DNA of 64,000 nt from Caballeronia temeraria (GTDB lineage: Bacteria; Pseudomonadota; Gammaproteobacteria; Burkholderiales; Burkholderiaceae), in contig NZ_FCOI02000004.1 in assembly GCF_001544795.2 (NCBI RefSeq), positions 124,001 to 188,000 of the forward strand, read 5' to 3'. Shown piece after piece: positions 1 through 64,000 of the stretch. Made by a program: the position numbers and the translations under genes. The first letter of the stretch is position 1. Each line of letters opens with the position of its first letter. Under the pieces are notes generated by a model, which made no database searches, was not told the DNA's origin, and was given only the letters and a program-made list of their open reading frames with translations.

Positions 1-1981
<1,981 letters not shown>

Positions 1982-1989
<8 letters not shown>

Positions 1990-3028
1990 GAGACGTCTCC
2001 TTGCTTTGAGTTGGCTTCTGGCTCGTTTGCGCCTGCCCGGCGATCACGACCCGATGGTTGTCATGGACCGGCGCGCCGCTCGTGAGCCAGGTGTTCCAGC
2101 CCAGACGCGCGCCGTTCTTCGTATTGCCTTGCAGACGCAGCGGCGGCACGTCCTCGCGCTTCAGATGCAGCGCCACATCCCAGTCGAGCGGATCGCGCAC
2201 GTAGTTGCGGACCCAGCCGGCGAGCTTCGCGAGGCTCGCGCCGCCCGGCAGAAAGCGCGCGAAATCGACATAGGCGAGCGGCCCGATCACGATTCGAAAC
2301 TTGTGCTGGCAATCCCAGACCCGCGTGCCGACGACCGTCGATACCCCGAGCCGCGCGCCGCCGAGACAGGTGCGCGCGTCGTCCGGCAGCGTGATCCAGT
2401 GGCCGCGCCACGGCTCGATCGACACGTTCACGCCGAAAAAGCGCGCGAGAATCAGCCGCAGTCCATCGGCATGGCGCGTCGGCGCGGCGAGCACGCCCGC
2501 GAAGTGGCGCTTGGCGGCATCGGGCACCGCGTCGCGATCGGCGAGCGCGGGCGCGCCCAGACCGAACAGACTGCCGACGTAATCCGCGAAACGATCGTCG
2601 CGCGGACGGTCGGCGCTCACGACCGGCTGCGCATCCGCCCACGCGCGATAGAACATCGACAGCATCCGGTGATGGAACACGTCGAGAAAGCGCGCGAGCG
2701 TCGGATCGTTCGCGTTGCGCAGCCGCTCGCGCACGTAGGCGGTCAGATGCGTCGGCAGCGGGCCGTTCGGTCCGAGCAGGCCGAGAAAATTCACCGCGAG
2801 CCGGCCGGGTTTGCCGTCCTCGCCGGGCACGTAGTCGCCGAGCGTCGTCGGATGAAAGATCAGCTCCGGGTCTTGCGAGAGCCGCACGGCGTCGTCGCGC
2901 GCGGAGAGCGACCGGCCGAGGCGCGGACGTTCCTCATGCGCCTGCTCGATCAGCCGCAGGGCCTGAAAGAAGTCGAAGCGGCGGGCGTCCCGGGCGAGCA
3001 CGCCGTCGATGGTCAGAGCGTCGCGCAT
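1982..3028 (-). CDS. tssG: Type VI secretion baseplate protein TssG
   Basis: TssG (VasB/ImpH family) is a wedge component of the T6SS baseplate, working with TssE, TssF and TssK. The 348-residue length is normal. Family hallmarks visible are an N-terminal segment RFDFFQALRLIE, then FHPTTLGDYV and NFLGLLGPNGPLP. The start at 3028 overlaps the end of tssF by 16 bp and the stop overlaps clpV by 8 bp, so translation is probably coupled. The same frame stays open far upstream inside tssF, but that upstream reading is arginine-rich and not family-like, so the start is placed at MRDALTIDG. Confidence 0.95.
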
Positions 3029-4908
3029 CGTCCGGTCCTCGCAGGCCAGTGCATCACCGGACCGCGCGCGAGCGTCGCGACCTGCGTCTCGGTGAACGAA
3101 TTGATCGACACATACTGCGCGAAGAACTGCGCGAGCACCGCGCCGAGCAGAAACGCGCTCGCGCCTTCGAACGCGGCGTCGTCGAAGTGCAGCGTGATCG
3201 CGAGGCCGCGTCCGTAGACGATCGGTCCCGGCGACGGCAGCCGCCGCACGACCGGCGCGCACGTCACCGAGCGCAGCCCGTCGACCTGACGATGCGCGGC
3301 GGCATCGTCCGCGGGGCAGTAGAGCGCGAGCATCTCGCGCAGCGCGCGGGCGCCTTCCTGCTCGTTGGTATCGACGAGCGACGCGTAGTTCAGCGAAAGA
3401 TGATCGAGCAGCCGCCACGCCGCCGGTCCTTCCGCGAACGACGGCAGCGGCCGGCTCGGGCCCGCGACGCAGCGCACGGCCGTGACTGGCGCTTCGGCGT
3501 CGAGCGTGAAGTCGGTCGATCCCGCGCCGACCGGCATCGACAGCGGCAGATCGCGGTTCGTGCACCACGCACTGATGCCAAGCTGACGCACGTCGCCGCT
3601 TTCGGGCGCGCTCGCTGCATCGACCAGCGCGATGAAGGCTTCGCTGCCGAGATAGCTGCTGCGCGCGCCGTTCTGCTGCTGCCGCACCGACGCGCGCCGC
3701 GACTCGCGCCGCAGTTGATAGAACGCGCCGCCCTCGCCCGGCATGTCGAGATCCTTCGCGCAATGGAACGGCCGATACTGCTTCTGCGCATCCGCGCCCG
3801 CGCCGTAGCCGGTGACTTCGTCGATCTGATGGATTTCGTAGTCCATCGGACGCGTGCGGTCGACGACGACGTGATATTCGAACTCCGTCTCCGACAACGC
3901 GACGCGATCGGTGCGCCGGCGAAACAGGTTGATGGCGGGCGTGCAGTCGAGCGCGAAGTTCGAGGCATCGACGCTGCGTTCGAGCGACGCATCCGCCTGA
4001 TCGAGCAGGATCACGATCTCCGCGTCCCGCCCGCGGCAATGACGCAGCGCGTCGCGCAATCCATTCAGCTCGACGAACATGAAGCGCGGCGCGAACGCGA
4101 AATACTCCTGCAGCAGCCGATAGCCATCGAACGACTGGCGGCCGACCGGCAGCAGCGCCTCGTCTTCGGCGAAACCGAGCGGCCGCAGCGCGGTTTTGGG
4201 CAACACGGCGACGGTCGTTGCCGCGCTCGCGCCATTGCCCGGCTGCATCACCGCGACGCCCACGCAATGCGCGAGCAGGCGTTCGTGCAGCTTCGACGGC
4301 AAGCCGTCCGGGCCGCGCAGATAGAGCGCGAGGCGGTCGAGCGAAAGGCGGTCGAAGCCGAGCGAGCCGGTCGCGCGCAACCGCAGGCGCAATCCCGCCT
4401 TGACGCTCGCGGGCAGCATCGCCGACGACGCGTTCAACGCCCCGGCATGCGTGAAGAACTTCGCCTGCGCGATCTCGATGGGCCACAACGTGACCGCGTG
4501 CGCCGTGCGGAATTCGCAGCGTGTCGACGCGGACTTGTCGAGCATGCCGCGCAGCGCGGTATGACGCGGCACGACGATGCCATCGGCGCTCGATGCGAGT
4601 TGCGGGTTCGCGTGATCGGCTTGCAACTGCACGACCGTCATCGACGGCGTCGGCGCGAGATAGTGCGGATACGCCAGCTCCAGCAAATGCTGCGTGAAGC
4701 GCGGAAACTCGGCGTCGAGCTTCATCTGCACGCGCGCGGCGAGAAAGCTGAAGCCTTCCAGCAGACGCTCGACATACGGGTCCGCGCACTCGACGCCATC
4801 GAGCGCGAGCCGTCCGGCGATCTTCGGAAACGCGGCGGCGAATTCGCCGCCCATCTCGCGGACGTGCTGAAGCTCCTGGCTGTAGTACCGGAGGAACGCG
4901 GGATTCAT
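3013..4908 (-). CDS. tssF: Type VI secretion baseplate protein TssF
   Basis: TssF (VasA/ImpG family) forms the T6SS baseplate wedge with TssG and TssE. It is 631 residues, as expected. It opens with the family signature NPAFLRYYSQELQHVREMG and continues with FPKIAGRLAL and DPYVERLLEGFSFLAARV, all typical of the N-terminal third. The start ATG shares an ATGA overlap with the tssE stop codon. The 3' end overlaps tssG by 16 bp. A longer in-frame reading that starts inside tssE was rejected because the extension is a tssE shadow. Confidence 0.95.
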   Translation of the reverse strand: MNPAFLRYYSQELQHVREMGGEFAAAFPKIAGRLALDGVECADPYVERLLEGFSFLAARVQMKLDAEFPRFTQHLLELAYPHYLAPTPSMTVVQLQADHANPQLASSADGIVVPRHTALRGMLDKSASTRCEFRTAHAVTLWPIEIAQAKFFTHAGALNASSAMLPASVKAGLRLRLRATGSLGFDRLSLDRLALYLRGPDGLPSKLHERLLAHCVGVAVMQPGNGASAATTVAVLPKTALRPLGFAEDEALLPVGRQSFDGYRLLQEYFAFAPRFMFVELNGLRDALRHCRGRDAEIVILLDQADASLERSVDASNFALDCTPAINLFRRRTDRVALSETEFEYHVVVDRTRPMDYEIHQIDEVTGYGAGADAQKQYRPFHCAKDLDMPGEGGAFYQLRRESRRASVRQQQNGARSSYLGSEAFIALVDAASAPESGDVRQLGISAWCTNRDLPLSMPVGAGSTDFTLDAEAPVTAVRCVAGPSRPLPSFAEGPAAWRLLDHLSLNYASLVDTNEQEGARALREMLALYCPADDAAAHRQVDGLRSVTCAPVVRRLPSPGPIVYGRGLAITLHFDDAAFEGASAFLLGAVLAQFFAQYVSINSFTETQVATLARGPVMHWPARTGRCATL

Positions 4909-5426
4909 GCCTGTTGCTCCACGGCCAACGCATCGCAGACGCGCACTTCGCCTGCTTCGAGATCGAGTTCCGTGCGCAGGAACAGCCGCTCGGGATACGG
5001 CTGCGACCACATGTCCGCCTCGATCTCGAAGCGGATCACGTGGCTTCCTCGCGTGCGCTTCGCGTCGTCGATCGCCGTCACGCGCACCGATTCGCGCGCG
5101 AGACGCGGCTCGAACGCCCACAGCGCATCGCGGATCATGCGCTCCAGCGCGCCCGACGCGAGCGCGGCGACGTCGCGGCCCGCGAGATCGGGCAGGCCGT
5201 AGTTGAGCACCGACGTCGCGACATGCGGCAGGTTCGCCACGTCCGTTCCATTCCCGAGACCGCTCGCGTTGAGCAGCCAGCCGATATCGCGTTGCACGCT
5301 GTCGCGCAGCGCGCGCGCCGAGATCACGCGACGCTCGCGGGATTCATGGCGCGCGTGCGGCTCGAAATCGGTCAGGCGGTCCAGCAACGAAGGCTGCAAG
5401 CGGTCGCGGGCGGAAGGTTCGGACAT
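4905..5426 (-). CDS. tssE: Type VI secretion baseplate protein TssE (gp25-like)
   Basis: TssE is the gp25-like lysozyme-fold protein of the T6SS baseplate that helps start sheath polymerisation. The protein is 173 residues. Visible features are the N-terminal LQPSLLDRLTDFEP, the RDIGWLLNA segment and a C-terminal IRFEIEADMW strand region, in the order expected for gp25-like proteins. The start at MSEPSARDRL is chosen because an AAAGGAAC ribosome-binding site lies a few bases upstream; a longer start at 5462 would overlap the tssC stop and has no site. The stop overlaps the tssF start (ATGA). Confidence 0.94.
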   Translation of the reverse strand: MSEPSARDRLQPSLLDRLTDFEPHARHESRERRVISARALRDSVQRDIGWLLNASGLGNGTDVANLPHVATSVLNYGLPDLAGRDVAALASGALERMIRDALWAFEPRLARESVRVTAIDDAKRTRGSHVIRFEIEADMWSQPYPERLFLRTELDLEAGEVRVCDALAVEQQA

Positions 5427-5458
5427 GGCGGTTCCTTTGTGCACGGAAGGGTCGAGGG

Positions 5459-6961
5459 TCACGCGGCCTTGGCCGTCGGCAGCTTCGACACGAGCCGCAG
5501 CGACACCGTCAGACCTTCGAGCTGGTAATGCGGACGCAGGAAGAACTTCGACGTGTAATAGCCCGGATTGCCCGCCACTTCCTCCACGATGACCTGCGCA
5601 TCGGCGAGCGGCTTGCGCGCCTTGGTGTCGTCGGAAGAGTGCGTGGGATCGCCATCGACGTATTGAAGAATCCAGTTCTGCAGCCAGCGCTCCATGTCGT
5701 CACGTTCCTTGAACGAGCCGAGCTTGTCGCGCACGATGCACTTCAGGTAATGCGCAAAGCGGCAGCACGCGAACAGATACGGCAGGCGCGCGGCGAGATT
5801 CGCGTTGGCGGTGGCGTCGGGGTCTTCGTATTCGGCCGGCTTGTGCAGCGATTGCGCGCCGATGAATGCCGCGAAGTCCGAGTTCTTCTTGTGCACGAGC
5901 GGCATGAAGCCGTTTTTCGCAAGCTCGGCCTCGCGCCGGTCGCTGATCGCGATCTCGGTCGGGCACTTCATGTCGACGCCGCCGTCGTCCGTCGGGAACG
6001 CATGCACCGGCAATCCTTCGACCGCGCCGCCCGACTCGACGCCGCGAATGCGCGAGCACCAGCCAAATGTCTTGAACGAGCGCGTGATGTTCGTCGCCAT
6101 CGCATACGATGCGTTCGCCCACGCGTACTTGCTGCTGTTCGCGCCCGCCGTGTCCTCCTCGAAGTCGAACGCCTCGACCGGATCGGACTTCGCGCCGTAG
6201 GGTGCGCGCGCGAGAAAGCGCGGCATCGCAAGGCCGATATAGCGCGAGTCCTCCGAATCGCGCAGCGAGCGCCACGCGGCGTGCTCGGGCGTCTGGAAGA
6301 TCTTGGTCAGATCGCGCGGATTGGCGAGTTCCTGCCACGATTCCATCAAGAGCGCCGCCGGGTCCGCGCCCGCGATGAACGGCGCATGCGCCGCCGCCGC
6401 GATCTTCGCGATCTGCGTGAGCAGGTCCACATCCGGGCCGCTGTGATCGAAGTAGTAATCCGCGACCAGCGCGCCGTAAGGCTCGCCGCCGAACTGGCCG
6501 TACTCTTCCTCGTAGAGCTTCTTGAAAAGCGGGCTCTGATCCCACGCGACGCCGCGATACTTCTTCAGCGTCTTGTGCAGTTCCGGTTTCGAGATGTTCA
6601 GCACGCGGATCTTGAGCGACTCGTCGGTTTCCGTGTTGTTCACGAGGTAATGCAGGCCGCGCCATGCGCTCTCGACTTTCTGGAACGGTTCGCTGTGCAG
6701 GATCAGGTTGATCTGCCCGGTGAGCGTCCGATCGATCTGCGCGATGAGCGCTTCGATAGTCGCGAGGACATCGCCGGAAATCACGCCGGTGTCGCGCAAG
6801 GCCTGCTCGGCGAGCGTGCGCACCGCGTTCTCCACAGCGTCGCGGGCACGCTCGGACTTCGGCTTGAATTCCTTTTGCAAGAGCGTGGAGAAGTCGTCGA
6901 GTTCGGGCGCCGCGTCGATGACGGCAGGGCTGCGCTGTTGCTGGATGCTGAGATCGTTCAT
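5459..6961 (-). CDS. tssC: Type VI secretion sheath large subunit TssC (VipB)
   Basis: TssC is the large subunit of the contractile sheath that wraps the Hcp tube. It is 500 residues, the usual length. Strong family blocks include SEPFQKVESAWRGLHYLV, GEPYGALVADYYFDHSG, PFIAGADPAALLMESWQELA, then RFLARAPYG in the centre and RLPYLFACCRFAHYLKC in the C-terminal half. The start is 5 bp from the tssB stop, so the sheath pair is tightly coupled. Nothing is missing or unusual in the gene. Confidence 0.98.
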   Translation of the reverse strand: MNDLSIQQQRSPAVIDAAPELDDFSTLLQKEFKPKSERARDAVENAVRTLAEQALRDTGVISGDVLATIEALIAQIDRTLTGQINLILHSEPFQKVESAWRGLHYLVNNTETDESLKIRVLNISKPELHKTLKKYRGVAWDQSPLFKKLYEEEYGQFGGEPYGALVADYYFDHSGPDVDLLTQIAKIAAAAHAPFIAGADPAALLMESWQELANPRDLTKIFQTPEHAAWRSLRDSEDSRYIGLAMPRFLARAPYGAKSDPVEAFDFEEDTAGANSSKYAWANASYAMATNITRSFKTFGWCSRIRGVESGGAVEGLPVHAFPTDDGGVDMKCPTEIAISDRREAELAKNGFMPLVHKKNSDFAAFIGAQSLHKPAEYEDPDATANANLAARLPYLFACCRFAHYLKCIVRDKLGSFKERDDMERWLQNWILQYVDGDPTHSSDDTKARKPLADAQVIVEEVAGNPGYYTSKFFLRPHYQLEGLTVSLRLVSKLPTAKAA

Positions 6962-6965
6962 CGCG

Positions 6966-7493
6966 TCATGCTCCGGTCACGGGTTTGTCGGCGTCGTCCT
7001 TTGCGCGCGGCTGGGCGGCGAGCGCCTTCATCAACGCGGGCTCTTCCAGCAGCCGGGCGATCAGCGCTTCGGCGCCGGTCTTGCCGTCCATGTAAGTCAG
7101 CAGGTTCGCCAGTTGCGTGCGCGCTTCGAGCAGTTGCCGCAGCGGCTCGACCTTGCGGGCGATCGCGGCGGGCGTGAAGTCGTCCATGCTCTCGAAGGTC
7201 AGATCGACCGCGACATTGCCGTCGCCCGTCAGCGTGTTCGGCACTTGCACCGCGACGCGCGGTTTCATCGACTTGAGGCGTTCGTCGAAGTTGTCGACGT
7301 CGATCTCCAGAAACTTGCGCTCGGTGGCGGGCGCGAGCGGCTCGGCGGGCTGGCCCGACAAATCCGCGAGCACGCCCATCACGAAGGGCAAGTTGACCTT
7401 CTTTTCCGAGCCATAAACCTCGACGTCGTATTCGATCTGCACGCGCGGCGCACGATTGCGCGCGATGAATTTCTGACTGCTTTCTTTTGCCAC
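6966..7493 (-). CDS. tssB: Type VI secretion sheath small subunit TssB (VipA)
   Basis: TssB pairs with TssC to build the T6SS sheath. The reading shows the family signature ESSQKFIARNRAPRVQIEYD followed by LPFVMGVLADLSG, and a C-terminal helical part (LEARTQLANLLTYMDGK). Two GTG codons compete as start. The one at 7493 is preferred: an AGGAG site lies 8 bases upstream, and the resulting N-terminus (M/V-AKESSQKF) matches the family. The GTG at 7502 would leave only one base between the AGGAG and the start. The protein is 175 residues. Confidence 0.97.
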   Translation of the reverse strand: MAKESSQKFIARNRAPRVQIEYDVEVYGSEKKVNLPFVMGVLADLSGQPAEPLAPATERKFLEIDVDNFDERLKSMKPRVAVQVPNTLTGDGNVAVDLTFESMDDFTPAAIARKVEPLRQLLEARTQLANLLTYMDGKTGAEALIARLLEEPALMKALAAQPRAKDDADKPVTGA

Positions 7494-7526
7494 GATGTCC
7501 ACTCCTGTGCTTGTGTCCGGGACCGG

Positions 7527-8582
7527 TCAGACGACGCCGCCCAGATGCCTGAATTGATGTGCGCCATCCGGCGCGACGTCCTCGATGATTTCGATGAAGC
7601 TCTTGCCGACCAACCTGCGCGCGCGTTGCAGCAATACCGGCAACGGGCTCGACGGCTCGCATTCGGCGTAGTACGCGCAGATCGCGTCGAGCGCGTCGCT
7701 TACGTCGCGTGCGCTCGCGATGCGCCGGGGCGTGGCGGGTCCGGCCACGGCGGCGTGCTGCGCCGCCGGACCGGAGCCCGCGCCCTCTTCACTGCTGCTG
7801 GTCTCCGTCGCACTTCCCCTTCTCCCCGTATCCGGATCCAGCACGTCGACCCGCGCCGCGACGAACTCCCCGATGCGTCCGAGCGGCCGGGCGAGCGGCC
7901 CGAAATCGAGCGCGCGCGACGGCCCCACCCGAGCCGTCAGCGTGCTCTCGATGTTCGCGAGCGACGCCCGCGCCGATGAGAGCGCCGCGCCCATCGCCCG
8001 CGCTTCGTCGATACCGGCTTGCGCGAACGCTGCATCGATGGCGGCGAGCGTCGGCATCTCGTCGCCTTCGGCAAGCGGCGCTTCGCCCGACATCACATCG
8101 AGCTCGCGCAGCGCGAAACCACGCTGGCCGCGCGGCGCGACGAAGGGCACGTCGCGCAGATCGCCGGCGAGTCCCGCATCGTCGACGAGCGCCGACAGCG
8201 CGTTGACCCGCGCGGTCGGATCGTCGCCATCGCTGGGATCGAGCTGCGGATGCACGCCGCCCCAGTGCCGATCGAGCAGCCCTTCGATCAGCGCAAGGCC
8301 GCGCGCCAGTCCGATGAAACCCTCGCGAACCGTGCTCGAACGCGTGTAGTGCACCGCGACGCGCAGATCGCGCGTGCGTTCGAGCAGGGTCATCGAGAGT
8401 GCGTGGGCGAGCGTCCAGTCGGGCGGCGTGGCGGCGATCACGGTGCCGCCGTACTGGGCGTCGGGCTTGCCGGCGAGCGCCTCTTCCAGCGACCGGAAAT
8501 CGGCGCTGTACTCTTCGTCCTCGCCGCACGGAAGATCCGGCGTGAGGTCGGCGAGCCAGGCTGCGATATCTGCGCGATTCAT
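7527..8582 (-). CDS. tssA: Type VI secretion assembly protein TssA
   Basis: TssA caps or anchors the growing T6SS tail and coordinates tube and sheath assembly. The 351-residue protein has the ImpA N-terminal region (about 1-150, with DFRSLEEAL and HWGGVHPQLDPSDGDDPTAR), a low-complexity Ser/Ala/Gly/Pro stretch near residues 255-285, and the conserved C-terminal block YYAECEPSSPLPVLLQRARR followed by VGKSFIEII. The low-complexity stretch is probably an interdomain linker. It lies between hcp and tssB on the same strand. Confidence 0.95.
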   Translation of the reverse strand: MNRADIAAWLADLTPDLPCGEDEEYSADFRSLEEALAGKPDAQYGGTVIAATPPDWTLAHALSMTLLERTRDLRVAVHYTRSSTVREGFIGLARGLALIEGLLDRHWGGVHPQLDPSDGDDPTARVNALSALVDDAGLAGDLRDVPFVAPRGQRGFALRELDVMSGEAPLAEGDEMPTLAAIDAAFAQAGIDEARAMGAALSSARASLANIESTLTARVGPSRALDFGPLARPLGRIGEFVAARVDVLDPDTGRRGSATETSSSEEGAGSGPAAQHAAVAGPATPRRIASARDVSDALDAICAYYAECEPSSPLPVLLQRARRLVGKSFIEIIEDVAPDGAHQFRHLGGVV

Positions 8583-8626
8583 GGTGAGGTCCGTAAGAGG
8601 CGTGGGTTAGTCTGTCAAGCGACGGC

Positions 8627-9112
8627 TCATTCCGACTTGTTCTTCGGGATGTTCCACTTGCCCGTCACCACGCCGCCCTTCTTCGCGCCGGTGTTGTCCT
8701 GCGGCTGATACTCCATGTTGAATTGCGCGAAGTTGAGCGTGACGCTCTCGGCAACCTGATCCCCGCCGCCCGAGCCCACCGAATGGCTGCTGATGAGCAC
8801 TTCCTTGAGCGTGATCTTCAGATACTCGACCGGATCGGTGCCGCCCGCCTTGCGCAGCGTGAGCACGGCCTCGGGCATGTGCACGCCCTGGCAGCACGAC
8901 TGCACGATGGTCGGCGAGCTTTTATCGACATACTTGCTGATCGTGAGGTCCTGCACCGCCGCGGTTCCGGTGCCGCCGCCCGTGCCGGTGTGCGTGGTGC
9001 CCGTCTGCGCGCACCCCCACGACCAGCTCAACACTTCGATCTCTTCGGTGTGACCCACCGCCAGAGATTCACCCTTGATATCGCCCAGCTTGAGAAACAT
9101 ATCCACAGCCAT
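8627..9112 (-). CDS. hcp: Type VI secretion tube protein Hcp (TssD)
   Basis: Hcp forms the hexameric rings of the T6SS inner tube, and is both structural part and secreted marker or effector carrier. The 161-residue protein begins MAVDMFLKLGDIKGES and has the family blocks EEIEVLSWSWG, VQDLTISKYVDKSSP and AVLTLRKAGG. A glycine/threonine-rich loop is seen at about residues 40-50. A GGAGA ribosome-binding site precedes the ATG. It is the first T6SS gene here, ahead of tssA; in many systems hcp instead lies between tssC and tssE. Confidence 0.97.
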   Translation of the reverse strand: MAVDMFLKLGDIKGESLAVGHTEEIEVLSWSWGCAQTGTTHTGTGGGTGTAAVQDLTISKYVDKSSPTIVQSCCQGVHMPEAVLTLRKAGGTDPVEYLKITLKEVLISSHSVGSGGGDQVAESVTLNFAQFNMEYQPQDNTGAKKGGVVTGKWNIPKNKSE

Positions 9113-9171
9113 GTCAGTCTCCAGAGAAAAATGCGCCTTGCGGCACAGGCAAAATTCGCGTCGCCATTGGA

Positions 9172-9191
9172 TCGCGAAGCTTGGTTCGCGA
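9172..9191. promoter_or_regulatory. Perfect inverted repeat upstream of hcp
   Basis: TCGCGAA and TTCGCGA form a perfect 7-bp inverted repeat around a 6-base spacer, 60-80 bp upstream of the hcp start codon. It could be an operator for the T6SS operon or an RNA hairpin between the upstream 77-residue gene and hcp. No T-tract follows, so a terminator is less likely. The role is inferred from position only. Confidence 0.35.
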
Positions 9192-9264
9192 GCTTGATTC
9201 AGCCCGCATTGATTCGGATGCCTAATCTATATCGATGCTTCCGCGCGTTCGAAACGCCACTCAT

Positions 9265-9498
9265 TCAGGCGAGCGCACGGCGGATCGCCACCGCCACGGC
9301 TGTCACGTCGCCGCGCTCGCACAGCGCCGCCCAGCTTTCAAGCGTGTCGCGGCTCACCGCCGGCGCTTCGCAAAGCTGCGCAAATCGTTCGAGCGTTGCC
9401 GTCGAACCGGCTATGCTATGAAAACGTTCGCGTCCGATGCACGCGTCCAGCATGACCGCCATGCCTGCCTGCCGGGCCCGGTCGAGGAGGGTCTCCAT
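9265..9498 (-). CDS. Hypothetical 77-residue protein
   Basis: I do not recognise a family. The protein is about 77 residues, alanine-rich, predicted helical and soluble, with two cysteines in the middle (CIGRE and LCEAP) and one near the end (ALCERGD). The start METLLDRARQAGM is chosen because a good GGAGA site lies just upstream; longer readings extend into the divergent promoter region. It is transcribed away from the ECF sigma gene, and its upstream region carries a GGAATA element matching the one in front of the sigma gene. It may therefore belong to that sigma regulon. Confidence 0.6.
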   Translation of the reverse strand: METLLDRARQAGMAVMLDACIGRERFHSIAGSTATLERFAQLCEAPAVSRDTLESWAALCERGDVTAVAVAIRRALA

Positions 9499-9575
9499 GA
9501 TCTGTCTCCTATTCGGTGGTTCGAGTGCGCGCCGTTGCGCGATCCGTGACCCGAAAACAGTCGCCCCCGTCCGCT

Positions 9576-9634
9576 TATTCCGCAAAAAAATCGAAAAATT
9601 TCCGGAATAGATCGGCGTCTGGAGTGTTGTCAAT
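9576..9634. promoter_or_regulatory. Divergent ECF-type promoter pair
   Basis: TATTCCG (9576-9582) and CGGAATA (9603-9609) face each other around an A/T-rich centre. Read outward, each gives GGAATA: on the plus strand followed after 16 bases by GTTGTC (about 9626-9631), and on the minus strand followed after 17 bases by GTTTTC. GGAA-type -35 elements with a short GTC/GTT -10 are typical of ECF sigma factors, which usually control their own genes. I infer divergent, autoregulated promoters for the sigma operon and the 77-residue gene. Confidence 0.45.
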
Positions 9635-9665
9635 CATGAGCGCGCCCATCACAGGAGCTGCCCCG

Positions 9666-10199
9666 ATGAACGACGACGATCTGCCGACCGTCCTGCCGAC
9701 GCTGTTGCCGCGGCTATGGCGGTTCGCTTTGAGGCTGACGCAGAATCAGCACGACGCCGAGGATCTGGTGCAGCGCGCCTGCGTGCGGGCGCTGGAGCGG
9801 CGCAGTCAGTTGCAGCCGGGGACGTCGACGTTGAGCTGGCTCTTTTCGATCGTGCATTCGACCTGGATGAACGAACTGCGCGCCCGTTCGATTCGCAGCC
9901 GCGGCAGCATGGACTGGCAGGACGAGGAGATCGAATCGTTCGCCGATCCGTCGGCGCGCAATCCGGAACTGGATATGCTGCATCGCCAGGTGATCGACGC
10001 GGTCGAGGCGCTGCCCGAAGCGCAGCGCGTCGTGATGGTGCTGGTGGCGATTGAGGGCCTGAGCTATCGCGAGGCGGCCGAAGTGCTCGACGTGCCGATC
10101 GGCACGGTCATGAGCCGGCTGTCGCGGGCGCGGCTGACGATCGGTCAAAAATTCAGCGTGCAGGCGCCGGCGGCAGTTAGGAAAGGGGAATCCTTATGA
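9666..10199 (+). CDS. ECF-family RNA polymerase sigma factor
   Basis: A group 4 (ECF) sigma factor of about 177 residues that directs RNA polymerase to a stress regulon. Region 2 is seen as RLTQNQHDAEDLVQRACVRA and region 4 as EAQRVVMVLVAIEGLSYREA followed by the recognition helix IGTVMSRLSRAR. The ATG at 9666 has an AGGAG site 8 bases upstream. The earlier ATG at 9637 would lie at or before the proposed transcription start. The stop overlaps the next gene's ATG (ATGA), pairing it with its anti-sigma factor. Confidence 0.9.
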   Translation: MNDDDLPTVLPTLLPRLWRFALRLTQNQHDAEDLVQRACVRALERRSQLQPGTSTLSWLFSIVHSTWMNELRARSIRSRGSMDWQDEEIESFADPSARNPELDMLHRQVIDAVEALPEAQRVVMVLVAIEGLSYREAAEVLDVPIGTVMSRLSRARLTIGQKFSVQAPAAVRKGESL

Positions 10200-11026
10200 T
10201 GAATGTCGATGATTCGCTGCTGATGTCGTACGTCGACGGCGAGGTTTCGCCGGAACAGCGCGCGGAAATCGAAGCGGCAATCGCCCACTCCGACGAACTG
10301 GCGGCGCGCGCAGCGGCGCTGCAGGCGTCGGTGCTGCCGTATCGCGCCGCGTACGACCGGCAAACGGTGCCGCCCGTGCCGGAAAGCCTCACGCGCCGCA
10401 TCGAGGAACTGGTGAGCGTCAGCACGACGCAGGAGCGCAAGGCGTCGCGCGGCTCACGCCGTTTTCCGATGCAATGGGCGGCCGCGGCCTTCGTCGCGGG
10501 CGCGATCTGCTCGGGCGTGCTCACCGGCTATCTCGGCGGCTTCAATCCGTTGAAGCGCGGCGCCGATCCGTGGGTGCAGAGCGTGGCGGACTATCAGGTG
10601 CTCTACGGACGCGACACGGTCGCCAATCTGCGGGAAGACAAGGCCAGCACGGAGCAGGTTCTGGCCGATATCCATCAGCGCGACGGCATGCCGATCGCGG
10701 TTCCGGATCTGCGTCAGGTCGGGCTCAAGTTCAAGCGCGTGCAGCGCCTGAACTACCATGACCGCCCGCTCATCCAGATGGTGTATCTGCCGGAGCGCGG
10801 CGATCCGGTCGCGCTGTGCGTGATCGAGGAAAACGAAGGCGACGCGCCCGTGCGCTCGGGTCAGGCCGGCGAAATGAAGACGGTCACGTGGCGCGCGAAC
10901 CGGCTCGCTTACGTGCTGCTTGCCAAATCGCCTTCCATCGATCTGCAGGCGGTCGGCAGCAGCATCGCCGGCGGGAAGACCGCGCCGCTATACAGCGACC
11001 GCGCGGACGGAGCACGCGACAGCTAA
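10196..11026 (+). CDS. Membrane anti-sigma factor
   Basis: This 276-residue protein most likely holds the ECF sigma factor inactive at the inner membrane. The N-terminal about 75 residues form the anti-sigma domain (LLMSYVDGEVSPEQRAEIEA). A single membrane helix spans about 92-113, followed by a periplasmic domain of about 160 residues that would sense the signal. The zinc-binding HxxxCxxC motif of ZAS anti-sigma factors is absent. Its start overlaps the sigma gene stop by 4 bp, the standard arrangement for co-translated sigma/anti-sigma pairs. Confidence 0.85.
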   Translation: MMNVDDSLLMSYVDGEVSPEQRAEIEAAIAHSDELAARAAALQASVLPYRAAYDRQTVPPVPESLTRRIEELVSVSTTQERKASRGSRRFPMQWAAAAFVAGAICSGVLTGYLGGFNPLKRGADPWVQSVADYQVLYGRDTVANLREDKASTEQVLADIHQRDGMPIAVPDLRQVGLKFKRVQRLNYHDRPLIQMVYLPERGDPVALCVIEENEGDAPVRSGQAGEMKTVTWRANRLAYVLLAKSPSIDLQAVGSSIAGGKTAPLYSDRADGARDS

Positions 11027-11043
11027 CGCACGCGTGCGCCGCA

Positions 11044-11505
11044 TCACTCGACGGCGGCCAGCGCCAGATCGATGCCCGACTGGCGAATGCCCGTCGCCGC
11101 CGCCAGCGTGCCGACGCTCGACAGGTTTTTGTGATCGAGCTGCCCGCCGATATGGATGACGTTCACGTGCGTGGCGCTCGCGAGTTCGCGCACGATCTGG
11201 AAGTCGTTGGTGACGACCGTCATGTCCGACAACTCGACGATATGCGGCACGAACGACAGCATGGTCGTGCCGGCATCGAGATAAATCGACATTCCGGAGC
11301 GCAGACCTTCGGCGGCGCGCCGCGCGATGGCCTGCTTCTGCGGCTGCTCGACGACCGCCTTCGACTGATGGCTCGGCTCGCTGTTCAGATGACTCGCGAT
11401 GCGCACGCCGCCCGGCACCGTATAGACAAACCCGGCTTCTTCGAGCGCGGCGATATCGCGTCGAACCGTCATGTGCGAACAGTTGAACGATTCCATCAAC
11501 TGGGC
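11044..11505 (-). pseudogene. DeoR-family regulator, truncated at both ends
   Basis: The reading contains a recognisable DeoR core: the end of the helix-turn-helix (SHMTVRRDIAALEEAGFVYT), a linker, and part of the sugar-phosphate sensor domain (YLDAGTTMLSFVPHI, VVTNDFQIVREL, SSVGTLAA). The first about 20 residues of the HTH are missing because the gene runs into the truncated aldolase on the opposite strand. The last about 80 residues are missing because it stops beside the anti-sigma gene. It cannot be functional in the normal way. The frame stays open to 11847, but that extension is antisense to the aldolase. Confidence 0.75.
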
Positions 11506-12066
11506 AGCGCGGGCAACATCAGCGCGCGCTGCGACGACGGCTGGCTCATCACGCCGACCGACGCCTGTCTCGGCCGGCTCGATCCCGCCGATATTGCGAA
11601 AGTCGATGCGCAAGGCCGGCATGTGTCCGGCGCACGGCCATCGAAGACGCTGGAGTTGCATCGCCAAATCTACGAAAACAATGCCGATACGCGCGGCATC
11701 GTGCATACGCATTCGACGTCGCTCGTTGCGCTGACGCTCGCGGGCGTGTGGAGCGATGAAGACGTGCTGCCGCCCATCACGCCGTATTACGTGATGAAGG
11801 TCAGGCACGTGCCGCTCGTGCGATATCGCCGTCCGGGCGACCCGCAAGTGGCCGCCGAAATCGCGGCGCGCGCGGCGTCGGTGCGGGCCGTGCTACTCGA
11901 GCGGCCCGGGCCGGTGGTGTGGGAGCGCAGCGTCTCGCATGCTTCGTGTGCGCTCGAAGAGCTCGAAGAAACCGCGCGTCTCTGGCTCATGACGACGCCG
12001 CGCCCCGCTCCGCTCGATCAATCCGCCATCGACGAGTTGTGCCGCACGTTCAACCTGCGCTGGTAG
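11503..12066 (+). pseudogene. OtnC-like class II aldolase/adducin protein, 5'-truncated
   Basis: The protein resembles 3-oxo-tetronate 4-phosphate decarboxylase (OtnC) and related class II aldolases. Seen are GSAGNISARCDDGWLITPTD, LGRLDPADIAKVDAQGRHVS, the metal-binding GIVHTHSTS and the C-terminal CALEELEETARLWL. The usual first 25-30 residues before GSAGNIS are absent, and upstream sequence belongs to the antisense DeoR remnant. A GTG near 11475 could give an aberrant product. The pair looks like the two ends of an operon joined by a deletion that removed a regulator 5' end, intervening genes and this gene's 5' end. Confidence 0.75.
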
Positions 12067-12079
12067 CGGCATCGCACGG

Positions 12080-13093
12080 TCAGGGCGTCGGTGCGTCCTG
12101 ACGAATCAGCTCACGGCGCTTCAGTTCCGCCCAGAACTGCGGCGGTATCTCCGTGCGGAAGGTCCGGACGTTGTCGTCGAGTTGCGCGACGGTGCGCACG
12201 CCCGGAATGTTCGTCGGGATGGCGGGATGCCCGAGCACGAATTGCAGGGCCGCGGCTTTGAGCGGGACTGCGTATTCCTCGCAAACCTGCTCCATCTTGC
12301 GCACGCGCGCCAGAATGTCCTCCGGCGCCGGCGCGTAGTTGTACTTCGCGCCGGGGATTGCGCCGGTCGCGAGAATGCCGCTGTTGTAGCCGCCGCCGAG
12401 AATCACCGACACCTGCTGCTTTTCGCACAGCGGCAGAAAGCCGTCGAGCGCGTCCTGTTCGAGCAGCGTGTAGCGGCCCGCGAGCAGCAGGCAATCGAAG
12501 TCCTGCCGGCGGATCGCTTCGTGCGCGACCTGCCATTCGTTGACCCCGAGCCCGACCGCCTTCACGACGCCTTCGTCGCGCAGTTTCAGCAGCGCTTTCG
12601 ATGCACCCGCCATCGCGGCATCGAACATCTCGGGCTGACGCGCTCCGTGCGTGAAGACGTCGATATCGTGAATCAGCGCGATATCGATATGCTCCAGCGC
12701 GAGACGCTGCAAACTGTCTTCGATGGAGCGCATCGTGCCGTCGTAGCTATAGTCGAAGACGGTATCGAACGGCAAGCCGTCGACCCACGGCGCGAAGTGG
12801 ATCTCGCCGCGCTTGCGTGGCTTGAGCAGGCGGCCGACTTTGGTCGACAGCACGAACTCATCGCGCGGATACCATCGCAAGCCCTGTCCGCAGCGTGCTT
12901 CGCTCAATCCGTGACCGTACATCGGCGCGGTGTCGAAGTAGCGCACGCCTGCGTCCCACGCAGCCTTGATCAGCGCGGCCGAATCCTCTTCGCTAATCGG
13001 CCTGAAGATGTTGCCGATCGGTGCGGCGCCGAAGCCCATCAACGTCGTCTCGAGCCCGGAACGCGGCCATTTGCGTTTGGCGACTGGATCCAT
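12080..13093 (-). CDS. Aldo/keto reductase (aldose 1-dehydrogenase-like)
   Basis: A 337-residue TIM-barrel NAD(P)-dependent oxidoreductase. The catalytic tetrad can be placed: Asp and Tyr in RYFDTAPMYGHGLSE, Lys in VLSTKVGR, and His in DIALIHDID. The sequence style is that of the L-fucose / D-threo-aldose 1-dehydrogenase and pyridoxal dehydrogenase branch, so oxidation of a free sugar to the lactone is the likely reaction. The exact substrate is unknown. The start at MDPVAKRKW has a GGAG site 8 bases upstream. The gene lies 25 bp downstream of a sugar-binding protein on the same strand. Confidence 0.85.
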   Translation of the reverse strand: MDPVAKRKWPRSGLETTLMGFGAAPIGNIFRPISEEDSAALIKAAWDAGVRYFDTAPMYGHGLSEARCGQGLRWYPRDEFVLSTKVGRLLKPRKRGEIHFAPWVDGLPFDTVFDYSYDGTMRSIEDSLQRLALEHIDIALIHDIDVFTHGARQPEMFDAAMAGASKALLKLRDEGVVKAVGLGVNEWQVAHEAIRRQDFDCLLLAGRYTLLEQDALDGFLPLCEKQQVSVILGGGYNSGILATGAIPGAKYNYAPAPEDILARVRKMEQVCEEYAVPLKAAALQFVLGHPAIPTNIPGVRTVAQLDDNVRTFRTEIPPQFWAELKRRELIRQDAPTP

Positions 13094-13118
13094 CGATATC
13101 TCCTGTTGTGCGTACGCT

Positions 13119-14366
13119 TTATTTGACCTTCGCGGCGGCGGCAAGCTTGCGCGCGCCCTCTTTCGCGTCCTCGTTCGAGTTCATGAAATTCGTCACGACG
13201 TCGGTGATTGCGCCGGCCGTCACCGGAGACTGAAGCTCACCGAAGGCCAGCGAAGGAAAGAATCCGCCCGACTTGATCGTTGCCTGCTCGTCCGCGCGCG
13301 ATTTCTTCGCGCAACTGTCGAACTTGTCCATCGGCACGTCGAGCCTGACGGGAATCGATCCCTTGTTGAGACTGAACTGCTCCTGGAACGCGGGCGACAT
13401 GATCGTTTTCGCCATCGCGATCTGGCCCGGCGTCGCGTCCTTCTTGCCGTTCTGCTGAAAGAACACGAATGCATCCGCCGTGTACGTGTACGCGTTCGAC
13501 GTGCCGGGCGCAGGCGCGCACACGAAATCGACATCCGCCTTCTTGTTCGCGTTGGCGAACTCGCCTTTCGCCCAGTCGCCCATGAACTGCATGCCGCCCG
13601 AGCCGGAAATCACCATCGCCGTGGCGAGATTCCAGTCGCGGCCGTGATAGCTCTTGTCGAAGTACGTCCGGATCTTCTGCACGGTCTCGAAGACCTGCAC
13701 CATCTGCGGCGACGTCAGCGTTTTCTGATCGAGATCGACGAGCGCCTTCCGATAGAAGTCCGGGCCCTGCGACAGCACGACCGTCTCCCAGATCGTCATG
13801 TCCTGCCACGGCTGGCCGCCGTGCGCGACGGGCGTGATGCCTGCCGCGCGGAACTTGTCGGCGAGCGCGAAGAACTCCGGCCATGTCGTGGGCGGCGTGC
13901 CTCCGACCTTGTCGAGATCCGCTTTATTGATCCACAGCCAGTTGATCCGATGCACCGAGAACGGCGCGGCGACATAATGCCCGCCCGACTTCACGTCGCT
14001 GTCGATCTGCGCGGGAATGTGGCTCTTCCAGTCGGTCGCGGACGGATCGACCGTCACCAGCACGCCCTGATCCGCCCAGTCCTGAATCAACGGCCCCTTG
14101 ATCTGCGCGGCAGACGGCGCGTTGCCCGAGATCACCTGCGTCTTCAGCGCCGTCATCGCCGCCGTGCCCGATCCGCCCGCGACGGCGAAATCCTTCCACT
14201 CGTAACCTTGCTTGCCCATGTCGTCCTTGAGCACGCGAATGGCTTTCGATTCGCCGCCGGACGTCCACCAGTGCAGGACCGACATCTGTTCCGCGGCCAG
14301 CACGGCATGCGTCCCGGCGACGAACATCGCGACGGCCGCTGCGGCCGACGTCAGTGAGTGTTTCAT
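13119..14366 (-). CDS. Periplasmic sugar-binding protein of an ABC transporter
   Basis: A 415-residue extracellular solute-binding protein family 1 member, similar in style to glucose/mannose-binding GtsA proteins. An N-terminal signal peptide of about 25 residues ends at VLAAEQ. The mature start MSVLHWWTSGGESKAI and later blocks GMQFMGDWAKGEF and TADAFVFFQ are typical of the family. It would capture a sugar in the periplasm, but no permease or ATPase gene lies nearby, so it is an orphan here. It probably forms a unit with the downstream aldo/keto reductase. Confidence 0.88.
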   Translation of the reverse strand: MKHSLTSAAAAVAMFVAGTHAVLAAEQMSVLHWWTSGGESKAIRVLKDDMGKQGYEWKDFAVAGGSGTAAMTALKTQVISGNAPSAAQIKGPLIQDWADQGVLVTVDPSATDWKSHIPAQIDSDVKSGGHYVAAPFSVHRINWLWINKADLDKVGGTPPTTWPEFFALADKFRAAGITPVAHGGQPWQDMTIWETVVLSQGPDFYRKALVDLDQKTLTSPQMVQVFETVQKIRTYFDKSYHGRDWNLATAMVISGSGGMQFMGDWAKGEFANANKKADVDFVCAPAPGTSNAYTYTADAFVFFQQNGKKDATPGQIAMAKTIMSPAFQEQFSLNKGSIPVRLDVPMDKFDSCAKKSRADEQATIKSGGFFPSLAFGELQSPVTAGAITDVVTNFMNSNEDAKEGARKLAAAAKVK

Positions 14367-14427
14367 TGCAGTCTCCGAATCTTTTCTTTATGGATGATGG
14401 GACGCGACTTTCGCGCGCCTCTGTCTA

Positions 14428-15672
14428 CTACAAGTCCAGCCCGAGCTGCGCACGGCCGAGCGGCGACAGATCGTCGACGGTCGCGCGGCCCGTGAAATCG
14501 ACTTCGAAGTGATCGGCGGGGAAATCGGGCGGGCTTTCGCCTTTCAGGAAGCTCGGCAACTGACGCTTCAGATACGCGTCGTTCTTCGCGCAGGCGGGCG
14601 CGGAGGCGATGTACATCACGTTGCTGTAACCCGATCCCTTGTGCTCGTCCTCGACCGCGTGGATGACGTCGCTGTGCCAGAACACGGTGTCGCCCGCTTC
14701 CATCTTCGGAATGGACGAGAGCGCTTCGAACAGCGGCGCGTGATATTCCTGCCTGATCGAGAGCGCGCGGCCGGGCATGGCGCCGCACAGGTCGTCGTCG
14801 GCGACATCGTCCTGAAGCGCGCGCAAGAGGATGTACACCATCGAGTTGGCGATCGGCACGAGTTGCAGCGTGCCGTCGCCCGGGCCTTGCGGCGTCAACG
14901 CGGTCCAGCCCTGGAACGTGCGGAACATCGAGCAGACGGCGGGCGATGCGATCTCTTCCACATCGGTGCGGAAAGCGGCGTCGAACGCATCGTATTCGCG
15001 CCAGTTGCCGGAGAACACGTGGCGATACACCTTGCGGAAATTGCTTTCGATCCAGCGTTCGACCGACCCGCCATCGCAATGCGCCGACAAACCGAGCGAC
15101 GCCGATCCGGGTGGCCGGCGACGCAGACGGTCGGCATAAACGGGCACGTGTTCCGGATCGAAGTGCACACGTCCTTCGCTTTCGGTGCGCCAGAGTTTGT
15201 TGAGGAAAACGCGCGCCGCGGTCAGCGATTCCGACTGACGCGCCAGCACTTGCGGCTTCGACCAGTACACGCCGTAAATCTGCGGCTTGCTCGATGCCAG
15301 TTGTCCGAAGTATTTGTCTTCGGCGCGATTTTCGAGGCGCTTGTCGAGACGATTCCGCTCGACGTAATCCGCGATGTCGTCGTCCCACTGGCGCACCTGC
15401 TCGCGCGGAAACACGTTGCGAATCACGCACGCGCCGCGCGCTTTGACGAGCGCGATCGCATCCGCGCTCACGCGTCCTTCGGCGATATCGGCAAAGCGGA
15501 TATCGGGAATGACGTTCTCTCCGCGATCGCGCTGCGCAGCGATGCGCTTCGCTTCCTCGCCGATCGCCTTTTCGACTTCGGCAAAGACCTCGCGATAGTT
15601 CGGCAGCGCAGCGCGCAGCTCCTTTTTCGCCTGCCGGATCGCACTTGGCAAGTCATCGATGTGCAGCGCCAT
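14428..15672 (-). CDS. DUF1479 (YbiU-like) putative Fe/2-oxoglutarate oxygenase
   Basis: A 414-residue DUF1479 protein. The family is of unknown function with a likely jelly-roll fold of the Fe(II)/2-oxoglutarate oxygenase type. Possible metal ligands are the His-Cys-Asp of [13 protein letters not shown] and the histidines of [15 protein letters not shown]. The start [10 protein letters not shown] is chosen because an AAGGAG site lies 6 bases upstream; an earlier in-frame methionine would run into the AraC promoter region. It is divergent from the AraC regulator and in Burkholderiaceae such genes often sit in sugar-utilisation clusters. Confidence 0.85.
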
Positions 15673-15764
15673 GATCGCTCCTTGTAAATTTCTGTGCGAA
15701 AAGCATATGACGCCCGCGCGATCGAGAGTGATACTATTCAGGCGATTCATTTGCGCTTTCGGCC

Positions 15765-16715
15765 ATGAAACCAGCCTACGAGCATGTCGAGTTCGGCGAG
15801 GACTGTTCGGTCCGGGTTTACCATCGGCAACTTCCGCGTATTCCGTTCGAATGGCATCACCATCCGGAATACGAGTTGACGCTGACGATGAACAGCCACG
15901 GCAAGCGCTACATCGGCGACTCGGTCAACGACTATCAAGCCGAGGATCTCGTCCTCGTGCCGCCGGATTTGCCGCATACGTGGTCGTCGAACCGTTCGAT
16001 CGATGCTGCCCTGCCGCAAGTGGCCATCGTCATATGGTTCGACGGCGAATGGGCGCGGCGCATGGCCGATTGCTGCCGCGAGTACGAGCCGCTGCGCAAG
16101 CTGCTGCGCCGGGCCGCGTGCGGGCTGGCGTTCGAGCCGCCCGCCGGGGAATGGATGCGCGGCCGTCTGGAGCCGTTGCTCTCGACCGTGCCGCGCGAAC
16201 GTCTGAGCGCGGCGCTCGACATTCTCTGCACGCTCGGCGACGCGCCCGGCCATCCGCTCGCTTCGCCGAGCGCCTTCAATCAGACGAACGCGGGTCCATC
16301 CGGTCATGAGCCCGAGCGCATCAACCGTGTCCTTTCGATGATCGATGCCCGCTTCGCCGAGCCGCTGCGGATGGCGGAACTCTGCGCGGCAGCGAGCCTG
16401 TCGGAACGCACGCTGACGCGTTACTTCATGCAGCATATCGGCGAGAGCGTCGGGCGATATATCGCTCGCGTGCGCATCGGGCATGCGTGCCGGATGCTGG
16501 GCGACACGTCGCTGCCCGTGTCGGTCATCGCTGCGCGCTCGGGGTTTGCCAACGTCGCGAATTTCAATCGGCAGTTCAAGGCCGCCAAGCAGACGACACC
16601 GGCGGAGTATCGTCGCCGGTTCCGGGCGGCGGGCGTCGCGGAAGAGGCGTCGGCGACCAGTCTGACCGAACGGCCGCCATCGCTTCAGCAGAAACGGCAA
16701 CGCGGCGCTCAGTAG
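15765..16715 (+). CDS. AraC-family transcriptional regulator
   Basis: A 316-residue regulator with an N-terminal cupin ligand-binding domain ([14 protein letters not shown] near residue 30, [12 protein letters not shown] near 65-75) and a C-terminal AraC domain with two helix-turn-helix units (about 195-300: [20 protein letters not shown] and [20 protein letters not shown]). It is divergent from the DUF1479 gene with about 90 bp between starts, so it probably regulates that gene and the sugar genes beyond. The effector is likely a sugar, by context. Confidence 0.88.
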
Positions 16716-16726
16716 CGTTCACGTCG

Positions 16727-16858
16727 ATGCCCGAAATCCGCAGCCTGCCGTCGCCGGTGACGCTGTACACGGGCGATGACTTCAACTATCCCGATCTCGT
16801 CGCGGACGACGATCGCGGCTTCTCGCACGCACTGCGAGTCACACAGCCTGCGCGATGA
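16727..16858 (+). pseudogene. Remnant of a DUF993 (dihydrodipicolinate synthase-like) gene
   Basis: A 43-codon reading contains TLYTGDDFNYPDLVADDDRG followed by FSHAL, which matches my recollection of a conserved block in the C-terminal half of DUF993 proteins (about 380 residues). Everything before and after is missing; the reading runs into the 3' end of the convergent LysR gene. It is best read as the residue of a deleted sugar-catabolic gene. The assignment rests on this one short block. Confidence 0.5.
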
Positions 16859-17735
16859 ACTCACGCAGCCATCGATGCGCCGGATCGCGATGCACGCGTT
16901 CGTGCCAGTACATCGACATTTCGTAGCCGGGCACGTCGACGGGCGGCGCGACGATGCGCAACTCCGGCCAGCGCTTCGCGAGCCTGAGCGGCTGCATCGA
17001 AACGAGATCGGTCGATGCCAGCACGGAGCGCACGAACAGGAAGTGCGGCACGGAAAGCGCGACGTGTCTTTGCATGCCGAACGTCGCGAGCAGGTCATCG
17101 GTCGGGCCGAAGAATCCGCCGCCATCGGGCGACACGATCACATGCTCCAACGCGCAGAACTGCGCGAGCGTCGGCCGCCGCTTCAAGCGCGGATGATCCT
17201 TGCGTCCCACGAGCACATAGCTTTCCGTGAACAGCACCTGCTGATGAAAGTTGGCGGTTTCCGGCGATGTGATGTGAAACGCGAGATCGATCTCGCCGTT
17301 CTCCGCCTGCTTTGCGAGCCGCGGCGGCAACATCTCCAGCACCGCGATCCGCGTATGCGGCGCGGCCGCACGCAAGCCGCTCAACGCGGGCAGCAGCACG
17401 GTCGATTCGCTGTAGTCGGTCGCGGCGATGCGCCATGTGTTGTCGGCGGTGGCGGGATCGAACGCGGCTTCTGGCGACACCGCGCGTTCGAGCGACGCCA
17501 GCGCTTCGCGCAACGGCTCGCGCAGGCTTTGCGCGCGTGCAGTCGGACGCATGCCGCGCGGACCGGGCAGCAACAGAGGATCGTCGAAGATATCGCGCAG
17601 CTTGGCCAGATGCACGCTCACGGAAGGCTGTGAGAAATGCAGACGCTCGGCCGCGCGCGTGACGTTCTGTTCGGCGAGTAGCACGTCGAGCGTGAGCAGC
17701 AAGTTGAGATCGAGCCTTCTCAAGGTATTATTCAT
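16839..17735 (-). CDS. LysR-family transcriptional regulator
   Basis: A 298-residue LTTR. The winged HTH is at the N-terminus (LDLNLLLTLDVLLAEQNVTR, AAERLHFSQPSVSVHLAKLR), followed by the periplasmic-binding-like effector domain. The sequence is of the NodD/NahR/LinR-like type. It is divergent from the quinone reductase gene with about 90 bp between starts, so that gene and perhaps the glutathione transferases are its likely targets. Its 3' end overlaps the DUF993 remnant. Confidence 0.88.
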   Translation of the reverse strand: MNNTLRRLDLNLLLTLDVLLAEQNVTRAAERLHFSQPSVSVHLAKLRDIFDDPLLLPGPRGMRPTARAQSLREPLREALASLERAVSPEAAFDPATADNTWRIAATDYSESTVLLPALSGLRAAAPHTRIAVLEMLPPRLAKQAENGEIDLAFHITSPETANFHQQVLFTESYVLVGRKDHPRLKRRPTLAQFCALEHVIVSPDGGGFFGPTDDLLATFGMQRHVALSVPHFLFVRSVLASTDLVSMQPLRLAKRWPELRIVAPPVDVPGYEMSMYWHERVHRDPAHRWLREFIAQAV

Positions 17736-17827
17736 CGCAATGCCTGCAATTCTTTATATTCATTTCCAATATACCCGAGAAGCTTCTAAGCTGAGCTCCA
17801 TTCCTGAATCGAAGTGGAGAAAGCCTC

Positions 17828-18604
17828 ATGAATGTGCTGATCGTGTATGCCCATCCGGAACGCCGCTCGCTGAACGGCGCCATCAATGATTTCACCGTCG
17901 AGCGTCTGCGCGCGAACGGCCATCACGTGCAAGTCTCCGACCTGTACGCGATGAACTGGAAAGCCCCGCTCGATGCACACGACGTGCGCGACCGCAACGC
18001 CGATGCGCCCTTTCACGCGAGTCTCGATTCGAAGCGCGCGTTCGAAAACGGTCTGCAAAGCCGCGACATCGAGATCGAGCAGGACAAGCTGCGCTGGGCC
18101 GACGCCCTGATCCTGCAATTCCCGCTGTGGTGGTTCTCGATGCCCGCGATCATGAAAGGCTGGGTCGAGCGTGTCTATGCGTATGGCTTCGGCTACGGCG
18201 TCGGCGAGCATTCGGAGACGCATTGGGGCGACCGCTACGGCGAAGGCCTCATGACGGGCAAGCGCGCGATGATCGTCGTGACGACGGGCGGCTGGGAATC
18301 GCACTACAGCCCGCGCGGCATCAACGGTCCTATCGACGATATTCTCTTTCACATCCAGCACGGCATGCTGTTCTATCCGGGCTTCGACGTGCTGCAGCCT
18401 TTCGTCCTCTATGAGACGCATCGCATGGACGAAGCGCGCCTGCATGCCACCTACGATGCGCTCGGCCAGCGTCTGGATGGCCTGTGGGACGATGCGCCCA
18501 TCGCATTCCGCAAGCAGAATCACGGCGATTACGCGATTCCCCAGCTCACGCTGCGCGACGAACTCGCGGCGGGAAAGACCGGTTTCGCCGCGCACATCGA
18601 CTGA
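17828..18604 (+). CDS. NAD(P)H:quinone oxidoreductase, flavodoxin-like fold
   Basis: A 258-residue FMN/FAD-dependent quinone reductase of the NQO1/MdaB-like group. It shows the N-terminal NVLIVYAHPERRSLNGAIND, the central ADALILQFPLWWFSMPAIMK motif and GWVERVYAYGFGYG. It would carry out two-electron reduction of quinones in the cytoplasm, protecting against redox cycling. It is divergent from the LysR gene and followed by two glutathione transferase genes, which fits a detoxification unit. Confidence 0.88.
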   Translation: MNVLIVYAHPERRSLNGAINDFTVERLRANGHHVQVSDLYAMNWKAPLDAHDVRDRNADAPFHASLDSKRAFENGLQSRDIEIEQDKLRWADALILQFPLWWFSMPAIMKGWVERVYAYGFGYGVGEHSETHWGDRYGEGLMTGKRAMIVVTTGGWESHYSPRGINGPIDDILFHIQHGMLFYPGFDVLQPFVLYETHRMDEARLHATYDALGQRLDGLWDDAPIAFRKQNHGDYAIPQLTLRDELAAGKTGFAAHID

Positions 18605-18663
18605 GGAAGATCGCGAAACACAGCTAAGATGGACTCTTCGACACGTACGGAGGAAACCATCGA

Positions 18664-19290
18664 ATGCTGACGATCTGGGGTAGAGCCAACTCGGTCAATG
18701 TGCAGAAAGTGCTGTGGTGTTGCGAGGAACTGGGGCTCGCGTACGATCGCATCGACGCGGGCCTGCAATTCGGGCGCAACAACGAGGCCGGCTATCTCGC
18801 GATGAACCCGATGGGCCGCGTGCCCACGCTCGTCGATGGCGATTTCGTGCTGTGGGAATCGAACTCGATCATCCGCTATCTCGCGATGCAATACGGCGCG
18901 AACGGCACGCTCTATCCCGCCGAGCCGAAGGTGCGTGCGAGCGCGGACCGTTGGCTCGACTGGGCGCTCTCCACGCTGCAACCCGCCGAGCGCCCGCTTT
19001 TCTGGGGTTATATTCGCACGAGCGCCGCGGAGCGCGACGCGAAGCAGCTCGCCGCCGCCGCGAGCGAAGTGGAAAAACTCTGGCGCGTCATCGATGCGCA
19101 TCTGAAAGGCCGCGACTATCTCGAAGGCAGCACCTTCACGCTCGCCGATCTCGTCATCGGCGCGTATGCGCGCCGCTGGTTCGGCATCGTCGAACTCGCG
19201 CGGCCCGCGCTCCCCGAACTCGAACGCTGGTATATCGGCATCACGCAGCGGCCGGGCTTCGCGCGCCACATCGCGCCTGCACTGAGTTGA
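18664..19290 (+). CDS. Glutathione S-transferase
   Basis: A 208-residue GST. The thioredoxin-like N-domain is clear (LTIWGRANSVNVQKVLWCCE; MNPMGRVPTLVDGDFVLWES, with the cis-Pro of VPTL and the ES pair that binds the gamma-glutamyl group). The all-helical C-domain ends with the TLADLVIGAYARRW block. It probably conjugates or reduces electrophiles with glutathione. A GGAGG site precedes the ATG. It lies 59 bp after the quinone reductase and 15 bp before a second GST. Confidence 0.9.
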   Translation: MLTIWGRANSVNVQKVLWCCEELGLAYDRIDAGLQFGRNNEAGYLAMNPMGRVPTLVDGDFVLWESNSIIRYLAMQYGANGTLYPAEPKVRASADRWLDWALSTLQPAERPLFWGYIRTSAAERDAKQLAAAASEVEKLWRVIDAHLKGRDYLEGSTFTLADLVIGAYARRWFGIVELARPALPELERWYIGITQRPGFARHIAPALS

Positions 19291-19305
19291 ACGGGAAGCA
19301 TCGCC

Positions 19306-19941
19306 ATGACGATCGAACTGCATACGTGGAACACGCCCAACGGGCGCAAGATCAGCGTCGCGCTAGAGGAAATGCAACTGCCCTACACCGTGAAAACGGT
19401 GAACATCACGAAGGGCGAGCAGCACGCGCCCGGGTTCTTGCGCATCAGCCCGAACAATCGCATTCCGGCGATCGTCGATCCGGACGGTCCCGACGGCCAG
19501 CCGATCAGCGTGTTCGAATCCGGCGCGATCCTGCTCTATCTCGGCGAGAAGACCGGCAAGTTTCTGCCCGCGAGCCTGCGCGATCGCGTGCCGGTGCTCG
19601 AATGGCTGATGTGGCAGATGGGCGGCTTCGGCCCGATGCCGGGACAGGTGCATCACTTCCGCATGGTCGAGGCGGAAAGCGATCGGCGCTATGGACTGAA
19701 GCGCTATTCCGATGAAACGCGCCGCCTGTATGGCGTGCTCGACAAACGGCTCGCGCAAGTGGAATTCGTCGCAGGCGATGTGTCCGTCGCCGATTTCGCG
19801 ATTCTCGGCTGGGCGTGGCGGCATGAGCGACATCAGGTTTCGCTCGATGATTTTCCGAACGTCAAGCGCTGGTATGAAGCGCTTTTTTCGCGTCCCGGTG
19901 TGAAGCGCGGCTTCGAAGTCAGGCTCGACGATCCCGACTGA
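19306..19941 (+). CDS. Glutathione S-transferase, YfcG/Ure2p-like
   Basis: A 211-residue GST of the nu class (YfcG/YghU/Ure2p-like), a group often acting as disulfide-bond reductases. Diagnostic segments are LHTWNTPNGRKISVALEEM, ITKGEQHAPGFLRISPNNRI, FESGAILLYLGEKTGKFLP and the G-site region WQMGGFGPMPGQVHHF. It follows the first GST by 15 bp in the same operon. The two copies belong to different classes, so they are not a recent tandem duplication. Confidence 0.9.
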   Translation: MTIELHTWNTPNGRKISVALEEMQLPYTVKTVNITKGEQHAPGFLRISPNNRIPAIVDPDGPDGQPISVFESGAILLYLGEKTGKFLPASLRDRVPVLEWLMWQMGGFGPMPGQVHHFRMVEAESDRRYGLKRYSDETRRLYGVLDKRLAQVEFVAGDVSVADFAILGWAWRHERHQVSLDDFPNVKRWYEALFSRPGVKRGFEVRLDDPD

Positions 19942-19973
19942 TCAGGGCAAACCATGAGACGGAGCGTCAGGCT

Positions 19974-20017
19974 AACGTAAGTTGCGCGCGTAATAACGAT
20001 CATCTAAGAAACGTAAG
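19974..20017. promoter_or_regulatory. Direct repeat upstream of acyl-CoA synthetase
   Basis: AACGTAAG occurs at 19974-19981 and again at 20010-20017, 36 bp apart, in the short gap before the acyl-CoA synthetase gene. ACGTAA is reminiscent of half-sites used by acyl-CoA or branched-chain catabolism regulators such as LiuR, but only one half-site is present each time. It is a possible operator at low confidence. Confidence 0.25.
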
Positions 20018-20060
20018 CGACACTGACACTATCTGACCGATCCGCGCCGAGGAGACAAAC

Positions 20061-21704
20061 ATGACCGCCGACATGTACGACGATGGCCTTCCCAAAACAG
20101 CCGCCAATTTCGCCCAGCTCACGCCGCTGAAGTTCATCGAGCGCGCGGCGTCCGTCTATCCGACGCGTCCCGCCATCGTGCACGGCGACGTGCGGCGCAA
20201 CTGGGCCGACACCTACGCGCGCACGCGGCGGCTCGCATCGGCGCTGGCTGCGCGCGGCATCGGCTTGGGCGACACCGTCGCGGCCATGCTGCCGAACACG
20301 CCCGAGATGGTCGAAGCGCACTTCGGCGTGCCGATGACAGGCGCCGTGCTCAACACGCTCAACACGCGGCTCGACGCCGCCACGCTCGCGTTCATGCTCA
20401 CGCACGGCGAGGCGAAGGCGGTGCTCGTCGATCGCGAGTTCTCGGATGTGATGCGTCGCGCGTTGAAAGACGTGCCGCAAAACGTGCTCGTCGTCGATGT
20501 CGACGATCCGCAATACACGGGCGCGGGCGAGCGCATCGGTGAGATCGAATATGAGGCGCTGCTCGCGAGCGGCGATCCCGCATACGAATGGTCGCCGCCA
20601 TCGGACGAATGGAACGCCATCTGCCTGAACTACACATCGGGCACGACGGGCAATCCGAAGGGCGTGGTCTACCACCATCGCGGCGCGTACACGAATGCGG
20701 TGAGCAATATCCTCGAATGGGACATGCCGAAGCACGCGGTGTATTTGTGGACGCTGCCGATGTTCCACTGCAACGGCTGGTGCTTTCCGTGGACCGTCGC
20801 GGCGCGCGCGGGCGTGAACGTGTGCCTGCGCCGCGTCGATGCGAAGAGCATCCTCGATCTGATCCGCAACGAACGCGTGACGCACTATTGCGGCGCGCCG
20901 ATCGTGCAGAACCTGCTCGTCAACGCACCGGACGAGATGAAGGCCGGCATCGAACAGAAGGTTCACGCGATGGTCGCGGGCGCCGCGCCGCCCGCCGCCA
21001 TGATCGAAGGCATGGAACGCATGGGCTTCGAACTGACTCACGTGTATGGTCTTACCGAGGTATATGGTCCGGCCACGGTCTGTCCGCAGCAGGCCGAATG
21101 GAGCGCGCTGGATATCGGCGAGCGTGCGCGCTTGAACGCGCGTCAAGGCGTGCGCTATCACTTGCAGGACGCGGTCAGCGTGCTCGATCCGCTAACGATG
21201 GAACCCGTACCTTCCGATGGAGAGACGATCGGCGAGATCATGTTCCGCGGCAACATCGCGATGAAGGGTTATCTGAAGAATGCAGCCGCGACCGAAGAAG
21301 CATTTCGCGGCGGCTGGTTTCATACGGGCGATCTTGCCGTCGCGTATCCGGACGGCTATGTGCGCATCAAGGATCGCAGCAAGGACATCATCATCTCGGG
21401 CGGCGAGAACATATCGAGCATCGAGGTCGAGGACGTGCTGTACAGGCATCCGGCGGTGCTCGCCGTGGCCGTCGTCGCGAAGCCGGATGCGCGCTGGGGC
21501 GAGACGCCTTGCGCGTTCGTCGAACTGAAGAATGGCGCGCATGCGAGCGCGGAAGAATTGATCGCGCATTGCAAGCAGCATCTCGCCGGTTTCAAGGTGC
21601 CGCGCGCGATCGAGTTCTGCGAGTTGCCGAAGACATCGACGGGCAAGATCCAGAAGTTCGAATTGCGCAAGCGCGCGGGGTCCGTCGCCGCAATCGACGT
21701 TTGA
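20061..21704 (+). CDS. Acyl-CoA synthetase (AMP-forming)
   Basis: A 547-residue ANL-family ligase that activates a carboxylic acid to its CoA thioester using ATP. All core motifs are present: the P-loop YTSGTTGNPKGVVYHHRG (about 191-208), GLTEVYGP, GWFHTGDLAV, KDIIISGGENISS and the catalytic lysine motif PKTSTGKIQKFELR near the C-terminus. The style is that of medium-chain acyl-CoA ligases (AlkK-like). A GAGGAG site precedes the ATG. It is followed 13 bp later by an enoyl-CoA hydratase, so the pair serves beta-oxidation of some acid. Confidence 0.93.
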   Translation: MTADMYDDGLPKTAANFAQLTPLKFIERAASVYPTRPAIVHGDVRRNWADTYARTRRLASALAARGIGLGDTVAAMLPNTPEMVEAHFGVPMTGAVLNTLNTRLDAATLAFMLTHGEAKAVLVDREFSDVMRRALKDVPQNVLVVDVDDPQYTGAGERIGEIEYEALLASGDPAYEWSPPSDEWNAICLNYTSGTTGNPKGVVYHHRGAYTNAVSNILEWDMPKHAVYLWTLPMFHCNGWCFPWTVAARAGVNVCLRRVDAKSILDLIRNERVTHYCGAPIVQNLLVNAPDEMKAGIEQKVHAMVAGAAPPAAMIEGMERMGFELTHVYGLTEVYGPATVCPQQAEWSALDIGERARLNARQGVRYHLQDAVSVLDPLTMEPVPSDGETIGEIMFRGNIAMKGYLKNAAATEEAFRGGWFHTGDLAVAYPDGYVRIKDRSKDIIISGGENISSIEVEDVLYRHPAVLAVAVVAKPDARWGETPCAFVELKNGAHASAEELIAHCKQHLAGFKVPRAIEFCELPKTSTGKIQKFELRKRAGSVAAIDV

Positions 21705-21717
21705 TGGAGACACGACA

Positions 21718-22497
21718 ATGAGCGAACTCGTTCTGATCGAACGCGATGCGTATGACATAAAGGGCGTGGTCAGGCTCACGCTGAATCGGCCCGATGCGTT
21801 CAACGCCCTGTCCGAACCGATGCTCGATGCGCTCGAACGCGCCTTGCAGGACATCGCGCAATCCGATGCGCGCGTCGTCGTGCTGGCCGGCGAAGGCCGT
21901 GCGTTCTGCGCGGGCCATGATCTCAAGGAGATGCGCGCGCAACCCGCCATCGACTACTATCGCGAGCTTTTCGCGCGCTGCTCGCGCATGATGCTGACGA
22001 TCCAGCGCATGCCGCAACCGGTGATCGCGCGGGTGCAGGGCATCGCGACGGCGGCGGGATGTCAGCTCGTCGCGATGTGCGATCTCGCGGTCGCATCGAG
22101 CGAAGCGCGTTTCGCGGTATCGGGCGTGAATCTCGGGCTCTTTTGCGCGACGCCGAGTGTGGCGCTGTCGCGCAACGTATCGCGCAAGGCTGCATTCGAG
22201 ATGCTCGTGACCGGCGAATTCATCGACGCGGCCACCGCGCGTGAACGCGGCCTCGTGAATCGCGTCGCGTCGCCGGGCGAACTCGACGATACCGTGCGCA
22301 AGATGGCCGCGACCATCGCCGCCAAACCGCGCGAGGCGGTCGCGGCGGGCAAGGATTTGTTCTATCGGCAACTCGAAACCGGCATCGAAGCCGCATATGC
22401 GCTCGCATCGGAAACGATGGCCTGCAACATGATGGACGACGCCACGCTCGAAGGCACGCAGGCCTTCATCGAGAAACGTCCGCCGCGCTGGGATTGA
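21718..22497 (+). CDS. Enoyl-CoA hydratase/isomerase family protein
   Basis: A 259-residue crotonase-fold protein. The oxyanion-hole segments are seen in GRAFCAGHDLKEM (about 60-72) and IATAAGCQLVAMCDLAVASS (about 105-124). The variant IATAAGCQLVA and the C-terminal FIEKRPPRWD resemble the ECHDC3 branch rather than classic FadB-type hydratases, so hydration is likely but not certain. It is co-transcribed with the acyl-CoA synthetase. Its 3' end nearly meets the convergent DUF779 gene. Confidence 0.9.
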   Translation: MSELVLIERDAYDIKGVVRLTLNRPDAFNALSEPMLDALERALQDIAQSDARVVVLAGEGRAFCAGHDLKEMRAQPAIDYYRELFARCSRMMLTIQRMPQPVIARVQGIATAAGCQLVAMCDLAVASSEARFAVSGVNLGLFCATPSVALSRNVSRKAAFEMLVTGEFIDAATARERGLVNRVASPGELDDTVRKMAATIAAKPREAVAAGKDLFYRQLETGIEAAYALASETMACNMMDDATLEGTQAFIEKRPPRWD

Positions 22498-22500
22498 ACG

Positions 22501-22890
22501 TCAGCTCACGTGCTCGACCGGATGCTCGTCGAGCCACGCGTTCTCTTCGTCGCTGTATAGACGCGAGCGCGTGAGAAAGCGCAAACCGGACGGCCGCTCC
22601 AGCGAGAACATGCCGCCGTTGCCCGGTACTGCGTCGATGATGAGCTGCGTGTGCTGCCAGTATTCGTACTGCGATTCGGTCATGTAAAACGGCACGCCGC
22701 CGATCGCGCCCAGCTTCACGTCCGAGCCGCCGACCATGAACTCGTTGACCGGAAAGCACATCGGCGCGCTGCCGTCGCAGCACCCGCCGGATTGATGGAA
22801 CAGCACCTCGCCGTGTTCGGCCTTGAGCTTTTCGATCAAGTCGATCGCAGCGGGCGTTGCGGTCACGCGCTGCACTTCCTGTTCGCTCAT
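22501..22890 (-). CDS. DUF779 protein, partner of aldehyde dehydrogenase
   Basis: A 129-residue DUF779 family member. The signature GGCCDGSAPMCFP is clear, with three cysteines that could bind metal, followed by YMTESQYEYWQHTQLIID. The biochemical role of the family is not known, but it regularly accompanies AcoD/ExaC-type aldehyde dehydrogenases, as it does here immediately downstream. The start at MSEQEVQRV has a GGGGAC site; a GTG at 22929 is possible but lies inside a hairpin. Confidence 0.88.
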   Translation of the reverse strand: MSEQEVQRVTATPAAIDLIEKLKAEHGEVLFHQSGGCCDGSAPMCFPVNEFMVGGSDVKLGAIGGVPFYMTESQYEYWQHTQLIIDAVPGNGGMFSLERPSGLRFLTRSRLYSDEENAWLDEHPVEHVS

Positions 22891-22920
22891 GATGTCCCCG
22901 TCGTTCGAATCGCCGGAATT

Positions 22921-22946
22921 GGCCGCCACCGAAGCGGGTGGCGGCC
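22921..22946 (-). terminator. Intercistronic hairpin between aldehyde dehydrogenase and DUF779
   Basis: GGCCGCCACC and GGTGGCGGCC form a perfect 10-bp stem with a 6-base loop, 9 bp after the aldehyde dehydrogenase stop and 30 bp before the DUF779 start. No T-tract follows on the minus strand. It may stabilise the upstream mRNA or partly reduce read-through rather than terminate fully. Confidence 0.5.
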
Positions 22947-22955
22947 TCGCACGCG

Positions 22956-24476
22956 TTAGAAGAAGCCGAGCGGCTTGTCGCTATAGCTGACGAGCATGTT
23001 CTTCGTCTGCTGATAGTGATCGAGCATCATCTTGTGATTCTCGCGTCCGATGCCCGATTGCTTGTAGCCGCCGAACGCCGCGTGCGCCGGATACGCGTGA
23101 TAGCAGTTCGTCCACACGCGTCCAGCCTGAATCGCGCGGCCGAAGCGATATGCCCGCGTGCCGTCGCGCGTCCACACGCCCGCGCCGAGACCGTAGAGCG
23201 TGTCGTTCGCGATTTCGAGCGCTTCTTCCTCGTCCTTGAAGGTCGTCACCGAGAGCACCGGCCCGAAGATTTCCTCCTGGAAGATGCGCATCTTGTTGTG
23301 GCCTTTGAAGACCGTCGGCTTGACGTAGTAGCCGTTCTTCAGTTCGCCCTCGAACGTGGCGCGCTCGCCGCCGGAAAGACACTCCGCGCCTTCCTGCTTG
23401 CCGAGATCGATATACGACAGGATCTTTTCCAGCTGCTCCTGCGATGCCTGCGCGCCGATCATCGTCTTCGTATCGAGCGGATGGCCTTGCGCGATCGCCG
23501 CGACGCGCTTCAACGCACGCTCCATGAAGCGCTCGTAAATCGACTCCTGCACGAGCGCGCGCGACGGGCATGTGCACACTTCGCCCTGATTGAGCGCGAA
23601 CATCGTGAAGCCTTCGAGCGCTTTGTCGAAGAAGCTGTCGTCGGCGTTGAGCACGTCTTCGAAGAAGATGTTCGGGCTCTTGCCGCCCAGCTCCAGCGTG
23701 ACGGGAATCAGATTCTGGCTCGCGTACTGCATGATGAGGCGGCCCGTCGTGGTTTCGCCCGTGAAGGCGATCTTCGCGATGCGCTTGTTCGACGCGAGCG
23801 GCTTGCCCGCTTCCAGACCGAAGCCGTTCACGACGTTGAGCACGCCCGGCGGCAGCAAGTCTCCGATCACTTCGAGCAGCACGAGAATCGACGCGGGCGT
23901 CTGCTCGGCCGGCTTCAGCACGACGCAGTTGCCGGCCGCGAGCGCGGGCGCGAGCTTCCACACGGCCATCAGGATCGGAAAATTCCACGGAATGATCTGC
24001 CCGACGACGCCGAGCGGCTCATGGAAGTGATACGCGACCGTATCGTGATCGATCTCCGAGATGCCGCCTTCCTGCGAACGCGCCGCGCTCGCGAAATAGC
24101 GGAAGTGATCGATCGCGAGCGGGATGTCGGCGGCCATCGTCTCGCGCAGCGGCTTGCCGTTGTCGATGGATTCGGCCAGCGCGAGGCGCGACAGGTTCTG
24201 CTCCATGCGGTCGGCGAGCTTCAGCAGCAGATTCGCGCGATCCGTGACGGAGGTTCTGCCCCATGACGTCTTGGCGGCATGGGCTGCATCGAGCGCGGCT
24301 TCGATATCGGCTTCGCGCGAACGCGGAATCGACGTGAAGGGCTCGCCGGTGATCGGCGAGATGTTGTCGAAATACTCACCGCCCGCGGGCGGCACCCACT
24401 TGCCGCCGATGAAGTTGCCGTACTGCTTCTTGTAAGGGTATTCGGTGCTCAGGAACTGCATCTCTGCGTGATTCAT
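22956..24476 (-). CDS. acoD: NAD-dependent acetaldehyde/aldehyde dehydrogenase, AcoD/ExaC type
   Basis: A 506-residue aldehyde dehydrogenase, the length I recall for AcoD (acetaldehyde dehydrogenase II) of Ralstonia eutropha. Catalytic features are the Glu in [16 protein letters not shown] and the nucleophilic Cys in [16 protein letters not shown]; the NAD-fold segment [17 protein letters not shown] is present. The role is oxidation of acetaldehyde to acetate in ethanol or acetoin use, or broader aldehyde detoxification. A GAGGAG site lies 9 bases before the ATG. A sigma-54-type promoter and inverted repeats lie upstream, and DUF779 follows. Confidence 0.93.
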
Positions 24477-24546
24477 TTCTATGTGCTCCTCGCATGTCGA
24501 CGTGAACGGGCCGGCACAGCCGATGTCCGGCGCCGGTCGCTGTTGT

Positions 24547-24563
24547 TTGCGAGTTCCATGCCA
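24547..24563 (-). promoter_or_regulatory. Probable sigma-54 promoter of the aldehyde dehydrogenase
   Basis: On the minus strand TGGCATGGAACTCGCAA matches the -24/-12 consensus TGGCACG-N4-TTGCW with two mismatches and keeps the invariant GG and GC exactly 10 bases apart. It lies about 70 bp before the start codon. AcoD genes of related bacteria are known to be sigma-54/AcoR controlled, which makes this assignment plausible. No AcoR-type activator gene is in the window. Confidence 0.55.
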
Positions 24564-24654
24564 TCGTGCGCGGGACGATGCCGCGCCCGCGCGAGCCGCA
24601 TCGTCATGCGGCTTCGCGGGATGTCGTCAGGGTTTGTACGAAGGTGATGCGAAC

Positions 24655-24701
24655 TGTTCACATTCAGAACACCTGCCCCGCCCTGTAGCGATGCGATACA
24701 G
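24655..24701. promoter_or_regulatory. Two inverted repeats, possible activator sites
   Basis: TGTTC-N7-GAACA (24655-24671) and CTGTA-N9-TACAG (24683-24701) lie 92-154 bp upstream of the sigma-54-like element, the usual distance for enhancer-binding activator sites. They could bind an AcoR-type protein. The arms are short, so chance is possible. Confidence 0.4.
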
Positions 24702-25006
24702 CGCCTCGGGCGTTGCCGCACGACGTTCACGCCTACACGCGCTGCGGGCAAACGCTTATGGCACGAGTGTTCATATTGCAAAGCCTTTCACAGTTGTCTA
24801 TGGTCATGCCAGCCGTGGCAAAGCGTCGCATCTATATGTCGTTCCATCGCATGTTTGGGCGACGCGAAATGGCCCTGCGCGCGCGATGCAAACCGCATCC
24901 GCGCACGCATGACCACGGCGGGCTGCTCGCGTCCGGTGACCCCGGCGCCGGCACCTCAAGCAAACGATGAGCGCGCACGTGCACGCGACGCGCCACGGAG
25001 ACCACA

Positions 25007-26404
25007 ATGAACAGCACACTCAATCAAGGGGCCGTCCACGGCCCGACAAGCTTTTTCTCCAAGGAAGCGACCATCGCCCGGCCCGGATTCTCGCGCTGGA
25101 TGGTGCCGCCCGCCGCGCTGGCTGTTCACTTGTGCATCGGGCAGGCGTATGCGTTCTCGGTGTTCAATGCGCCGCTCACGAAGATCATCGGCATCACGAA
25201 ATCCGCGCCGGATGACTGGTCGCTGACCACGCTCGGCTGGATCTTCTCGCTCGCGATCGTGTTTCTGGGCCTGTCCGCCGCGTTCGCGGGCAAGTGGCTC
25301 GAAAAGGTCGGCCCGCGCCGCACGATGTTCACCGCGGCCTGCTGCTTCGGCGGCGGCTTTCTCGTGTCGGCGCTCGGTGTCTATCTGCATCAGATCTGGC
25401 TGCTGTATCTCGGCTATGGCGTGATCGGCGGCATCGGACTGGGGCTCGGCTATGTGTCGCCGGTGTCGACGCTGATCCGCTGGTTCCCGGATCGTCGCGG
25501 CATGGCAACCGGCATGGCGATCATGGGCTTTGGCGGCGGCGCGATGATCGCGGCGCCCGGTTCGGTCGCGCTGATGAACTACTTCAAGAGCGCGACGAGC
25601 GCGGGCGTCGCCGAAACATTCGTCGTGCTCGGCGTGCTCTATTTCATCTCGATGACGATCGGCGCGCTCGCGATCCGCATCCCGCCGGCGGACTGGAAGC
25701 CGGCTGGCTGGACGCCGCCCGCGACCGCGAAGAAGATGATCACGAAGAACCACGTGCATATCGATCAGGCGCTGAAGACGCCGCAGTTCTATCTGCTGTG
25801 GCTCGTGCTGTTCCTGAACGTGACGGCGGGCATCGGCGTGCTCGGCCAGGCATCGGTGATGATTCAGGAGAGCTTCAAGGCGTCGATCACGGCGGGCGCG
25901 GCGGCGGGCTTCGTCGGGCTGCTGTCGCTGTTCAACATGGGCGGGCGTTTCGTGTGGGCGTCGGCGTCGGACTGGATCGGCCGCAAGACGACCTACTTCG
26001 TGTTCTTCACGCTCGGCGCGGTGCTGTATTTCCTCGTGCCGCAGTTCGCGGGATCGGGCAATATCGCGCTCTTCGTGCTGGCGTACGGCATCATCCTGTC
26101 GATGTACGGCGGCGGCTTCGCGACCATTCCCGCGTATCTCGCGGACATGTTCGGCACGGCGTTCGTCGGCGGCATTCATGGACGCCTCCTGACCGCGTGG
26201 GCAGCGGCGGGCGTCGCGGGACCGGTGCTCGTGAATTACGTGCGCGCGTTTCAGGTGTCGCATGGCGTCGTCGGCGCCGAGGCGTACACGATGACGCTGC
26301 ATATCATGGCGGCGCTGCTGGTGATCGGCTTCGTCTGCAATCTGCTGGTTTCGCGCGTGCATGAGAAGCATCACATGAACACGTCGGCGCAGACCGCAAT
26401 CTAA
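25007..26404 (+). CDS. MFS transporter, oxalate/formate antiporter (OFA) family
   Basis: A 465-residue, 12-helix MFS carrier. Helix 1 region AALAVHLCIGQAYAFSVFNA and the loop WFPDRRGMATGMAIMGFGGG are typical of the OFA family, and GRFVWASASDWIGRKTTY is the cytoplasmic loop of the second half. The length of the cytoplasmic centre is normal. The family exchanges small carboxylates such as oxalate and formate; the substrate here is not shown by sequence. It is followed 21 bp later by a 45-residue membrane protein, and is divergent from the AcoD-like gene. Confidence 0.88.
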   Translation: MNSTLNQGAVHGPTSFFSKEATIARPGFSRWMVPPAALAVHLCIGQAYAFSVFNAPLTKIIGITKSAPDDWSLTTLGWIFSLAIVFLGLSAAFAGKWLEKVGPRRTMFTAACCFGGGFLVSALGVYLHQIWLLYLGYGVIGGIGLGLGYVSPVSTLIRWFPDRRGMATGMAIMGFGGGAMIAAPGSVALMNYFKSATSAGVAETFVVLGVLYFISMTIGALAIRIPPADWKPAGWTPPATAKKMITKNHVHIDQALKTPQFYLLWLVLFLNVTAGIGVLGQASVMIQESFKASITAGAAAGFVGLLSLFNMGGRFVWASASDWIGRKTTYFVFFTLGAVLYFLVPQFAGSGNIALFVLAYGIILSMYGGGFATIPAYLADMFGTAFVGGIHGRLLTAWAAAGVAGPVLVNYVRAFQVSHGVVGAEAYTMTLHIMAALLVIGFVCNLLVSRVHEKHHMNTSAQTAI

Positions 26405-26425
26405 GAGTCAACGAGGAGATCCGCG

Positions 26426-26563
26426 ATGAATACCCGCATCGATAGTCAGGAAGTGCACGCGTCGAACAAGGGGCTGCTCGTGCTGTTCTGGGCGTATGTG
26501 CTGATTCCGCTCGCATGGGGCGTGACGAATACGCTCACTCAGGCGGTCAAGCTGTTCCATTAA
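26426..26563 (+). CDS. Small membrane subunit of the OFA-type MFS transporter
   Basis: A 45-residue protein with one hydrophobic helix (about residues 17-36, GLLVLFWAYVLIPLAWGV) and a polar N-terminus. A strong GAGGAG site lies 8 bases before the ATG. In Burkholderiaceae such short proteins occur directly after OFA-family carriers and are annotated as small subunits of the transporter. Position, single helix and ribosome-binding site all support a real gene; the function is by association. Confidence 0.75.
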   Translation: MNTRIDSQEVHASNKGLLVLFWAYVLIPLAWGVTNTLTQAVKLFH

Positions 26564-26671
26564 GACGGCGGGACGATGTTTGCGCGCGCCGGAGGCCGAT
26601 GTATCGATCGGCTCACGGCGCGCGTTTCGTTTGCGGCGCGCGGATGGCCCCGCAAGCGGTATGTAATGTTC

Positions 26672-26791
26672 TCAGTGCCCGCGATCCTCCACCCGGCTCA
26701 AGCTGCGACGCGCCAGCACGCTCATGAACAGCGTGCCGCACACGAGCGCCGCCATATACACGCCAGCCATCATCCAATCCATTTCACTCAC
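26672..26791 (-). CDS. Small single-helix membrane protein
   Basis: A 39-residue reading starting at GTG: MSEMDWMMAGVYMAALVCGT, then a hydrophobic run continuing to about residue 25, and a charged tail (RRSLSRVEDRGH). A strong AAGGAGA site lies 6 bases upstream of the GTG. The hydrophobic helix followed by a basic, then mixed-charge tail is typical of real small membrane proteins. No family is recognised. It converges with the MFS small subunit gene and could be a second accessory peptide. Confidence 0.55.
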   Translation of the reverse strand: MSEMDWMMAGVYMAALVCGTLFMSVLARRSLSRVEDRGH

Positions 26792-26961
26792 GGTTGTTCT
26801 CCTTCGAATTGATCCGCAGCCGGGGCGCCGCGGGGATGATTCACACGATTCAACTACGTTCTGGCCTGATTTACGGCACGCGCGCGCAAAGGTTTAGCGC
26901 GACGGAATGAACGACGTTGGCGCCACGTTAAAGGAGGAAGCGAGAACGACGCGGCTGCATG

Positions 26962-26975
26962 ACCGACCGGTCGTT
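26962..26975. promoter_or_regulatory. TetR-type palindrome upstream of the HiPIP gene
   Basis: The core CGACCGGTCG is a perfect 10-bp palindrome, extended to 14 bp with one mismatch. ACCGACCGGTCGGT-like sequences are common operators of TetR/AcrR regulators. It lies about 110 bp before the HiPIP start. No TetR gene is adjacent. Confidence 0.3.
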
Positions 26976-27081
26976 CGATTCGCAAACGATCCGCGCGCAT
27001 CGGCAGTCGGCGCGGTATCGTTCGACTAGCGCCCGAGCGCGCACGACGAGATCCCCACAGACGATAAAACGGTCCACGACA

Positions 27082-27387
27082 ATGAACACGTCCCGCCGCA
27101 ACTTCATGGTTGTCAGCATCGGCGTGGGTTCGGCGCTATGGCTCACGCGAGCCCGCGCCGATGCGCCGCACCTGAGCGAATCCGATCCGGCGGCTGTCGC
27201 CGTCGGCTATAAGGAGGACGCCGCGAAGGTCGACAAAGCGAAATATCCGAACTTCGCGGCTGGACAGACATGCGCCAATTGCTCGCTGTATCAGGGCAAA
27301 TTGAGCGACGCCTGGGGCGGCTGCACGATCTTCAGCGACAAGCTCGTGGCCGGCAAGGGATGGTGCGCGTCCTACACGAACATGTGA
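27082..27387 (+). CDS. High-potential iron-sulfur protein (HiPIP)
   Basis: A 101-residue periplasmic [4Fe-4S] electron carrier. The N-terminus has a twin-arginine signal (SRRNFMVVS) with cleavage expected near residue 27. Four cysteines at 64, 67, 81 and 95 (CANC, GGC, GWC) match the HiPIP ligand pattern C-x2-C-x13-C-x13-C. It would pass electrons between periplasmic redox partners at high potential. The start is MNTSRRNF; a longer reading upstream is arginine-rich non-coding sequence. Confidence 0.92.
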   Translation: MNTSRRNFMVVSIGVGSALWLTRARADAPHLSESDPAAVAVGYKEDAAKVDKAKYPNFAAGQTCANCSLYQGKLSDAWGGCTIFSDKLVAGKGWCASYTNM

Positions 27388-27394
27388 CGCGGAT

Positions 27395-27901
27395 TCAGCG
27401 CACCGAGTACCCGACGAAGCGCCAGACGTTGTCCGAATCGAGAATGAACGTCACCATCTCGCGCGACGACTGACTGACCTGCGCGAACTGGGTATCGAAC
27501 AGGATATTGAGGTACGCGCCGGCGGGCATGTTGCCGGAGCCGTCGTAGCGATAGTGCTTCACGCCCATCGGCATGCGCAGTCCCGGCGCACCGAGCGGCG
27601 AACGGTCGCGTGTGACTTTCTTCACGAAGTCGTCGCGGGAAATGATCTGCTTGGCGATGGGCGAAGCCTGATCCCACACGTCGCCCGCCTTGTTCTGATC
27701 GATCAGCCGGACGACGGCCGATGCGACCTGCGCGACATCCTGGTCCTGCTTGTCGAGCGCGGCCTGTTGCTCCTTCGTGAGCGGCCGGACGACCGCGGGT
27801 TGTTGCGGCTTTTGGGTTTGCTGAGTTTGCTGCGCCTGGCACGCGATGCTGGTCGAGGCCAGCACGAGCGCGGCCAGCGAGAGGATGATGCTTGATTTCA
27901 T
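27395..27901 (-). CDS. DUF4019-like secreted protein
   Basis: A 168-residue protein with an N-terminal signal peptide (about 1-23), a Gln/Pro-rich stretch (about 24-38), and a domain with DVWDQASPIAKQIISRDDFV and the C-terminal FILDSDNVWRFVGYSVR, which matches the DUF4019 pattern. A cysteine near the cleavage site (SIACQAQ) makes a lipoprotein possible but the lipobox is poor. Function unknown; periplasmic. It converges with the HiPIP gene, with 7 bp between stops. Confidence 0.75.
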   Translation of the reverse strand: MKSSIILSLAALVLASTSIACQAQQTQQTQKPQQPAVVRPLTKEQQAALDKQDQDVAQVASAVVRLIDQNKAGDVWDQASPIAKQIISRDDFVKKVTRDRSPLGAPGLRMPMGVKHYRYDGSGNMPAGAYLNILFDTQFAQVSQSSREMVTFILDSDNVWRFVGYSVR

Positions 27902-28072
27902 GTTGCGGACGACGGTCGTTTCTCTGGCGCCGATTGTATCGCCGTACGCGCTCCATACGGTAAGAAATACTTAGTTTCAGAATTTTGCACTTTGCTGGAA
28001 CGGGTCGATCCAGCACACGTCTTGCTCCGCCATACAACGAACATCGCCCCATCGCTACCGCCGAGGATGAAC

Positions 28073-28946
28073 ATGCGACTCGTCGACTGGAACATTCAAT
28101 GGGGACGCGGCACGGATGGCCGCGTCGATCTGGCGCGTATCGTCGCGGAAGCCAAAGCGCTGCATGACTTTGACATTCTCTGCCTGCAGGAAGTGACGCG
28201 CGGCTTTCACGAAAGCGAGCAGTCCGGCGGGCTCGCGGGGCGCCCGTCCGCCGATCAGTTCGCCGAGCTCGAAGCGCTGATTCCCGGCGCGACCGTCATC
28301 GATGGAATCGGCTCGGACCTGCCGCCGGTCGGCGCGGGCATCGCGCGCCGCCAGTTCGGCAACGCGATCGTGAGCCGTCTGCCGGTGCGGCAAGTGCTGC
28401 GTCATTCGCTGCCGTGGCCCGCCGATCCCGCGAAGCCGTCGATGCTGCGCGTCGCGCTCGAAGCCGTCATCGACACCGACGTCGGTCCCTTGCGTGTCAT
28501 CAGCACGCATCTCGAGTTCTATTCGGAGACGCAACGGCTCGCGCAAGTCGCGCGTCTGCGCGCGCTGCATGCCGAAGCGTGCGCGCACGAACGTCAGCCC
28601 GCGAAGGCCGAAAGCCAGGCAAGCCCGTTCGCCGATACCGCGCGGCCCGTTTCCGCGATCGTCTGCGGCGACTTCAACAGCGCGTTCGACTCATCGGCGT
28701 ATCGCGCGATGCTCGAACCCATCGCCGATGCACCCGCTTTTCATCGATGCATGGACATGCGCGCATCCGGACGAGCCGCGCGCGGCGACCGTCGGTCTGT
28801 ACGATCACGACCAGTGGCCCGATGGCCCGTTCGCGTGCGACTTCATCTTCGTCACCGAAGACCTGAAGCCGCGCATCGCCGGATGCGACGCGGATCAGTC
28901 GAGCCGGTCATCGGATCATCAGCCGATGTGGCTCGAACTGCGCTAG
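28073..28946 (+). pseudogene. Endonuclease/exonuclease/phosphatase family protein with a +1 frameshift
   Basis: The gene encodes an EEP-fold metal-dependent phosphodiesterase of about 290 residues: MRLVDWNIQWGRG at the start, LCLQEV, ISTHLEF, and VCGDFNSAFDSS in the first frame; CDFIFVTEDLKPRI and the catalytic SDHQPMWLEL in another frame. The frame change lies at TTTT (28738-28741) in GCACCCGCTTTTCATCGATGC. Removing one T joins the two parts into a normal sequence (ADAPAFIDAWTCAHPDEP). It is either a real inactivating mutation or a homopolymer sequencing error. Start 28073 is preferred for its GAGG site. Confidence 0.85.
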
Positions 28947-30010
28947 ACGCCCTCTTCGCGCGACAGCCCGTACAGCGCCTGCAACACCGCCGCTCGCGCC
29001 TGCCCGGCGATCATGCCGCGCCAGATATCGTCGTCGATGTAAAACGCCGCGCGAATCTGACGGCGAATCTCGGCCTTCAGCGCATCCGGCGCGTCCGGAT
29101 GATGACGCACCCAGACGTCCGCGCGCAGCATGTCGAGCATGTCGGTGAGCGGCACGGTGCCGTACTCGATCGCGATCGATGCAATCGCCGCATGCGCGCA
29201 CGTCTGCCGCAAGGTATCGAGCAAAGGCCCGGCGACATCCGCCGCGATCGACGTGCCGTCCGCCGGACTCGTCACGTCCGCGCCCCACCAGCGCCGCGCG
29301 CGCTCGACATCGCCGACGCAAATCTTCGCGCCGAAGCCGCTCGGCCCGAGTCCCGTGTGAAAATCGATCCAGCCGATCGCCGCGCACGTCTCGCCGTATT
29401 CCGCGAGCAGATTGCGCATCGTGCGCGTGCTCCACGCCGTTTCCGCGCCGCCGTAAAACATGCCTTGCGGATGCGTGTACTGGCCCGTCGTCACGGCTTG
29501 CTGATAGGCCCATTGCCCGCGCGTGTCGATATACGCGCGAATCGCCGCGACGTTCGCCTCGTCGGGCGGCCAGTTCGCGGGAATCAGCAAGTCGTGCAGT
29601 TCCGCGTAGCCCGCGTTCTGCGGCAGCGCGCCGCTGAAATCCACGCTGTTGCGATTCAGATCGACGTTGCCTTCCGTCGTGCGGCTCAGATACGAAAAGC
29701 CGTACGGATTGATCGCGTGGACGAGCAGCATCGCGACGCCGAGCTTCTCCATCAACGCGGGCAACACGTCGTCGCGCATCAACGCGATCTGCGCGCCCGA
29801 GCCGCAAAAGCCCTCGACGCCATGCGTCGCCGACGTGAGCACGAGCAGGCGCTTCGCATCGGCGGGACCGATTCGCACGACATCGGTGGCGAGCGTCTCG
29901 CCTTCCAGTCCATCGATGCCTTCGAGCACGCGTGTATCGACGGCGAGTTTTCGTGCGGCGGCCGTATCGAGAAATCTTCGTCGCGCCTCGCGATAAGTCG
30001 ATGAAAACAT
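28943..30010 (-). CDS. DUF2817 / M14-type zinc metallopeptidase
   Basis: A 355-residue DUF2817 protein, a branch of the M14 carboxypeptidase fold. The zinc-binding HxxE pair is seen in TSATHGVEGFCGSGAQ, the third ligand probably in DFHTGLGPSG, and a catalytic Glu in AIEYGTVP. HAINPYGFSYLSRT and DLNRN are conserved family blocks. It is cytoplasmic (no signal peptide) and may trim small peptides or amides. The start has a GGAGG site. It lies 10 bp after an M20 hydrolase on the same strand and its stop overlaps the frameshifted EEP gene. Confidence 0.87.
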   Translation of the reverse strand: MFSSTYREARRRFLDTAAARKLAVDTRVLEGIDGLEGETLATDVVRIGPADAKRLLVLTSATHGVEGFCGSGAQIALMRDDVLPALMEKLGVAMLLVHAINPYGFSYLSRTTEGNVDLNRNSVDFSGALPQNAGYAELHDLLIPANWPPDEANVAAIRAYIDTRGQWAYQQAVTTGQYTHPQGMFYGGAETAWSTRTMRNLLAEYGETCAAIGWIDFHTGLGPSGFGAKICVGDVERARRWWGADVTSPADGTSIAADVAGPLLDTLRQTCAHAAIASIAIEYGTVPLTDMLDMLRADVWVRHHPDAPDALKAEIRRQIRAAFYIDDDIWRGMIAGQARAAVLQALYGLSREEGV

Positions 30011-30020
30011 GTCCGCCTCC

Positions 30021-31214
30021 TCAGACGCGCGCGAGAAACTTCTCGACGAGCCGCACCCAGTATGTGGAGCCGAGCGTGAGCACGTCGTCGTTGAAATCGT
30101 AGCTGCTGTTGTGCAGCATGCACGGTCCGATTCCGTGGCCGTGATCGCGATGCTCGCCCAGCCCGTTGCCGATATATCCATAGCAACCCGGCCGTTCCAG
30201 CAACATGAACGAGAAGTCTTCGGCGCCCATCGTCGGGTCGATGTTCGTATTGACGTTCTCCGCGCCGGCGACATCGCGCATCACGCCGAGCGCGAAATGC
30301 GTTTCGGCTTCCGTGTTCACCGTCGGCGGATAGTTGCGCACGAAACTCACTTCGGCCTTGCAACGATACGCCGCCGCCGTCGCCGCGACGATCTCCCTCA
30401 TGCGCGTCTCGATCAGATCGAGCACGTCGACGGAAAACGTGCGCACGGTGCCCGCGAGCGTCGCGGTCGTCGGGATCGCGTTGATCGCGTGGCCCGCCTG
30501 CATGCGCGTGATGGAGAGCACGGCGGCATCGATCGGCCGCTTGTTGCGCGTCACGATGCTCTGCAAACCCGTGCCGATCTGCAGCGCCGTGAACACGGGA
30601 TCGATGCCGTCGTGCGGAATCGCCGCATGCGCGCCCACGCCTTCGATGCGGATCTCGAACTCGTTGCTCGATGCCTGCGTCGCCCCGACGCGCGCGCCGA
30701 ATTCGCCCGCCGGCATGCCAGGCCAGTTGTGCAGCGCGAACACGGCATCGACGGGAAAACGCTCGAACAGGCCGTCTTCGATCATCGCTTTCGCGCCGCC
30801 GCCGCCCTCTTCGGCGGGCTGGAAGATGAAGACGACGGTGCCGTCGAAGTCGCGATGCTTCGAGAGATAGTGCGCCGCGCCGAGCAGCATCGCGGTGTGT
30901 CCGTCGTGGCCGCACGCATGCATCTTGTTCTCGTGACGCGACGCATGCGCGAAGGTGTTCAGCTCGGGAATGGGCAGCGCGTCCATGTCGGCGCGCAGGC
31001 CGATCGCGCGCGTGCTCGCGCCTTTCTTCAACACGCCGACGACGCCCGTCTTGCCGAGCCCGCGCGTCACTTCGATATCCCAGCTTTCGAGCTTTTGCGC
31101 GACGAGTTCAGCCGTGCGCGCTTCTTCGTAGCACAGTTCGGGATGCGCGTGGATATCGCGGCGAATGGCCTGAATCTCGTCGCGCGCTTCTGCGATCTCG
31201 GGAATGATCGACAT
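30021..31214 (-). CDS. M20-family amidohydrolase (hippurate hydrolase-like)
   Basis: A 397-residue metal-dependent amidohydrolase of the M20D group (hippurate, N-acyl amino acid or IAA-amino acid hydrolases). Metal-site motifs are KMHACGHDGHTAM, FQPAEEGGGGAKAM and the C-terminal MGAEDFSFM; the dimerisation domain is in between. It would release a free amino acid from an N-acyl conjugate. The start MSIIPEIAE has a GAGGAAAG site. The gene is divergent from nothing but lies next to the LysR gene and in an operon with the M14 hydrolase. Confidence 0.9.
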   Translation of the reverse strand: MSIIPEIAEARDEIQAIRRDIHAHPELCYEEARTAELVAQKLESWDIEVTRGLGKTGVVGVLKKGASTRAIGLRADMDALPIPELNTFAHASRHENKMHACGHDGHTAMLLGAAHYLSKHRDFDGTVVFIFQPAEEGGGGAKAMIEDGLFERFPVDAVFALHNWPGMPAGEFGARVGATQASSNEFEIRIEGVGAHAAIPHDGIDPVFTALQIGTGLQSIVTRNKRPIDAAVLSITRMQAGHAINAIPTTATLAGTVRTFSVDVLDLIETRMREIVAATAAAYRCKAEVSFVRNYPPTVNTEAETHFALGVMRDVAGAENVNTNIDPTMGAEDFSFMLLERPGCYGYIGNGLGEHRDHGHGIGPCMLHNSSYDFNDDVLTLGSTYWVRLVEKFLARV

Positions 31215-31300
31215 GCTTTCCTCTTGTTCGATGATGGACCGAAGCATTGTCGACGGCCGGAATTCACAGCGAAAGCTGATATTTCTTGTCCGTGACTTAA

Positions 31301-31318
31301 GGAAAGCTTTAGCTTTCC
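31301..31318 (-). terminator. Hairpin overlapping the LysR stop codon
   Basis: GGAAAGCT-TT-AGCTTTCC is a perfect 8-bp stem with a 2-base loop that spans the stop codon of the LysR gene. Only a short T pair follows on the minus strand. It may act as a weak terminator separating the LysR gene from the M20 operon. Confidence 0.4.
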
Positions 31319-32205
31319 TGCGGCGCGATGGCGCCATGCGAACGCATGCGGATGCGTTCCTGCACGATGCTCATCACCGCGTGCCGATCATGAATCTTGC
31401 GCTCCAGCATGCCGACGACACGGCGCGGCGTATTCTTCGCGAGCGGCATCACGCGCAAGGCCGGATCGCTTGCCCAAGAGCCGTATTCGAGCAGCGGCAC
31501 GACGGAAACGCCCGCATCCTGCCGCACGAGCTCGACGATCACTTCGAGCGAATTCAGTTCGAGAAACTCGTTCACCGCGAGCCGGTTGTGCTTCAACGCG
31601 CGCTCGATCAGCGCGCCCGTGCGTTGCGCCCTATCGAAACGCAGAAACGGTCGGCTTGCGAGCATCTCCGCGGCACTCGATGCAGCAGCGCCCGGCGAAC
31701 CGATCGCGACGAGCGGCTCCGAATAAAGCGGCGTCCAGTTGAGACTCGCCGGCGTTTTGCCCGCCATTTCGACGATCACCGCCGCATCGATCTCGCCCGC
31801 CTCCACTTGCGGCGCGAGCGCGAGCGCCTTGCCGGTGAAGAGCCGCACATCGAGCCGCGGATATTGACCTTTCAGTTCGGTGACGACGGACGCGAGCGCG
31901 CCCATCGCCGAATCGACCGCGCCGATGGACACCGAGCCGGCGATTTCATCGTCGAGACCGGTGAGACGCATGCTGTCGTACAACGCGACGATGCGCTCCG
32001 CCTGCGGCAACACCTGCTTGCCGATGCTCGTCAGCCGGTTGGTGCGGCCGACGCGATCGAAAAGGGGCCGCTTCAGATCGTCTTCGAGCGATTGCATCTG
32101 CATGCTCACCGCGGCCTGCGTGAGCGCAACCTTTTCGGCGGCGGCGGCGAACGAGCCGTAACGCGCGACGGCAATAAACGTGCGCAAAAAACGGATATTG
32201 CTCAT
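31309..32205 (-). CDS. LysR-family transcriptional regulator
   Basis: A 298-residue LTTR with the N-terminal HTH (RFLRTFIAVARYGSFAAAAE, ALTQAAVSMQMQSLEDDLKR) and an effector domain (SIGAVDSAMGALASVVTELK). It is divergent from the MHS transporter with about 195 bp between starts and lies just upstream of the M20/M14 operon. It probably controls uptake and hydrolysis of the same compound. Confidence 0.88.
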   Translation of the reverse strand: MSNIRFLRTFIAVARYGSFAAAAEKVALTQAAVSMQMQSLEDDLKRPLFDRVGRTNRLTSIGKQVLPQAERIVALYDSMRLTGLDDEIAGSVSIGAVDSAMGALASVVTELKGQYPRLDVRLFTGKALALAPQVEAGEIDAAVIVEMAGKTPASLNWTPLYSEPLVAIGSPGAAASSAAEMLASRPFLRFDRAQRTGALIERALKHNRLAVNEFLELNSLEVIVELVRQDAGVSVVPLLEYGSWASDPALRVMPLAKNTPRRVVGMLERKIHDRHAVMSIVQERIRMRSHGAIAPQES

Positions 32206-32400
32206 GGTGCCTTCGGGAAACCCCTGACGGTTAGATCAGGTTTCCTTGAGTGTCAGTTCAGAAATTCTATATTTTCTTATTTCAACTCGGCGTAATGTTT
32301 GCGTGTTGCAGCGGCTCGCGCGTCCGCGCGAAACGAGCCAACTAGAAAAGCGGATGTCGTCGCACCTGATCAATCGCCCCACGCAAACGGAGTGCATTCG

Positions 32401-33717
32401 ATGAGCACCGTACTACCTGCAGCTCACGCGGCCGAGCAGAACGCCGCGATCAACCTGTCCGGCCGACGAGCCATCGTGGTATCGACCATCGGCAACGCGC
32501 TCGAATGGTTCGACTTCATGGTCTACGGCTTCTTTGCCGTCATCATCGCCAAGCTGTATTTTCCCGCAACGAATCCCACCATCTCATTGCTCGCGACCTG
32601 GGCCACGTTCGGCGTCGGCTTTCTGACGCGTCCGCTCGGCGGCATCGTGCTGGGCGCGGTCGCGGATCGCGTCGGACGCAAATCGGCGCTGACGCTCACG
32701 ATCTCGCTGATGGCGGTCGGCATCGCGATCATCGCGTTCGCGCCGACGTATGCGGCCATCGGCGTCGCCGCGCCCTTGCTGATGCTGCTCGGCCGATTGA
32801 TCCAGGGTTTTTCCGCGGGCGGCGAAGTGGGCTGCGCGACGGCGTTTCTCGTCGAATATGCGCCCGCCAACAAGCGCGGCTACTTCGGCAGTTTCCAGAT
32901 GGTCGCGCAGGCCGCCGCGAGTCTCGCGGGCTCGTTTTTCGGCGCGGTGCTCACGCGCACGCTGAGTCCCGAGCATCTGAATAGCTGGGGCTGGCGCGTG
33001 CCGTTCGTGATCGGTCTCTTGATCGTGCCGGTCGGTTTGTATCTGCGCTCGAAGCTCGATGAATCGCCGGTGTTCGTCGAGAAGGCGCAGAAGAACGAGC
33101 TGTCCTCGCGCCCGATCCGCGACACCGCCACGAAACACTGGATGCCCGTGCTCGCGGGCTTCGGCCTCACGGTATTCGGCACCATCGGCACGTACATCTT
33201 CCTGCTGTATCTGCCGACGCACGCGACGCGCGTGCTGCACATGGCGCTCACCGACGGCCTCATCAGCTCGACCATCGGCGCGCTCGTGTATCTCGTCTGC
33301 TGCCCGATCTTCGGCCGGCTGTCGGACCGCATCGGCCGCAAGAAGCTGATGGCGACCGCGCTCGGGTTGTCGCTCGTGACCGCGTATCCGATCTTCGCCG
33401 TGCTCACCGCGCATCCGAGTTTGCCGATGCTGATCGTCTGCCAGGCGATATTGATGACCTACCTTGGCATATTCCAGGGCTGCTATCCGGCGTTCATCTC
33501 GGAGCTGCTTCCGTCGAGCGTGCGTTCGACGGGCATCTCGGTGAGCTACAACGTCGCGGTGATGATTTTCGGCGGCTTCGCGCCGGCCATCGTGCAATGG
33601 CTCACGATGACCACGGGCGACCCGCTTTCGATCTGCTACTACGTGATCTTCGGCAGCGCGGTCGCGCTCGTGACGATCTTGCCGCTGCGCGACCGCTACA
33701 GCGAGGCGCTGCGCTAG
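32401..33717 (+). CDS. MHS-family MFS transporter (metabolite:H+ symporter)
   Basis: A 438-residue, 12-helix carrier of the MHS family (relatives carry citrate, alpha-ketoglutarate, proline/betaine or shikimate). Typical features are GNALEWFDFMVYGFFAVIIA at helix 1, the loop GAVADRVGRKSALT, and the signature LGRLIQGFSAGGEVGCATAF. The start has a GGAG site 9 bases upstream; an earlier in-frame methionine is not supported. Divergent from LysR and near the M20/M14 hydrolases, it may import their substrate. Confidence 0.9.
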   Translation: MSTVLPAAHAAEQNAAINLSGRRAIVVSTIGNALEWFDFMVYGFFAVIIAKLYFPATNPTISLLATWATFGVGFLTRPLGGIVLGAVADRVGRKSALTLTISLMAVGIAIIAFAPTYAAIGVAAPLLMLLGRLIQGFSAGGEVGCATAFLVEYAPANKRGYFGSFQMVAQAAASLAGSFFGAVLTRTLSPEHLNSWGWRVPFVIGLLIVPVGLYLRSKLDESPVFVEKAQKNELSSRPIRDTATKHWMPVLAGFGLTVFGTIGTYIFLLYLPTHATRVLHMALTDGLISSTIGALVYLVCCPIFGRLSDRIGRKKLMATALGLSLVTAYPIFAVLTAHPSLPMLIVCQAILMTYLGIFQGCYPAFISELLPSSVRSTGISVSYNVAVMIFGGFAPAIVQWLTMTTGDPLSICYYVIFGSAVALVTILPLRDRYSEALR

Positions 33718-33720
33718 GCT

Positions 33721-33739
33721 GATGCAGCGTTTCTGCATC
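33721..33739 (+). terminator. Hairpin after the MHS transporter
   Basis: GATGCAG-CGTTT-CTGCATC is a perfect 7-bp stem 3 bp after the transporter stop codon, followed by a short T run (GCGTTTGC). It could end the transporter mRNA, which would leave the stronger terminator at 33848 for a separate transcript. Confidence 0.4.
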
Positions 33740-33779
33740 GCGTTTGCAAAGGAAGGAAAATGGGCGGCCCGCCGGAAGA

Positions 33780-33872
33780 TCCGCGCACTTAAGTCTAATT
33801 TAAGGAAGCGCGCTTAGTCTGAAGTCTGACCGACCCACCCTCCTTCTGGCCGCGCAAGCGGCCGTTTTTTTT
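33780..33872 (+). ncRNA. Possible small RNA ending at the intrinsic terminator
   Basis: The intergenic stretch before the terminator is A/T-richer than its surroundings, has CTTAAGTCTAATTTAAG and repeated AGTCTGAAGTCTGAC motifs, and ends in a GC stem with U8, like Hfq-binding sRNAs. No clear promoter was found. The start is a guess. An alternative is simply the 3' untranslated region of the transporter mRNA. Confidence 0.25.
33848..33872 (+). terminator. Strong Rho-independent terminator
   Basis: GGCCGC-GCAA-GCGGCC followed by G and eight T residues is a textbook intrinsic terminator. It lies 130 bp after the transporter gene and only 11 bp before a small ORF. It may end the transporter mRNA or a separate short RNA, or act as an attenuator in the small ORF's leader. 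Confidence 0.8.
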
Positions 33873-33883
33873 GGAGCGACGCG

Positions 33884-33991
33884 ATGCAGATGATTCTCCG
33901 CATGGTTCTGATCCTCGTCGTGCTCGTCCTCTTCACGACGGTCGGCGTGTTCCTCCTTTCCCTTTTCGCGCGCGGTCTGCTCACGCATTGA
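33884..33991 (+). CDS. Small hydrophobic membrane protein
   Basis: A 35-residue reading, MQMILRMVLILVVLVLFTTV followed by a hydrophobic continuation and a short basic/polar end (FARGLLTH). A GGAG site 7 bases before the ATG directly follows the T-tract of the strong terminator. One membrane helix spans most of the protein. No family is recognised. Real small proteins of this type are common, but chance hydrophobic readings also occur. Confidence 0.5.
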   Translation: MQMILRMVLILVVLVLFTTVGVFLLSLFARGLLTH

Positions 33992-34282
33992 TGCGTTTCG
34001 ATCGCGACGGGCACGCTTCGTGCGCCAGCAGCATCGCATGACCGCGCCAGCTTTCGGCAGAGAAAGTTTTGCGGCGGATGCCTATACTGGCTGAGTGTCG
34101 TCTTTCGCCGCATCGCCGGCGCTCGAAGGTCCTGCGCCCGCTGCGCAGACCCTTTTTCGCTGCCTTTCTTCCGCGCCACTGGCGCGCGACACGCTTCGCC
34201 GCATCCTCGCCTCTCTCACGCTGTGCCGCTTCATCGCCGCATTCGTGCAGCAGCTTGCTGCGCAATTCCAGGAGATTGCCCG

Positions 34283-34843
34283 ATGCCACAACGTCATACC
34301 CCCCAATCGAAAACCACGCACGCCGATACACCCAACAAGACGCTGCAAGCCAAAGCTGCCGACGACTCGACCGTCACCTTCACGATGTCCGTGAATGGCC
34401 AGAGCGAAACGCTTTCCCTCGACTCCCGCACGACCTTATTAGATGCATTGCGCGAGCATCTTCATCTGACCGGCACGAAGAAAGGCTGCGATCACGGCCA
34501 ATGCGGCGCATGCACCGTTCATGTGAACGGACGCCGCGTGAACTCGTGTCTGTGCTTCGCCGCCGCGTGCGAGGGCGATACGATCACGACGATCGAAGGC
34601 ATCGGCGAAGTGGAAGCGCTGCATCCGTTGCAGGCTGCGTTCGTCGAATGCGACGGCTATCAGTGCGGCTACTGTACGGCCGGTCAGTTGATGTCGGCGG
34701 TGGCGCTGCTCGATGAACCCATCGGCCCGAACGACGACGACGTACGCGAAGCAATGAGCGGCAACCTGTGCCGCTGCGGCGCGTATCAGAACATCGTCAG
34801 CGCGATCCAGTCGGTGCGCGCGACGAAGCCGTCGTCGAAATAA
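34283..34843 (+). CDS. paoA: Aldehyde oxidoreductase [2Fe-2S] subunit, PaoA/YagT-like
   Basis: The 186-residue small subunit of a molybdenum aldehyde oxidoreductase. Two [2Fe-2S] clusters are evident: plant-type cysteines at about 69, 74, 77 and 89 (KKGCDHGQCGACTVHVNG), and the alpha-helical pair at about 128, 131, 163 and 165 (QCGYCTAGQ, NLCRCGAYQN). Unlike E. coli PaoA, the N-terminus has no twin-arginine signal, so the enzyme is probably cytoplasmic. AGGAG precedes the ATG. It is the first gene of a paoABC-type operon. Confidence 0.9.
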   Translation: MPQRHTPQSKTTHADTPNKTLQAKAADDSTVTFTMSVNGQSETLSLDSRTTLLDALREHLHLTGTKKGCDHGQCGACTVHVNGRRVNSCLCFAAACEGDTITTIEGIGEVEALHPLQAAFVECDGYQCGYCTAGQLMSAVALLDEPIGPNDDDVREAMSGNLCRCGAYQNIVSAIQSVRATKPSSK

Positions 34844-34853
34844 GGAGAGCGAC

Positions 34854-35861
34854 ATGGACAGGTTTCAGCTCTCCCGCGCGCGCGACATGCGCGACGCGAT
34901 CAATGCCGGCGCGCTCGCGCATACCGCGCAGCAAGGCGCGGAAGTGCGCTTTCTCGCGGGCGGCACGACCTTGCTCGACCTGATGAAGCTGAACGTCGAG
35001 CGGCCGATGCGCGTCGTCGATATCAGCCGCCTGCCGCTCGACAAGATCGAGGAAACGAAGGACGGCGGCGTGCATATCGGCGCGACTTCGCGTAACTCCG
35101 ATCTCGCGCATCATCCGCTCATCCGCGATCGCTATGCGGTGCTGTCGCAAGCGCTGCTCGCGGGCGCGTCCGTGCAGTTGCGCAACATGGCGACGACGGG
35201 CGGCAACCTCCTGCAGCGCACGCGTTGCGTCTATTTCCGCGATACGACTTCGCCGTGCAACAAGCGCGAGCCGGGCAGCGGCTGCTCCGCGATTCAGGGC
35301 TTCAATCGCATGATGGCGATCATGGGCACGAGCGAATCGTGCATCGCGAGCAATCCGTCGGATATGTGCGTCGCGTTGCAGGCGCTCGAAGCGACGATTC
35401 ACGTCGAAGGCACGGGCGGCAAGCGCGCGATTCCCATCGACGAATTCTTCCTGCTGCCGGGCACGACGCCCGATCGCGAGAACGTGCTCGATGCCGGCGA
35501 TCTCGTCACGCACGTCACATTGCCGCCGCCGGTCGAAGGCGCGCGCTCGGCTTATCTGAAGCTGCGCGACCGCGCGTCGTACGAGTTCGCGCTGGCGTCG
35601 GCGGGCGTGGTGATCGGCGTGAAGGACGGGCGCATCGAGCATGCGCGCGTGGGACTGGGTGGCGTCGGCACGAAGCCGTGGCGCTCGCGCGAAGCGGAGA
35701 AGGAGCTGATGAACGCATCGCCCGAGGAGGCCACGTTCCGACGCGCCGCCGATGCCGCCCACGCCGACGCCAAGCCGCAAAGCGAGAATGGCTTCAAGGT
35801 CGAGCTATCGACGCGCTGCATCGTGCATGCGCTCAAGATGGTTACCACGCAAACTTCGTGA
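34854..35861 (+). CDS. paoB: Aldehyde oxidoreductase FAD subunit, PaoB/YagS-like
   Basis: The 335-residue FAD-binding subunit that takes electrons from the molybdenum centre via the [2Fe-2S] clusters. FAD-binding motifs are FLAGGTTLLDLMK (about 33-45) and the MATTGGNLLQRTRC block (about 112-125). Cysteines at about 125, 135, 144 and 163 in an insertion match the extra [4Fe-4S] site described for E. coli PaoB. The gene follows paoA by 10 bp with a GGAG site. Confidence 0.9.
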   Translation: MDRFQLSRARDMRDAINAGALAHTAQQGAEVRFLAGGTTLLDLMKLNVERPMRVVDISRLPLDKIEETKDGGVHIGATSRNSDLAHHPLIRDRYAVLSQALLAGASVQLRNMATTGGNLLQRTRCVYFRDTTSPCNKREPGSGCSAIQGFNRMMAIMGTSESCIASNPSDMCVALQALEATIHVEGTGGKRAIPIDEFFLLPGTTPDRENVLDAGDLVTHVTLPPPVEGARSAYLKLRDRASYEFALASAGVVIGVKDGRIEHARVGLGGVGTKPWRSREAEKELMNASPEEATFRRAADAAHADAKPQSENGFKVELSTRCIVHALKMVTTQTS

Positions 35862-35871
35862 GGATCGCTAA

Positions 35872-38103
35872 ATGTCCACGGCGCCCGATATCAAACCGTC
35901 CGCGTTCATCGGACGGCCCCAGTCGCGCATCGACGGACCGCTGAAGGTTTGCGGCCGCGCGACTTATACCTCTGACGTCGATCTGCCCGGCATGCTGTAC
36001 GCCGTGCCGGTCGGCAGCACCATCGCGAGCGGCAAGATCACGTCGCTCGAATTCGCCGCCGCGCAAGCCATGCCCGGCGTCAAGCTGATTCTTCATCGCG
36101 GCAATATCGGCCGCTTCTATCGCATCGCCGGCAATTCGATCGATACCGGTTTCGTCGATGAGAATCGCCCGCCTTTCGAAGACGATGTGATTCGCTATTA
36201 CGGGCAATACGTTGCGCTCGTCGTCGCGGAAACGTTCGAGACGGCGAGCGCCGCGGCCGCCTCGATCAAGGTCAGTTATGACAAGACGCCGCACGATGTG
36301 AGCGCGAAGCTCGATGCCGGCAAGAAGCTCGAAGTGCACAGCGAACGCGGCGATCCCGACAAGGCGTTCGACGATGCGCCCGTGAAGATCGACGAGAACT
36401 ATGTGACGCCCGTCGAAACGCATAACCCGATCGAGCTGCACGCGACCATCGCGCACTGGAACGGCGAGAGCTACACGTTCTATGAGACGAGCCAGGCCGT
36501 CGCGAATCACCAGGGCGCGCTGATGCAGATGATGGGCCTGCCCAAAGAGAAGGTCCGCGTGATCTCGCGCTATCTCGGCTCGGGCTTCGGCGGCAAGCTG
36601 TGGATGTGGCCGCATTCGCTGCTCGCCGCCGCCGCGACGCGGCAACTGGAACGCCCGGTCAAGCTCGTGCTCTCGCGCAAGATGATGTTCCAGAACGTCG
36701 GGCACAGGCCGACGACGCAGCAGCGCGTGCGGCTCGCGGCGACGCCCGATGGCAAGCTCGTGTCGTTGCAGCATGACTTCGTGAATCACGCGGCCATCGC
36801 CGACGATTACGTGGAAGACTGCGGCGAAGCGACGCCGTCGATGTACAGCACGCCCAACCTGCGCGTGACGGGCGGCACGGTCAAGCGCAACGTCGGCTCG
36901 CCGACTTCGATGCGCGGCCCCGGCGCGGTGCCCGGCCTCTTCGCACTCGAATCGGCGATGGACGAGCTGGCCATCGCGTTGAAGATCGATCCGGTCGAAC
37001 TGCGCTTGCGCAATGAACCCAAGGTCGATGAAAGCAGCGGTTTGCCGTTTTCGTCGCGGCACTTTGTCGAATGCCTGAAGACGGGCGCGGAGAAGTTCGG
37101 CTGGTCGAAGCGCACGCCGGAAGTCGGCTCAATGAAGCGCGACGGTCTCACGCTCGGCTGGGGCGTGGGCGCGTGCAGCTGGCCGGGCTTGCGTTTTTCG
37201 GCGGATGCGACCGTCGATCTGCGCGCGGACGGCACGGCGCGCGTCGCGTGCGGGACGCAGGATATCGGCACGGGCACGTACACGATCCTCGCGCAGATCG
37301 TCGCGGAGCATACGGGCATCGCGCTCGACAAGATCGAAGTCGGCCTCGGCGATACCGCGTTGCCGCTCGGTCCGGTGTCGGGTGGATCGGCGGCGACGGC
37401 ATCGGTGATTCCGGCGGTATCGGATGCGGTGCGCGCGGCCATCAAGACGCTGCTCGCGCGCGCGGCGAAGATCGAGGGATCGCCGTTCGCCGGCGCGAAG
37501 GCCGAAGAACTCGCGATGAGCGGCGGCCATGTGCATCGCAAGAACGAAGCGCCGGAGCGCGGCGTGCCGTTCGCGCGCATTCTCGATGCGGCGAAACTAC
37601 ACGCGGCATCGGGCAGCGGCAGCGCGAAAGGCGGCTTCGACGATCCGCTCAAGAAGAAGTGGTCGATTCACTCGTTCGGTGCGCACTTCGCCGAGGTGAC
37701 GTGGGAGCCGGCGACCGCGCGCCTGCGCGTGAGCCGCGTCGTGACCGTGATCGATGCGGGCAAGATCCTGAACCCGCGCGCGGGGCGCAATCAGATCGAA
37801 GGCGCGGTCGTGATGGGCGTCGGCATGGCGCTTTTCGAGCACACGGTCTACGACGAACGAAGCGGCGCGCCGGTGAACAGCAGCCTCGCGGATTACGTCG
37901 TCGCGACCAATGCCGATACGCCGAAGATGGACGTCACCTTCCTCGATTATCCCGATACGATCTTCAACGAGCTGGGCGCGCGCGGTATCGCGGAGATCGG
38001 GTTGGCGGGGATCGCGGCGGCCATCACGGGCGCGGTGTATCACGCGACGGGCGTGCGGGTGAGGAAGCTGCCGGTGATGATCGAGGATCTATTGAAGGCC
38101 TGA
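35872..38103 (+). CDS. paoC: Aldehyde oxidoreductase molybdenum-cofactor subunit, PaoC/YagR-like
   Basis: The 743-residue catalytic subunit of the xanthine oxidase family, oxidising aldehydes (probably aromatic) to acids. Cofactor-binding segments are YLGSGFGGKLWMWPH (about 234-248), PTSMRGPGAVPGLFALES, and the C-terminal ELGARGIAEIGLAGIAAAIT, whose Glu is the expected catalytic base. It completes paoABC, 10 bp after paoB. A XdhC/PaoD-type cofactor chaperone usually follows, but is absent here. Confidence 0.92.
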   Translation: MSTAPDIKPSAFIGRPQSRIDGPLKVCGRATYTSDVDLPGMLYAVPVGSTIASGKITSLEFAAAQAMPGVKLILHRGNIGRFYRIAGNSIDTGFVDENRPPFEDDVIRYYGQYVALVVAETFETASAAAASIKVSYDKTPHDVSAKLDAGKKLEVHSERGDPDKAFDDAPVKIDENYVTPVETHNPIELHATIAHWNGESYTFYETSQAVANHQGALMQMMGLPKEKVRVISRYLGSGFGGKLWMWPHSLLAAAATRQLERPVKLVLSRKMMFQNVGHRPTTQQRVRLAATPDGKLVSLQHDFVNHAAIADDYVEDCGEATPSMYSTPNLRVTGGTVKRNVGSPTSMRGPGAVPGLFALESAMDELAIALKIDPVELRLRNEPKVDESSGLPFSSRHFVECLKTGAEKFGWSKRTPEVGSMKRDGLTLGWGVGACSWPGLRFSADATVDLRADGTARVACGTQDIGTGTYTILAQIVAEHTGIALDKIEVGLGDTALPLGPVSGGSAATASVIPAVSDAVRAAIKTLLARAAKIEGSPFAGAKAEELAMSGGHVHRKNEAPERGVPFARILDAAKLHAASGSGSAKGGFDDPLKKKWSIHSFGAHFAEVTWEPATARLRVSRVVTVIDAGKILNPRAGRNQIEGAVVMGVGMALFEHTVYDERSGAPVNSSLADYVVATNADTPKMDVTFLDYPDTIFNELGARGIAEIGLAGIAAAITGAVYHATGVRVRKLPVMIEDLLKA

Positions 38104-38182
38104 CGTCGATCTCGTTGCGTGGTTCTCGCGGCCCGGCCTTCGCGCGGTTTGTCAGCGCAAACGCCGGGCCGATTCAAATTCG

Positions 38183-38188
38183 TATAAT
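38183..38188 (+). promoter_or_regulatory. Consensus -10 hexamer TATAAT
   Basis: A perfect TATAAT lies about 50 bp before the TTG start of the SEC-C gene, preceded by an A/T-rich stretch. The -35 position is weak. It is the probable sigma-70 promoter of the gene and separates it from paoABC. Confidence 0.45.
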
Positions 38189-38238
38189 GACGCGCGCAGC
38201 GAATCGGATGGCGAATCGCTTATTCATCGGGAAACGAA

Positions 38239-38946
38239 TTGAAAGACCACAACGCGAAGCCGCTGACAGAGCGCGAACTCGATCGTCTGGAAGCCTTGCT
38301 CGATTCCTTCGGCGATGAAGCGATGACCCTCGAGATGGTCGATGGTTTTTTCGCTGCGCTGATTTGCGGCCCTGAACTCGTTCCGCCGCACGAATGGCTT
38401 CCCGCGGTGCTTGGAGGAACCGTTGCTCCGGCGAACGAAAAGAATGCCGAGACGACGCTGCAACTGCTGATCCGTCACTGGAACACCATTGCGGACGATC
38501 TCGAAGTCACCCTGCACGAAGACGCTGTCTATTTGCCCGTGCTGTCGCTCGACGAAGAAGACGGCATCGCGCACGCCAACGAATGGGCGGAAGGCTTCAT
38601 GGCGGGCATCGAGATGCGCCACGAAAGCTGGAACGCGCTGCTCGACGACGATGAGCAAGCGGAAGCGTTGCTTCCGGTCTTGCTGCTGTATCACGAGGAC
38701 GATCCCGACCCGGAGCTTCGGAGCGACCCGGAAGCGTTCGAAGATCGCGACACGATCATTCAGGAGATGATCGCGGAACTGACTTATATCTATCGCTACT
38801 TCGAGCCGCATCGGAAGGAGAACGCGATGCGCGACGCACCCGCGCCGATACGGCGGACAAGCGAAAAGGTCGGCAGAAACGAGCCGTGCCCGTGCGGCAA
38901 CGGGCGCAAATACAAGCATTGCTGCGGGGCGAATGTTTCTACGTAA
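38239..38946 (+). CDS. UPF0149/YecA-family protein with C-terminal SEC-C motif
   Basis: A 235-residue protein with an acidic YecA/UPF0149 domain (about 10-180, with [20 protein letters not shown] and [14 protein letters not shown]) and a C-terminal SEC-C zinc finger ([18 protein letters not shown]), whose Cys-x-Cys...Cys-Cys binds zinc. SEC-C tails often bind ribosomes or proteins; the role here is unknown. The start is unusual: no in-frame ATG exists, and a TTG after GGGAAACGAA is the best choice. Confidence 0.8.
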
Positions 38947-39041
38947 GATTTGAACGGCGGGCGGCGAAAACGCTATGCTAGACTGGATTTTCAGCCTGAT
39001 TCCGACTGTGCATGACATTGGAACGCTCACCCGCAAAAGCC

Positions 39042-39332
39042 ATGAAGCCATCCGCCGCCCTGCAAGCTCATCGTGAAGAGATTCGTCGGATCGTCGAAGC
39101 GCATCACGCGTCGAATGCACGCGTCTTCGGTTCTGTCGCTCGCGGAGAAGATACCGACGAAAGCGACCTCGACTTACTCATCGACCCATCGCCGGATACG
39201 ACTCTCTTTGATCTCGGCGCAATCCGGCACAAGCTGCGAAGCTTGCTCGGCGTTCCAGTTGATGTGCTGACTTCAGGCGCGATTCCCGATCGCAGGCGCG
39301 ATGCCATTCTTGGAGGCGCCGTGCCCGTATGA
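39042..39332 (+). CDS. MntA-type minimal nucleotidyltransferase antitoxin
   Basis: A 96-residue minimal nucleotidyltransferase with the family active site GSVARGEDTDESDLDLLID (GSx10DxD). In known HEPN/MNT pairs the MNT protein transfers AMP to the HEPN toxin and inactivates it. The start at MKPSAALQAHRE agrees with relatives; an ATG 30 bases upstream is also possible. The last codon overlaps the ATG of the adjacent HEPN gene, which is broken. This copy therefore looks intact but without a functional partner. Confidence 0.8.
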   Translation: MKPSAALQAHREEIRRIVEAHHASNARVFGSVARGEDTDESDLDLLIDPSPDTTLFDLGAIRHKLRSLLGVPVDVLTSGAIPDRRRDAILGGAVPV

Positions 39333-39597
39333 GTCGCGACGATTTGGTTCTGGCTGAATAACTGGGGCACCGCCGGGATGGACCAAACGGCCTTTCTAGG
39401 CAATGAGCTCGTTTCAAGACGCCGTCATCCGCAACTTCGAAATCGTCGGGGAGGCAAGCCGGAACGTCGGCGAGTACTATCCTGTGTTCGCGGCGGCGCA
39501 TCGGGACGTCGACTTTTCTTCCGCGTATGAAATGCGGAACGTACTTGCGCACGGCTATCGCCAGATCCACTCACTGATCGCAACGTTGGATGATTGA
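39329..39597 (+). pseudogene. Decayed HEPN (DUF86) toxin gene
   Basis: The reading starts MSRDDLVLAE by ATGA overlap with the antitoxin gene, then hits a TAA at 39359. Homology continues as LGH, then in another frame MDQTAFLGNELV, and after an extra T at GTTT (about 39409) in a third frame QDAVIRNFEIVGEASRNVGE and YEMRNVLAHGY. The RNVLAHGY motif (the RNase Rx4-6H site and modified Tyr) survives, but at least one stop, an internal loss and two frame changes separate the parts. The C-terminal end after LAHGY is also abnormal. Confidence 0.75.
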
Positions 39598-39765
39598 TTC
39601 GCAACATCAGCTGCTACCTCGGATCGCCCCGCTTCAAACGCGCGTACACGCAGGCACACCGCTTGCATGCGCCCGCCTCTTCGCCCCTCCCCCAAGACGC
39701 GCTACCATAAGCACCAGCCCATTCCCCAAAACCCCTGTGTAGCAGCAATCTCAGCCGGAGTGCCC

Positions 39766-41946
39766 ATGAACGACATGATCAAACAACACGGCCTGCAGGT
39801 CGACGCGAGTCTCGCGAAGTTCGTCGATGAAGAAGCCATCCCCGGCACGGGCGTCGATAGTGCGTCCTTCTGGAAGGGATTCGATGCCATCGTCCACGAT
39901 CTCGCGCCGAAGAACCGCGCGCTGCTCGCCGAGCGCGACCGCCTTCAGACCGAGCTGGACAACTGGCATCGCAGCAATCCCGGCCCGGTGCGCGATCCGC
40001 GCGCCTATCGCAAGTTTCTCGAAGAGATCGGCTATATCGTGCCCTCGCCCGCGCACGTCCAGGCGAGCACCGCCAATGTCGATCGCGAGATCGCCGAGCA
40101 GGCCGGTCCGCAACTCGTCGTGCCGCTGTCCAACCTGCGCTATGCGCTCAACGCCGCCAACGCGCGCTGGGGCAGCCTCTACGATGCGCTCTACGGCACC
40201 GATGCCATCGACGAAAACGACGGCGCCGAACGCACCGCGCAGTTCAATCCGAAGCGCGGCGCGAAGGTCATCGCCTATGCGCGCGCCTTCCTCGACGACA
40301 ACGCGCCGCTTGACCACGGCTCGCACGCCGACGCGACCAAATACAGCGTCGAGCAAGGCAAGCTCGTCGTCGCGCTGAAAGACGGCAGCAAGAGCGGCCT
40401 CGCGAACGCCGAACAGTTCGCGGGCTATCAGGGCGACGCGAAAGAACCGTCCGCCATTCTGCTCAAGCACAACGACCTGCACTTCGAGATTCAGATCGAC
40501 GCGAGCAACTTCATCGGCAAGACGGATTCGGCGCACGTGAAAGACGTGCTGATGGAAGCGGCCGTGAGCACGATCATCGACTGCGAAGATTCGGTCGCGG
40601 CCGTCGATGCCGCCGACAAGACGCAGCTCTATCGCAACTGGCTCGGCCTGATGCAAGGTCATCTCGCGGAACAGGTGACGAAGAACGGCAAGACCTTCAC
40701 GCGCGCGATGAACCCGGATCGCGAATACACCGCGCCCGATGGCGCAAAGACGCTCAAGCTGCACGGACGTTCGCTCCTCTTCGTGCGCAACGTCGGCCAT
40801 CTGATGACGAATCCCGCCGTGCTCGACCGCGACGGCAACGAGATTCCCGAAGGCATCCTCGACGCCGTGATGACCGTGCTCGGCTCGATGCACGATCTCA
40901 GGAACAAGATGAACTCGCGCACGGGTTCCATCTATATCGTGAAGCCGAAGATGCACGGTCCCGCCGAAGTGGCGTTCGCAGACGAACTCTTCTCGCGCGT
41001 CGAAGATCTGCTCGGCCTGCCGCGTCACACGATCAAGATGGGCATCATGGACGAGGAACGCCGCACGAGCGTGAACCTCAAGGCGTGTATCGCGGCGGCG
41101 GGCGCGCGCGTCGCGTTCATCAACACGGGCTTCCTGGATCGCACCGGCGATGAAATGCATTCGTCGATGGAAGCCGGCCCGATGATGCGCAAGGGCGACA
41201 TGAAGTCGTCGAAGTGGATCAGCGCGTATGAGCGCAGCAACGTGCTCGTCGGCCTGAACACGGGCTTGCGCGGTCGCGCGCAGATCGGCAAGGGCATGTG
41301 GGCGATGCCCGATCTGATGCATGCGATGCTCGAACAGAAGATCGCGCATCCGAAGGCAGGCGCGAACACCGCATGGGTGCCCTCGCCCACGGCGGCCACG
41401 CTGCACGCGCTGCACTATCACATGGTCGACGTGCAGCAGGTTCAGCAGGAACTTGAAAGCATCGACTACGACGGCCAGAAGAACGAACTGCTCGATGGCC
41501 TGCTGACGATTCCGGTCGTCGACAAGCCGTCATGGTCGGAAGAGGACATCAAGAACGAGATCGAGAACAACGCGCAGGGCATTCTCGGCTATGTCGTGCG
41601 CTGGGTCGATCAGGGCGTGGGCTGCTCGAAGGTGCCGGACATTCACGATGTCGGCCTGATGGAAGATCGCGCGACGCTGCGCATTTCGAGCCAGCACATC
41701 GCGAACTGGCTGCGTCACGGCATCGTCACGGAAGAGCAGGTGCGCGCCACGCTCGAACGCATGGCTGCGGTCGTCGACAAGCAGAATGAAGCCGATCCGA
41801 CCTATCGCCCGATGTCGCCCGCGTTCGACAGCTCGTTCGCGTTCAAGGCCGCGTGCGCGCTCGTCTTCGAAGGACGCACGCAACCGAGCGGTTATACGGA
41901 ACCGCTGCTGCACAAGTTCCGTCTCGCCGCGAAGCAATCGATGTAA
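39766..41946 (+). CDS. glcB: Malate synthase G
   Basis: The 726-residue monomeric malate synthase that condenses glyoxylate with acetyl-CoA to malate in the glyoxylate shunt or glycolate use. Full length for form G. Recognisable blocks are the N-terminal [38 protein letters not shown], the catalytic region [20 protein letters not shown], and [16 protein letters not shown], and the C-terminal [25 protein letters not shown] site precedes the ATG at 39766. No glycolate oxidase genes are adjacent. Confidence 0.97.
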
Positions 41947-41997
41947 TTCGCATAAGCGCGCGCACGCGAAGCGGCGTGCGTGCGCTGTCCGCGCTGC

Positions 41998-42186
41998 TTA
42001 TTTCTGCTCCGACCAGAGCTTGCCCGCGGTCGCCCAGTTCTCGCGCTTCACGTCCGTCAGGATGATGTCCACCGAACCCGGCTCGCAGCCGAGCGTCTCG
42101 CAAGTCGTGCGCGTGATCGCCTCGACGAACTTGCGCTTCTCTTCCGCCGTGCGGCCTTCGAACAGTTGAATGTTGAATGTCGGCAT
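41998..42186 (-). CDS. 4-oxalocrotonate tautomerase family protein
   Basis: A 62-residue tautomerase subunit. After removal of Met the catalytic Pro-1 is exposed (PTFNIQLFEGRTAEEKRKFV). The usual Arg pair is less clear, so the substrate may differ from 2-hydroxymuconate. GGAGATCAACGCAA precedes the start. It is 27 bp downstream of a class II aldolase gene on the same strand, and may act on the same metabolite. Confidence 0.85.
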   Translation of the reverse strand: MPTFNIQLFEGRTAEEKRKFVEAITRTTCETLGCEPGSVDIILTDVKRENWATAGKLWSEQK

Positions 42187-42213
42187 TTGCGTTGATCTCC
42201 TTTTGAGTTGAAT

Positions 42214-42990
42214 TCAGTCTCGATAGGTCGCGTCGATACGATCGAGCTTGCGCAATAGCGACGGCCATTCGAGCGCGCCTTCGACCGCATCGTCGTCATG
42301 CAATTGCGCCGCGGTGCGCGTGACGATTTCCGGCGTCGGCACGATCATCTTGCCCACGCCCGCAAGCGCGCGAAGCTGAATATCGCATGCCTTGACGAGC
42401 ATATCCATCAGCACATAAGCCTCGGCGATGGTGCGCCCGAGCGTCAGCGGACCATGATTGCGCAGCAGCATCGCGCGATGCGCGCCGAGACTCTTCACGA
42501 GCCGCTCGCCTTCCGCCGGCGAGAACGCGAGCCCTTCGTAATCGTGATACGCGAGATGCCCGTGAAAGCGCATCGCGTGTTGCGACGCGGGCAGCAGGCC
42601 ATGCGGTTGCGTCGATACCGCGATCGCCTCGCGCACGTGCAGATGCATCACGCACACGGCATCCTCGCGCGCGGCATGCACGGCGCCGTGCAACGCGAAG
42701 CCCGTCGCGTTCACCGGATGCGCGCTCTCGCCGATCACGTTGCCATCGATATCGATCTTCACGAGATTGCTCGCCGTGACTTCATCGAACGAAAGCCCGA
42801 ACGGATTGATGAGAAAGCGCCCCGGCTCGCCGGGCACGCTCGCCGAGATATGCGTGTAGACGACATCGTCCCAGCCGTTGAGCGCGACGAGCCTGTACGC
42901 GGCGGCGAGATCGACGCGCGCGACCTGTTCGGCGGCCGAGCGCGGTCCGCTTTCGGCGATCCTGCGCTCAGGCGTGTGGGTGAACGACAT
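42214..42990 (-). CDS. Class II aldolase/adducin family protein
   Basis: A 258-residue class II aldolase fold protein. Zinc-ligand region CVMHLHVREAIAVS and the C-terminal histidine in LLRNHGPLTLGRTIAEAYVL are present, as are VDLAAAYRLVALNGWDD and HISASVPGEPGRFLINPFG. Relatives are often annotated as putative decarboxylases or fuculose-phosphate aldolase-like, with unknown substrate. The start overlaps the urea transporter gene by 23 bp, suggesting translational coupling. Confidence 0.85.
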   Translation of the reverse strand: MSFTHTPERRIAESGPRSAAEQVARVDLAAAYRLVALNGWDDVVYTHISASVPGEPGRFLINPFGLSFDEVTASNLVKIDIDGNVIGESAHPVNATGFALHGAVHAAREDAVCVMHLHVREAIAVSTQPHGLLPASQHAMRFHGHLAYHDYEGLAFSPAEGERLVKSLGAHRAMLLRNHGPLTLGRTIAEAYVLMDMLVKACDIQLRALAGVGKMIVPTPEIVTRTAAQLHDDDAVEGALEWPSLLRKLDRIDATYRD

Positions 42991-43879
42991 GCGAGTCTCC
43001 TTGTTTCGATGATCCGGACAGGCGCCGCTCCAGCACGATCACCGCCCACGACGCGAGCACGAACGGCGCGGTCAACGCGGCGATGCCGGCGCAATCGATC
43101 ATGCGCTCGATCAACACCGCCGCGACGATCGCGACGAGCGCATAGCGCTTGCCGAGCGGCGCGGCTGCGAGCGCGGCAAGCGCCGCATTGAAGCCGCACG
43201 CGCCCGAGAGCACGACGGCGTCGTTGGCGCCGCCGAGCGCATGCAGCATCGCGCCGAGTGCGCTGCCCGCGAGCGCCCAGCCCGCCTGCGAGGGACGCGA
43301 CGCGAACAAGCCCGCCGCGATCAACGCGCCCGCGAGCGCGCCGGTCGCGAACGTGATCGGCGCGAGACCCGCGAAGGCGGCTTCGAGCATCGGAACGAAA
43401 CCGGCGGCGACTTGCGGAATCGCGCCTGTATCGCCGCGCTCGGCCAGCAGCGGCAGCCAGCACCAGGTGACGATGATGGCGGGGCTCGAAAAGACCGGCA
43501 ACCGGTAGCGCGCGAGAATGCGGGTGAGTTTGCTGGCGAGAAAGGTGGCGAACATCGCTGCGACGATCGCGACGGCTGCGGCCTGCGATGCATCGCCGAT
43601 GAACGTGAACGCGGCCAGCGCCGCGAGCGCGCCGTTGAAGCCGTAGAGATCGTCGCGAAGCGCGGGTGCGCCGTCATCCTCGATGATCACGCTGATGACA
43701 TTGCCCGTCAGCGTGCCGATCAGCAGCCCGCACGCGAGGCGCGGACTCGCGCACAGGACGGCGAGAAACAGCAGCGCACCGGTCGCGGCATTGCGCTGAA
43801 GCACGATCTGCCCGATCGCGCGGGCGAAACTGCGGAGTTGACTGCCGAAGGCGGCGTGGGAATGGAGAGCGGAAGACAT
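42968..43879 (-). CDS. Urea transporter
   Basis: A roughly 303-residue UT-family channel with about 10 membrane helices. The two homologous halves each carry the LYGFNGALAALA / GFNAALAALA motif typical of bacterial urea transporters. It would allow passive urea entry. No urease or urea amidolyase genes are in the window. The ATG at 43879 is used; a GTG at 43897 is an alternative, and neither has a strong ribosome-binding site. Confidence 0.85.
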   Translation of the reverse strand: MSSALHSHAAFGSQLRSFARAIGQIVLQRNAATGALLFLAVLCASPRLACGLLIGTLTGNVISVIIEDDGAPALRDDLYGFNGALAALAAFTFIGDASQAAAVAIVAAMFATFLASKLTRILARYRLPVFSSPAIIVTWCWLPLLAERGDTGAIPQVAAGFVPMLEAAFAGLAPITFATGALAGALIAAGLFASRPSQAGWALAGSALGAMLHALGGANDAVVLSGACGFNAALAALAAAPLGKRYALVAIVAAVLIERMIDCAGIAALTAPFVLASWAVIVLERRLSGSSKQGDSHVVHPHA

Positions 43880-43976
43880 GCTGAGCGGCAACGGCACGGG
43901 AAGCCGCCAGCATAAAGCAGCCGGCGCGCGCCGTGCGACGGCGGACCGAATAACCTGTATGTGGCTTGAAGCAGAA

Positions 43977-43996
43977 GGCGCGACGAGCGTCGCGCC
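43977..43996 (-). terminator. GC-rich hairpin between small gene and urea transporter
   Basis: GGCGCGAC-GAGC-GTCGCGCC is a perfect 8-bp stem 16 bp after the stop of the 68-residue gene. The following minus-strand bases (TTCTGCTTC) are only weakly T-rich. It is likely a weak terminator for that gene. Confidence 0.45.
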
Positions 43997-44011
43997 GGAG
44001 GAGGCCGTAGC

Positions 44012-44218
44012 TTAGTTGAACGCCATCGGGACCAGCGGCGTCGGCTCGCCGACACCCGGGTTCGCCATCGACAGATCCGAACTCAATTTGACGATTTCCG
44101 CGACGTTTTCGCGGAAATTCGGGTGCTTTTCCCAGGTGATGTAGCTCGCGTCCATGACGGCGGACAGCGTGAGCAAGGCGAAAGCGATTTTTTCGAGCAC
44201 TTCGTAGCGTTGGCGCAT
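44012..44218 (-). CDS. Hypothetical 68-residue protein
   Basis: No family is recognised. The protein has a basic N-terminus (MRQRYEVLEK), one moderately hydrophobic segment (about 11-28, IAFALLTLSAVMDASYIT) and a polar C-terminal half. An AGGAAC site lies before the ATG. Upstream on the minus strand are TACAAT as a good -10 and an inverted repeat. With a hairpin behind it, the gene appears to be a separate, self-contained transcription unit. Confidence 0.6.
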   Translation of the reverse strand: MRQRYEVLEKIAFALLTLSAVMDASYITWEKHPNFRENVAEIVKLSSDLSMANPGVGEPTPLVPMAFN

Positions 44219-44253
44219 GATCTGTTCCTAAAACTTTGCGACATTGTAACAGA

Positions 44254-44273
44254 CTTAAGGGTTTTCCCCTAAG
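44254..44273 (-). promoter_or_regulatory. Inverted repeat in the promoter of the 68-residue gene
   Basis: CTTAAGGG-TTTT-CCCCTAAG is an inverted repeat (one mismatch) 36 bp before the start codon. On the minus strand it is followed by TACAAT (a likely -10), so it overlaps the -35/spacer region and could be an operator. Confidence 0.4.
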
Positions 44274-44331
44274 CGTATGTTGCAATGCCGCAAATCGCCC
44301 GTCACTACTGCGGTTGCGCTCCGGCCCTCTT

Positions 44332-45471
44332 TCACATCGACGCTTCGAGCATCGCCTTGTAATCCGCGCTCGATGCGTCGCGCGGATTCGTCTTATGACT
44401 GTGATCTTTCAGCGCGCCGGCGATGATGCGCGGGAACATTTCGCGCGTCACGCCGAGTTCCGCCAGGCCGCGCGGCAAGCCGAGCGTCGCGGTCATCGAG
44501 CGCACCGCTTCGCCGACTTCGTTGCCGGACTTCAGGCCCATCGCCTGCGCGATGCGGTCGAGTTTGCCCTCTTCGTGCATCGTCGGCGCGCTGCTGTTGA
44601 ATGCGATCACCGCCGGCAGAAAGATCGCGTTGAGCGTGCCGTGATGCAGTTTCGGATTGATGCCGCCGAGCGAGTGACTCAGGCTGTGCACGCACCCGAG
44701 CCCTTTCTGAAACGCGAGCGCGCCCTGCATCGATGCGCTCATCATGTTCCAGCGCGCGGCGCGGTCCGAGCCGTCGCGCGTGGCCCGTTCGATGTGACGC
44801 CACGCGCGCCACAGACCATCGAGCGCGATGCCATCGGCGGGCGCGTTGAACGCGGGCGCCATGAACGTTTCGAGGCAATGCGCGATGGCGTCCATGCCGG
44901 TTGCGGCGGTGAGCATCGGCGGCAGACCGAGCGTCAGTTCCGGGTCGCAGATCGCGACTTTCGGCACGACATGCGGCGAGATCACGCCGACCTTGCGGCC
45001 ATCGTCGAGAATCAGGATCGCGCCGCGGCCTACTTCGCTGCCGGTGCCGGCGGTCGTCGGAATGGCGATGACGGGCGCGGTCTTCGCCGTGATGCGCGCA
45101 AGCCCGCCTTCGATCACCGCGAAGCTTTGCAGCGGACCGTCGTGCGTCGCGCACACGGCGACGCCCTTGGCGAGATCGATCGACGAGCCGCCGCCGGCCG
45201 CGATCACGCCATCGCACTGATGTTCCTTGTACATGGCCACCGCTGCGCGCACGGCGGCTTCGTTCGGATTGGGCGGCGTCGCATCGAAGACGGGCGCGGG
45301 CGACGATGAACCGAGCGCATCGATTACTTTATCGAGCAGGCCTGCCGCGCGGATGCCGGCATCGGTCACGATCAGCGGACGGCGAATGCCGATGCGTTCG
45401 CACTCGCTCGCAAGCAGGCGCACCGCGCCGAAGTCGAATTGAATTTGCGTGATGTAATTGATGAGGGACAT
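44332..45471 (-). CDS. Iron-containing alcohol dehydrogenase
   Basis: A 379-residue group III (iron-dependent) alcohol dehydrogenase. The NAD-binding motif GVIAAGGGSSIDLAKG is at about 90-105; metal-site residues are in ATGMDAIAHCLETFMAP (Asp, His), GCVHSLSHSLGG (His) and PKLHHGTLNAIFLP (His). It interconverts a small alcohol and aldehyde; the substrate is not determinable. It stands alone between small genes. Confidence 0.9.
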   Translation of the reverse strand: MSLINYITQIQFDFGAVRLLASECERIGIRRPLIVTDAGIRAAGLLDKVIDALGSSSPAPVFDATPPNPNEAAVRAAVAMYKEHQCDGVIAAGGGSSIDLAKGVAVCATHDGPLQSFAVIEGGLARITAKTAPVIAIPTTAGTGSEVGRGAILILDDGRKVGVISPHVVPKVAICDPELTLGLPPMLTAATGMDAIAHCLETFMAPAFNAPADGIALDGLWRAWRHIERATRDGSDRAARWNMMSASMQGALAFQKGLGCVHSLSHSLGGINPKLHHGTLNAIFLPAVIAFNSSAPTMHEEGKLDRIAQAMGLKSGNEVGEAVRSMTATLGLPRGLAELGVTREMFPRIIAGALKDHSHKTNPRDASSADYKAMLEASM

Positions 45472-45539
45472 GAGTGTCTGGGGGAGGGTCGGTGCCGTCA
45501 GTATAAGAGCGCGCGCCGTCGTGCGTTTTTTTCAACGCT

Positions 45540-45788
45540 TTAACTGCAATGCTGCTGGGCGTCGCGCACCCTGAAATGCACGAGCGTCTGCCCGATTGCG
45601 CTCGGGCAACCGCGCGAGCGCAGCGTGTCGCACGCCTGCGCACGCGCTTCGGGCGTGCGTTCCTGCGAAGGCACGTCGAGACCGTCGTCCTCGTCCGCGC
45701 GATAGATGTTCTCGAGGCTTTGCCGCCGGCATGCATCGCTCGACGCATTGCGCACCATGCGCGCGATGGAGCCCATCGGCTGACGCAC
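45540..45788 (-). CDS. Hypothetical 82-residue protein
   Basis: No family is recognised. The reading starts at a GTG with an AGGA site about 5 bases upstream; it is polar and contains four cysteines (SSDACRR, QACDTL, SRGCPS, QQHCS). An acidic stretch RADEDDGLDVPSQE and a plausible codon pattern favour a real gene, but an arginine/alanine-rich reading also exists on the plus strand. It lies between the alcohol dehydrogenase and the diguanylate cyclase. Confidence 0.4.
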   Translation of the reverse strand: MRQPMGSIARMVRNASSDACRRQSLENIYRADEDDGLDVPSQERTPEARAQACDTLRSRGCPSAIGQTLVHFRVRDAQQHCS

Positions 45789-45943
45789 CGCGTCCTGCTG
45801 CGGCAGGTGTGCGCGAACCCGATTGCATGGTTTTCGCGCGTTTTTGGGTCATCGGCGGCGTCGCTAAAGTTTCAATGCGAACGACCGTTATCCGATCTGT
45901 GGTCGGCTCTATCGCGAGACCGGACCGCCGCCAAAAAACCGAT

Positions 45944-47107
45944 ATGGACCAACTTACAGAGGTGTTCACCCTGCCGCGCGGACGTGCGGCCACGTGGTTG
46001 CTGCACGCGGGAGCCGATATTCCCCGCGCGATCCGCGTCGCCCTCGTCGGGAGCCTGTTCGGCACGCTGCCGATCTTCGCGGGCGGCGTGCTGAATACCG
46101 TTGCCGTCGCGTGGGTGCTGGCTCGCAGGCATCCGACGGCCGCGTTTCATATCTGGCTCGCGCTCGAAATCGCCGTGTGTCTCATGCGGCTCGTCGTGCT
46201 CGTCGTTGCCCGCCGCCGCGCGCGCGAACGCAAATCCACGCCGACCGATACCTACGTGCTGCTCGCGCCGCTGTGGGGCGCGACGGTCGGCTACGGCGCG
46301 CTGGTCTCCGTGCTATCAGGCGACTGGATCGCCGCGACGCTCTCGTTTTTATCCGCGGCCGCGATGGTCGGCGGCATCTGCTTCCGCAATTTCGGCGCGC
46401 CGCGGCTCGTCGCGGTGATGATTTTTCTGTCGCTCGGGCCGTGCTGCATTGGCGCAGTGCTCGCGGGCGAGCCGACGCTCTGGCTCACCGTGCTGCAAAT
46501 CCCCTTTTATCTTTTCGCGATGAGCGCCGCCGCGTGGCGCCTGAACGGCATGCTCGTTTCGACGATGAAAGCCGAGCAGGAAAACGACCGCCGCGCGCGT
46601 CACGACGAACTGACCGGCCTGCTCAACCGCGCCGGGCTCTTCCAGGCGGTGCGTTCGCGCGAGCCCGGACACGCGCGCGACAGTGCGCGCACGGCGCTGC
46701 TCTATCTCGATCTCGACCGCTTCAAGGCCGTCAACGATGCGCACGGTCACGAAGTCGGCGACACGCTGCTCGCGCTGGTCGCGCGGCGTTTGCGGCATGT
46801 GTCGGGCGAAGGATCGCTGGTTGCGCGGCTCGGCGGCGACGAATTCGTGATCGTCACGCCGCCGCAGGCCGAACCGCTCGCGCTCGCGGATGTCATCGTG
46901 CGCGAACTGTCGAAGCCCTTTCTCACCGATGCCGGCGTGATGCTCGACATCGGCGTGAGCATCGGCGTTGCGCGGTTCGATCATCATCACGATGAACTCG
47001 ACGGCGTCCTGCGCGATGCCGACAACGCGCTCTACGAAGCCAAGCGCGCGGGCAAGAGTCGCTGGGTATCGGCGGCGGTGCGCGAACCGGCCGGGCTCGT
47101 CGCCTGA
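45944..47107 (+). CDS. Membrane diguanylate cyclase
   Basis: A roughly 387-residue GGDEF protein that makes c-di-GMP from GTP. The first about 200 residues hold about five to six membrane helices forming a sensor. The cyclase domain follows: RRARHDELTGLLNRAGLF, LLYLDLDRFKAVNDAHGHEV, then the intact signature RLGGDEFVIV. The inhibitory RxxD site that usually precedes GGDEF is missing (GEGS instead), so product inhibition is probably weak. The start is uncertain; an ATG about 70 bases upstream is in frame. Confidence 0.88.
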   Translation: MDQLTEVFTLPRGRAATWLLHAGADIPRAIRVALVGSLFGTLPIFAGGVLNTVAVAWVLARRHPTAAFHIWLALEIAVCLMRLVVLVVARRRARERKSTPTDTYVLLAPLWGATVGYGALVSVLSGDWIAATLSFLSAAAMVGGICFRNFGAPRLVAVMIFLSLGPCCIGAVLAGEPTLWLTVLQIPFYLFAMSAAAWRLNGMLVSTMKAEQENDRRARHDELTGLLNRAGLFQAVRSREPGHARDSARTALLYLDLDRFKAVNDAHGHEVGDTLLALVARRLRHVSGEGSLVARLGGDEFVIVTPPQAEPLALADVIVRELSKPFLTDAGVMLDIGVSIGVARFDHHHDELDGVLRDADNALYEAKRAGKSRWVSAAVREPAGLVA

Positions 47108-47111
47108 AGCG

Positions 47112-48107
47112 TCAGCCGTTCAGCGCTTCGCTCAGACTCTTCGCTTCTTTCGCGAAACGCTGCCGTTCTTCGCCATGCAGACGATCGTCGCCGGGCAGAT
47201 CGACGGTGAGCGGGTCCATCGCGACATCGTCGACGTGCACTTCGTAGTGCAGATGCGGCCCCGTCGCCCAGCCAGTTTCGCCGACATAGCCGATCACCTG
47301 CCCGCGCTTCACCGTGCCGCCGTTCCTGATGCCCTTCGCGAAGCGCGACAGATGCGCGTACACGGTGGAGTACGGCGGCGGATTCTCGAGCATGATGACC
47401 TTGCCGTATCCCGTTTGCCTGCCGACGAAAGTCACCTTGCCTTGCGCCGTCGCATGCACGGGCGTGCCGATGGGCGCGGCGAGATCGACGCCATCGTGAC
47501 TCTGCCAGCGATGGACGACCGGATCGAACCTGCGCAACGAGAAGTCAGACGATACGCGCGTGAACACGACTGGATAACGCGAGAACGCGGGCTTTGTGCT
47601 CTTGCCGTCCTTCGAGTAGTAGCGCGGTTCGCCTTCCGGATCGCGATACAGAAACACGTCGTGCGACGATGAACCCGTCGTCAGCCGCACGGCGAGCGGC
47701 TCGTCGTGCGCGGTCTGGCCGCCTTGCGGACGATCGTAGATGACGCTGAGCGTGTCGCCCTTTTTGAGATCGCGGCGCATGTCGACGCTGCTGCCGAAGG
47801 CTTCGGTAAGCGTCGCGATCGTGCTCTGGCCCAGGCCCAGACTCTGCGCGGCGTCGGAGAATGTCTGATCGACGGTCGCGCTTTCGGTCGTGCGCGCCGG
47901 CGGTGGGGGCGGTGACGTCGATGCGGGCTGGACGGGCGCTGCGCGTTGCCGGAGCGACACGGCGGGCGCGTCGTCCTTGTCGGCGGACGGCGCATGCGGC
48001 CGATGCACCGCGTTGCAGATCACGACAGTGCACACGGATCCGATCGCGCAAGTAAAAAGCAGTCTGCCTGCCTTGCCGGGCAAGGCGTTGGAGGGAGAGA
48101 ACGGCAT
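47112..48107 (-). CDS. M23-family murein endopeptidase
   Basis: A 331-residue LytM/M23 peptidase. An N-terminal hydrophobic anchor (about 15-34) is followed by a Pro/Ser-rich linker (about 40-75), a LysM/OapA-like domain (SLGLGQSTIATLTEAF, RRDLKKGDTLSVIYDR), and the catalytic domain with zinc ligands in WQSHDGVDLAAPIGTPVHA (H, D) and GPHLHYEVHVDD (HxH). It probably cleaves peptidoglycan cross-links in the periplasm during growth or division. Confidence 0.9.
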   Translation of the reverse strand: MPFSPSNALPGKAGRLLFTCAIGSVCTVVICNAVHRPHAPSADKDDAPAVSLRQRAAPVQPASTSPPPPPARTTESATVDQTFSDAAQSLGLGQSTIATLTEAFGSSVDMRRDLKKGDTLSVIYDRPQGGQTAHDEPLAVRLTTGSSSHDVFLYRDPEGEPRYYSKDGKSTKPAFSRYPVVFTRVSSDFSLRRFDPVVHRWQSHDGVDLAAPIGTPVHATAQGKVTFVGRQTGYGKVIMLENPPPYSTVYAHLSRFAKGIRNGGTVKRGQVIGYVGETGWATGPHLHYEVHVDDVAMDPLTVDLPGDDRLHGEERQRFAKEAKSLSEALNG

Positions 48108-48392
48108 GGGCGGGGAGGCGAAACGAGCGACGCGCGCGGCGCATCGTTCGAGAGATCAGAAGGCGCGGCGCGCGGGCCGCGAGCGATGTCGGCGCGCGCG
48201 TTATTCGATCTGCCGCGAAATGGGGCGGATCGTCGGGGATTTTGACGAAAAACTGCGCGCGGGCATGAAGTAGCAAGTCGACGAAAGCGGGTTGCGTCGA
48301 GACTATGAGAAGATTCTTAAACGAGGCTTAAGCTGCCCCTTTTTTAGATTTTGACTGCTGTTTGAGCGCAATTGCACGCTATTAGCGAAAAA

Positions 48393-49478
48393 TCAGCGCT
48401 TCCCGACTTCCAGTGTCTTCGCGTACCCCGTCAACTCGAGATATCCGCGCCCTTTCCCGCCGTCCCCGTCGAGCGTCACCGCGCCTTCCCAATACAGCGC
48501 TCCGGTCGAATCGCGCGAGTCGAGTTCCTGATCGTCGATGAGCGGATTCAGCCGCCATCGCATCCCGCCGACGCGCACGTTCATCGCCACCGGATAAACC
48601 GTGTTCGTACGCGGCGAGCGCCACTTCCGCTCGGGCGTGAATTCCACGTCATTCGGGCCGAATCGCTGCACACGGCCATCGCGATCGCGCAGCGCGGCGT
48701 GCGCCCAGACCGCGTGGCCGTCGCGGGCGCGGACCTTGAAGGCCATCAGCGCGGAGCCGTCGTCGAGATTCGCGCCGAGCCAGTCCCAACCGGCCGCGTC
48801 GGACGAAAGCAGCGTGCTCGACCATTCGTGATCGAGCCACGCGCGGCCCGTCACCGCGACGCCCGCATTCGCCTTCCCCGACGCCGATGGCCGCACCACG
48901 CTGCCCGTCACCTTCAGTTGCGGTTCGCTGTAGTAATAGCTCGCCTGTTCCGGCGACGGCCCTTTGCGCGAATAGCCGCGCTCGCCCTGGATCATCGGCG
49001 GCTGCGTCGGCGTGAATGTGAGATGGAGCGCGAAGCCGGCGGCATCGGCGACGACCGCATAACTGCCGTCCGCCGCGCGCGTCATGTGCCACGCGTCGAG
49101 CTTGACGTCGGTGTTGCCTTCCTTCGCGTACGCCAGGCCGAAACCCTGCCGCGCGACGTTCTGATCGTGCACGAGCCGCCCGTAAGCCGGATCGGACAGC
49201 GCCGCATGCGCGATGATCAACTGCGACGGATCGAACGCGCTCTTGCCCTGCTTTTTCCCCGTATTCGAGCGAAAAAACGTGATCTGAAACCCCAGCGGCT
49301 GATGATCCGGCGTATCGAGCCAGCCGGTCGCGTACCACCATTCCGTGCGATACGGCGGATGCGCGCCGCTGTCCTTCGGCCAGTCGATGGCATGACCCGG
49401 CACGACGGGCGCGAACTGCGGCTCGCCGGCGAGCGCGGTCATCGACGAGACGAGCAACGCGAGAAGCAGCGCGCGCAT
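48393..49478 (-). CDS. AttH/CrtC-N lipocalin-like secreted protein
   Basis: A 361-residue protein with a short signal peptide (about 1-17, ending in LAGEP) and an AttH-like lipocalin domain (DUF2006; shared with carotenoid 1,2-hydratase). The conserved start PYRTEWWYATGWLDT, ITFFRS, and RAWLDHEWSSTLL are diagnostic. It probably binds or modifies a hydrophobic ligand outside the inner membrane. Its ATG overlaps the stop of the ABC permease, so it is coupled to the exporter and may receive or supply its cargo. Confidence 0.85.
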   Translation of the reverse strand: MRALLLALLVSSMTALAGEPQFAPVVPGHAIDWPKDSGAHPPYRTEWWYATGWLDTPDHQPLGFQITFFRSNTGKKQGKSAFDPSQLIIAHAALSDPAYGRLVHDQNVARQGFGLAYAKEGNTDVKLDAWHMTRAADGSYAVVADAAGFALHLTFTPTQPPMIQGERGYSRKGPSPEQASYYYSEPQLKVTGSVVRPSASGKANAGVAVTGRAWLDHEWSSTLLSSDAAGWDWLGANLDDGSALMAFKVRARDGHAVWAHAALRDRDGRVQRFGPNDVEFTPERKWRSPRTNTVYPVAMNVRVGGMRWRLNPLIDDQELDSRDSTGALYWEGAVTLDGDGGKGRGYLELTGYAKTLEVGKR

Positions 49479-52021
49479 CACCAGTCCTCCCGCACGGCGC
49501 GCACCGCATCGACGGACACGGCGCGCCGGCCCGCGAGCACCGCCGTCGCGCACGACGACATCATCATCACGCACGCGATGACGGCGATCATCGTCCAGGG
49601 AATGTGCAGCGACATGCTCCAGTGGAACGACTGCGGATTCACGACGAACACGAGAATCAGGCTGATCGCGAAGCCGAGCACGCAGCCCATCGCGATGCCG
49701 AGCAGCGTGAGCCAGCCCGCTTCGGACGCGAGCAACGCGAGAATCTGCGCGCGCGTCAGGCCGACGTGCCGCAGCATGCCGAACTCGCGTGAGCGCGCGA
49801 GCGTCTGCATCGAGAATGTCGCGCCGACGCCGAACAACCCGATCACGATCGCCACCGCTTCGAGCAAATACGTCACGGCGAAGCTGCGATCGAAGATGGT
49901 CAGCGTGCGCGCGCGAATCTCGCCCGGTTGCGAGAATTCGAGCGTGTCGCCGAAGGGCAGCTTTTTGATCGCGTCGATGACCTGCGCCGCGCTCGATCCC
50001 GACCGCAACGTGATGGCGATATCGGTCGCGGTCGTATCGCCGGTGAGCCTTCGATAATCCGCGATGCGCATTTGCAGCGCGCCCGTCTGCCGCACATAGT
50101 CGCGCCAGATGCCCGCGACGACGAAGCGCTCGCCCGCGCCGCCCACCGGCAAACTCACGCGTTCGCCCACGCGATAGCCGTACAGATCGGCCATCGCTTC
50201 CGATGCCCAGACCGGCGTCTCGCCCGCGCGCCATGCGGCACGCGGCAATGCATCGCCGGTCATTTGCAGAGTCGCGCCGGGATCGGCGGCGTCGAGTTCG
50301 CGGGCGATCAGCGCGACCGGCGGCTTTGCAGGATCGAGCGTCAGTTTCGACGCGCGCGTAAACGCGGCATGCGCGACGCCGCTCGCCGCGGCGATCTGTG
50401 CCTGCTGATCGGGCTGCAAGCCGCCGGTGTCGCCGCTCGACGCCATGCGCACATAGAGATCCGCCGACAACAGATGCGCGAGCCAGTCTTCGACGGACAC
50501 GCGAAAGCTCGTCACCATGATCGCCATCGCGACGATGAGCGTGAAGCTCGACAGCACGCCGCCCATTGCGATCGATGCCTGCCCCGGCGCATTCGCGAGA
50601 CGCGCGAGCGCGAGTGTCGAGATGGCGTTGCGCGGTTTCATCGCGCGGCGAAACACGAGTGCGGTGAGACGCGGCATCAGCGCGATGCCGCCGACGAGCA
50701 GCATCGCGACGGCGACATAACCGCCGATGGGCGCATCGAAGACGGGCGGCGCCTGCGTCAGCGCCGCGCCGATCGCGAGGCACGCGAGCGCGGGCCACGG
50801 CGTGCCGAGCGGCGCGAGCGCGGCCTCTTCGCTGCCGGCCTTCAACGCGGGCGCGGGCCGTGCGCGCGCCGCTTCGAGCGCGGGAACGAGCGTCCCCGCC
50901 AGCGCGACGCCAATGCCGAGCGCAAGAAAGATCGCGCTCGCGACCGGCTCGAAGACGACCCGCGGCTCGACACCCGGAAAATATCCGCCGCCGAGATCGC
51001 TGCCGAAGAAACGCAGCGCGAGCGCCGCGACGCTAAAGCCGAGCGCGATGCCGAGCACGCCGCCCGCCACGCCGAGCAGCGCACCTTCGAGCATGATCTG
51101 CCGCACGAGCAATGCGCGCGTCATCCCGAGCACGCGCAGCATCGCGAATTGCGCGCGGCGGCGCACGACGCCCGCCGCCTGCGTCGAAAACACGAGAAAC
51201 GCGCCGGTGAAAAGCGCGACCAGCGCAAGCACGTTCATATTGATGCGATACGCGCGCGACAGCCGGTCCGTGCGGCTTTCGACATCGTCGGTTCCGGTCA
51301 CGACGAGCCGCGCGCCGAGTTCACGTTGCAGCGTCTGCCGGAACGCATCGCGATCGACGCCGCGCGCGAGTTGCAGATCGACGCGGGAAAGCTTGCCCGT
51401 CATACCGAAGCGGTTCTGCACGGCGGCGATATCCATCACCGCGATGCGCTGCCCGGGACGCGTGCGCGCGATGCCGCCCGCGACGCGCAGCTTCACCGGC
51501 GACGTGCCGCTCTGCAATTCGATGTGCCCGCCATCGCGCGCGCCGAACCATGCGAGCGCGGCGGGCGAAAGGAAGATGGCGTCATCGGCTAAAACATCGA
51601 GCGATGCATCCGGCGACGGCACGCCCGTCAGATCCGGCGCGATGCGTTTCGCGCGGAACACGTCGATGCCGAGCACCTTGAGCGGCGCGTTCTTGCCGGG
51701 CACGGCGACATCCACTTCGAGCACCGGACTCGCGACCGCCACCCCCGCATGCGTCGCGAGTTGCGGATACACGTTCTCGTCGATGAAAGGCTGGGCGCCG
51801 CGCACCTGCAAATCCGCCTGTCCGGACAGACTGCGCGCGGCGGCGGAAAACTCGTTGAACGCCGCGCCGTTGATGAGCTGCACCGCATAGCCGAGCCCAA
51901 CGCCGAGCGCAATCGTCAGCATGGCGACGAGCGCGCGGCCGCGATGACTGCGCCATTGCGCGCCGAGCAGCCAGCGCGTGAGCGTGTCGAAAAGTCCGCG
52001 TGTGACGGCGATATCGCTCAT
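49478..52021 (-). CDS. FtsX/MacB-type ABC transporter permease
   Basis: An 847-residue permease with two FtsX-like membrane halves (one cluster of helices around residues 30-50, 265-400 and a second around 420-520 and 720-835) and large periplasmic domains between. FAMLRVLGMTRALLVRQI and FGMLRHVGLTRAQILALL mark the two repeats. This large form resembles permeases for lipoprotein or mechanotransmission-type transport rather than simple export. It sits between its ATPase (4-bp overlap) and the AttH-like protein (1-bp overlap). Confidence 0.9.
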   Translation of the reverse strand: MSDIAVTRGLFDTLTRWLLGAQWRSHRGRALVAMLTIALGVGLGYAVQLINGAAFNEFSAAARSLSGQADLQVRGAQPFIDENVYPQLATHAGVAVASPVLEVDVAVPGKNAPLKVLGIDVFRAKRIAPDLTGVPSPDASLDVLADDAIFLSPAALAWFGARDGGHIELQSGTSPVKLRVAGGIARTRPGQRIAVMDIAAVQNRFGMTGKLSRVDLQLARGVDRDAFRQTLQRELGARLVVTGTDDVESRTDRLSRAYRINMNVLALVALFTGAFLVFSTQAAGVVRRRAQFAMLRVLGMTRALLVRQIMLEGALLGVAGGVLGIALGFSVAALALRFFGSDLGGGYFPGVEPRVVFEPVASAIFLALGIGVALAGTLVPALEAARARPAPALKAGSEEAALAPLGTPWPALACLAIGAALTQAPPVFDAPIGGYVAVAMLLVGGIALMPRLTALVFRRAMKPRNAISTLALARLANAPGQASIAMGGVLSSFTLIVAMAIMVTSFRVSVEDWLAHLLSADLYVRMASSGDTGGLQPDQQAQIAAASGVAHAAFTRASKLTLDPAKPPVALIARELDAADPGATLQMTGDALPRAAWRAGETPVWASEAMADLYGYRVGERVSLPVGGAGERFVVAGIWRDYVRQTGALQMRIADYRRLTGDTTATDIAITLRSGSSAAQVIDAIKKLPFGDTLEFSQPGEIRARTLTIFDRSFAVTYLLEAVAIVIGLFGVGATFSMQTLARSREFGMLRHVGLTRAQILALLASEAGWLTLLGIAMGCVLGFAISLILVFVVNPQSFHWSMSLHIPWTMIAVIACVMMMSSCATAVLAGRRAVSVDAVRAVREDW

Positions 52022-52707
52022 CGTGCGAGCGTCGCTGCGTGCAATGCGCCGTCGCTCAGAATCACGACGCGATCCGCGAACGCGGCCGCCGCTTCCGAAT
52101 GCGTGACCATCACGGTCGCGGCGCGCGTCGCCTTGGTTTCGGCACGCAGGAGTTCGAGCACTTCGTGCGCGGTCTGCGGATCGAGATTGCCGGTGGGTTC
52201 ATCGGCGAGCAAGAGGCGCGGCCGATGCACCAGCGCCCGCGCGATCGCCACGCGTTGCAGCTCGCCGCCGGAAAGCTGGCGCGGCATGTCGTCGCCGCGT
52301 CCGTCGAGGCCGACCGCCGCGAGCATCTCGCGCGCGGGCGCGGGTGGCATGCCGTTCAGCAAGAGCGGCACCGCGACGTTCTGAAACAGCGTCAGATGCG
52401 GCAGCACGTGAAATGCCTGGAACACGAAGCCGAGCTTCTGGCGGCGCAGGCGCGTGGCGGCGTCGTCGGAGAGCGTGGAAATCGATGCGCCGTCGATCAG
52501 CACGTCGCCGCTGTCGGCGGTATCGAGGCCCGCGATGAGATTGAGCAGGGTCGACTTGCCGACGCCCGAATCGCCCATGATCGCGACGAACTCGCCCGCG
52601 CCGAGCGCGAAATCGAGCGCGTCGAGCACGATGCGGCCGCTGCCGTAGGTCTTCGTGAGGCGGCGGCATTCGAGGGCAGGAGAAACGTCCGGGTCGGCGG
52701 GTCGCAT
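52018..52707 (-). CDS. ABC transporter ATPase (MacB/LolD-like)
   Basis: A roughly 229-residue ATPase. Walker A GDSGVGKST, the Q-loop FVFQAFHVLPHLTL, the signature LSGGELQRVAIARAL and Walker B LLLADEPTGNLDP are all present. It powers the FtsX-type permease encoded next. ATG 52707 is preferred; a TTG at 52749 would give a longer N-terminus. Neither has a strong ribosome-binding site. The three-gene unit parallels attE-attF/G-attH of Agrobacterium. Confidence 0.92.
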   Translation of the reverse strand: MRPADPDVSPALECRRLTKTYGSGRIVLDALDFALGAGEFVAIMGDSGVGKSTLLNLIAGLDTADSGDVLIDGASISTLSDDAATRLRRQKLGFVFQAFHVLPHLTLFQNVAVPLLLNGMPPAPAREMLAAVGLDGRGDDMPRQLSGGELQRVAIARALVHRPRLLLADEPTGNLDPQTAHEVLELLRAETKATRAATVMVTHSEAAAAFADRVVILSDGALHAATLAR

Positions 52708-52813
52708 GGCTGGGAGGCTGGGCACGATGTTGCGGATGGATTTGCGCAAGCATTGTGCCGAAGTCTCGCGAATTCAGCCGAATCCATGAGGCGCTGAGGG
52801 CACTTGAGGCGCT

Positions 52814-53386
52814 TTAACCCTGCGGCAGTGTGCCCGGCCGGATGTACGCGAACATATGCGCCACATAATCCGGCTTGCCGAGCGGCACGCCGTGATTGCG
52901 CAGAATCGCGTACGCGGTCACCGCGTGGAAATAAAACTGCGGCAGACACCAGTCGCGTGCGTATTGTTCGCCGGTCATATCGAAGACGATGCCGTTCGGC
53001 AGATCGAGCGCGATCGGCGCGTCGATGCCGGCATCGAGCGCATCGGGCGCGAGGTCCGCGAGAAGCGCGAGCGCGGCGGCGATACACGTCTGCGCATCGG
53101 CGAACGTGCCCGGTGCATCGTTCGAATGCGCGCCTTGCTCGCGCACGCGCCGCAACGTCTGCGGCACGTCTTCCGCGCGCAGCCGGTAGACCGGCTCCAG
53201 CGCCTGAAAACACGCGAAACGCACCTGCGCGGCGAGCGGGAACATATCGGGGGCGAGTCGCAAGGTCATGAGCGCATCGGCGCTTGCGCCCTTGTCCTGC
53301 TGATAGGCGGCGCTCTTGTCGAGCCACGTCGACAGGCCTTTCAGCGTCTGCGCGAAAGCGGGAACGAGAAGACGGGTAAGTTGCAT
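52814..53386 (-). CDS. DUF1993 family protein
   Basis: A 190-residue DUF1993 protein, a mainly helical family of unknown function in the DinB/YfiT-like four-helix group. Segments such as LRLAPDMFPLAAQVRFACFQ and YARDWCLPQFYFHAVTAYAILRN (partial) are characteristic. Histidines suitable for metal binding are not obvious, as in much of the family. It stands alone between the lipoprotein gene and the ABC operon. Confidence 0.83.
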   Translation of the reverse strand: MQLTRLLVPAFAQTLKGLSTWLDKSAAYQQDKGASADALMTLRLAPDMFPLAAQVRFACFQALEPVYRLRAEDVPQTLRRVREQGAHSNDAPGTFADAQTCIAAALALLADLAPDALDAGIDAPIALDLPNGIVFDMTGEQYARDWCLPQFYFHAVTAYAILRNHGVPLGKPDYVAHMFAYIRPGTLPQG

Positions 53387-53396
53387 GAAAACGCTC

Positions 53397-53443
53397 CACG
53401 GGTTGAGTCACGCGATCTTATATCGACGCCAGCCCAACCCGTG
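53397..53443. repeat. Spaced inverted repeat CACGGGTTG/CAACCCGTG
   Basis: Two perfect 9-bp arms (53397-53405 and 53435-53443) are separated by 29 bp in the short gap between the lipoprotein stop and the DUF1993 start on the minus strand. It may be a long-loop terminator for the lipoprotein mRNA or an operator for the DUF1993 gene. Confidence 0.45.
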
Positions 53444-53452
53444 TCGCGCGAA

Positions 53453-55252
53453 TCATTCGCCGAGCAGACCGAACACGACGACGCCCGTCTTCGTGCCGAC
53501 GTAGACCTTGCCGTTCGCGACCGTCGGCGAGATGAACTTGTTGTTGCCGAACTGATCGCGCGTGCCCGCCTGATTGCTGTTGTAAAGCTCGTTCGCGAGG
53601 TTGCTCGCGTTGTAGGCGTGCAGCACGGCCGTGGGCGTCGTGTTTTCCACGCCCCAGACGATGCCGTTCGTGTTGCCGTTCGCGGAGATGACCGGCGCGA
53701 GGCCCGGGAAATTCCAGTTGCCCGCCGGGCTCGTGGTCTGGCTCGACGCGGTCGTGGCCACCACGGCGTTCACGACCGGCAGCGCCTTCAGGTGATCGCC
53801 CGCCGGGCCGATATAGATCGTGTTGTTGTAGAACGCGGGCGCCGTGAACACCGGGCCGGTGATCGTCGAGTAGAGCGGCTGGTAGATGTGGTCGGCGTTG
53901 GAATCGAACTTGCCCATCGAGTCGCGGTTCACGACGTAGAGCACGCGCGTCTTGCCCCCGCCTATCGCGAGATGCTGCACGTTGCCGTTGATATCGGTGA
54001 CGTCGGGCAGGACCAGCACGCCGCCCGCGCCGAGGTCGAGATCCTGATTCGACTCCGACACGGTGTTCGACGGCTCGAAGTAATCGGTCACCTGAAGCGC
54101 CAGCGTCGATGACGGCGTGACCTTGAGGAAGCCATTGCCGAAATCGTTCTTGATGGGCATTTCCTGCGCGTTGATGGTCGCGTCGAAGGTGCCGTTGCCG
54201 TCGAGGAAATAGATCGACGTGCCGTCCGATGCCAGGCCCGCGCCGCCCATCCAGATACCGCCCATTTCGCCGTTGGGCGTGACATTGAGAATGCCCGTCT
54301 GCGTGAGCGTGTCCGCGCTGTAGCCGATGACCCAGCCGGTGTAAGGCAAGGCGTCGCAATGCGAACTCCATGCCGTGTACACGACGCCATTCATTAGCAG
54401 CAGCGACGCGCGCTCGATGTACTGGCCCGGCGTGAACGGCACGACGCCGTTCACGCTGCCCGAGCCGGTGCCGGGGTACGAGCCGGTGATTTCCGTCGGA
54501 CCGCCGAAGAGTTCGGCGCCCGTCGCGATGTCGATCGCGTGGATGCGCTGGTGATACGCGCCGCCGCTGTCCTTCGACATGCCGACGACATACATCGCGC
54601 CATTCGGCCCGCGCGAACGGTCGATGACCGGCGTCGCCGTGATGCCGATGGTCGGCGTGGTCTGGTCGCAGCCGTGATCGTCGCTCGGGACTTCGCCCGC
54701 GCCGAGCGTCGAGATGCGCCAGAGCACGGCACCGGTGTCGGCATCGAAGGCATAGAGGCTCGCGTTCTCGGTCGCGACGTAAAGCACGTTATGCGTGCCG
54801 CCCGCGATCGGCACGTTCGCGAGAAAGAGCGGCTGGGCATCGACGGCGCCATCGACGGCATACGTGCCGATCTTGCCGAACGTCGCCGAGTTGACATTGG
54901 CGAGCGTGAGGCGCGTCTCGGCGAGTTGCTGCGCGGTGCGGCGGATGTCGTTGTGATACGTGGTGACATCCATTGGCGTCGATGCGGAGGGCGAGCTGGT
55001 CGCGGGCGAACTCGAAGAGGACGGCGCGCTTGCGCTGGCCGGCGCGCTTGCGTTCGACGGCGCGCTCGCACCGCTCGCACCGGTCGCCGACGATGCCGCC
55101 GAAGGGCTCGACGCGGCAGCCGGACCGGAAGCCGACGACGCGCCGCCCGATGAGGTCGCGGAGGGATCGGAGCTGGAGCTTCCTCCGCTGCACCCGCCGA
55201 CGATTGCTGCGATTGCGACTGCGATCACGCCAACCGATAAGTGCCCTTTCAT
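53453..55252 (-). CDS. Lipoprotein with Ser/Ala-rich linker and beta-propeller-like body
   Basis: A 599-residue lipoprotein. The signal ends in a lipobox (IVGGC, Cys near residue 21). Residues about 22-95 are a Ser/Ala/Gly/Pro low-complexity linker. The rest reads like a PQQ-type beta-propeller without clear cofactor ligands: repeated blocks such as NVLYVATENASLYAFDADTG and VANGKVYVGTKTGVVVF. The start at MKGHLSVGVI has a GGAG site. It likely acts on the outer face of the membrane as a scaffold or binding protein. Confidence 0.82.
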   Translation of the reverse strand: MKGHLSVGVIAVAIAAIVGGCSGGSSSSDPSATSSGGASSASGPAAASSPSAASSATGASGASAPSNASAPASASAPSSSSSPATSSPSASTPMDVTTYHNDIRRTAQQLAETRLTLANVNSATFGKIGTYAVDGAVDAQPLFLANVPIAGGTHNVLYVATENASLYAFDADTGAVLWRISTLGAGEVPSDDHGCDQTTPTIGITATPVIDRSRGPNGAMYVVGMSKDSGGAYHQRIHAIDIATGAELFGGPTEITGSYPGTGSGSVNGVVPFTPGQYIERASLLLMNGVVYTAWSSHCDALPYTGWVIGYSADTLTQTGILNVTPNGEMGGIWMGGAGLASDGTSIYFLDGNGTFDATINAQEMPIKNDFGNGFLKVTPSSTLALQVTDYFEPSNTVSESNQDLDLGAGGVLVLPDVTDINGNVQHLAIGGGKTRVLYVVNRDSMGKFDSNADHIYQPLYSTITGPVFTAPAFYNNTIYIGPAGDHLKALPVVNAVVATTASSQTTSPAGNWNFPGLAPVISANGNTNGIVWGVENTTPTAVLHAYNASNLANELYNSNQAGTRDQFGNNKFISPTVANGKVYVGTKTGVVVFGLLGE

Positions 55253-55568
55253 GTGCGAAATCTCCGTTTCAGGAGGGGCCGGCCCAGGTGCAGTCGCGAT
55301 TATTGTCTGCAACGGCTTAACACGGGGGCGGTCGTCTGCTGAACGCTAGGATTTGGCGGAATCGTCGGCGGGCTTTATGTATCAGTCAGACGAATACCGG
55401 AAATTGAGCGGAAAAACACGGACGATCGGGCATAAAGCGCCGACACCTGAGCAGGACTGCGAGCGAACCCGACAGGCACATTACGACTCAGGACAGGACT
55501 CGATCCGCAGCGGCATTTTTTATTTGAGGTCTTGCCCGATTCCCAGCGGTTTTCGAGGTGAGACGCAA
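55253..55568. other. 316-bp divergent region without a recognised gene
   Basis: This gap lies between the lipoprotein (minus) and a small membrane protein (plus). It contains a 10-bp palindrome GGGCCGGCCC at 55276-55285 in the lipoprotein leader, and A/T-richer stretches near 55515 (CATTTTTTATTTGAGG) that may be promoter DNA. No supported protein gene was found. Confidence 0.4.
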
Positions 55569-55742
55569 ATGAAACGCTTGACCACACAGGTGATGTGCCA
55601 CCCGCTCGTTGCACTCGCAGCGCTCTACGTGACCGATTTGCTGATGAGATCCGACTCAGGACTCTCCGGCGCGATCTTCGTCGTCGCGGCGCGATCGATA
55701 TCGAAATTCGTCGACGCCATGCGCAGTAAAGCCGGTACCTGA
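55569..55742 (+). CDS. Hypothetical 57-residue protein
   Basis: A short protein with a moderately hydrophobic first half (about 9-25, CHPLVALAALYVTDLLM) and a second hydrophobic stretch (LSGAIFVVAARSI). A GAGGT site lies 9 bases before the ATG. It could span the membrane once or twice. No family is recognised. It is the first gene of the stress island. Confidence 0.55.
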   Translation: MKRLTTQVMCHPLVALAALYVTDLLMRSDSGLSGAIFVVAARSISKFVDAMRSKAGT

Positions 55743-55898
55743 CGCGCGCCATCCATGAAACTTAAGCGTTCACCGGGAAAACGTAAAAAAGCTTAAATCG
55801 GTTAAGGCGACAAAAATTGAACGGTTACGCTTACCGAAAAGGAAATGAAGGCAAACGGCAGATTTGCCTCGCCTATAAACAGGGAACCTGAGAGAACA

Positions 55899-56159
55899 AT
55901 GACCCAACCGGATGACGTGATCTATAAAGGGCACGTATTGAGCGCGATCGCCATATCGGAGCGTGACGGATATGCGGCCATGCTCGTCGTGCGCGATCCC
56001 TGCGGCACGCGCCGCTCGAGCGGCATGCTCGGCGAATTCACAAGCGCGAGCGGCGCCGTTCGCTATGCCGTCGCTTATGGCATGGCCGAAATCGATCACC
56101 GGCAGTCAGCGCAGCACCCGCGCTGGTCCGCCGCCGCAAGCATGAGCCAGCAACGCTGA
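55899..56159 (+). CDS. Small hypothetical protein, paralogue of the next gene
   Basis: An 86-residue soluble protein. Its core GYAAMLVVRDPCG...GMLGEFTSASGAVRYAVAYGMAEID aligns with the core of the protein encoded at 56227: both have a short beta-rich segment, a G-F/FAS-x-GA motif, and a final helix ending in ID. Similar short proteins are common in Burkholderia. Function unknown. It may respond to the same signal as the neighbouring Usp genes. Confidence 0.65.
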   Translation: MTQPDDVIYKGHVLSAIAISERDGYAAMLVVRDPCGTRRSSGMLGEFTSASGAVRYAVAYGMAEIDHRQSAQHPRWSAAASMSQQR

Positions 56160-56226
56160 ACTCTCCGGCGCGTGACGCGGCGCGCAAGCCGCTCGCGCCT
56201 TTCGATCATCCCGACCAGTCAAACCT

Positions 56227-56457
56227 ATGATCATCTATCATCGGGGAGCGGCTTTTCAGCCCTCCGCCACGCGTGTAGGCAATGCGTTTGTCGCAACCGC
56301 AAAGATTCTCGAAGAGGACGGCCATGCAACCTCGCTCGGCAATCTCGGCGCGTTCGCCAGCAAGGACGGCGCGCTCGGTTTCGCAGTCCGCTGCGCGACC
56401 GCCTTCATCGACGGTGACGAACTGCCGTTGCCGCCTTTCCAGTTGACGAGGCAATAG
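56227..56457 (+). CDS. Small hypothetical protein, paralogue of the previous gene
   Basis: A 76-residue soluble protein that begins MIIYHRGAAFQPSATRVGNA and has the core GNLGAFASKDGALGFAVRCA, followed by TAFIDGDELP. The pattern GxxGxFxSxxGAxxxAxxxAxxxID is shared with the 86-residue neighbour, so the two look like an old tandem duplication. No known motif or cofactor site is visible. It precedes the histidine kinase gene by 45 bp. Confidence 0.65.
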   Translation: MIIYHRGAAFQPSATRVGNAFVATAKILEEDGHATSLGNLGAFASKDGALGFAVRCATAFIDGDELPLPPFQLTRQ

Positions 56458-56502
56458 CGGCGCAACGCGTCGACGTTGCGTGCGCCCCTGGCCATAGCAA
56501 CG

Positions 56503-57585
56503 ATGACCGCGACCCGACCCGACGACCCGCACGCCCCATTGCCGCCTTCGCTGCCGACGGACACGCCTTTCCGCCTGCTCGTCGAAGCGGTCGAAGACTA
56601 TGCGATCTTTCTGCTCGACGCCTACGGCCGCGTCGCGACGTGGAACAACGGCGCGCGCAGGATCAAGGGCTATGACGCGAGCGAGATCGTCGGCCGTCAC
56701 TTTTCCGTGTTTTATCCGCCCGACGCCATCGCGGCGCGCAAGCCGCAGCAGGAGCTGGAGATGGCGGCGCGCGCCGGGCGCGTCGAGGACGAAGGCTGGC
56801 GCATCCGCAAAGACGGAAGCCGCTTCTGGGCCAACGTGGTCGTCACCGCGCTGCACGATCCGCAGGGGACATTGATCGGCTTCGCCAAGATCACGCGCGA
56901 CATGACCGACCGCTTGCGGCTCGCGGAACTGCAACATGCGCGCGAATTGTCGGCGCATGTGCAGAGCGCGCTGGAAAACGAGCGCGCGTCGATCTCCCGC
57001 GAATTGCACGACGATCTCGGCCAGCAGCTCGCCGCGCTGAAGATGCAGGTGTCGATACTCCGGACCGGCGCGGCGGACGCGCATGTCGTGCAGCAGGCGC
57101 TCGCGCAGATCGATACGATCATCGGCTCCGTGCGGCGCATCTCGGCGGGCCTGCGCCCGCCCGTGCTCGACGACCTCGGGCTTTTCGCCGCCATCGACTG
57201 GCTCGTCTGCGACTTTCGCCGCCGCTTCGACCTCGCGATCCGTCTGGATATCGACGGCGACGAGGACGGACTCGACACAGCCGCGTCCACGTCGATTTTC
57301 CGGCTCGTGCAGGAGGCGCTCACGAACGTCGTGCGTCACGCGCACGCGAGCGAGGTGCGCATCTCGATCGTCTGCGCGCGCTCGCGCTGCATTCTGACGA
57401 TCGAAGACGATGGCCGCGGCGCCGATATTACGCGTGCCCGTCCGGACGGCACCTTCGGCCTGCTCGGCATGGGCGAGCGCGTGCGCCAGCTCGGCGGTGC
57501 AATCGAGTTTCGCAGCGCGCCGGGCGAGGGATTTTCCATCCGCGCGGATATTCCGCTTCCCGGACCCGCCCGCGACGAACCTTGA
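56503..57585 (+). CDS. PAS-domain sensor histidine kinase, NarL type
   Basis: A 360-residue soluble kinase. The N-terminal PAS domain (about 20-145, FRLLVEAVEDYAIFLLDAYG to FAKITRDMTDR) is followed by HisKA_3 with the phospho-His in ISRELHDDLGQQLAALK (about 175) and an HATPase domain (FRLVQEALTNVVRHAHAS, EDDGRGAD, GLLGMGERV). No membrane helix, so it senses a cytoplasmic signal such as oxygen or redox state. No response regulator is adjacent. A TTG start at 56476 is possible. Confidence 0.88.
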   Translation: MTATRPDDPHAPLPPSLPTDTPFRLLVEAVEDYAIFLLDAYGRVATWNNGARRIKGYDASEIVGRHFSVFYPPDAIAARKPQQELEMAARAGRVEDEGWRIRKDGSRFWANVVVTALHDPQGTLIGFAKITRDMTDRLRLAELQHARELSAHVQSALENERASISRELHDDLGQQLAALKMQVSILRTGAADAHVVQQALAQIDTIIGSVRRISAGLRPPVLDDLGLFAAIDWLVCDFRRRFDLAIRLDIDGDEDGLDTAASTSIFRLVQEALTNVVRHAHASEVRISIVCARSRCILTIEDDGRGADITRARPDGTFGLLGMGERVRQLGGAIEFRSAPGEGFSIRADIPLPGPARDEP

Positions 57586-57622
57586 CCTGAGTCAAACGCT
57601 CGGGCGCGCCTGTCCGTAGACT
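57582..57622 (+). promoter_or_regulatory. FNR/Anr-type class II promoter of first Usp gene
   Basis: TTGAC-CTGA-GTCAA (57582-57595) is a symmetric variant of the FNR/Anr box TTGAT-N4-ATCAA. Its centre is 76.5 bp before the Usp ATG. TAGACT at 57617-57622 is the -10 at the position predicted if the box is centred at -41.5. The box begins at the last codon of the kinase gene. Confidence 0.7.
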
Positions 57623-57664
57623 CGATCGCACGTCAGCGCCAACACATCGAATCAGGAGGCCGCC

Positions 57665-58132
57665 ATGTACAAGCGCATTCTCGTGCCTATCGACGGCAGT
57701 CCGACTTCCCTGCACGCGCTCGACGAAGCGATCCAGATCGCACTCGCGAACAAGGCGCAGATGCAGCCGCTTTTCGTCGTGGACATTCAGCCCGTCAGCT
57801 ACGACGCCACGAGCGCGTTCTATCCCAGCCTGCGCGACGCGCTGCTCGAAGAAGGTCGGCGGCTCGCGGCGACGGCCGCCGATCGCATGACGCAAGCCGG
57901 CGTCGAAGGCGTCCCGCGCGTCTGCGAAGTCGATTATCTCGGCGACGACATCCCGCAGCGCATTCGTCATTGCGCCGACGATTTCCACGCCGATCTCGTC
58001 GTCATGGGCACACACGGGCGGCGCGGATGGCGTCGTCTCGTGCTCGGCAGCGTCGCCGAAGGATTCGTGCGCCGCGCGCGCTGTCCCGTTCTGCTGGTGC
58101 CGGGCAGCGAGACTGGCGAACCGCACGCGTGA
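57665..58132 (+). CDS. Universal stress protein (UspA family)
   Basis: A 155-residue UspA-fold protein. It begins MYKRILVPIDGSPTSLHALD and has the ATP-binding motif VMGTHGRRGWRRLVLGSVAE (G-2x-G-9x-G-S type), so it probably binds ATP. UspA proteins support survival under growth arrest, low oxygen or other stresses. A good ribosome-binding site (AGGAGG) precedes the ATG. An FNR/Anr-type promoter lies upstream. Confidence 0.93.
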   Translation: MYKRILVPIDGSPTSLHALDEAIQIALANKAQMQPLFVVDIQPVSYDATSAFYPSLRDALLEEGRRLAATAADRMTQAGVEGVPRVCEVDYLGDDIPQRIRHCADDFHADLVVMGTHGRRGWRRLVLGSVAEGFVRRARCPVLLVPGSETGEPHA

Positions 58133-58141
58133 ACGGATCGC

Positions 58142-58447
58142 TCAGGCGCGGCTTGAAGAAGACTGGGCGCGCGCCTCGCGGAAGCGGAAAAATCCGCTGC
58201 GCAGCATGACCGACGTGCCGCCGACGCGGCTCAGAACGTGCTCGGCGGCGCCTTCGATCGATGCGCGATGGCTCTCGAACGCCTGCTGCAGATCTTCCTC
58301 GCGCCATGACGCCGCGCCGAAATGATCCTCCAGCGCCTCGGCGGAAATGGTGCATTCGATCGGCTCGCCATCCGCGAACGCGGCGAACGTGAGCGAAGGG
58401 GCATCGCCCTGATAGACGGGCGGCTGGGTCGGAAACGTGATGATCAT
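58142..58447 (-). CDS. DUF1488 family protein
   Basis: A 101-residue protein matching the DUF1488 pattern: an N-terminal beta segment (VYQGDAPSLTFAAFADGEPI), ECTISAEALEDHFGA and a C-terminal helical part. The last residues RAQSSSSRA are low complexity. Function unknown. It is preceded by a perfect FNR box with class II spacing, so it is probably induced at low oxygen. It converges with the first Usp gene. Confidence 0.8.
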   Translation of the reverse strand: MIITFPTQPPVYQGDAPSLTFAAFADGEPIECTISAEALEDHFGAASWREEDLQQAFESHRASIEGAAEHVLSRVGGTSVMLRSGFFRFREARAQSSSSRA

Positions 58448-58487
58448 GCCGATACCTCGTGGACCGTGGATGCGAACATATCCACTC

Positions 58488-58529
58488 AGTCTTGGACACC
58501 GATGCGCGGCGCGTATTGATCTGGATCAA
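58488..58529 (-). promoter_or_regulatory. Perfect FNR/Anr box and -10 for the DUF1488 gene
   Basis: TTGAT-CTGG-ATCAA (58516-58529) matches the FNR/Anr consensus exactly. Its centre is about 75.5 bp before the DUF1488 start. On the minus strand AAGACT (58488-58493) is at the -10 position expected for class II activation. The box overlaps the stop of the upstream Usp gene by 4 bp. Confidence 0.78.
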
Positions 58530-58960
58530 GACGCCTGCTTCGCGCGCGTGAGCATGACCGGGCACGTCGAGCGTCGTACGAAGGCTTCCGCGACGCTGCC
58601 GAGCGCCACCCGGCGAAATCCGGTGCGGCCGTGCGTGCCCATCACGACGAGATCCACCGGCATCTGCTCCACGCGCCGCTGCAGGCATTTCGCGATGGTG
58701 TCGGTCACGTTGCGCGTCTCGGCCAGCTCCGTTTCGCACGCGATGCCCGCGTCGAGCACGCGAGCGTACGCGATGTCCAGCGCATGCCCGCTTTCCTCGC
58801 GCACATCCACGCGGTACGCCGCCGGAAATGACGAAAGCGCGGCCACATCGATCACGGAAACGATATAAATCTTCGCGCGCGCGCCTATCCGGATCGCTTC
58901 GTCGAGCGCGCGTTCCGAGCATTCGCTACCGTCTATCGCGACAAGAATCGTGTGGTACAT
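58526..58960 (-). CDS. Universal stress protein (UspA family)
   Basis: A 144-residue UspA protein, beginning MYHTILVAIDGSECSERALD and carrying the ATP-binding motif VMGTHGRTGFRRVALGSVAE. The start at MYHTIL is preferred over a GTG 18 bases upstream. It is a clear paralogue of the first Usp gene. The DUF1488 gene follows on the same strand, but with its own FNR-type promoter. Confidence 0.92.
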   Translation of the reverse strand: MYHTILVAIDGSECSERALDEAIRIGARAKIYIVSVIDVAALSSFPAAYRVDVREESGHALDIAYARVLDAGIACETELAETRNVTDTIAKCLQRRVEQMPVDLVVMGTHGRTGFRRVALGSVAEAFVRRSTCPVMLTRAKQAS

Positions 58961-58987
58961 GGTTGTATCGGCATGCACGCTCGCCGT

Positions 58988-59077
58988 TCACGCCGCCCAC
59001 GTCAGTTTGTCGATGCGCACGAGCTTGCGTTCGATGCGCCCCAAGGAAACATCGATCAGCCGGTCCGCCATCCTCAT
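58988..59077 (-). CDS. Possible 29-residue ORF coupled to the alcohol dehydrogenase
   Basis: A short reading (MRMADRLIDVSLGRIERKLV then RIDKLTWAA) starts with an ATG that overlaps the alcohol dehydrogenase stop (ATGA). It is amphipathic and basic, with no own ribosome-binding site. It fills most of the gap before the Usp gene. The overlap suggests coupled translation, but length makes chance possible. Confidence 0.3.
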   Translation of the reverse strand: MRMADRLIDVSLGRIERKLVRIDKLTWAA

Positions 59078-60114
59078 GTCATTTCGATAATGACCTTCAG
59101 CGCGTTCGTTTCCGCCGCACGGCCGAAGGTGTCGTACGCGTCGAGCGCGCGCGCGAGCGTAAAACGGTGCGTGATGAGCTGCTGCGGCTGCAGCCTGCCC
59201 GCGCGCACGGTCTTGAGCAGCATCGGCGTGCTGACGGTGTCGACGAGACGCGTCGTGATACTGATATTACGATCCCACAGCGATTCCAGATGCAGATCGG
59301 CCTTCACGCCGTGCACGCCGACATTCGCGATCGTTCCGCCCGCCGCAACGATCCGCTGGCACAGCTCGAAAGTCGCCGGAATGCCGACCGCCTCCACCGC
59401 GCAATCGACGCCCGCGCCATCGGTCAGACGCATGATCTCGGCGACCGCGTCCGTGCTCTCGATGTCGATGCATCCGCTCGCGCCGAACGTGCGCGCGATT
59501 TCGAGCCGATGCCGGTCGCGATCGATCATCACGATCTGCGCCGGCGCATAGAACTGCGCGGTGAGCAGCGCCGCGAGACCGATCGGCCCCGCGCCGACGA
59601 TCGCAACCGTGCTGCCCGGCTGCACGCGGCCGTTGAGCACGCCGCATTCGAAACCTGTCGGAAGAATGTCGGAGAGCATGACGAGCGCCTCTTCCTCGAC
59701 GCCCGCCGGAATCGGATAGAGGCTAGTATCAGCGTGCGGAATGCGGACGTATTCGGCCTGCGTGCCGTCGATCTTGTGGCCGAGAATCCAGCCGCCCGTC
59801 GCGCAATGCGAATACATGCCGCGCCGGCACGCCTCGCACTTACCGCACGACGAAATGCACGAAATCAGCACGTGATCGCCCGGCTTGAACGCGGACACGG
59901 CCGCGCCGGTTTCTTCGACGATTCCCACGCCTTCATGGCCCAGCACGCGGCCCGGCTCGCAGGTCGGGACGTCGCCCTTGAGGATATGCAGATCGGTGCC
60001 GCAGATGGTCGTGCGCGTCACACGAACGATCGCATCGGTTGCGGCGGCAAGCGCGGGGCGCGGCCGCTCGTCGAGTGATTTGTTGCCGGGACCGTGATAG
60101 ACAAGTGCCTTCAT
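59074..60114 (-). CDS. Zinc-dependent alcohol dehydrogenase
   Basis: A 346-residue medium-chain dehydrogenase. Catalytic zinc ligands are Cys in TTICGTDLHILKG and His-Glu in GHEGVGIVEE; the structural zinc site is CISSCGKCEACRRGMYSHC. The Rossmann motif VAIVGAGPIGLAALL follows. The type resembles aldehyde- or alcohol-oxidising threonine-dehydrogenase-like enzymes found in low-oxygen islands of Burkholderia. It is divergent from a tandem Usp, with a shared FNR-type box. A GGAG site precedes the start. Confidence 0.92.
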   Translation of the reverse strand: MKALVYHGPGNKSLDERPRPALAAATDAIVRVTRTTICGTDLHILKGDVPTCEPGRVLGHEGVGIVEETGAAVSAFKPGDHVLISCISSCGKCEACRRGMYSHCATGGWILGHKIDGTQAEYVRIPHADTSLYPIPAGVEEEALVMLSDILPTGFECGVLNGRVQPGSTVAIVGAGPIGLAALLTAQFYAPAQIVMIDRDRHRLEIARTFGASGCIDIESTDAVAEIMRLTDGAGVDCAVEAVGIPATFELCQRIVAAGGTIANVGVHGVKADLHLESLWDRNISITTRLVDTVSTPMLLKTVRAGRLQPQQLITHRFTLARALDAYDTFGRAAETNALKVIIEMT

Positions 60115-60188
60115 TCGCGAACTCCTTGCGTGGCGCACGACGACGTGCATGACCGCGCCCAGCGTATCGCGATGGCCGCCGCGTCCAG

Positions 60189-60230
60189 TTGATCTGAGTC
60201 AAGGGAAGTGCGGCGACGCTTCCTTAGACT
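60189..60230 (+). promoter_or_regulatory. FNR/Anr-type promoter in the Adh/Usp divergent region
   Basis: TTGAT-CTGA-GTCAA (60189-60202) is one base from the perfect FNR/Anr box. Its centre is 74.5 bp before the tandem Usp ATG, and TAGACT (60225-60230) is the -10, as in front of the first Usp gene. On the minus strand TACGCT (60161-60166) is at the corresponding position for the alcohol dehydrogenase, so one box may serve both. Confidence 0.72.
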
Positions 60231-60269
60231 CGGAGCCGGTCCATGCTCAACCGACTCGGGGAGTCATCG

Positions 60270-61109
60270 ATGACTTACAGGACGATTCTCGTGCACCTCG
60301 ATACGAGCGCGCGCGCCCATCCTCGGCTGGAAACCGCGTTGCAACTCGCGAAACAGTTCGACGCCTATGTGATCGGCCTCTACGCGGTCTTCGAACCGAA
60401 CGCGCGCGCCTTCAATGTCATGGCAGGCTCCGCCGGCTATTACGACGAGTACGCCGCCATGCGCCGCGAACGGGCCAACGCGCTCGAACGGCTCTTTCAC
60501 GCGGAGCTGAACCGCGCGGGCGTGTCGGGCGAATGGCTCGCGCCGGGTGGCGGGGCGGATCGTGCGGTGCCGCATCACGCGCGTTGCGCCGATCTCGTGA
60601 TCGTGGGCCAGGACGATCCGGGCGATGCCGAATCGTTCATCGGCGAAGGCTTTCGCGAGCATCTGATCCTGTCGGCGGGACGTCCGGTGCTGCTCGTGCC
60701 CTACACGGGCTCTTTCGCCGCCGTCGGCCAGTTTCCGATGATCGCGTGGGATGGCGGACGCGAAGCCGCGCGCGCTGTCCACGACGCATTGCCGTTGCTG
60801 AAGGCGGCCGGGCGCGCGACCATCGTCACGCTCGATGTGCACGCCGGCGACGCGCGCGGCGAGCGCAGCGCGGGCGGCGATATCGCGGCGTGCATCGCGC
60901 GGCATGGCGTCGAAGTCGAGATCGTGCCGGGCGTGGCCGGCACAGAGGCATCGGCGGGCGATGTGCTGCTATCGCGCGCGGCCGATCTCGGCGCGGATCT
61001 CGTCGTGATGGGCGGCTATGGTCATGCGCGTCTGCGCGAGCTCGTCCTGGGCGGCGCGACGCGCACCTTCCTCGAATCGATGACCGTGCCCGTGCTGATG
61101 TCGCATTGA
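60270..61109 (+). CDS. Tandem-domain universal stress protein
   Basis: A 279-residue protein with two Usp domains: the first (about 1-150, TYRTILVHLDTSARAHPRLE) lacks the glycine-rich ATP motif, the second (about 155-279) ends with VMGGYGHARLRELVLGGATR, an ATP-site variant. Such tandem Usps resemble E. coli UspE-like proteins. A GGGGAG site precedes the ATG at 60270. Its promoter has an FNR/Anr-type box. Confidence 0.9.
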   Translation: MTYRTILVHLDTSARAHPRLETALQLAKQFDAYVIGLYAVFEPNARAFNVMAGSAGYYDEYAAMRRERANALERLFHAELNRAGVSGEWLAPGGGADRAVPHHARCADLVIVGQDDPGDAESFIGEGFREHLILSAGRPVLLVPYTGSFAAVGQFPMIAWDGGREAARAVHDALPLLKAAGRATIVTLDVHAGDARGERSAGGDIAACIARHGVEVEIVPGVAGTEASAGDVLLSRAADLGADLVVMGGYGHARLRELVLGGATRTFLESMTVPVLMSH

Positions 61110-61164
61110 TACGGCCCCGGCCTACCGCGCGTACCATGAAAATATCGACTATCGAGGAGAAGCC

Positions 61165-61359
61165 ATGAACGCGGTATGCCCGCTGCACGGGCCGACGACC
61201 ATCATCCGCACGAACGCCTATGGCTTTCCGGTCTATGCATGCTGTTGCGACGACGTGCCCTATGTCACGCCGCCCGACGCCTGCACGAGAGCGCCGACGC
61301 AGCGCGGCGCGCCCGTCGAGCCGCGCAAGTCCCGGCAGCCGGAACCCGCGAAGGAATGA
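61165..61359 (+). CDS. Small cysteine-containing hypothetical protein
   Basis: A 64-residue protein that starts MNAVCPLHGPTTIIRTNAYG and has cysteines in ACCCDDVP and DACTRAP. CPLHG plus the CCC cluster suggests metal binding. A GAGGAG site lies before the ATG. No family is recognised. It follows the tandem Usp by 55 bp, probably in the same transcript. Confidence 0.6.
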   Translation: MNAVCPLHGPTTIIRTNAYGFPVYACCCDDVPYVTPPDACTRAPTQRGAPVEPRKSRQPEPAKE

Positions 61360-61377
61360 CACCGGGCGCGCACGCTG

Positions 61378-62718
61378 TCAGGCCGGATCGGCGGCGGCGA
61401 CGGCGATGCCGTCGTTCCGGGAACGGCGCGCATCGATCAGGCAGACCGCCAGCATCGCGATGACGCCGGGAACCGCGATGGCGACGAAGTTCTGCTGCAG
61501 CGGCAAGGCCTTGCTCACGAGAAAGCCGATCACGATGGGCGCGAGAATCGCCCCGCCGCGCCCGATGCCCGACGCCCAGCCGATGCCCGTCGAGCGGATC
61601 GCGGTCGGATAGAACTGCCCGGCGAACGCATACGTGACGATCTGCGTGCCGATCGTCGACGCGCCCGCAAGACCAACCAGGAAGAACAGCACGGCGACCG
61701 GAACCTTCACGCCCAGCAGGCTGATGGAGATCGCCGCGAGCGCGTACATCGCGATCAGCACGTATTTGATGTTGAACCGGTCGGCGAGCCATCCGCCGCC
61801 GATCGCGCCGATCATCGCGCCGAAGTTCAGAACCAGCACGAACGTGAGGGCCGAGCCGAGGCTGTGTCCGGCGCCGGCCATGAGTTTCGTGAGCCAGGAA
61901 CTCAGCGCGTAGACCATGAACAGGCACATGAAGAACGCGATCCACAGCATGACGGTGCTCGTGCCGCGTCCTTCGGCGAACAGTCGCGCGATCGGCGAAC
62001 CGGGCGCGCCTTCACGGTCGGACAATGAAAAGCGGTCTGCAAGTTGCGGCACATAGCGCGGATCGATGCGCGAAAGAATATCTTTCAGACGCGTCGAGCG
62101 CTCGTTTCGAACGAGAAACGCCAGCGACTCCGGCATGTACTTCAGGATCACGGGCGCGAGCAGCGCCGGAAACCCTGCGGCGAGAAACACGGATTGCCAG
62201 CCGTAGCGCTCGATCATGCCCTTGCCGACGAGCGCCGCCAGCATGCCGCCGACGGAATATCCGCTGAACATCAGCGTCACCATCGTGCTGCGGATCTTGC
62301 GCGGCGAGTACTCGGTCATTTGCGCGACGACATTCGGCATCACGCCGCCGATGCCCAGTCCCGCGAGAAAGCGCGCAATGCCGAACGTCACCGGATCGCG
62401 CGTCAGCCCGGCCGCGGCCGTGAATATGCTGAACAGCAGGAGACAGATGACGATGGCGGGCACGCGGCCGATTCTGTCGGCGATGGTGCCGAGAAACACC
62501 GCGCCGAGCATCATGCCGAGCAGCGCGGAACTCACCATGAAGCCGGCGCTCGTCGGCTGAATGCCCATGTCGCTCATGATCGACGGCAGCGCGATCCCGA
62601 CGACCGCGAGATCGTATCCATCGAAGATGATGATGAGCGCGCACCAGAACAGAAGCAGCACGTGAAACTTGCCGAACCGCGCATCGTCGCATAGCTTTTG
62701 CACGTCTATTTGCCGCAT
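61378..62718 (-). CDS. MFS transporter, aromatic acid:H+ symporter (AAHS) type
   Basis: A 446-residue, 12-helix carrier of the AAHS family (relatives of PcaK and BenK). Diagnostic are FDGYDLAVVGIALPSIMSDM in helix 1, GTIADRIGRVPAIV in the first loop, and FLAGLGIGGVMPNVVAQMTE. It probably imports an aromatic carboxylate. The start MRQIDVQKLC has a GGAGA site; a longer in-frame reading upstream is not supported. It is the last gene of a minus-strand cluster with RidA and a BenD-like enzyme. Confidence 0.9.
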   Translation of the reverse strand: MRQIDVQKLCDDARFGKFHVLLLFWCALIIIFDGYDLAVVGIALPSIMSDMGIQPTSAGFMVSSALLGMMLGAVFLGTIADRIGRVPAIVICLLLFSIFTAAAGLTRDPVTFGIARFLAGLGIGGVMPNVVAQMTEYSPRKIRSTMVTLMFSGYSVGGMLAALVGKGMIERYGWQSVFLAAGFPALLAPVILKYMPESLAFLVRNERSTRLKDILSRIDPRYVPQLADRFSLSDREGAPGSPIARLFAEGRGTSTVMLWIAFFMCLFMVYALSSWLTKLMAGAGHSLGSALTFVLVLNFGAMIGAIGGGWLADRFNIKYVLIAMYALAAISISLLGVKVPVAVLFFLVGLAGASTIGTQIVTYAFAGQFYPTAIRSTGIGWASGIGRGGAILAPIVIGFLVSKALPLQQNFVAIAVPGVIAMLAVCLIDARRSRNDGIAVAAADPA

Positions 62719-62886
62719 GATGTCTCCATTGATGTAGGACTTGCAGTGATTCCGCGTTGGTCTTTTTTGTATTGATTTCGACGGCTCGATGAACGCGCGC
62801 GCGTTCTCCTTGCCGCGTTCGTGGCGCAGCAAGGGCTCGCGTTTAATGTGTTTTTCGTTGACGGACTGCGTTGAAGTGCTTGCGTG

Positions 62887-63294
62887 TTACGACGGGTTCG
62901 CCGTCAATACGGCCACTGCCTTGATCTCGACGATATAACCCGGAGCGCCGCCGAGCATGTGCGCGCCCACTGCCGTCCATGCGGGCAGCGGATGCGTGTT
63001 GAGATAGCGGTCGCGCACCTGCATGAACAAGGGCAGATCGCGCATATCGGTGTGAAAGGTCGTCACGTCGACGACATCGCTCAATGAAGCGCCCGCCGCT
63101 TCCAGCACGAGCTTCAGATTCTCGAATGCCTGCACGATCTGCGCCTCGCGGTCCTCGACCCGTTGCATCGCGGCATCGCGGCCGATCTGTCCGGACACGT
63201 AGATCGTGTTGCCGGCCTTGATTGCGGGCGCATAGCGGATCTTTTCGTACACCGCTTCCATTCCCGCGGGAACGATAGCCTTGCGTTCACTCAT
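62887..63294 (-). CDS. RidA/YjgF-family protein
   Basis: A 135-residue RidA-family protein. The N-terminal block GNTIYVSGQIGRDAAMQRVE and the centre ENLKLVLEAAGASLSDVVDV are typical. The C-terminal region (YIVEIKAVAVL) has Glu instead of the usual context of the active-site Arg (IEIEA), and no clear Arg105, so it is a non-RidA subfamily. It probably acts on an intermediate of the adjacent pathway. The start MSERKAIVPAG has a GGGAGA site. Confidence 0.87.
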   Translation of the reverse strand: MSERKAIVPAGMEAVYEKIRYAPAIKAGNTIYVSGQIGRDAAMQRVEDREAQIVQAFENLKLVLEAAGASLSDVVDVTTFHTDMRDLPLFMQVRDRYLNTHPLPAWTAVGAHMLGGAPGYIVEIKAVAVLTANPS

Positions 63295-63313
63295 GAATGC
63301 GTCTCCCGCGAAA

Positions 63314-64000
63314 TCAGCCGTTATCGCCGCCGGCGACGGGTAATACCGCGCCGGTGATATAGCTCGCTTCATCCGATGCGAGGAAAAGAATCGGCGCGAT
63401 CTGTTCGTCAAGCGTGCCGTAGCGTTTGAAGAAGGTCGATTCGGTGACCTGCTTCACCGCTTCGCCCATCCAGATTTTTTCCCGTTCGCTGTCGCCGCTC
63501 GCATTACGCGGCACGCGTCGCGGAGGCGCTTCGGTGCCGCCCGGCGCCGCCGCGACCACGCGGATGTTGTGCTCGCCGTATTCCATCGCGAGCGCTTGTG
63601 TCATCGCGTTGACGCCGCCTTTCGCAGCCGAATACGGCACGCGGCGAATCCCGCGCGTCGCGTTCGACGACACGTTCACGATCGTTCCGCGTCCGCGCTC
63701 GAGCAGATGCGGCAACACCGCATGGCACGCGTAAAGCGTCGGCATGAGCGAGCGGCGAATCTCGGCGTCGATCTGCGCGGGCTCGAACTCGGCATACGGA
63801 CGCATGCGGATCGCGCCGCCGACGCCGTTGACGAGAATATCGATGCCGCCGAACGTGCGCGCCGCGAACGCCATCGCCGATGCCGCGCCTTCATACGTTT
63901 CCATATCGGCGACGAAGCCGGCTGTATCCGCGCCCTGCGCTTCGGCGGCCACTTCCTCGATGAAATCCGCGCGATCGACGAACAGCACCTTCGCGCCTTC
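63314..64000 (-). CDS. BenD-like short-chain dehydrogenase, partial
   Basis: At least 228 residues of an SDR enzyme; the N-terminal Rossmann glycine motif is beyond the right edge. It shows the BenD/XylL pattern: EIRRSLMPTLYACHAVLPHL, IVNVSSNATRGIRRVPYSAA (catalytic Ser, and Tyr-x3-Lys), GGTEAPPRRVPRNASG and the C-terminal LFLASDEASYITGAVLPVAG. BenD oxidises benzoate cis-diol to catechol. With the AAHS carrier downstream, this is probably the edge of a benzoate- or related aromatic-acid pathway. Confidence 0.88.
   Translation of the reverse strand, partial: EGAKVLFVDRADFIEEVAAEAQGADTAGFVADMETYEGAASAMAFAARTFGGIDILVNGVGGAIRMRPYAEFEPAQIDAEIRRSLMPTLYACHAVLPHLLERGRGTIVNVSSNATRGIRRVPYSAAKGGVNAMTQALAMEYGEHNIRVVAAAPGGTEAPPRRVPRNASGDSEREKIWMGEAVKQVTESTFFKRYGTLDEQIAPILFLASDEASYITGAVLPVAGGDNG

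Follow-up and report, generated by a model that had tools for sequence, protein, structure and literature searches.

The island of universal stress protein (Usp) genes described here, from the soil bacterium Caballeronia temeraria, is best read as a reduced relative of the low-oxygen-activated (lxa) locus of Burkholderia cenocepacia, under FNR/Anr class II control by an activator predicted to act in trans, a reading to which we give a probability of about 85% on sequence evidence. The island is most likely switched on when oxygen drops, and probably depends on regulators encoded elsewhere in the genome. The observations behind this are the boxes, their hexamers, the spacing between them, its conservation, a set of gene losses and two genes for four-cysteine Anr proteins. 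FNR/Anr class II promoters in a small lxa relative were what the earlier note had proposed, and genome comparison supports that reading best.

Gene content of the island

The window is the whole 64,000-nt stretch of DNA that was analysed, and all coordinates are positions within it. Its Pfam annotation bore out the gene content first claimed, namely three Usp genes, a zinc alcohol dehydrogenase, a DUF1488 gene and a PAS kinase. Features are listed with strand, where one applies; the small proteins have no match in Pfam or NCBIfam, and boxes are exact pattern matches.

55569..55742, +, sm57, small protein adjoining the island in several relatives
55899..56159, +, sm86, small protein, distant paralogue of sm76
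56227..56457, +, sm76, small protein
56503..57585, +, PAS/HisKA_3 sensor kinase, orphan in the window (Pfam; start assigned at the first ATG)
57582..57595, +, box 1, TTGAC-N4-GTCAA, before Usp155 and overlapping the kinase stop codon
57617..57622, +, -10-like hexamer TAGACT, spacer 21 from box 1
57665..58132, +, Usp155 (Pfam Usp)
58133..58141, 9-bp gap between the ends of Usp155 and DUF1488, where relatives have a response regulator and Anr
58142..58447, -, DUF1488 protein (Pfam PF07369)
58488..58493, -, -10-like hexamer AAGACT, spacer 22 from box 2
58516..58529, -, box 2, TTGAT-N4-ATCAA, before DUF1488
58526..58960, -, Usp144 (Pfam Usp)
58991..59062, -, remnant of a flavodoxin-like gene, last 24 residues (tblastn E 3e-5 against the contig-8 gene)
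59074..60114, -, zinc alcohol dehydrogenase (Pfam)
60161..60166, -, TACGCT, candidate alcohol dehydrogenase -10, spacer 22 from box 3
60189..60202, box 3, TTGAT-N4-GTCAA, between the divergent alcohol dehydrogenase and Usp279
60225..60230, +, -10-like hexamer TAGACT, spacer 22 from box 3
60270..61109, +, Usp279, with two Usp stretches (Pfam Usp)
61165..61359, +, sm64, small protein at the same island border in relatives

The kinase is 39% identical to that of a second island, located elsewhere in the genome on contig 8. Its Pfam domains are PAS_9 and HisKA_3, which bears on the question of a FixL-type heme sensor; FixL has a HisKA kinase domain and a heme histidine, and DosS/DosR belong to the HisKA_3 kinase and LuxR-type response regulator classes. 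Usp155 matches solved Usp structures; for DUF1488 a sequence search of solved structures at E 0.1 gave nothing. The proteins sm86 and sm76 are 31% identical over 61 amino acids (E 3e-5, for a single comparison), and a copy of sm76 at least 88% identical occurs in 18 of 58 genus genomes, the source genome included.

Boxes and their hexamers

All three boxes previously reported are exact, and nothing else in the window fits TTGAY-N4-RTCAA, even when one mismatch is allowed. Their bare number is ordinary, since shuffled windows average 3.2 matches at one mismatch; what is unusual is that three perfect boxes lie clustered together. Genome-wide the pattern occurs 22 times and its reversed form 11 times, and a Poisson estimate for two more sites within 2.6 kb of any given site is about 5e-4.

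Coupling to a hexamer is rarer still. When the box was scanned for together with NAGACT 19–24 bp downstream, the 8.3-Mb genome yielded five sites (control 0), three in the window island and two in the contig-8 island. Considered over six offsets and both strands, AGACT would be expected 0.08 times at the 22 sites and was observed five times. The hexamers TAGACT, AAGACT and TAGACT lie 21, 22 and 22 bp past boxes 1, 2 and 3, which places them at about -12 to -7, the class II -10 position that had been claimed for NAGACT, assuming a box centre at -41.5. Two hallmarks of a class II FNR/Anr promoter are found, a box resembling TTGAT-N4-ATCAA and a -10 at the spacing expected for -41.5. Of the five fixed positions in TAnAAT, the -10 consensus of B. 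cenocepacia (PMC4603805), TAGACT matches four.

A common architecture had also been claimed on the basis of distance to the start codon. The distances themselves, from box centre to ATG, stand at 76.5 bp for Usp155 (ATG at 57665), 75.5 bp for DUF1488 (58447, minus strand) and 74.5 bp for Usp279 (60270), but their agreement is partly coincidence. For DUF1488 the distance is 75.5 bp in the window against 77.5–93.5 bp in 14 relatives, while the box-to-hexamer spacing is constant, so that start-codon distance was rejected as the key shared parameter and the conserved quantity is the spacing from box to hexamer.

Conservation across relatives

With the spacer permitted to range over 19–24 bp, the coupled pattern is found 64 times, spread over 35 of 58 genus genomes, with one control match; its absence from the other 23 counts against the regulon reading. 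The TAGACT form occurs in 110 of 299 family genomes, with two control matches, as read from the tabulated counts. Among 59 distinct coupled cases, 50 directly precede a gene for a Usp, DUF1488, a kinase or a response regulator, and 56 have a spacer of 21 or 22 bp; five (L167–L171) have no island gene downstream, which again counts against it. At the DUF1488 promoter, compared over 15 islands, the half-sites are 98.7% conserved, the hexamer 93% and the spacer 71%, and the half-site and hexamer columns of box 1 are likewise conserved among aligned relatives. A box with TAGACT also precedes Usp genes in B. dolosa, lig30 and P. solisilvae, and cytochrome c in B. lata.

These figures bear on the view that the boxes persist by descent or chance in a decaying island that is no longer controlled. 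Gene losses and a missing second box speak for it, yet none of the three boxes or hexamers is damaged and each pair keeps the conserved spacing, box and hexamer are better conserved than the spacer, and the shared box 3 suits both of its -10 elements; we regard the view as improbable.

Of 79 related alcohol dehydrogenase loci, 28 have a strict box in the 250 bp before the gene (control 0), and the 51 that lack one count against the regulon reading. NAGACT was rejected as the sole -10 of the regulon, as alcohol dehydrogenase promoters have TAGAGT, TAAAGT, TACAGT, TACACT and others. Over the loci examined, six boxes lie upstream of sm64, and in two loci (L159 and L161) the same box precedes the alcohol dehydrogenase. 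In the loci examined, no box was found within 200 bp upstream of sm57, sm86 or sm76. Two loci reached through DUF1488, in B. cenocepacia (L211) and B. multivorans (L212), had neither a box nor another island gene within 36 kb; they were set aside, and their want of a box counts against the regulon reading.

Loss of the regulatory module

In eight relatives, and also in C. zhejiangensis, a response regulator and an Anr gene lie inside the window-type island, both placed before DUF1488 and with the PAS kinase beside them. Both genes are absent from the window island, where the ends of Usp155 and DUF1488 are 9 bp apart. The kinase is left an orphan, a stub remains of the flavodoxin-like gene that is complete at the same place in three relatives (L142, L148, L157), and a tandem pair of boxes has been reduced to one; the single remaining box 3 is correctly spaced for both divergent promoters. 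One genome (G006) keeps the DUF1488 box and has no response regulator of the island family, and therefore the module is not needed for the box to be retained.

That the absence is an assembly error we consider very improbable. The genome is a 129-contig draft, but the junction lies within a 455-kb contig, the assembly holds one response regulator of the island family (at an E cut of 1e-80), and the island response regulators of relatives are 82–87% identical to the contig-8 version and therefore too divergent for assembly collapse. The turbans record (L060), moreover, shows the same absence of the two genes from between DUF1488 and the kinase.

Genomes of relatives tend to carry the module a single time. 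A copy elsewhere was found in one of eight genomes with a regulator-bearing island, against six of seven with a box-bearing island that lacks the module (Fisher p 0.01, or 0.07 when three sm76-only genomes are added, genomes being counted as independent). We lean slightly towards a history in which the island shed its module and became a satellite run from elsewhere, and box recombination left one shared site; recombination between two Anr boxes some 47 bp apart would have deleted one of them during island decay.

Proposed control

The contig-8 island encodes a response regulator, a kinase and an Anr with four cysteines, the gene for which is situated among boxes. This Anr and a homologue on contig 9 both have CxxCx5C, a central cysteine and ETVSR, the signature of four-cysteine FNR/Anr proteins; a third homologue, on contig 16, has ETVSR and is missing the N-terminal cysteines.

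We infer that each of the three boxes would bind an oxygen-sensing FNR/Anr dimer centred near -41.5. At low oxygen the protein would retain its iron-sulphur cluster, bind the box and activate RNA polymerase at the adjacent -10, switching on Usp155, DUF1488 and Usp279 and, from the opposite side of box 3, alcohol dehydrogenase and probably Usp144, with a presumed role in survival. A single dimer at box 3 may drive the Usp gene and the alcohol dehydrogenase operon in opposite directions. With response regulator and Anr lost from the island, the activator would have to act in trans, and could be the Anr of the contig-8 sister island or the general Anr of contig 9; the orphan PAS kinase may pass its signal to the response regulator of contig 8.

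The boxes might instead serve a Crp/FNR protein of the DNR/FixK kind that does not sense oxygen, the signal being nitric oxide or another. The contig-16 homologue would suit this, having the same ETVSR without the cysteines and a box about 1.3 kb from its gene. We think it unlikely, a little less so than the uncontrolled island weighed above, because relatives retain an Anr inside the window-type island, the contig-8 Anr that sits among boxes has its cysteines, and lxa genes are, in the published accounts, induced by low oxygen in B. cenocepacia (PMC6127331, PMC4505428).

Comparison with known systems

The lxa locus spans BCAM0275A–BCAM0323, and its published gene list includes Usp genes, DUF1488 (BCAM0277), a zinc alcohol dehydrogenase (BCAM0299), a CRP regulator and a response regulator (PMC4981469, PMC6127331). 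The likeness of content suggested earlier holds against that list, Usp, DUF1488 and zinc alcohol dehydrogenase genes being clustered in both, and the box with TAGACT is also found in Burkholderia-type loci. The window island differs in size, measuring about 6 kb where lxa is reported to have some 50 genes, in having a kinase but no regulator of its own, and in being paired with the contig-8 island. With its Anr, response regulator and kinase, the contig-8 island appears to correspond more closely to the lxa core; as sole counterpart it was rejected, since one locus (L155) holds components of both islands together.

The FNR regulon of Herbaspirillum seropedicae, as reported, includes fnr1, whose class II promoter is centred at -42, and counts Usp genes among its most strongly induced members (PMC5934665); it resembles the present case in its betaproteobacterial FNR proteins, class II promoter and Usp genes. 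The DosR dormancy regulon of Mycobacterium tuberculosis, a Usp-rich hypoxia regulon, has been likened to lxa in the literature consulted (PMC6127331); here FNR boxes stand at the promoter sites, and the likeness carries no claim of ancestry. A HisKA_3 kinase paired with a LuxR-type response regulator is a further point of resemblance. Within the open-access collection searched, no paper joined Caballeronia with universal stress protein and low oxygen. The lxa kind of island is already known, and the regulator-free satellite form is new.

Significance

An lxa-type regulon known from cystic-fibrosis Burkholderia is thereby extended to Caballeronia-like bacteria, as two related islands. The signature of box, 21–22 bp and NAGACT lets much of the regulon be read from genomes. 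In the smaller islands the parts that persist longest are the flanking small proteins and the DUF1488 gene together with its box, which therefore point to genes of unknown role that are worth testing. The single shared box 3 provides a ready-made case for testing whether two class II promoters can be served by a single FNR-type dimer.

Gene content of the island

The region had been credited by an earlier note with a third Usp gene, a zinc alcohol dehydrogenase, a PAS kinase and a DUF1488 gene, and Pfam recovered all of these. The order, from left to right, is PAS/HisKA_3/HATPase kinase, Usp155, DUF1488 (minus strand), Usp144 (minus), zinc alcohol dehydrogenase (minus) and Usp279, the Usp proteins being 155, 144 and 279 aa long and the last containing two Usp stretches by Pfam. 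The small proteins of the flanks (sm57, sm86, sm76 and sm64) have no match in Pfam or NCBIfam. Features referred to here are:

55899-56159, sm86
56227-56457, sm76
57582-57595, box 1 (before Usp155)
58516-58529, box 2 (before DUF1488)
58478-58483, minus strand, GGATAT of the DUF1488 promoter
58991-59062, flavodoxin-like remnant
60189-60202, box 3 (before Usp279)

sm86 and sm76 are distant paralogues (31% identity); sm76 is present in four copies in its own genome, relatives of it occur in 49 of the 58 genomes of the genus, and nearly every named match is a hypothetical protein from Caballeronia or Burkholderia. Among named organisms, the alcohol dehydrogenase has its closest relatives in Caballeronia, including a record titled Burkholderia turbans (92%) and C. 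zhejiangensis (94.8%), which most likely places the genome there too. In C. zhejiangensis the island is carried by a record of 1.09 Mb that bears the label plasmid p1.

Boxes and hexamers in the genome

Boxes 1-3, FNR/Anr-type sites (TTGAY-N4-RTCAA), lie exactly where they had been reported, and the window contains no other match, also when one mismatch is tolerated. The draft genome (8.33 Mb, 129 contigs) holds 22 such sites, while the reversed control pattern gives 11; of the 22, the window island has three, a 7.8-kb stretch of contig 8 has five, and one more stands on the window's contig about 36 kb farther on. The genome scan proposed as a check was made with the boxes coupled to a -10-like NAGACT hexamer 19-24 bp downstream, and returned five sites, three in the window and two on contig 8, with none for the control; AGACT would be expected by chance at the tested offsets 0.08 times among 22 sites. 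Relaxing the box to TTGA-N6-TCAA added one coupled site. Boxes also stand upstream of two putative CBS-domain proteins, assigned by reading the sequence (L018 9102-9797, contig 4 near 219896; L024 1172-1852, contig 70), which are possibly further members of the regulon.

A sister island on contig 8

The second box-rich island of this genome (positions 7123-17129 of locus L016, which covers 108000-127900 of contig 8) contains:

First part: tandem Usp genes; two boxes 48 bp apart; flavodoxin-like gene (labelled by reading the sequence); Usp; ion channel; unknown; DUF3564
Rest: cytochrome c; box; second DUF1488; second alcohol dehydrogenase; Crp-family regulator; LuxR-type response regulator; PAS kinase, with a box and CAGACT upstream

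The window island had been taken for a small relative of lxa, the low-oxygen-activated locus of Burkholderia cenocepacia. The likeness in content holds, but judged by its genes the contig-8 island corresponds more closely to the core of lxa, because its gene set parallels the BCAM0284-0294 listing in the lxa table of PMC4981469, where cytochrome c, a hypothetical protein, alcohol dehydrogenase, CRP regulator and response regulator are BCAM0284-0288 and the Usp genes are BCAM0290, 0291, 0292 and 0294.

A PF00325 search (150 of 191 candidates scored) found three Crp-family proteins, on contigs 8, 9 and 16. Those on contig 8 (the Anr of the sister island) and contig 9 have CxxCx5C, a central cysteine and ETVSR; that on contig 16 is without the N-terminal cysteines. 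The contig-9 gene lies directly downstream of a Usp gene, as does anr2 of B. cenocepacia H111 (PMC9104464).

Losses in the window island

Eight relatives (L142, L146, L148, L150, L151, L152, L157, L159) and C. zhejiangensis (L210) carry a response regulator and Anr inside the island, on the stretch bounded by DUF1488 and by the kinase or Usp155. At the corresponding junction in the window the ends of Usp155 (58132) and DUF1488 (58142) nearly meet, and tblastn did not recover a credible trace of either regulator. A flavodoxin-like gene lies between the alcohol dehydrogenase and Usp144 in L142, L148 and L157, of which the window retains the last 24 residues. Six relatives (L142, L148, L150, L151, L152, L157) have two boxes before Usp279, their centres separated by 46-48 bp. 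The window has a single box there, and its intergenic region falls short of those of L142, L148 and L157 by 42-45 bp. This box, box 3, has TAGACT at 22 bp towards Usp279 and TACGCT, also at 22 bp, towards the alcohol dehydrogenase. Tandem boxes with that 46-48 bp separation occur between divergent island genes in L016 (8931/8979), L142, L148, L150-L152, L155, L157, L158 and L179.

Other relatives have smaller islands. L140, L143 and L145 retain DUF1488, its box and small proteins, L153 and L154 keep Usp144 besides these, and the turbans record (L060) lacks the regulators, Usp155 and Usp279 at the island. In L148 (10642-12242, genome G012) the island response regulator has one internal TGA and the kinase match is short, as if this regulator module too were decaying.

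Source of the regulator

Copies of the response regulator (E 1e-80 or better) were detected in 38 of the 58 genomes of the genus; the window's genome has it solely on contig 8. Another copy elsewhere is present in one of eight genomes with the gene inside the island, as against six of seven whose box-bearing island lacks it, one of the six copies being only 71% identical (Fisher p 0.01, genomes counted without correction for relatedness; p 0.07 after adding three genomes with sm76 and no island, all lacking the response regulator). G006 has no copy of this response regulator and keeps the DUF1488 box and hexamer, and so a general Anr is probably enough there. From these comparisons of gene content, we infer that the window promoters would be served in trans.

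Conservation of the coupled promoter

Across 15 islands the DUF1488 promoter conserves its half-sites at 98.7%, the hexamer at 93% and a 22-bp spacer between box and hexamer at 71%. From about -2 to +4 all 15 read GGATAT. The shared distance to the start codon that the earlier note described holds within the window and fails in relatives; for DUF1488 the distance ranges from 75.5 bp, the value in the window, to 93.5 bp.

The coupled pattern occurs in 35 of the 58 genus genomes, the window's own included, with 64 matches (counted by hand from the listing) against one for the control; box plus TAGACT is present in 110 of the 299 genomes of the family, the control giving 2 matches (read from the table). 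The genus has 60 distinct coupled sequences, of which 59 were fetched. In these the spacer is 22 bp in 31, 21 bp in 25, and 20, 23 and 24 bp in one each. A query gene starts within 170 bp downstream in 50 (30 Usp279-type, 13 DUF1488, five Usp155, one kinase, one response regulator); four others precede Usp fragments or Usp293, and for five (L167-L171) no island gene was found downstream.

Surroundings of the alcohol dehydrogenase (80 loci, 1.42 Mb) hold 139 boxes against 2 controls. A box lies within 250 bp before the gene in 28 of 79 sufficiently long loci, Ensifer and Neorhizobium included (control 0), and is absent from that interval in 51. Five named Burkholderia-type loci were compared. 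In B. dolosa, lig30 and P. solisilvae box plus TAGACT precedes Usp, and in B. singularis it was not found. It precedes cytochrome c in B. lata R-18110, the strain compared here; strain 383 is given as lacking lxa in PMC4981469.

Relation to known loci

Usp-rich low-oxygen loci with putative FNR-type regulators are an already known kind, because the literature reports three induced FNR-type genes in B. cenocepacia, three CRP-family genes listed as putative lxa regulators (PMC4981469) and, in H. seropedicae, a class II fnr promoter centred at -42 with Usp genes among the strongly induced FNR targets (PMC5934665). The open-access literature searched yielded no earlier description of the island pair, the regulator-free satellite, the single box placed to serve two divergent promoters or the rule of box-hexamer spacing, and these are apparently new.
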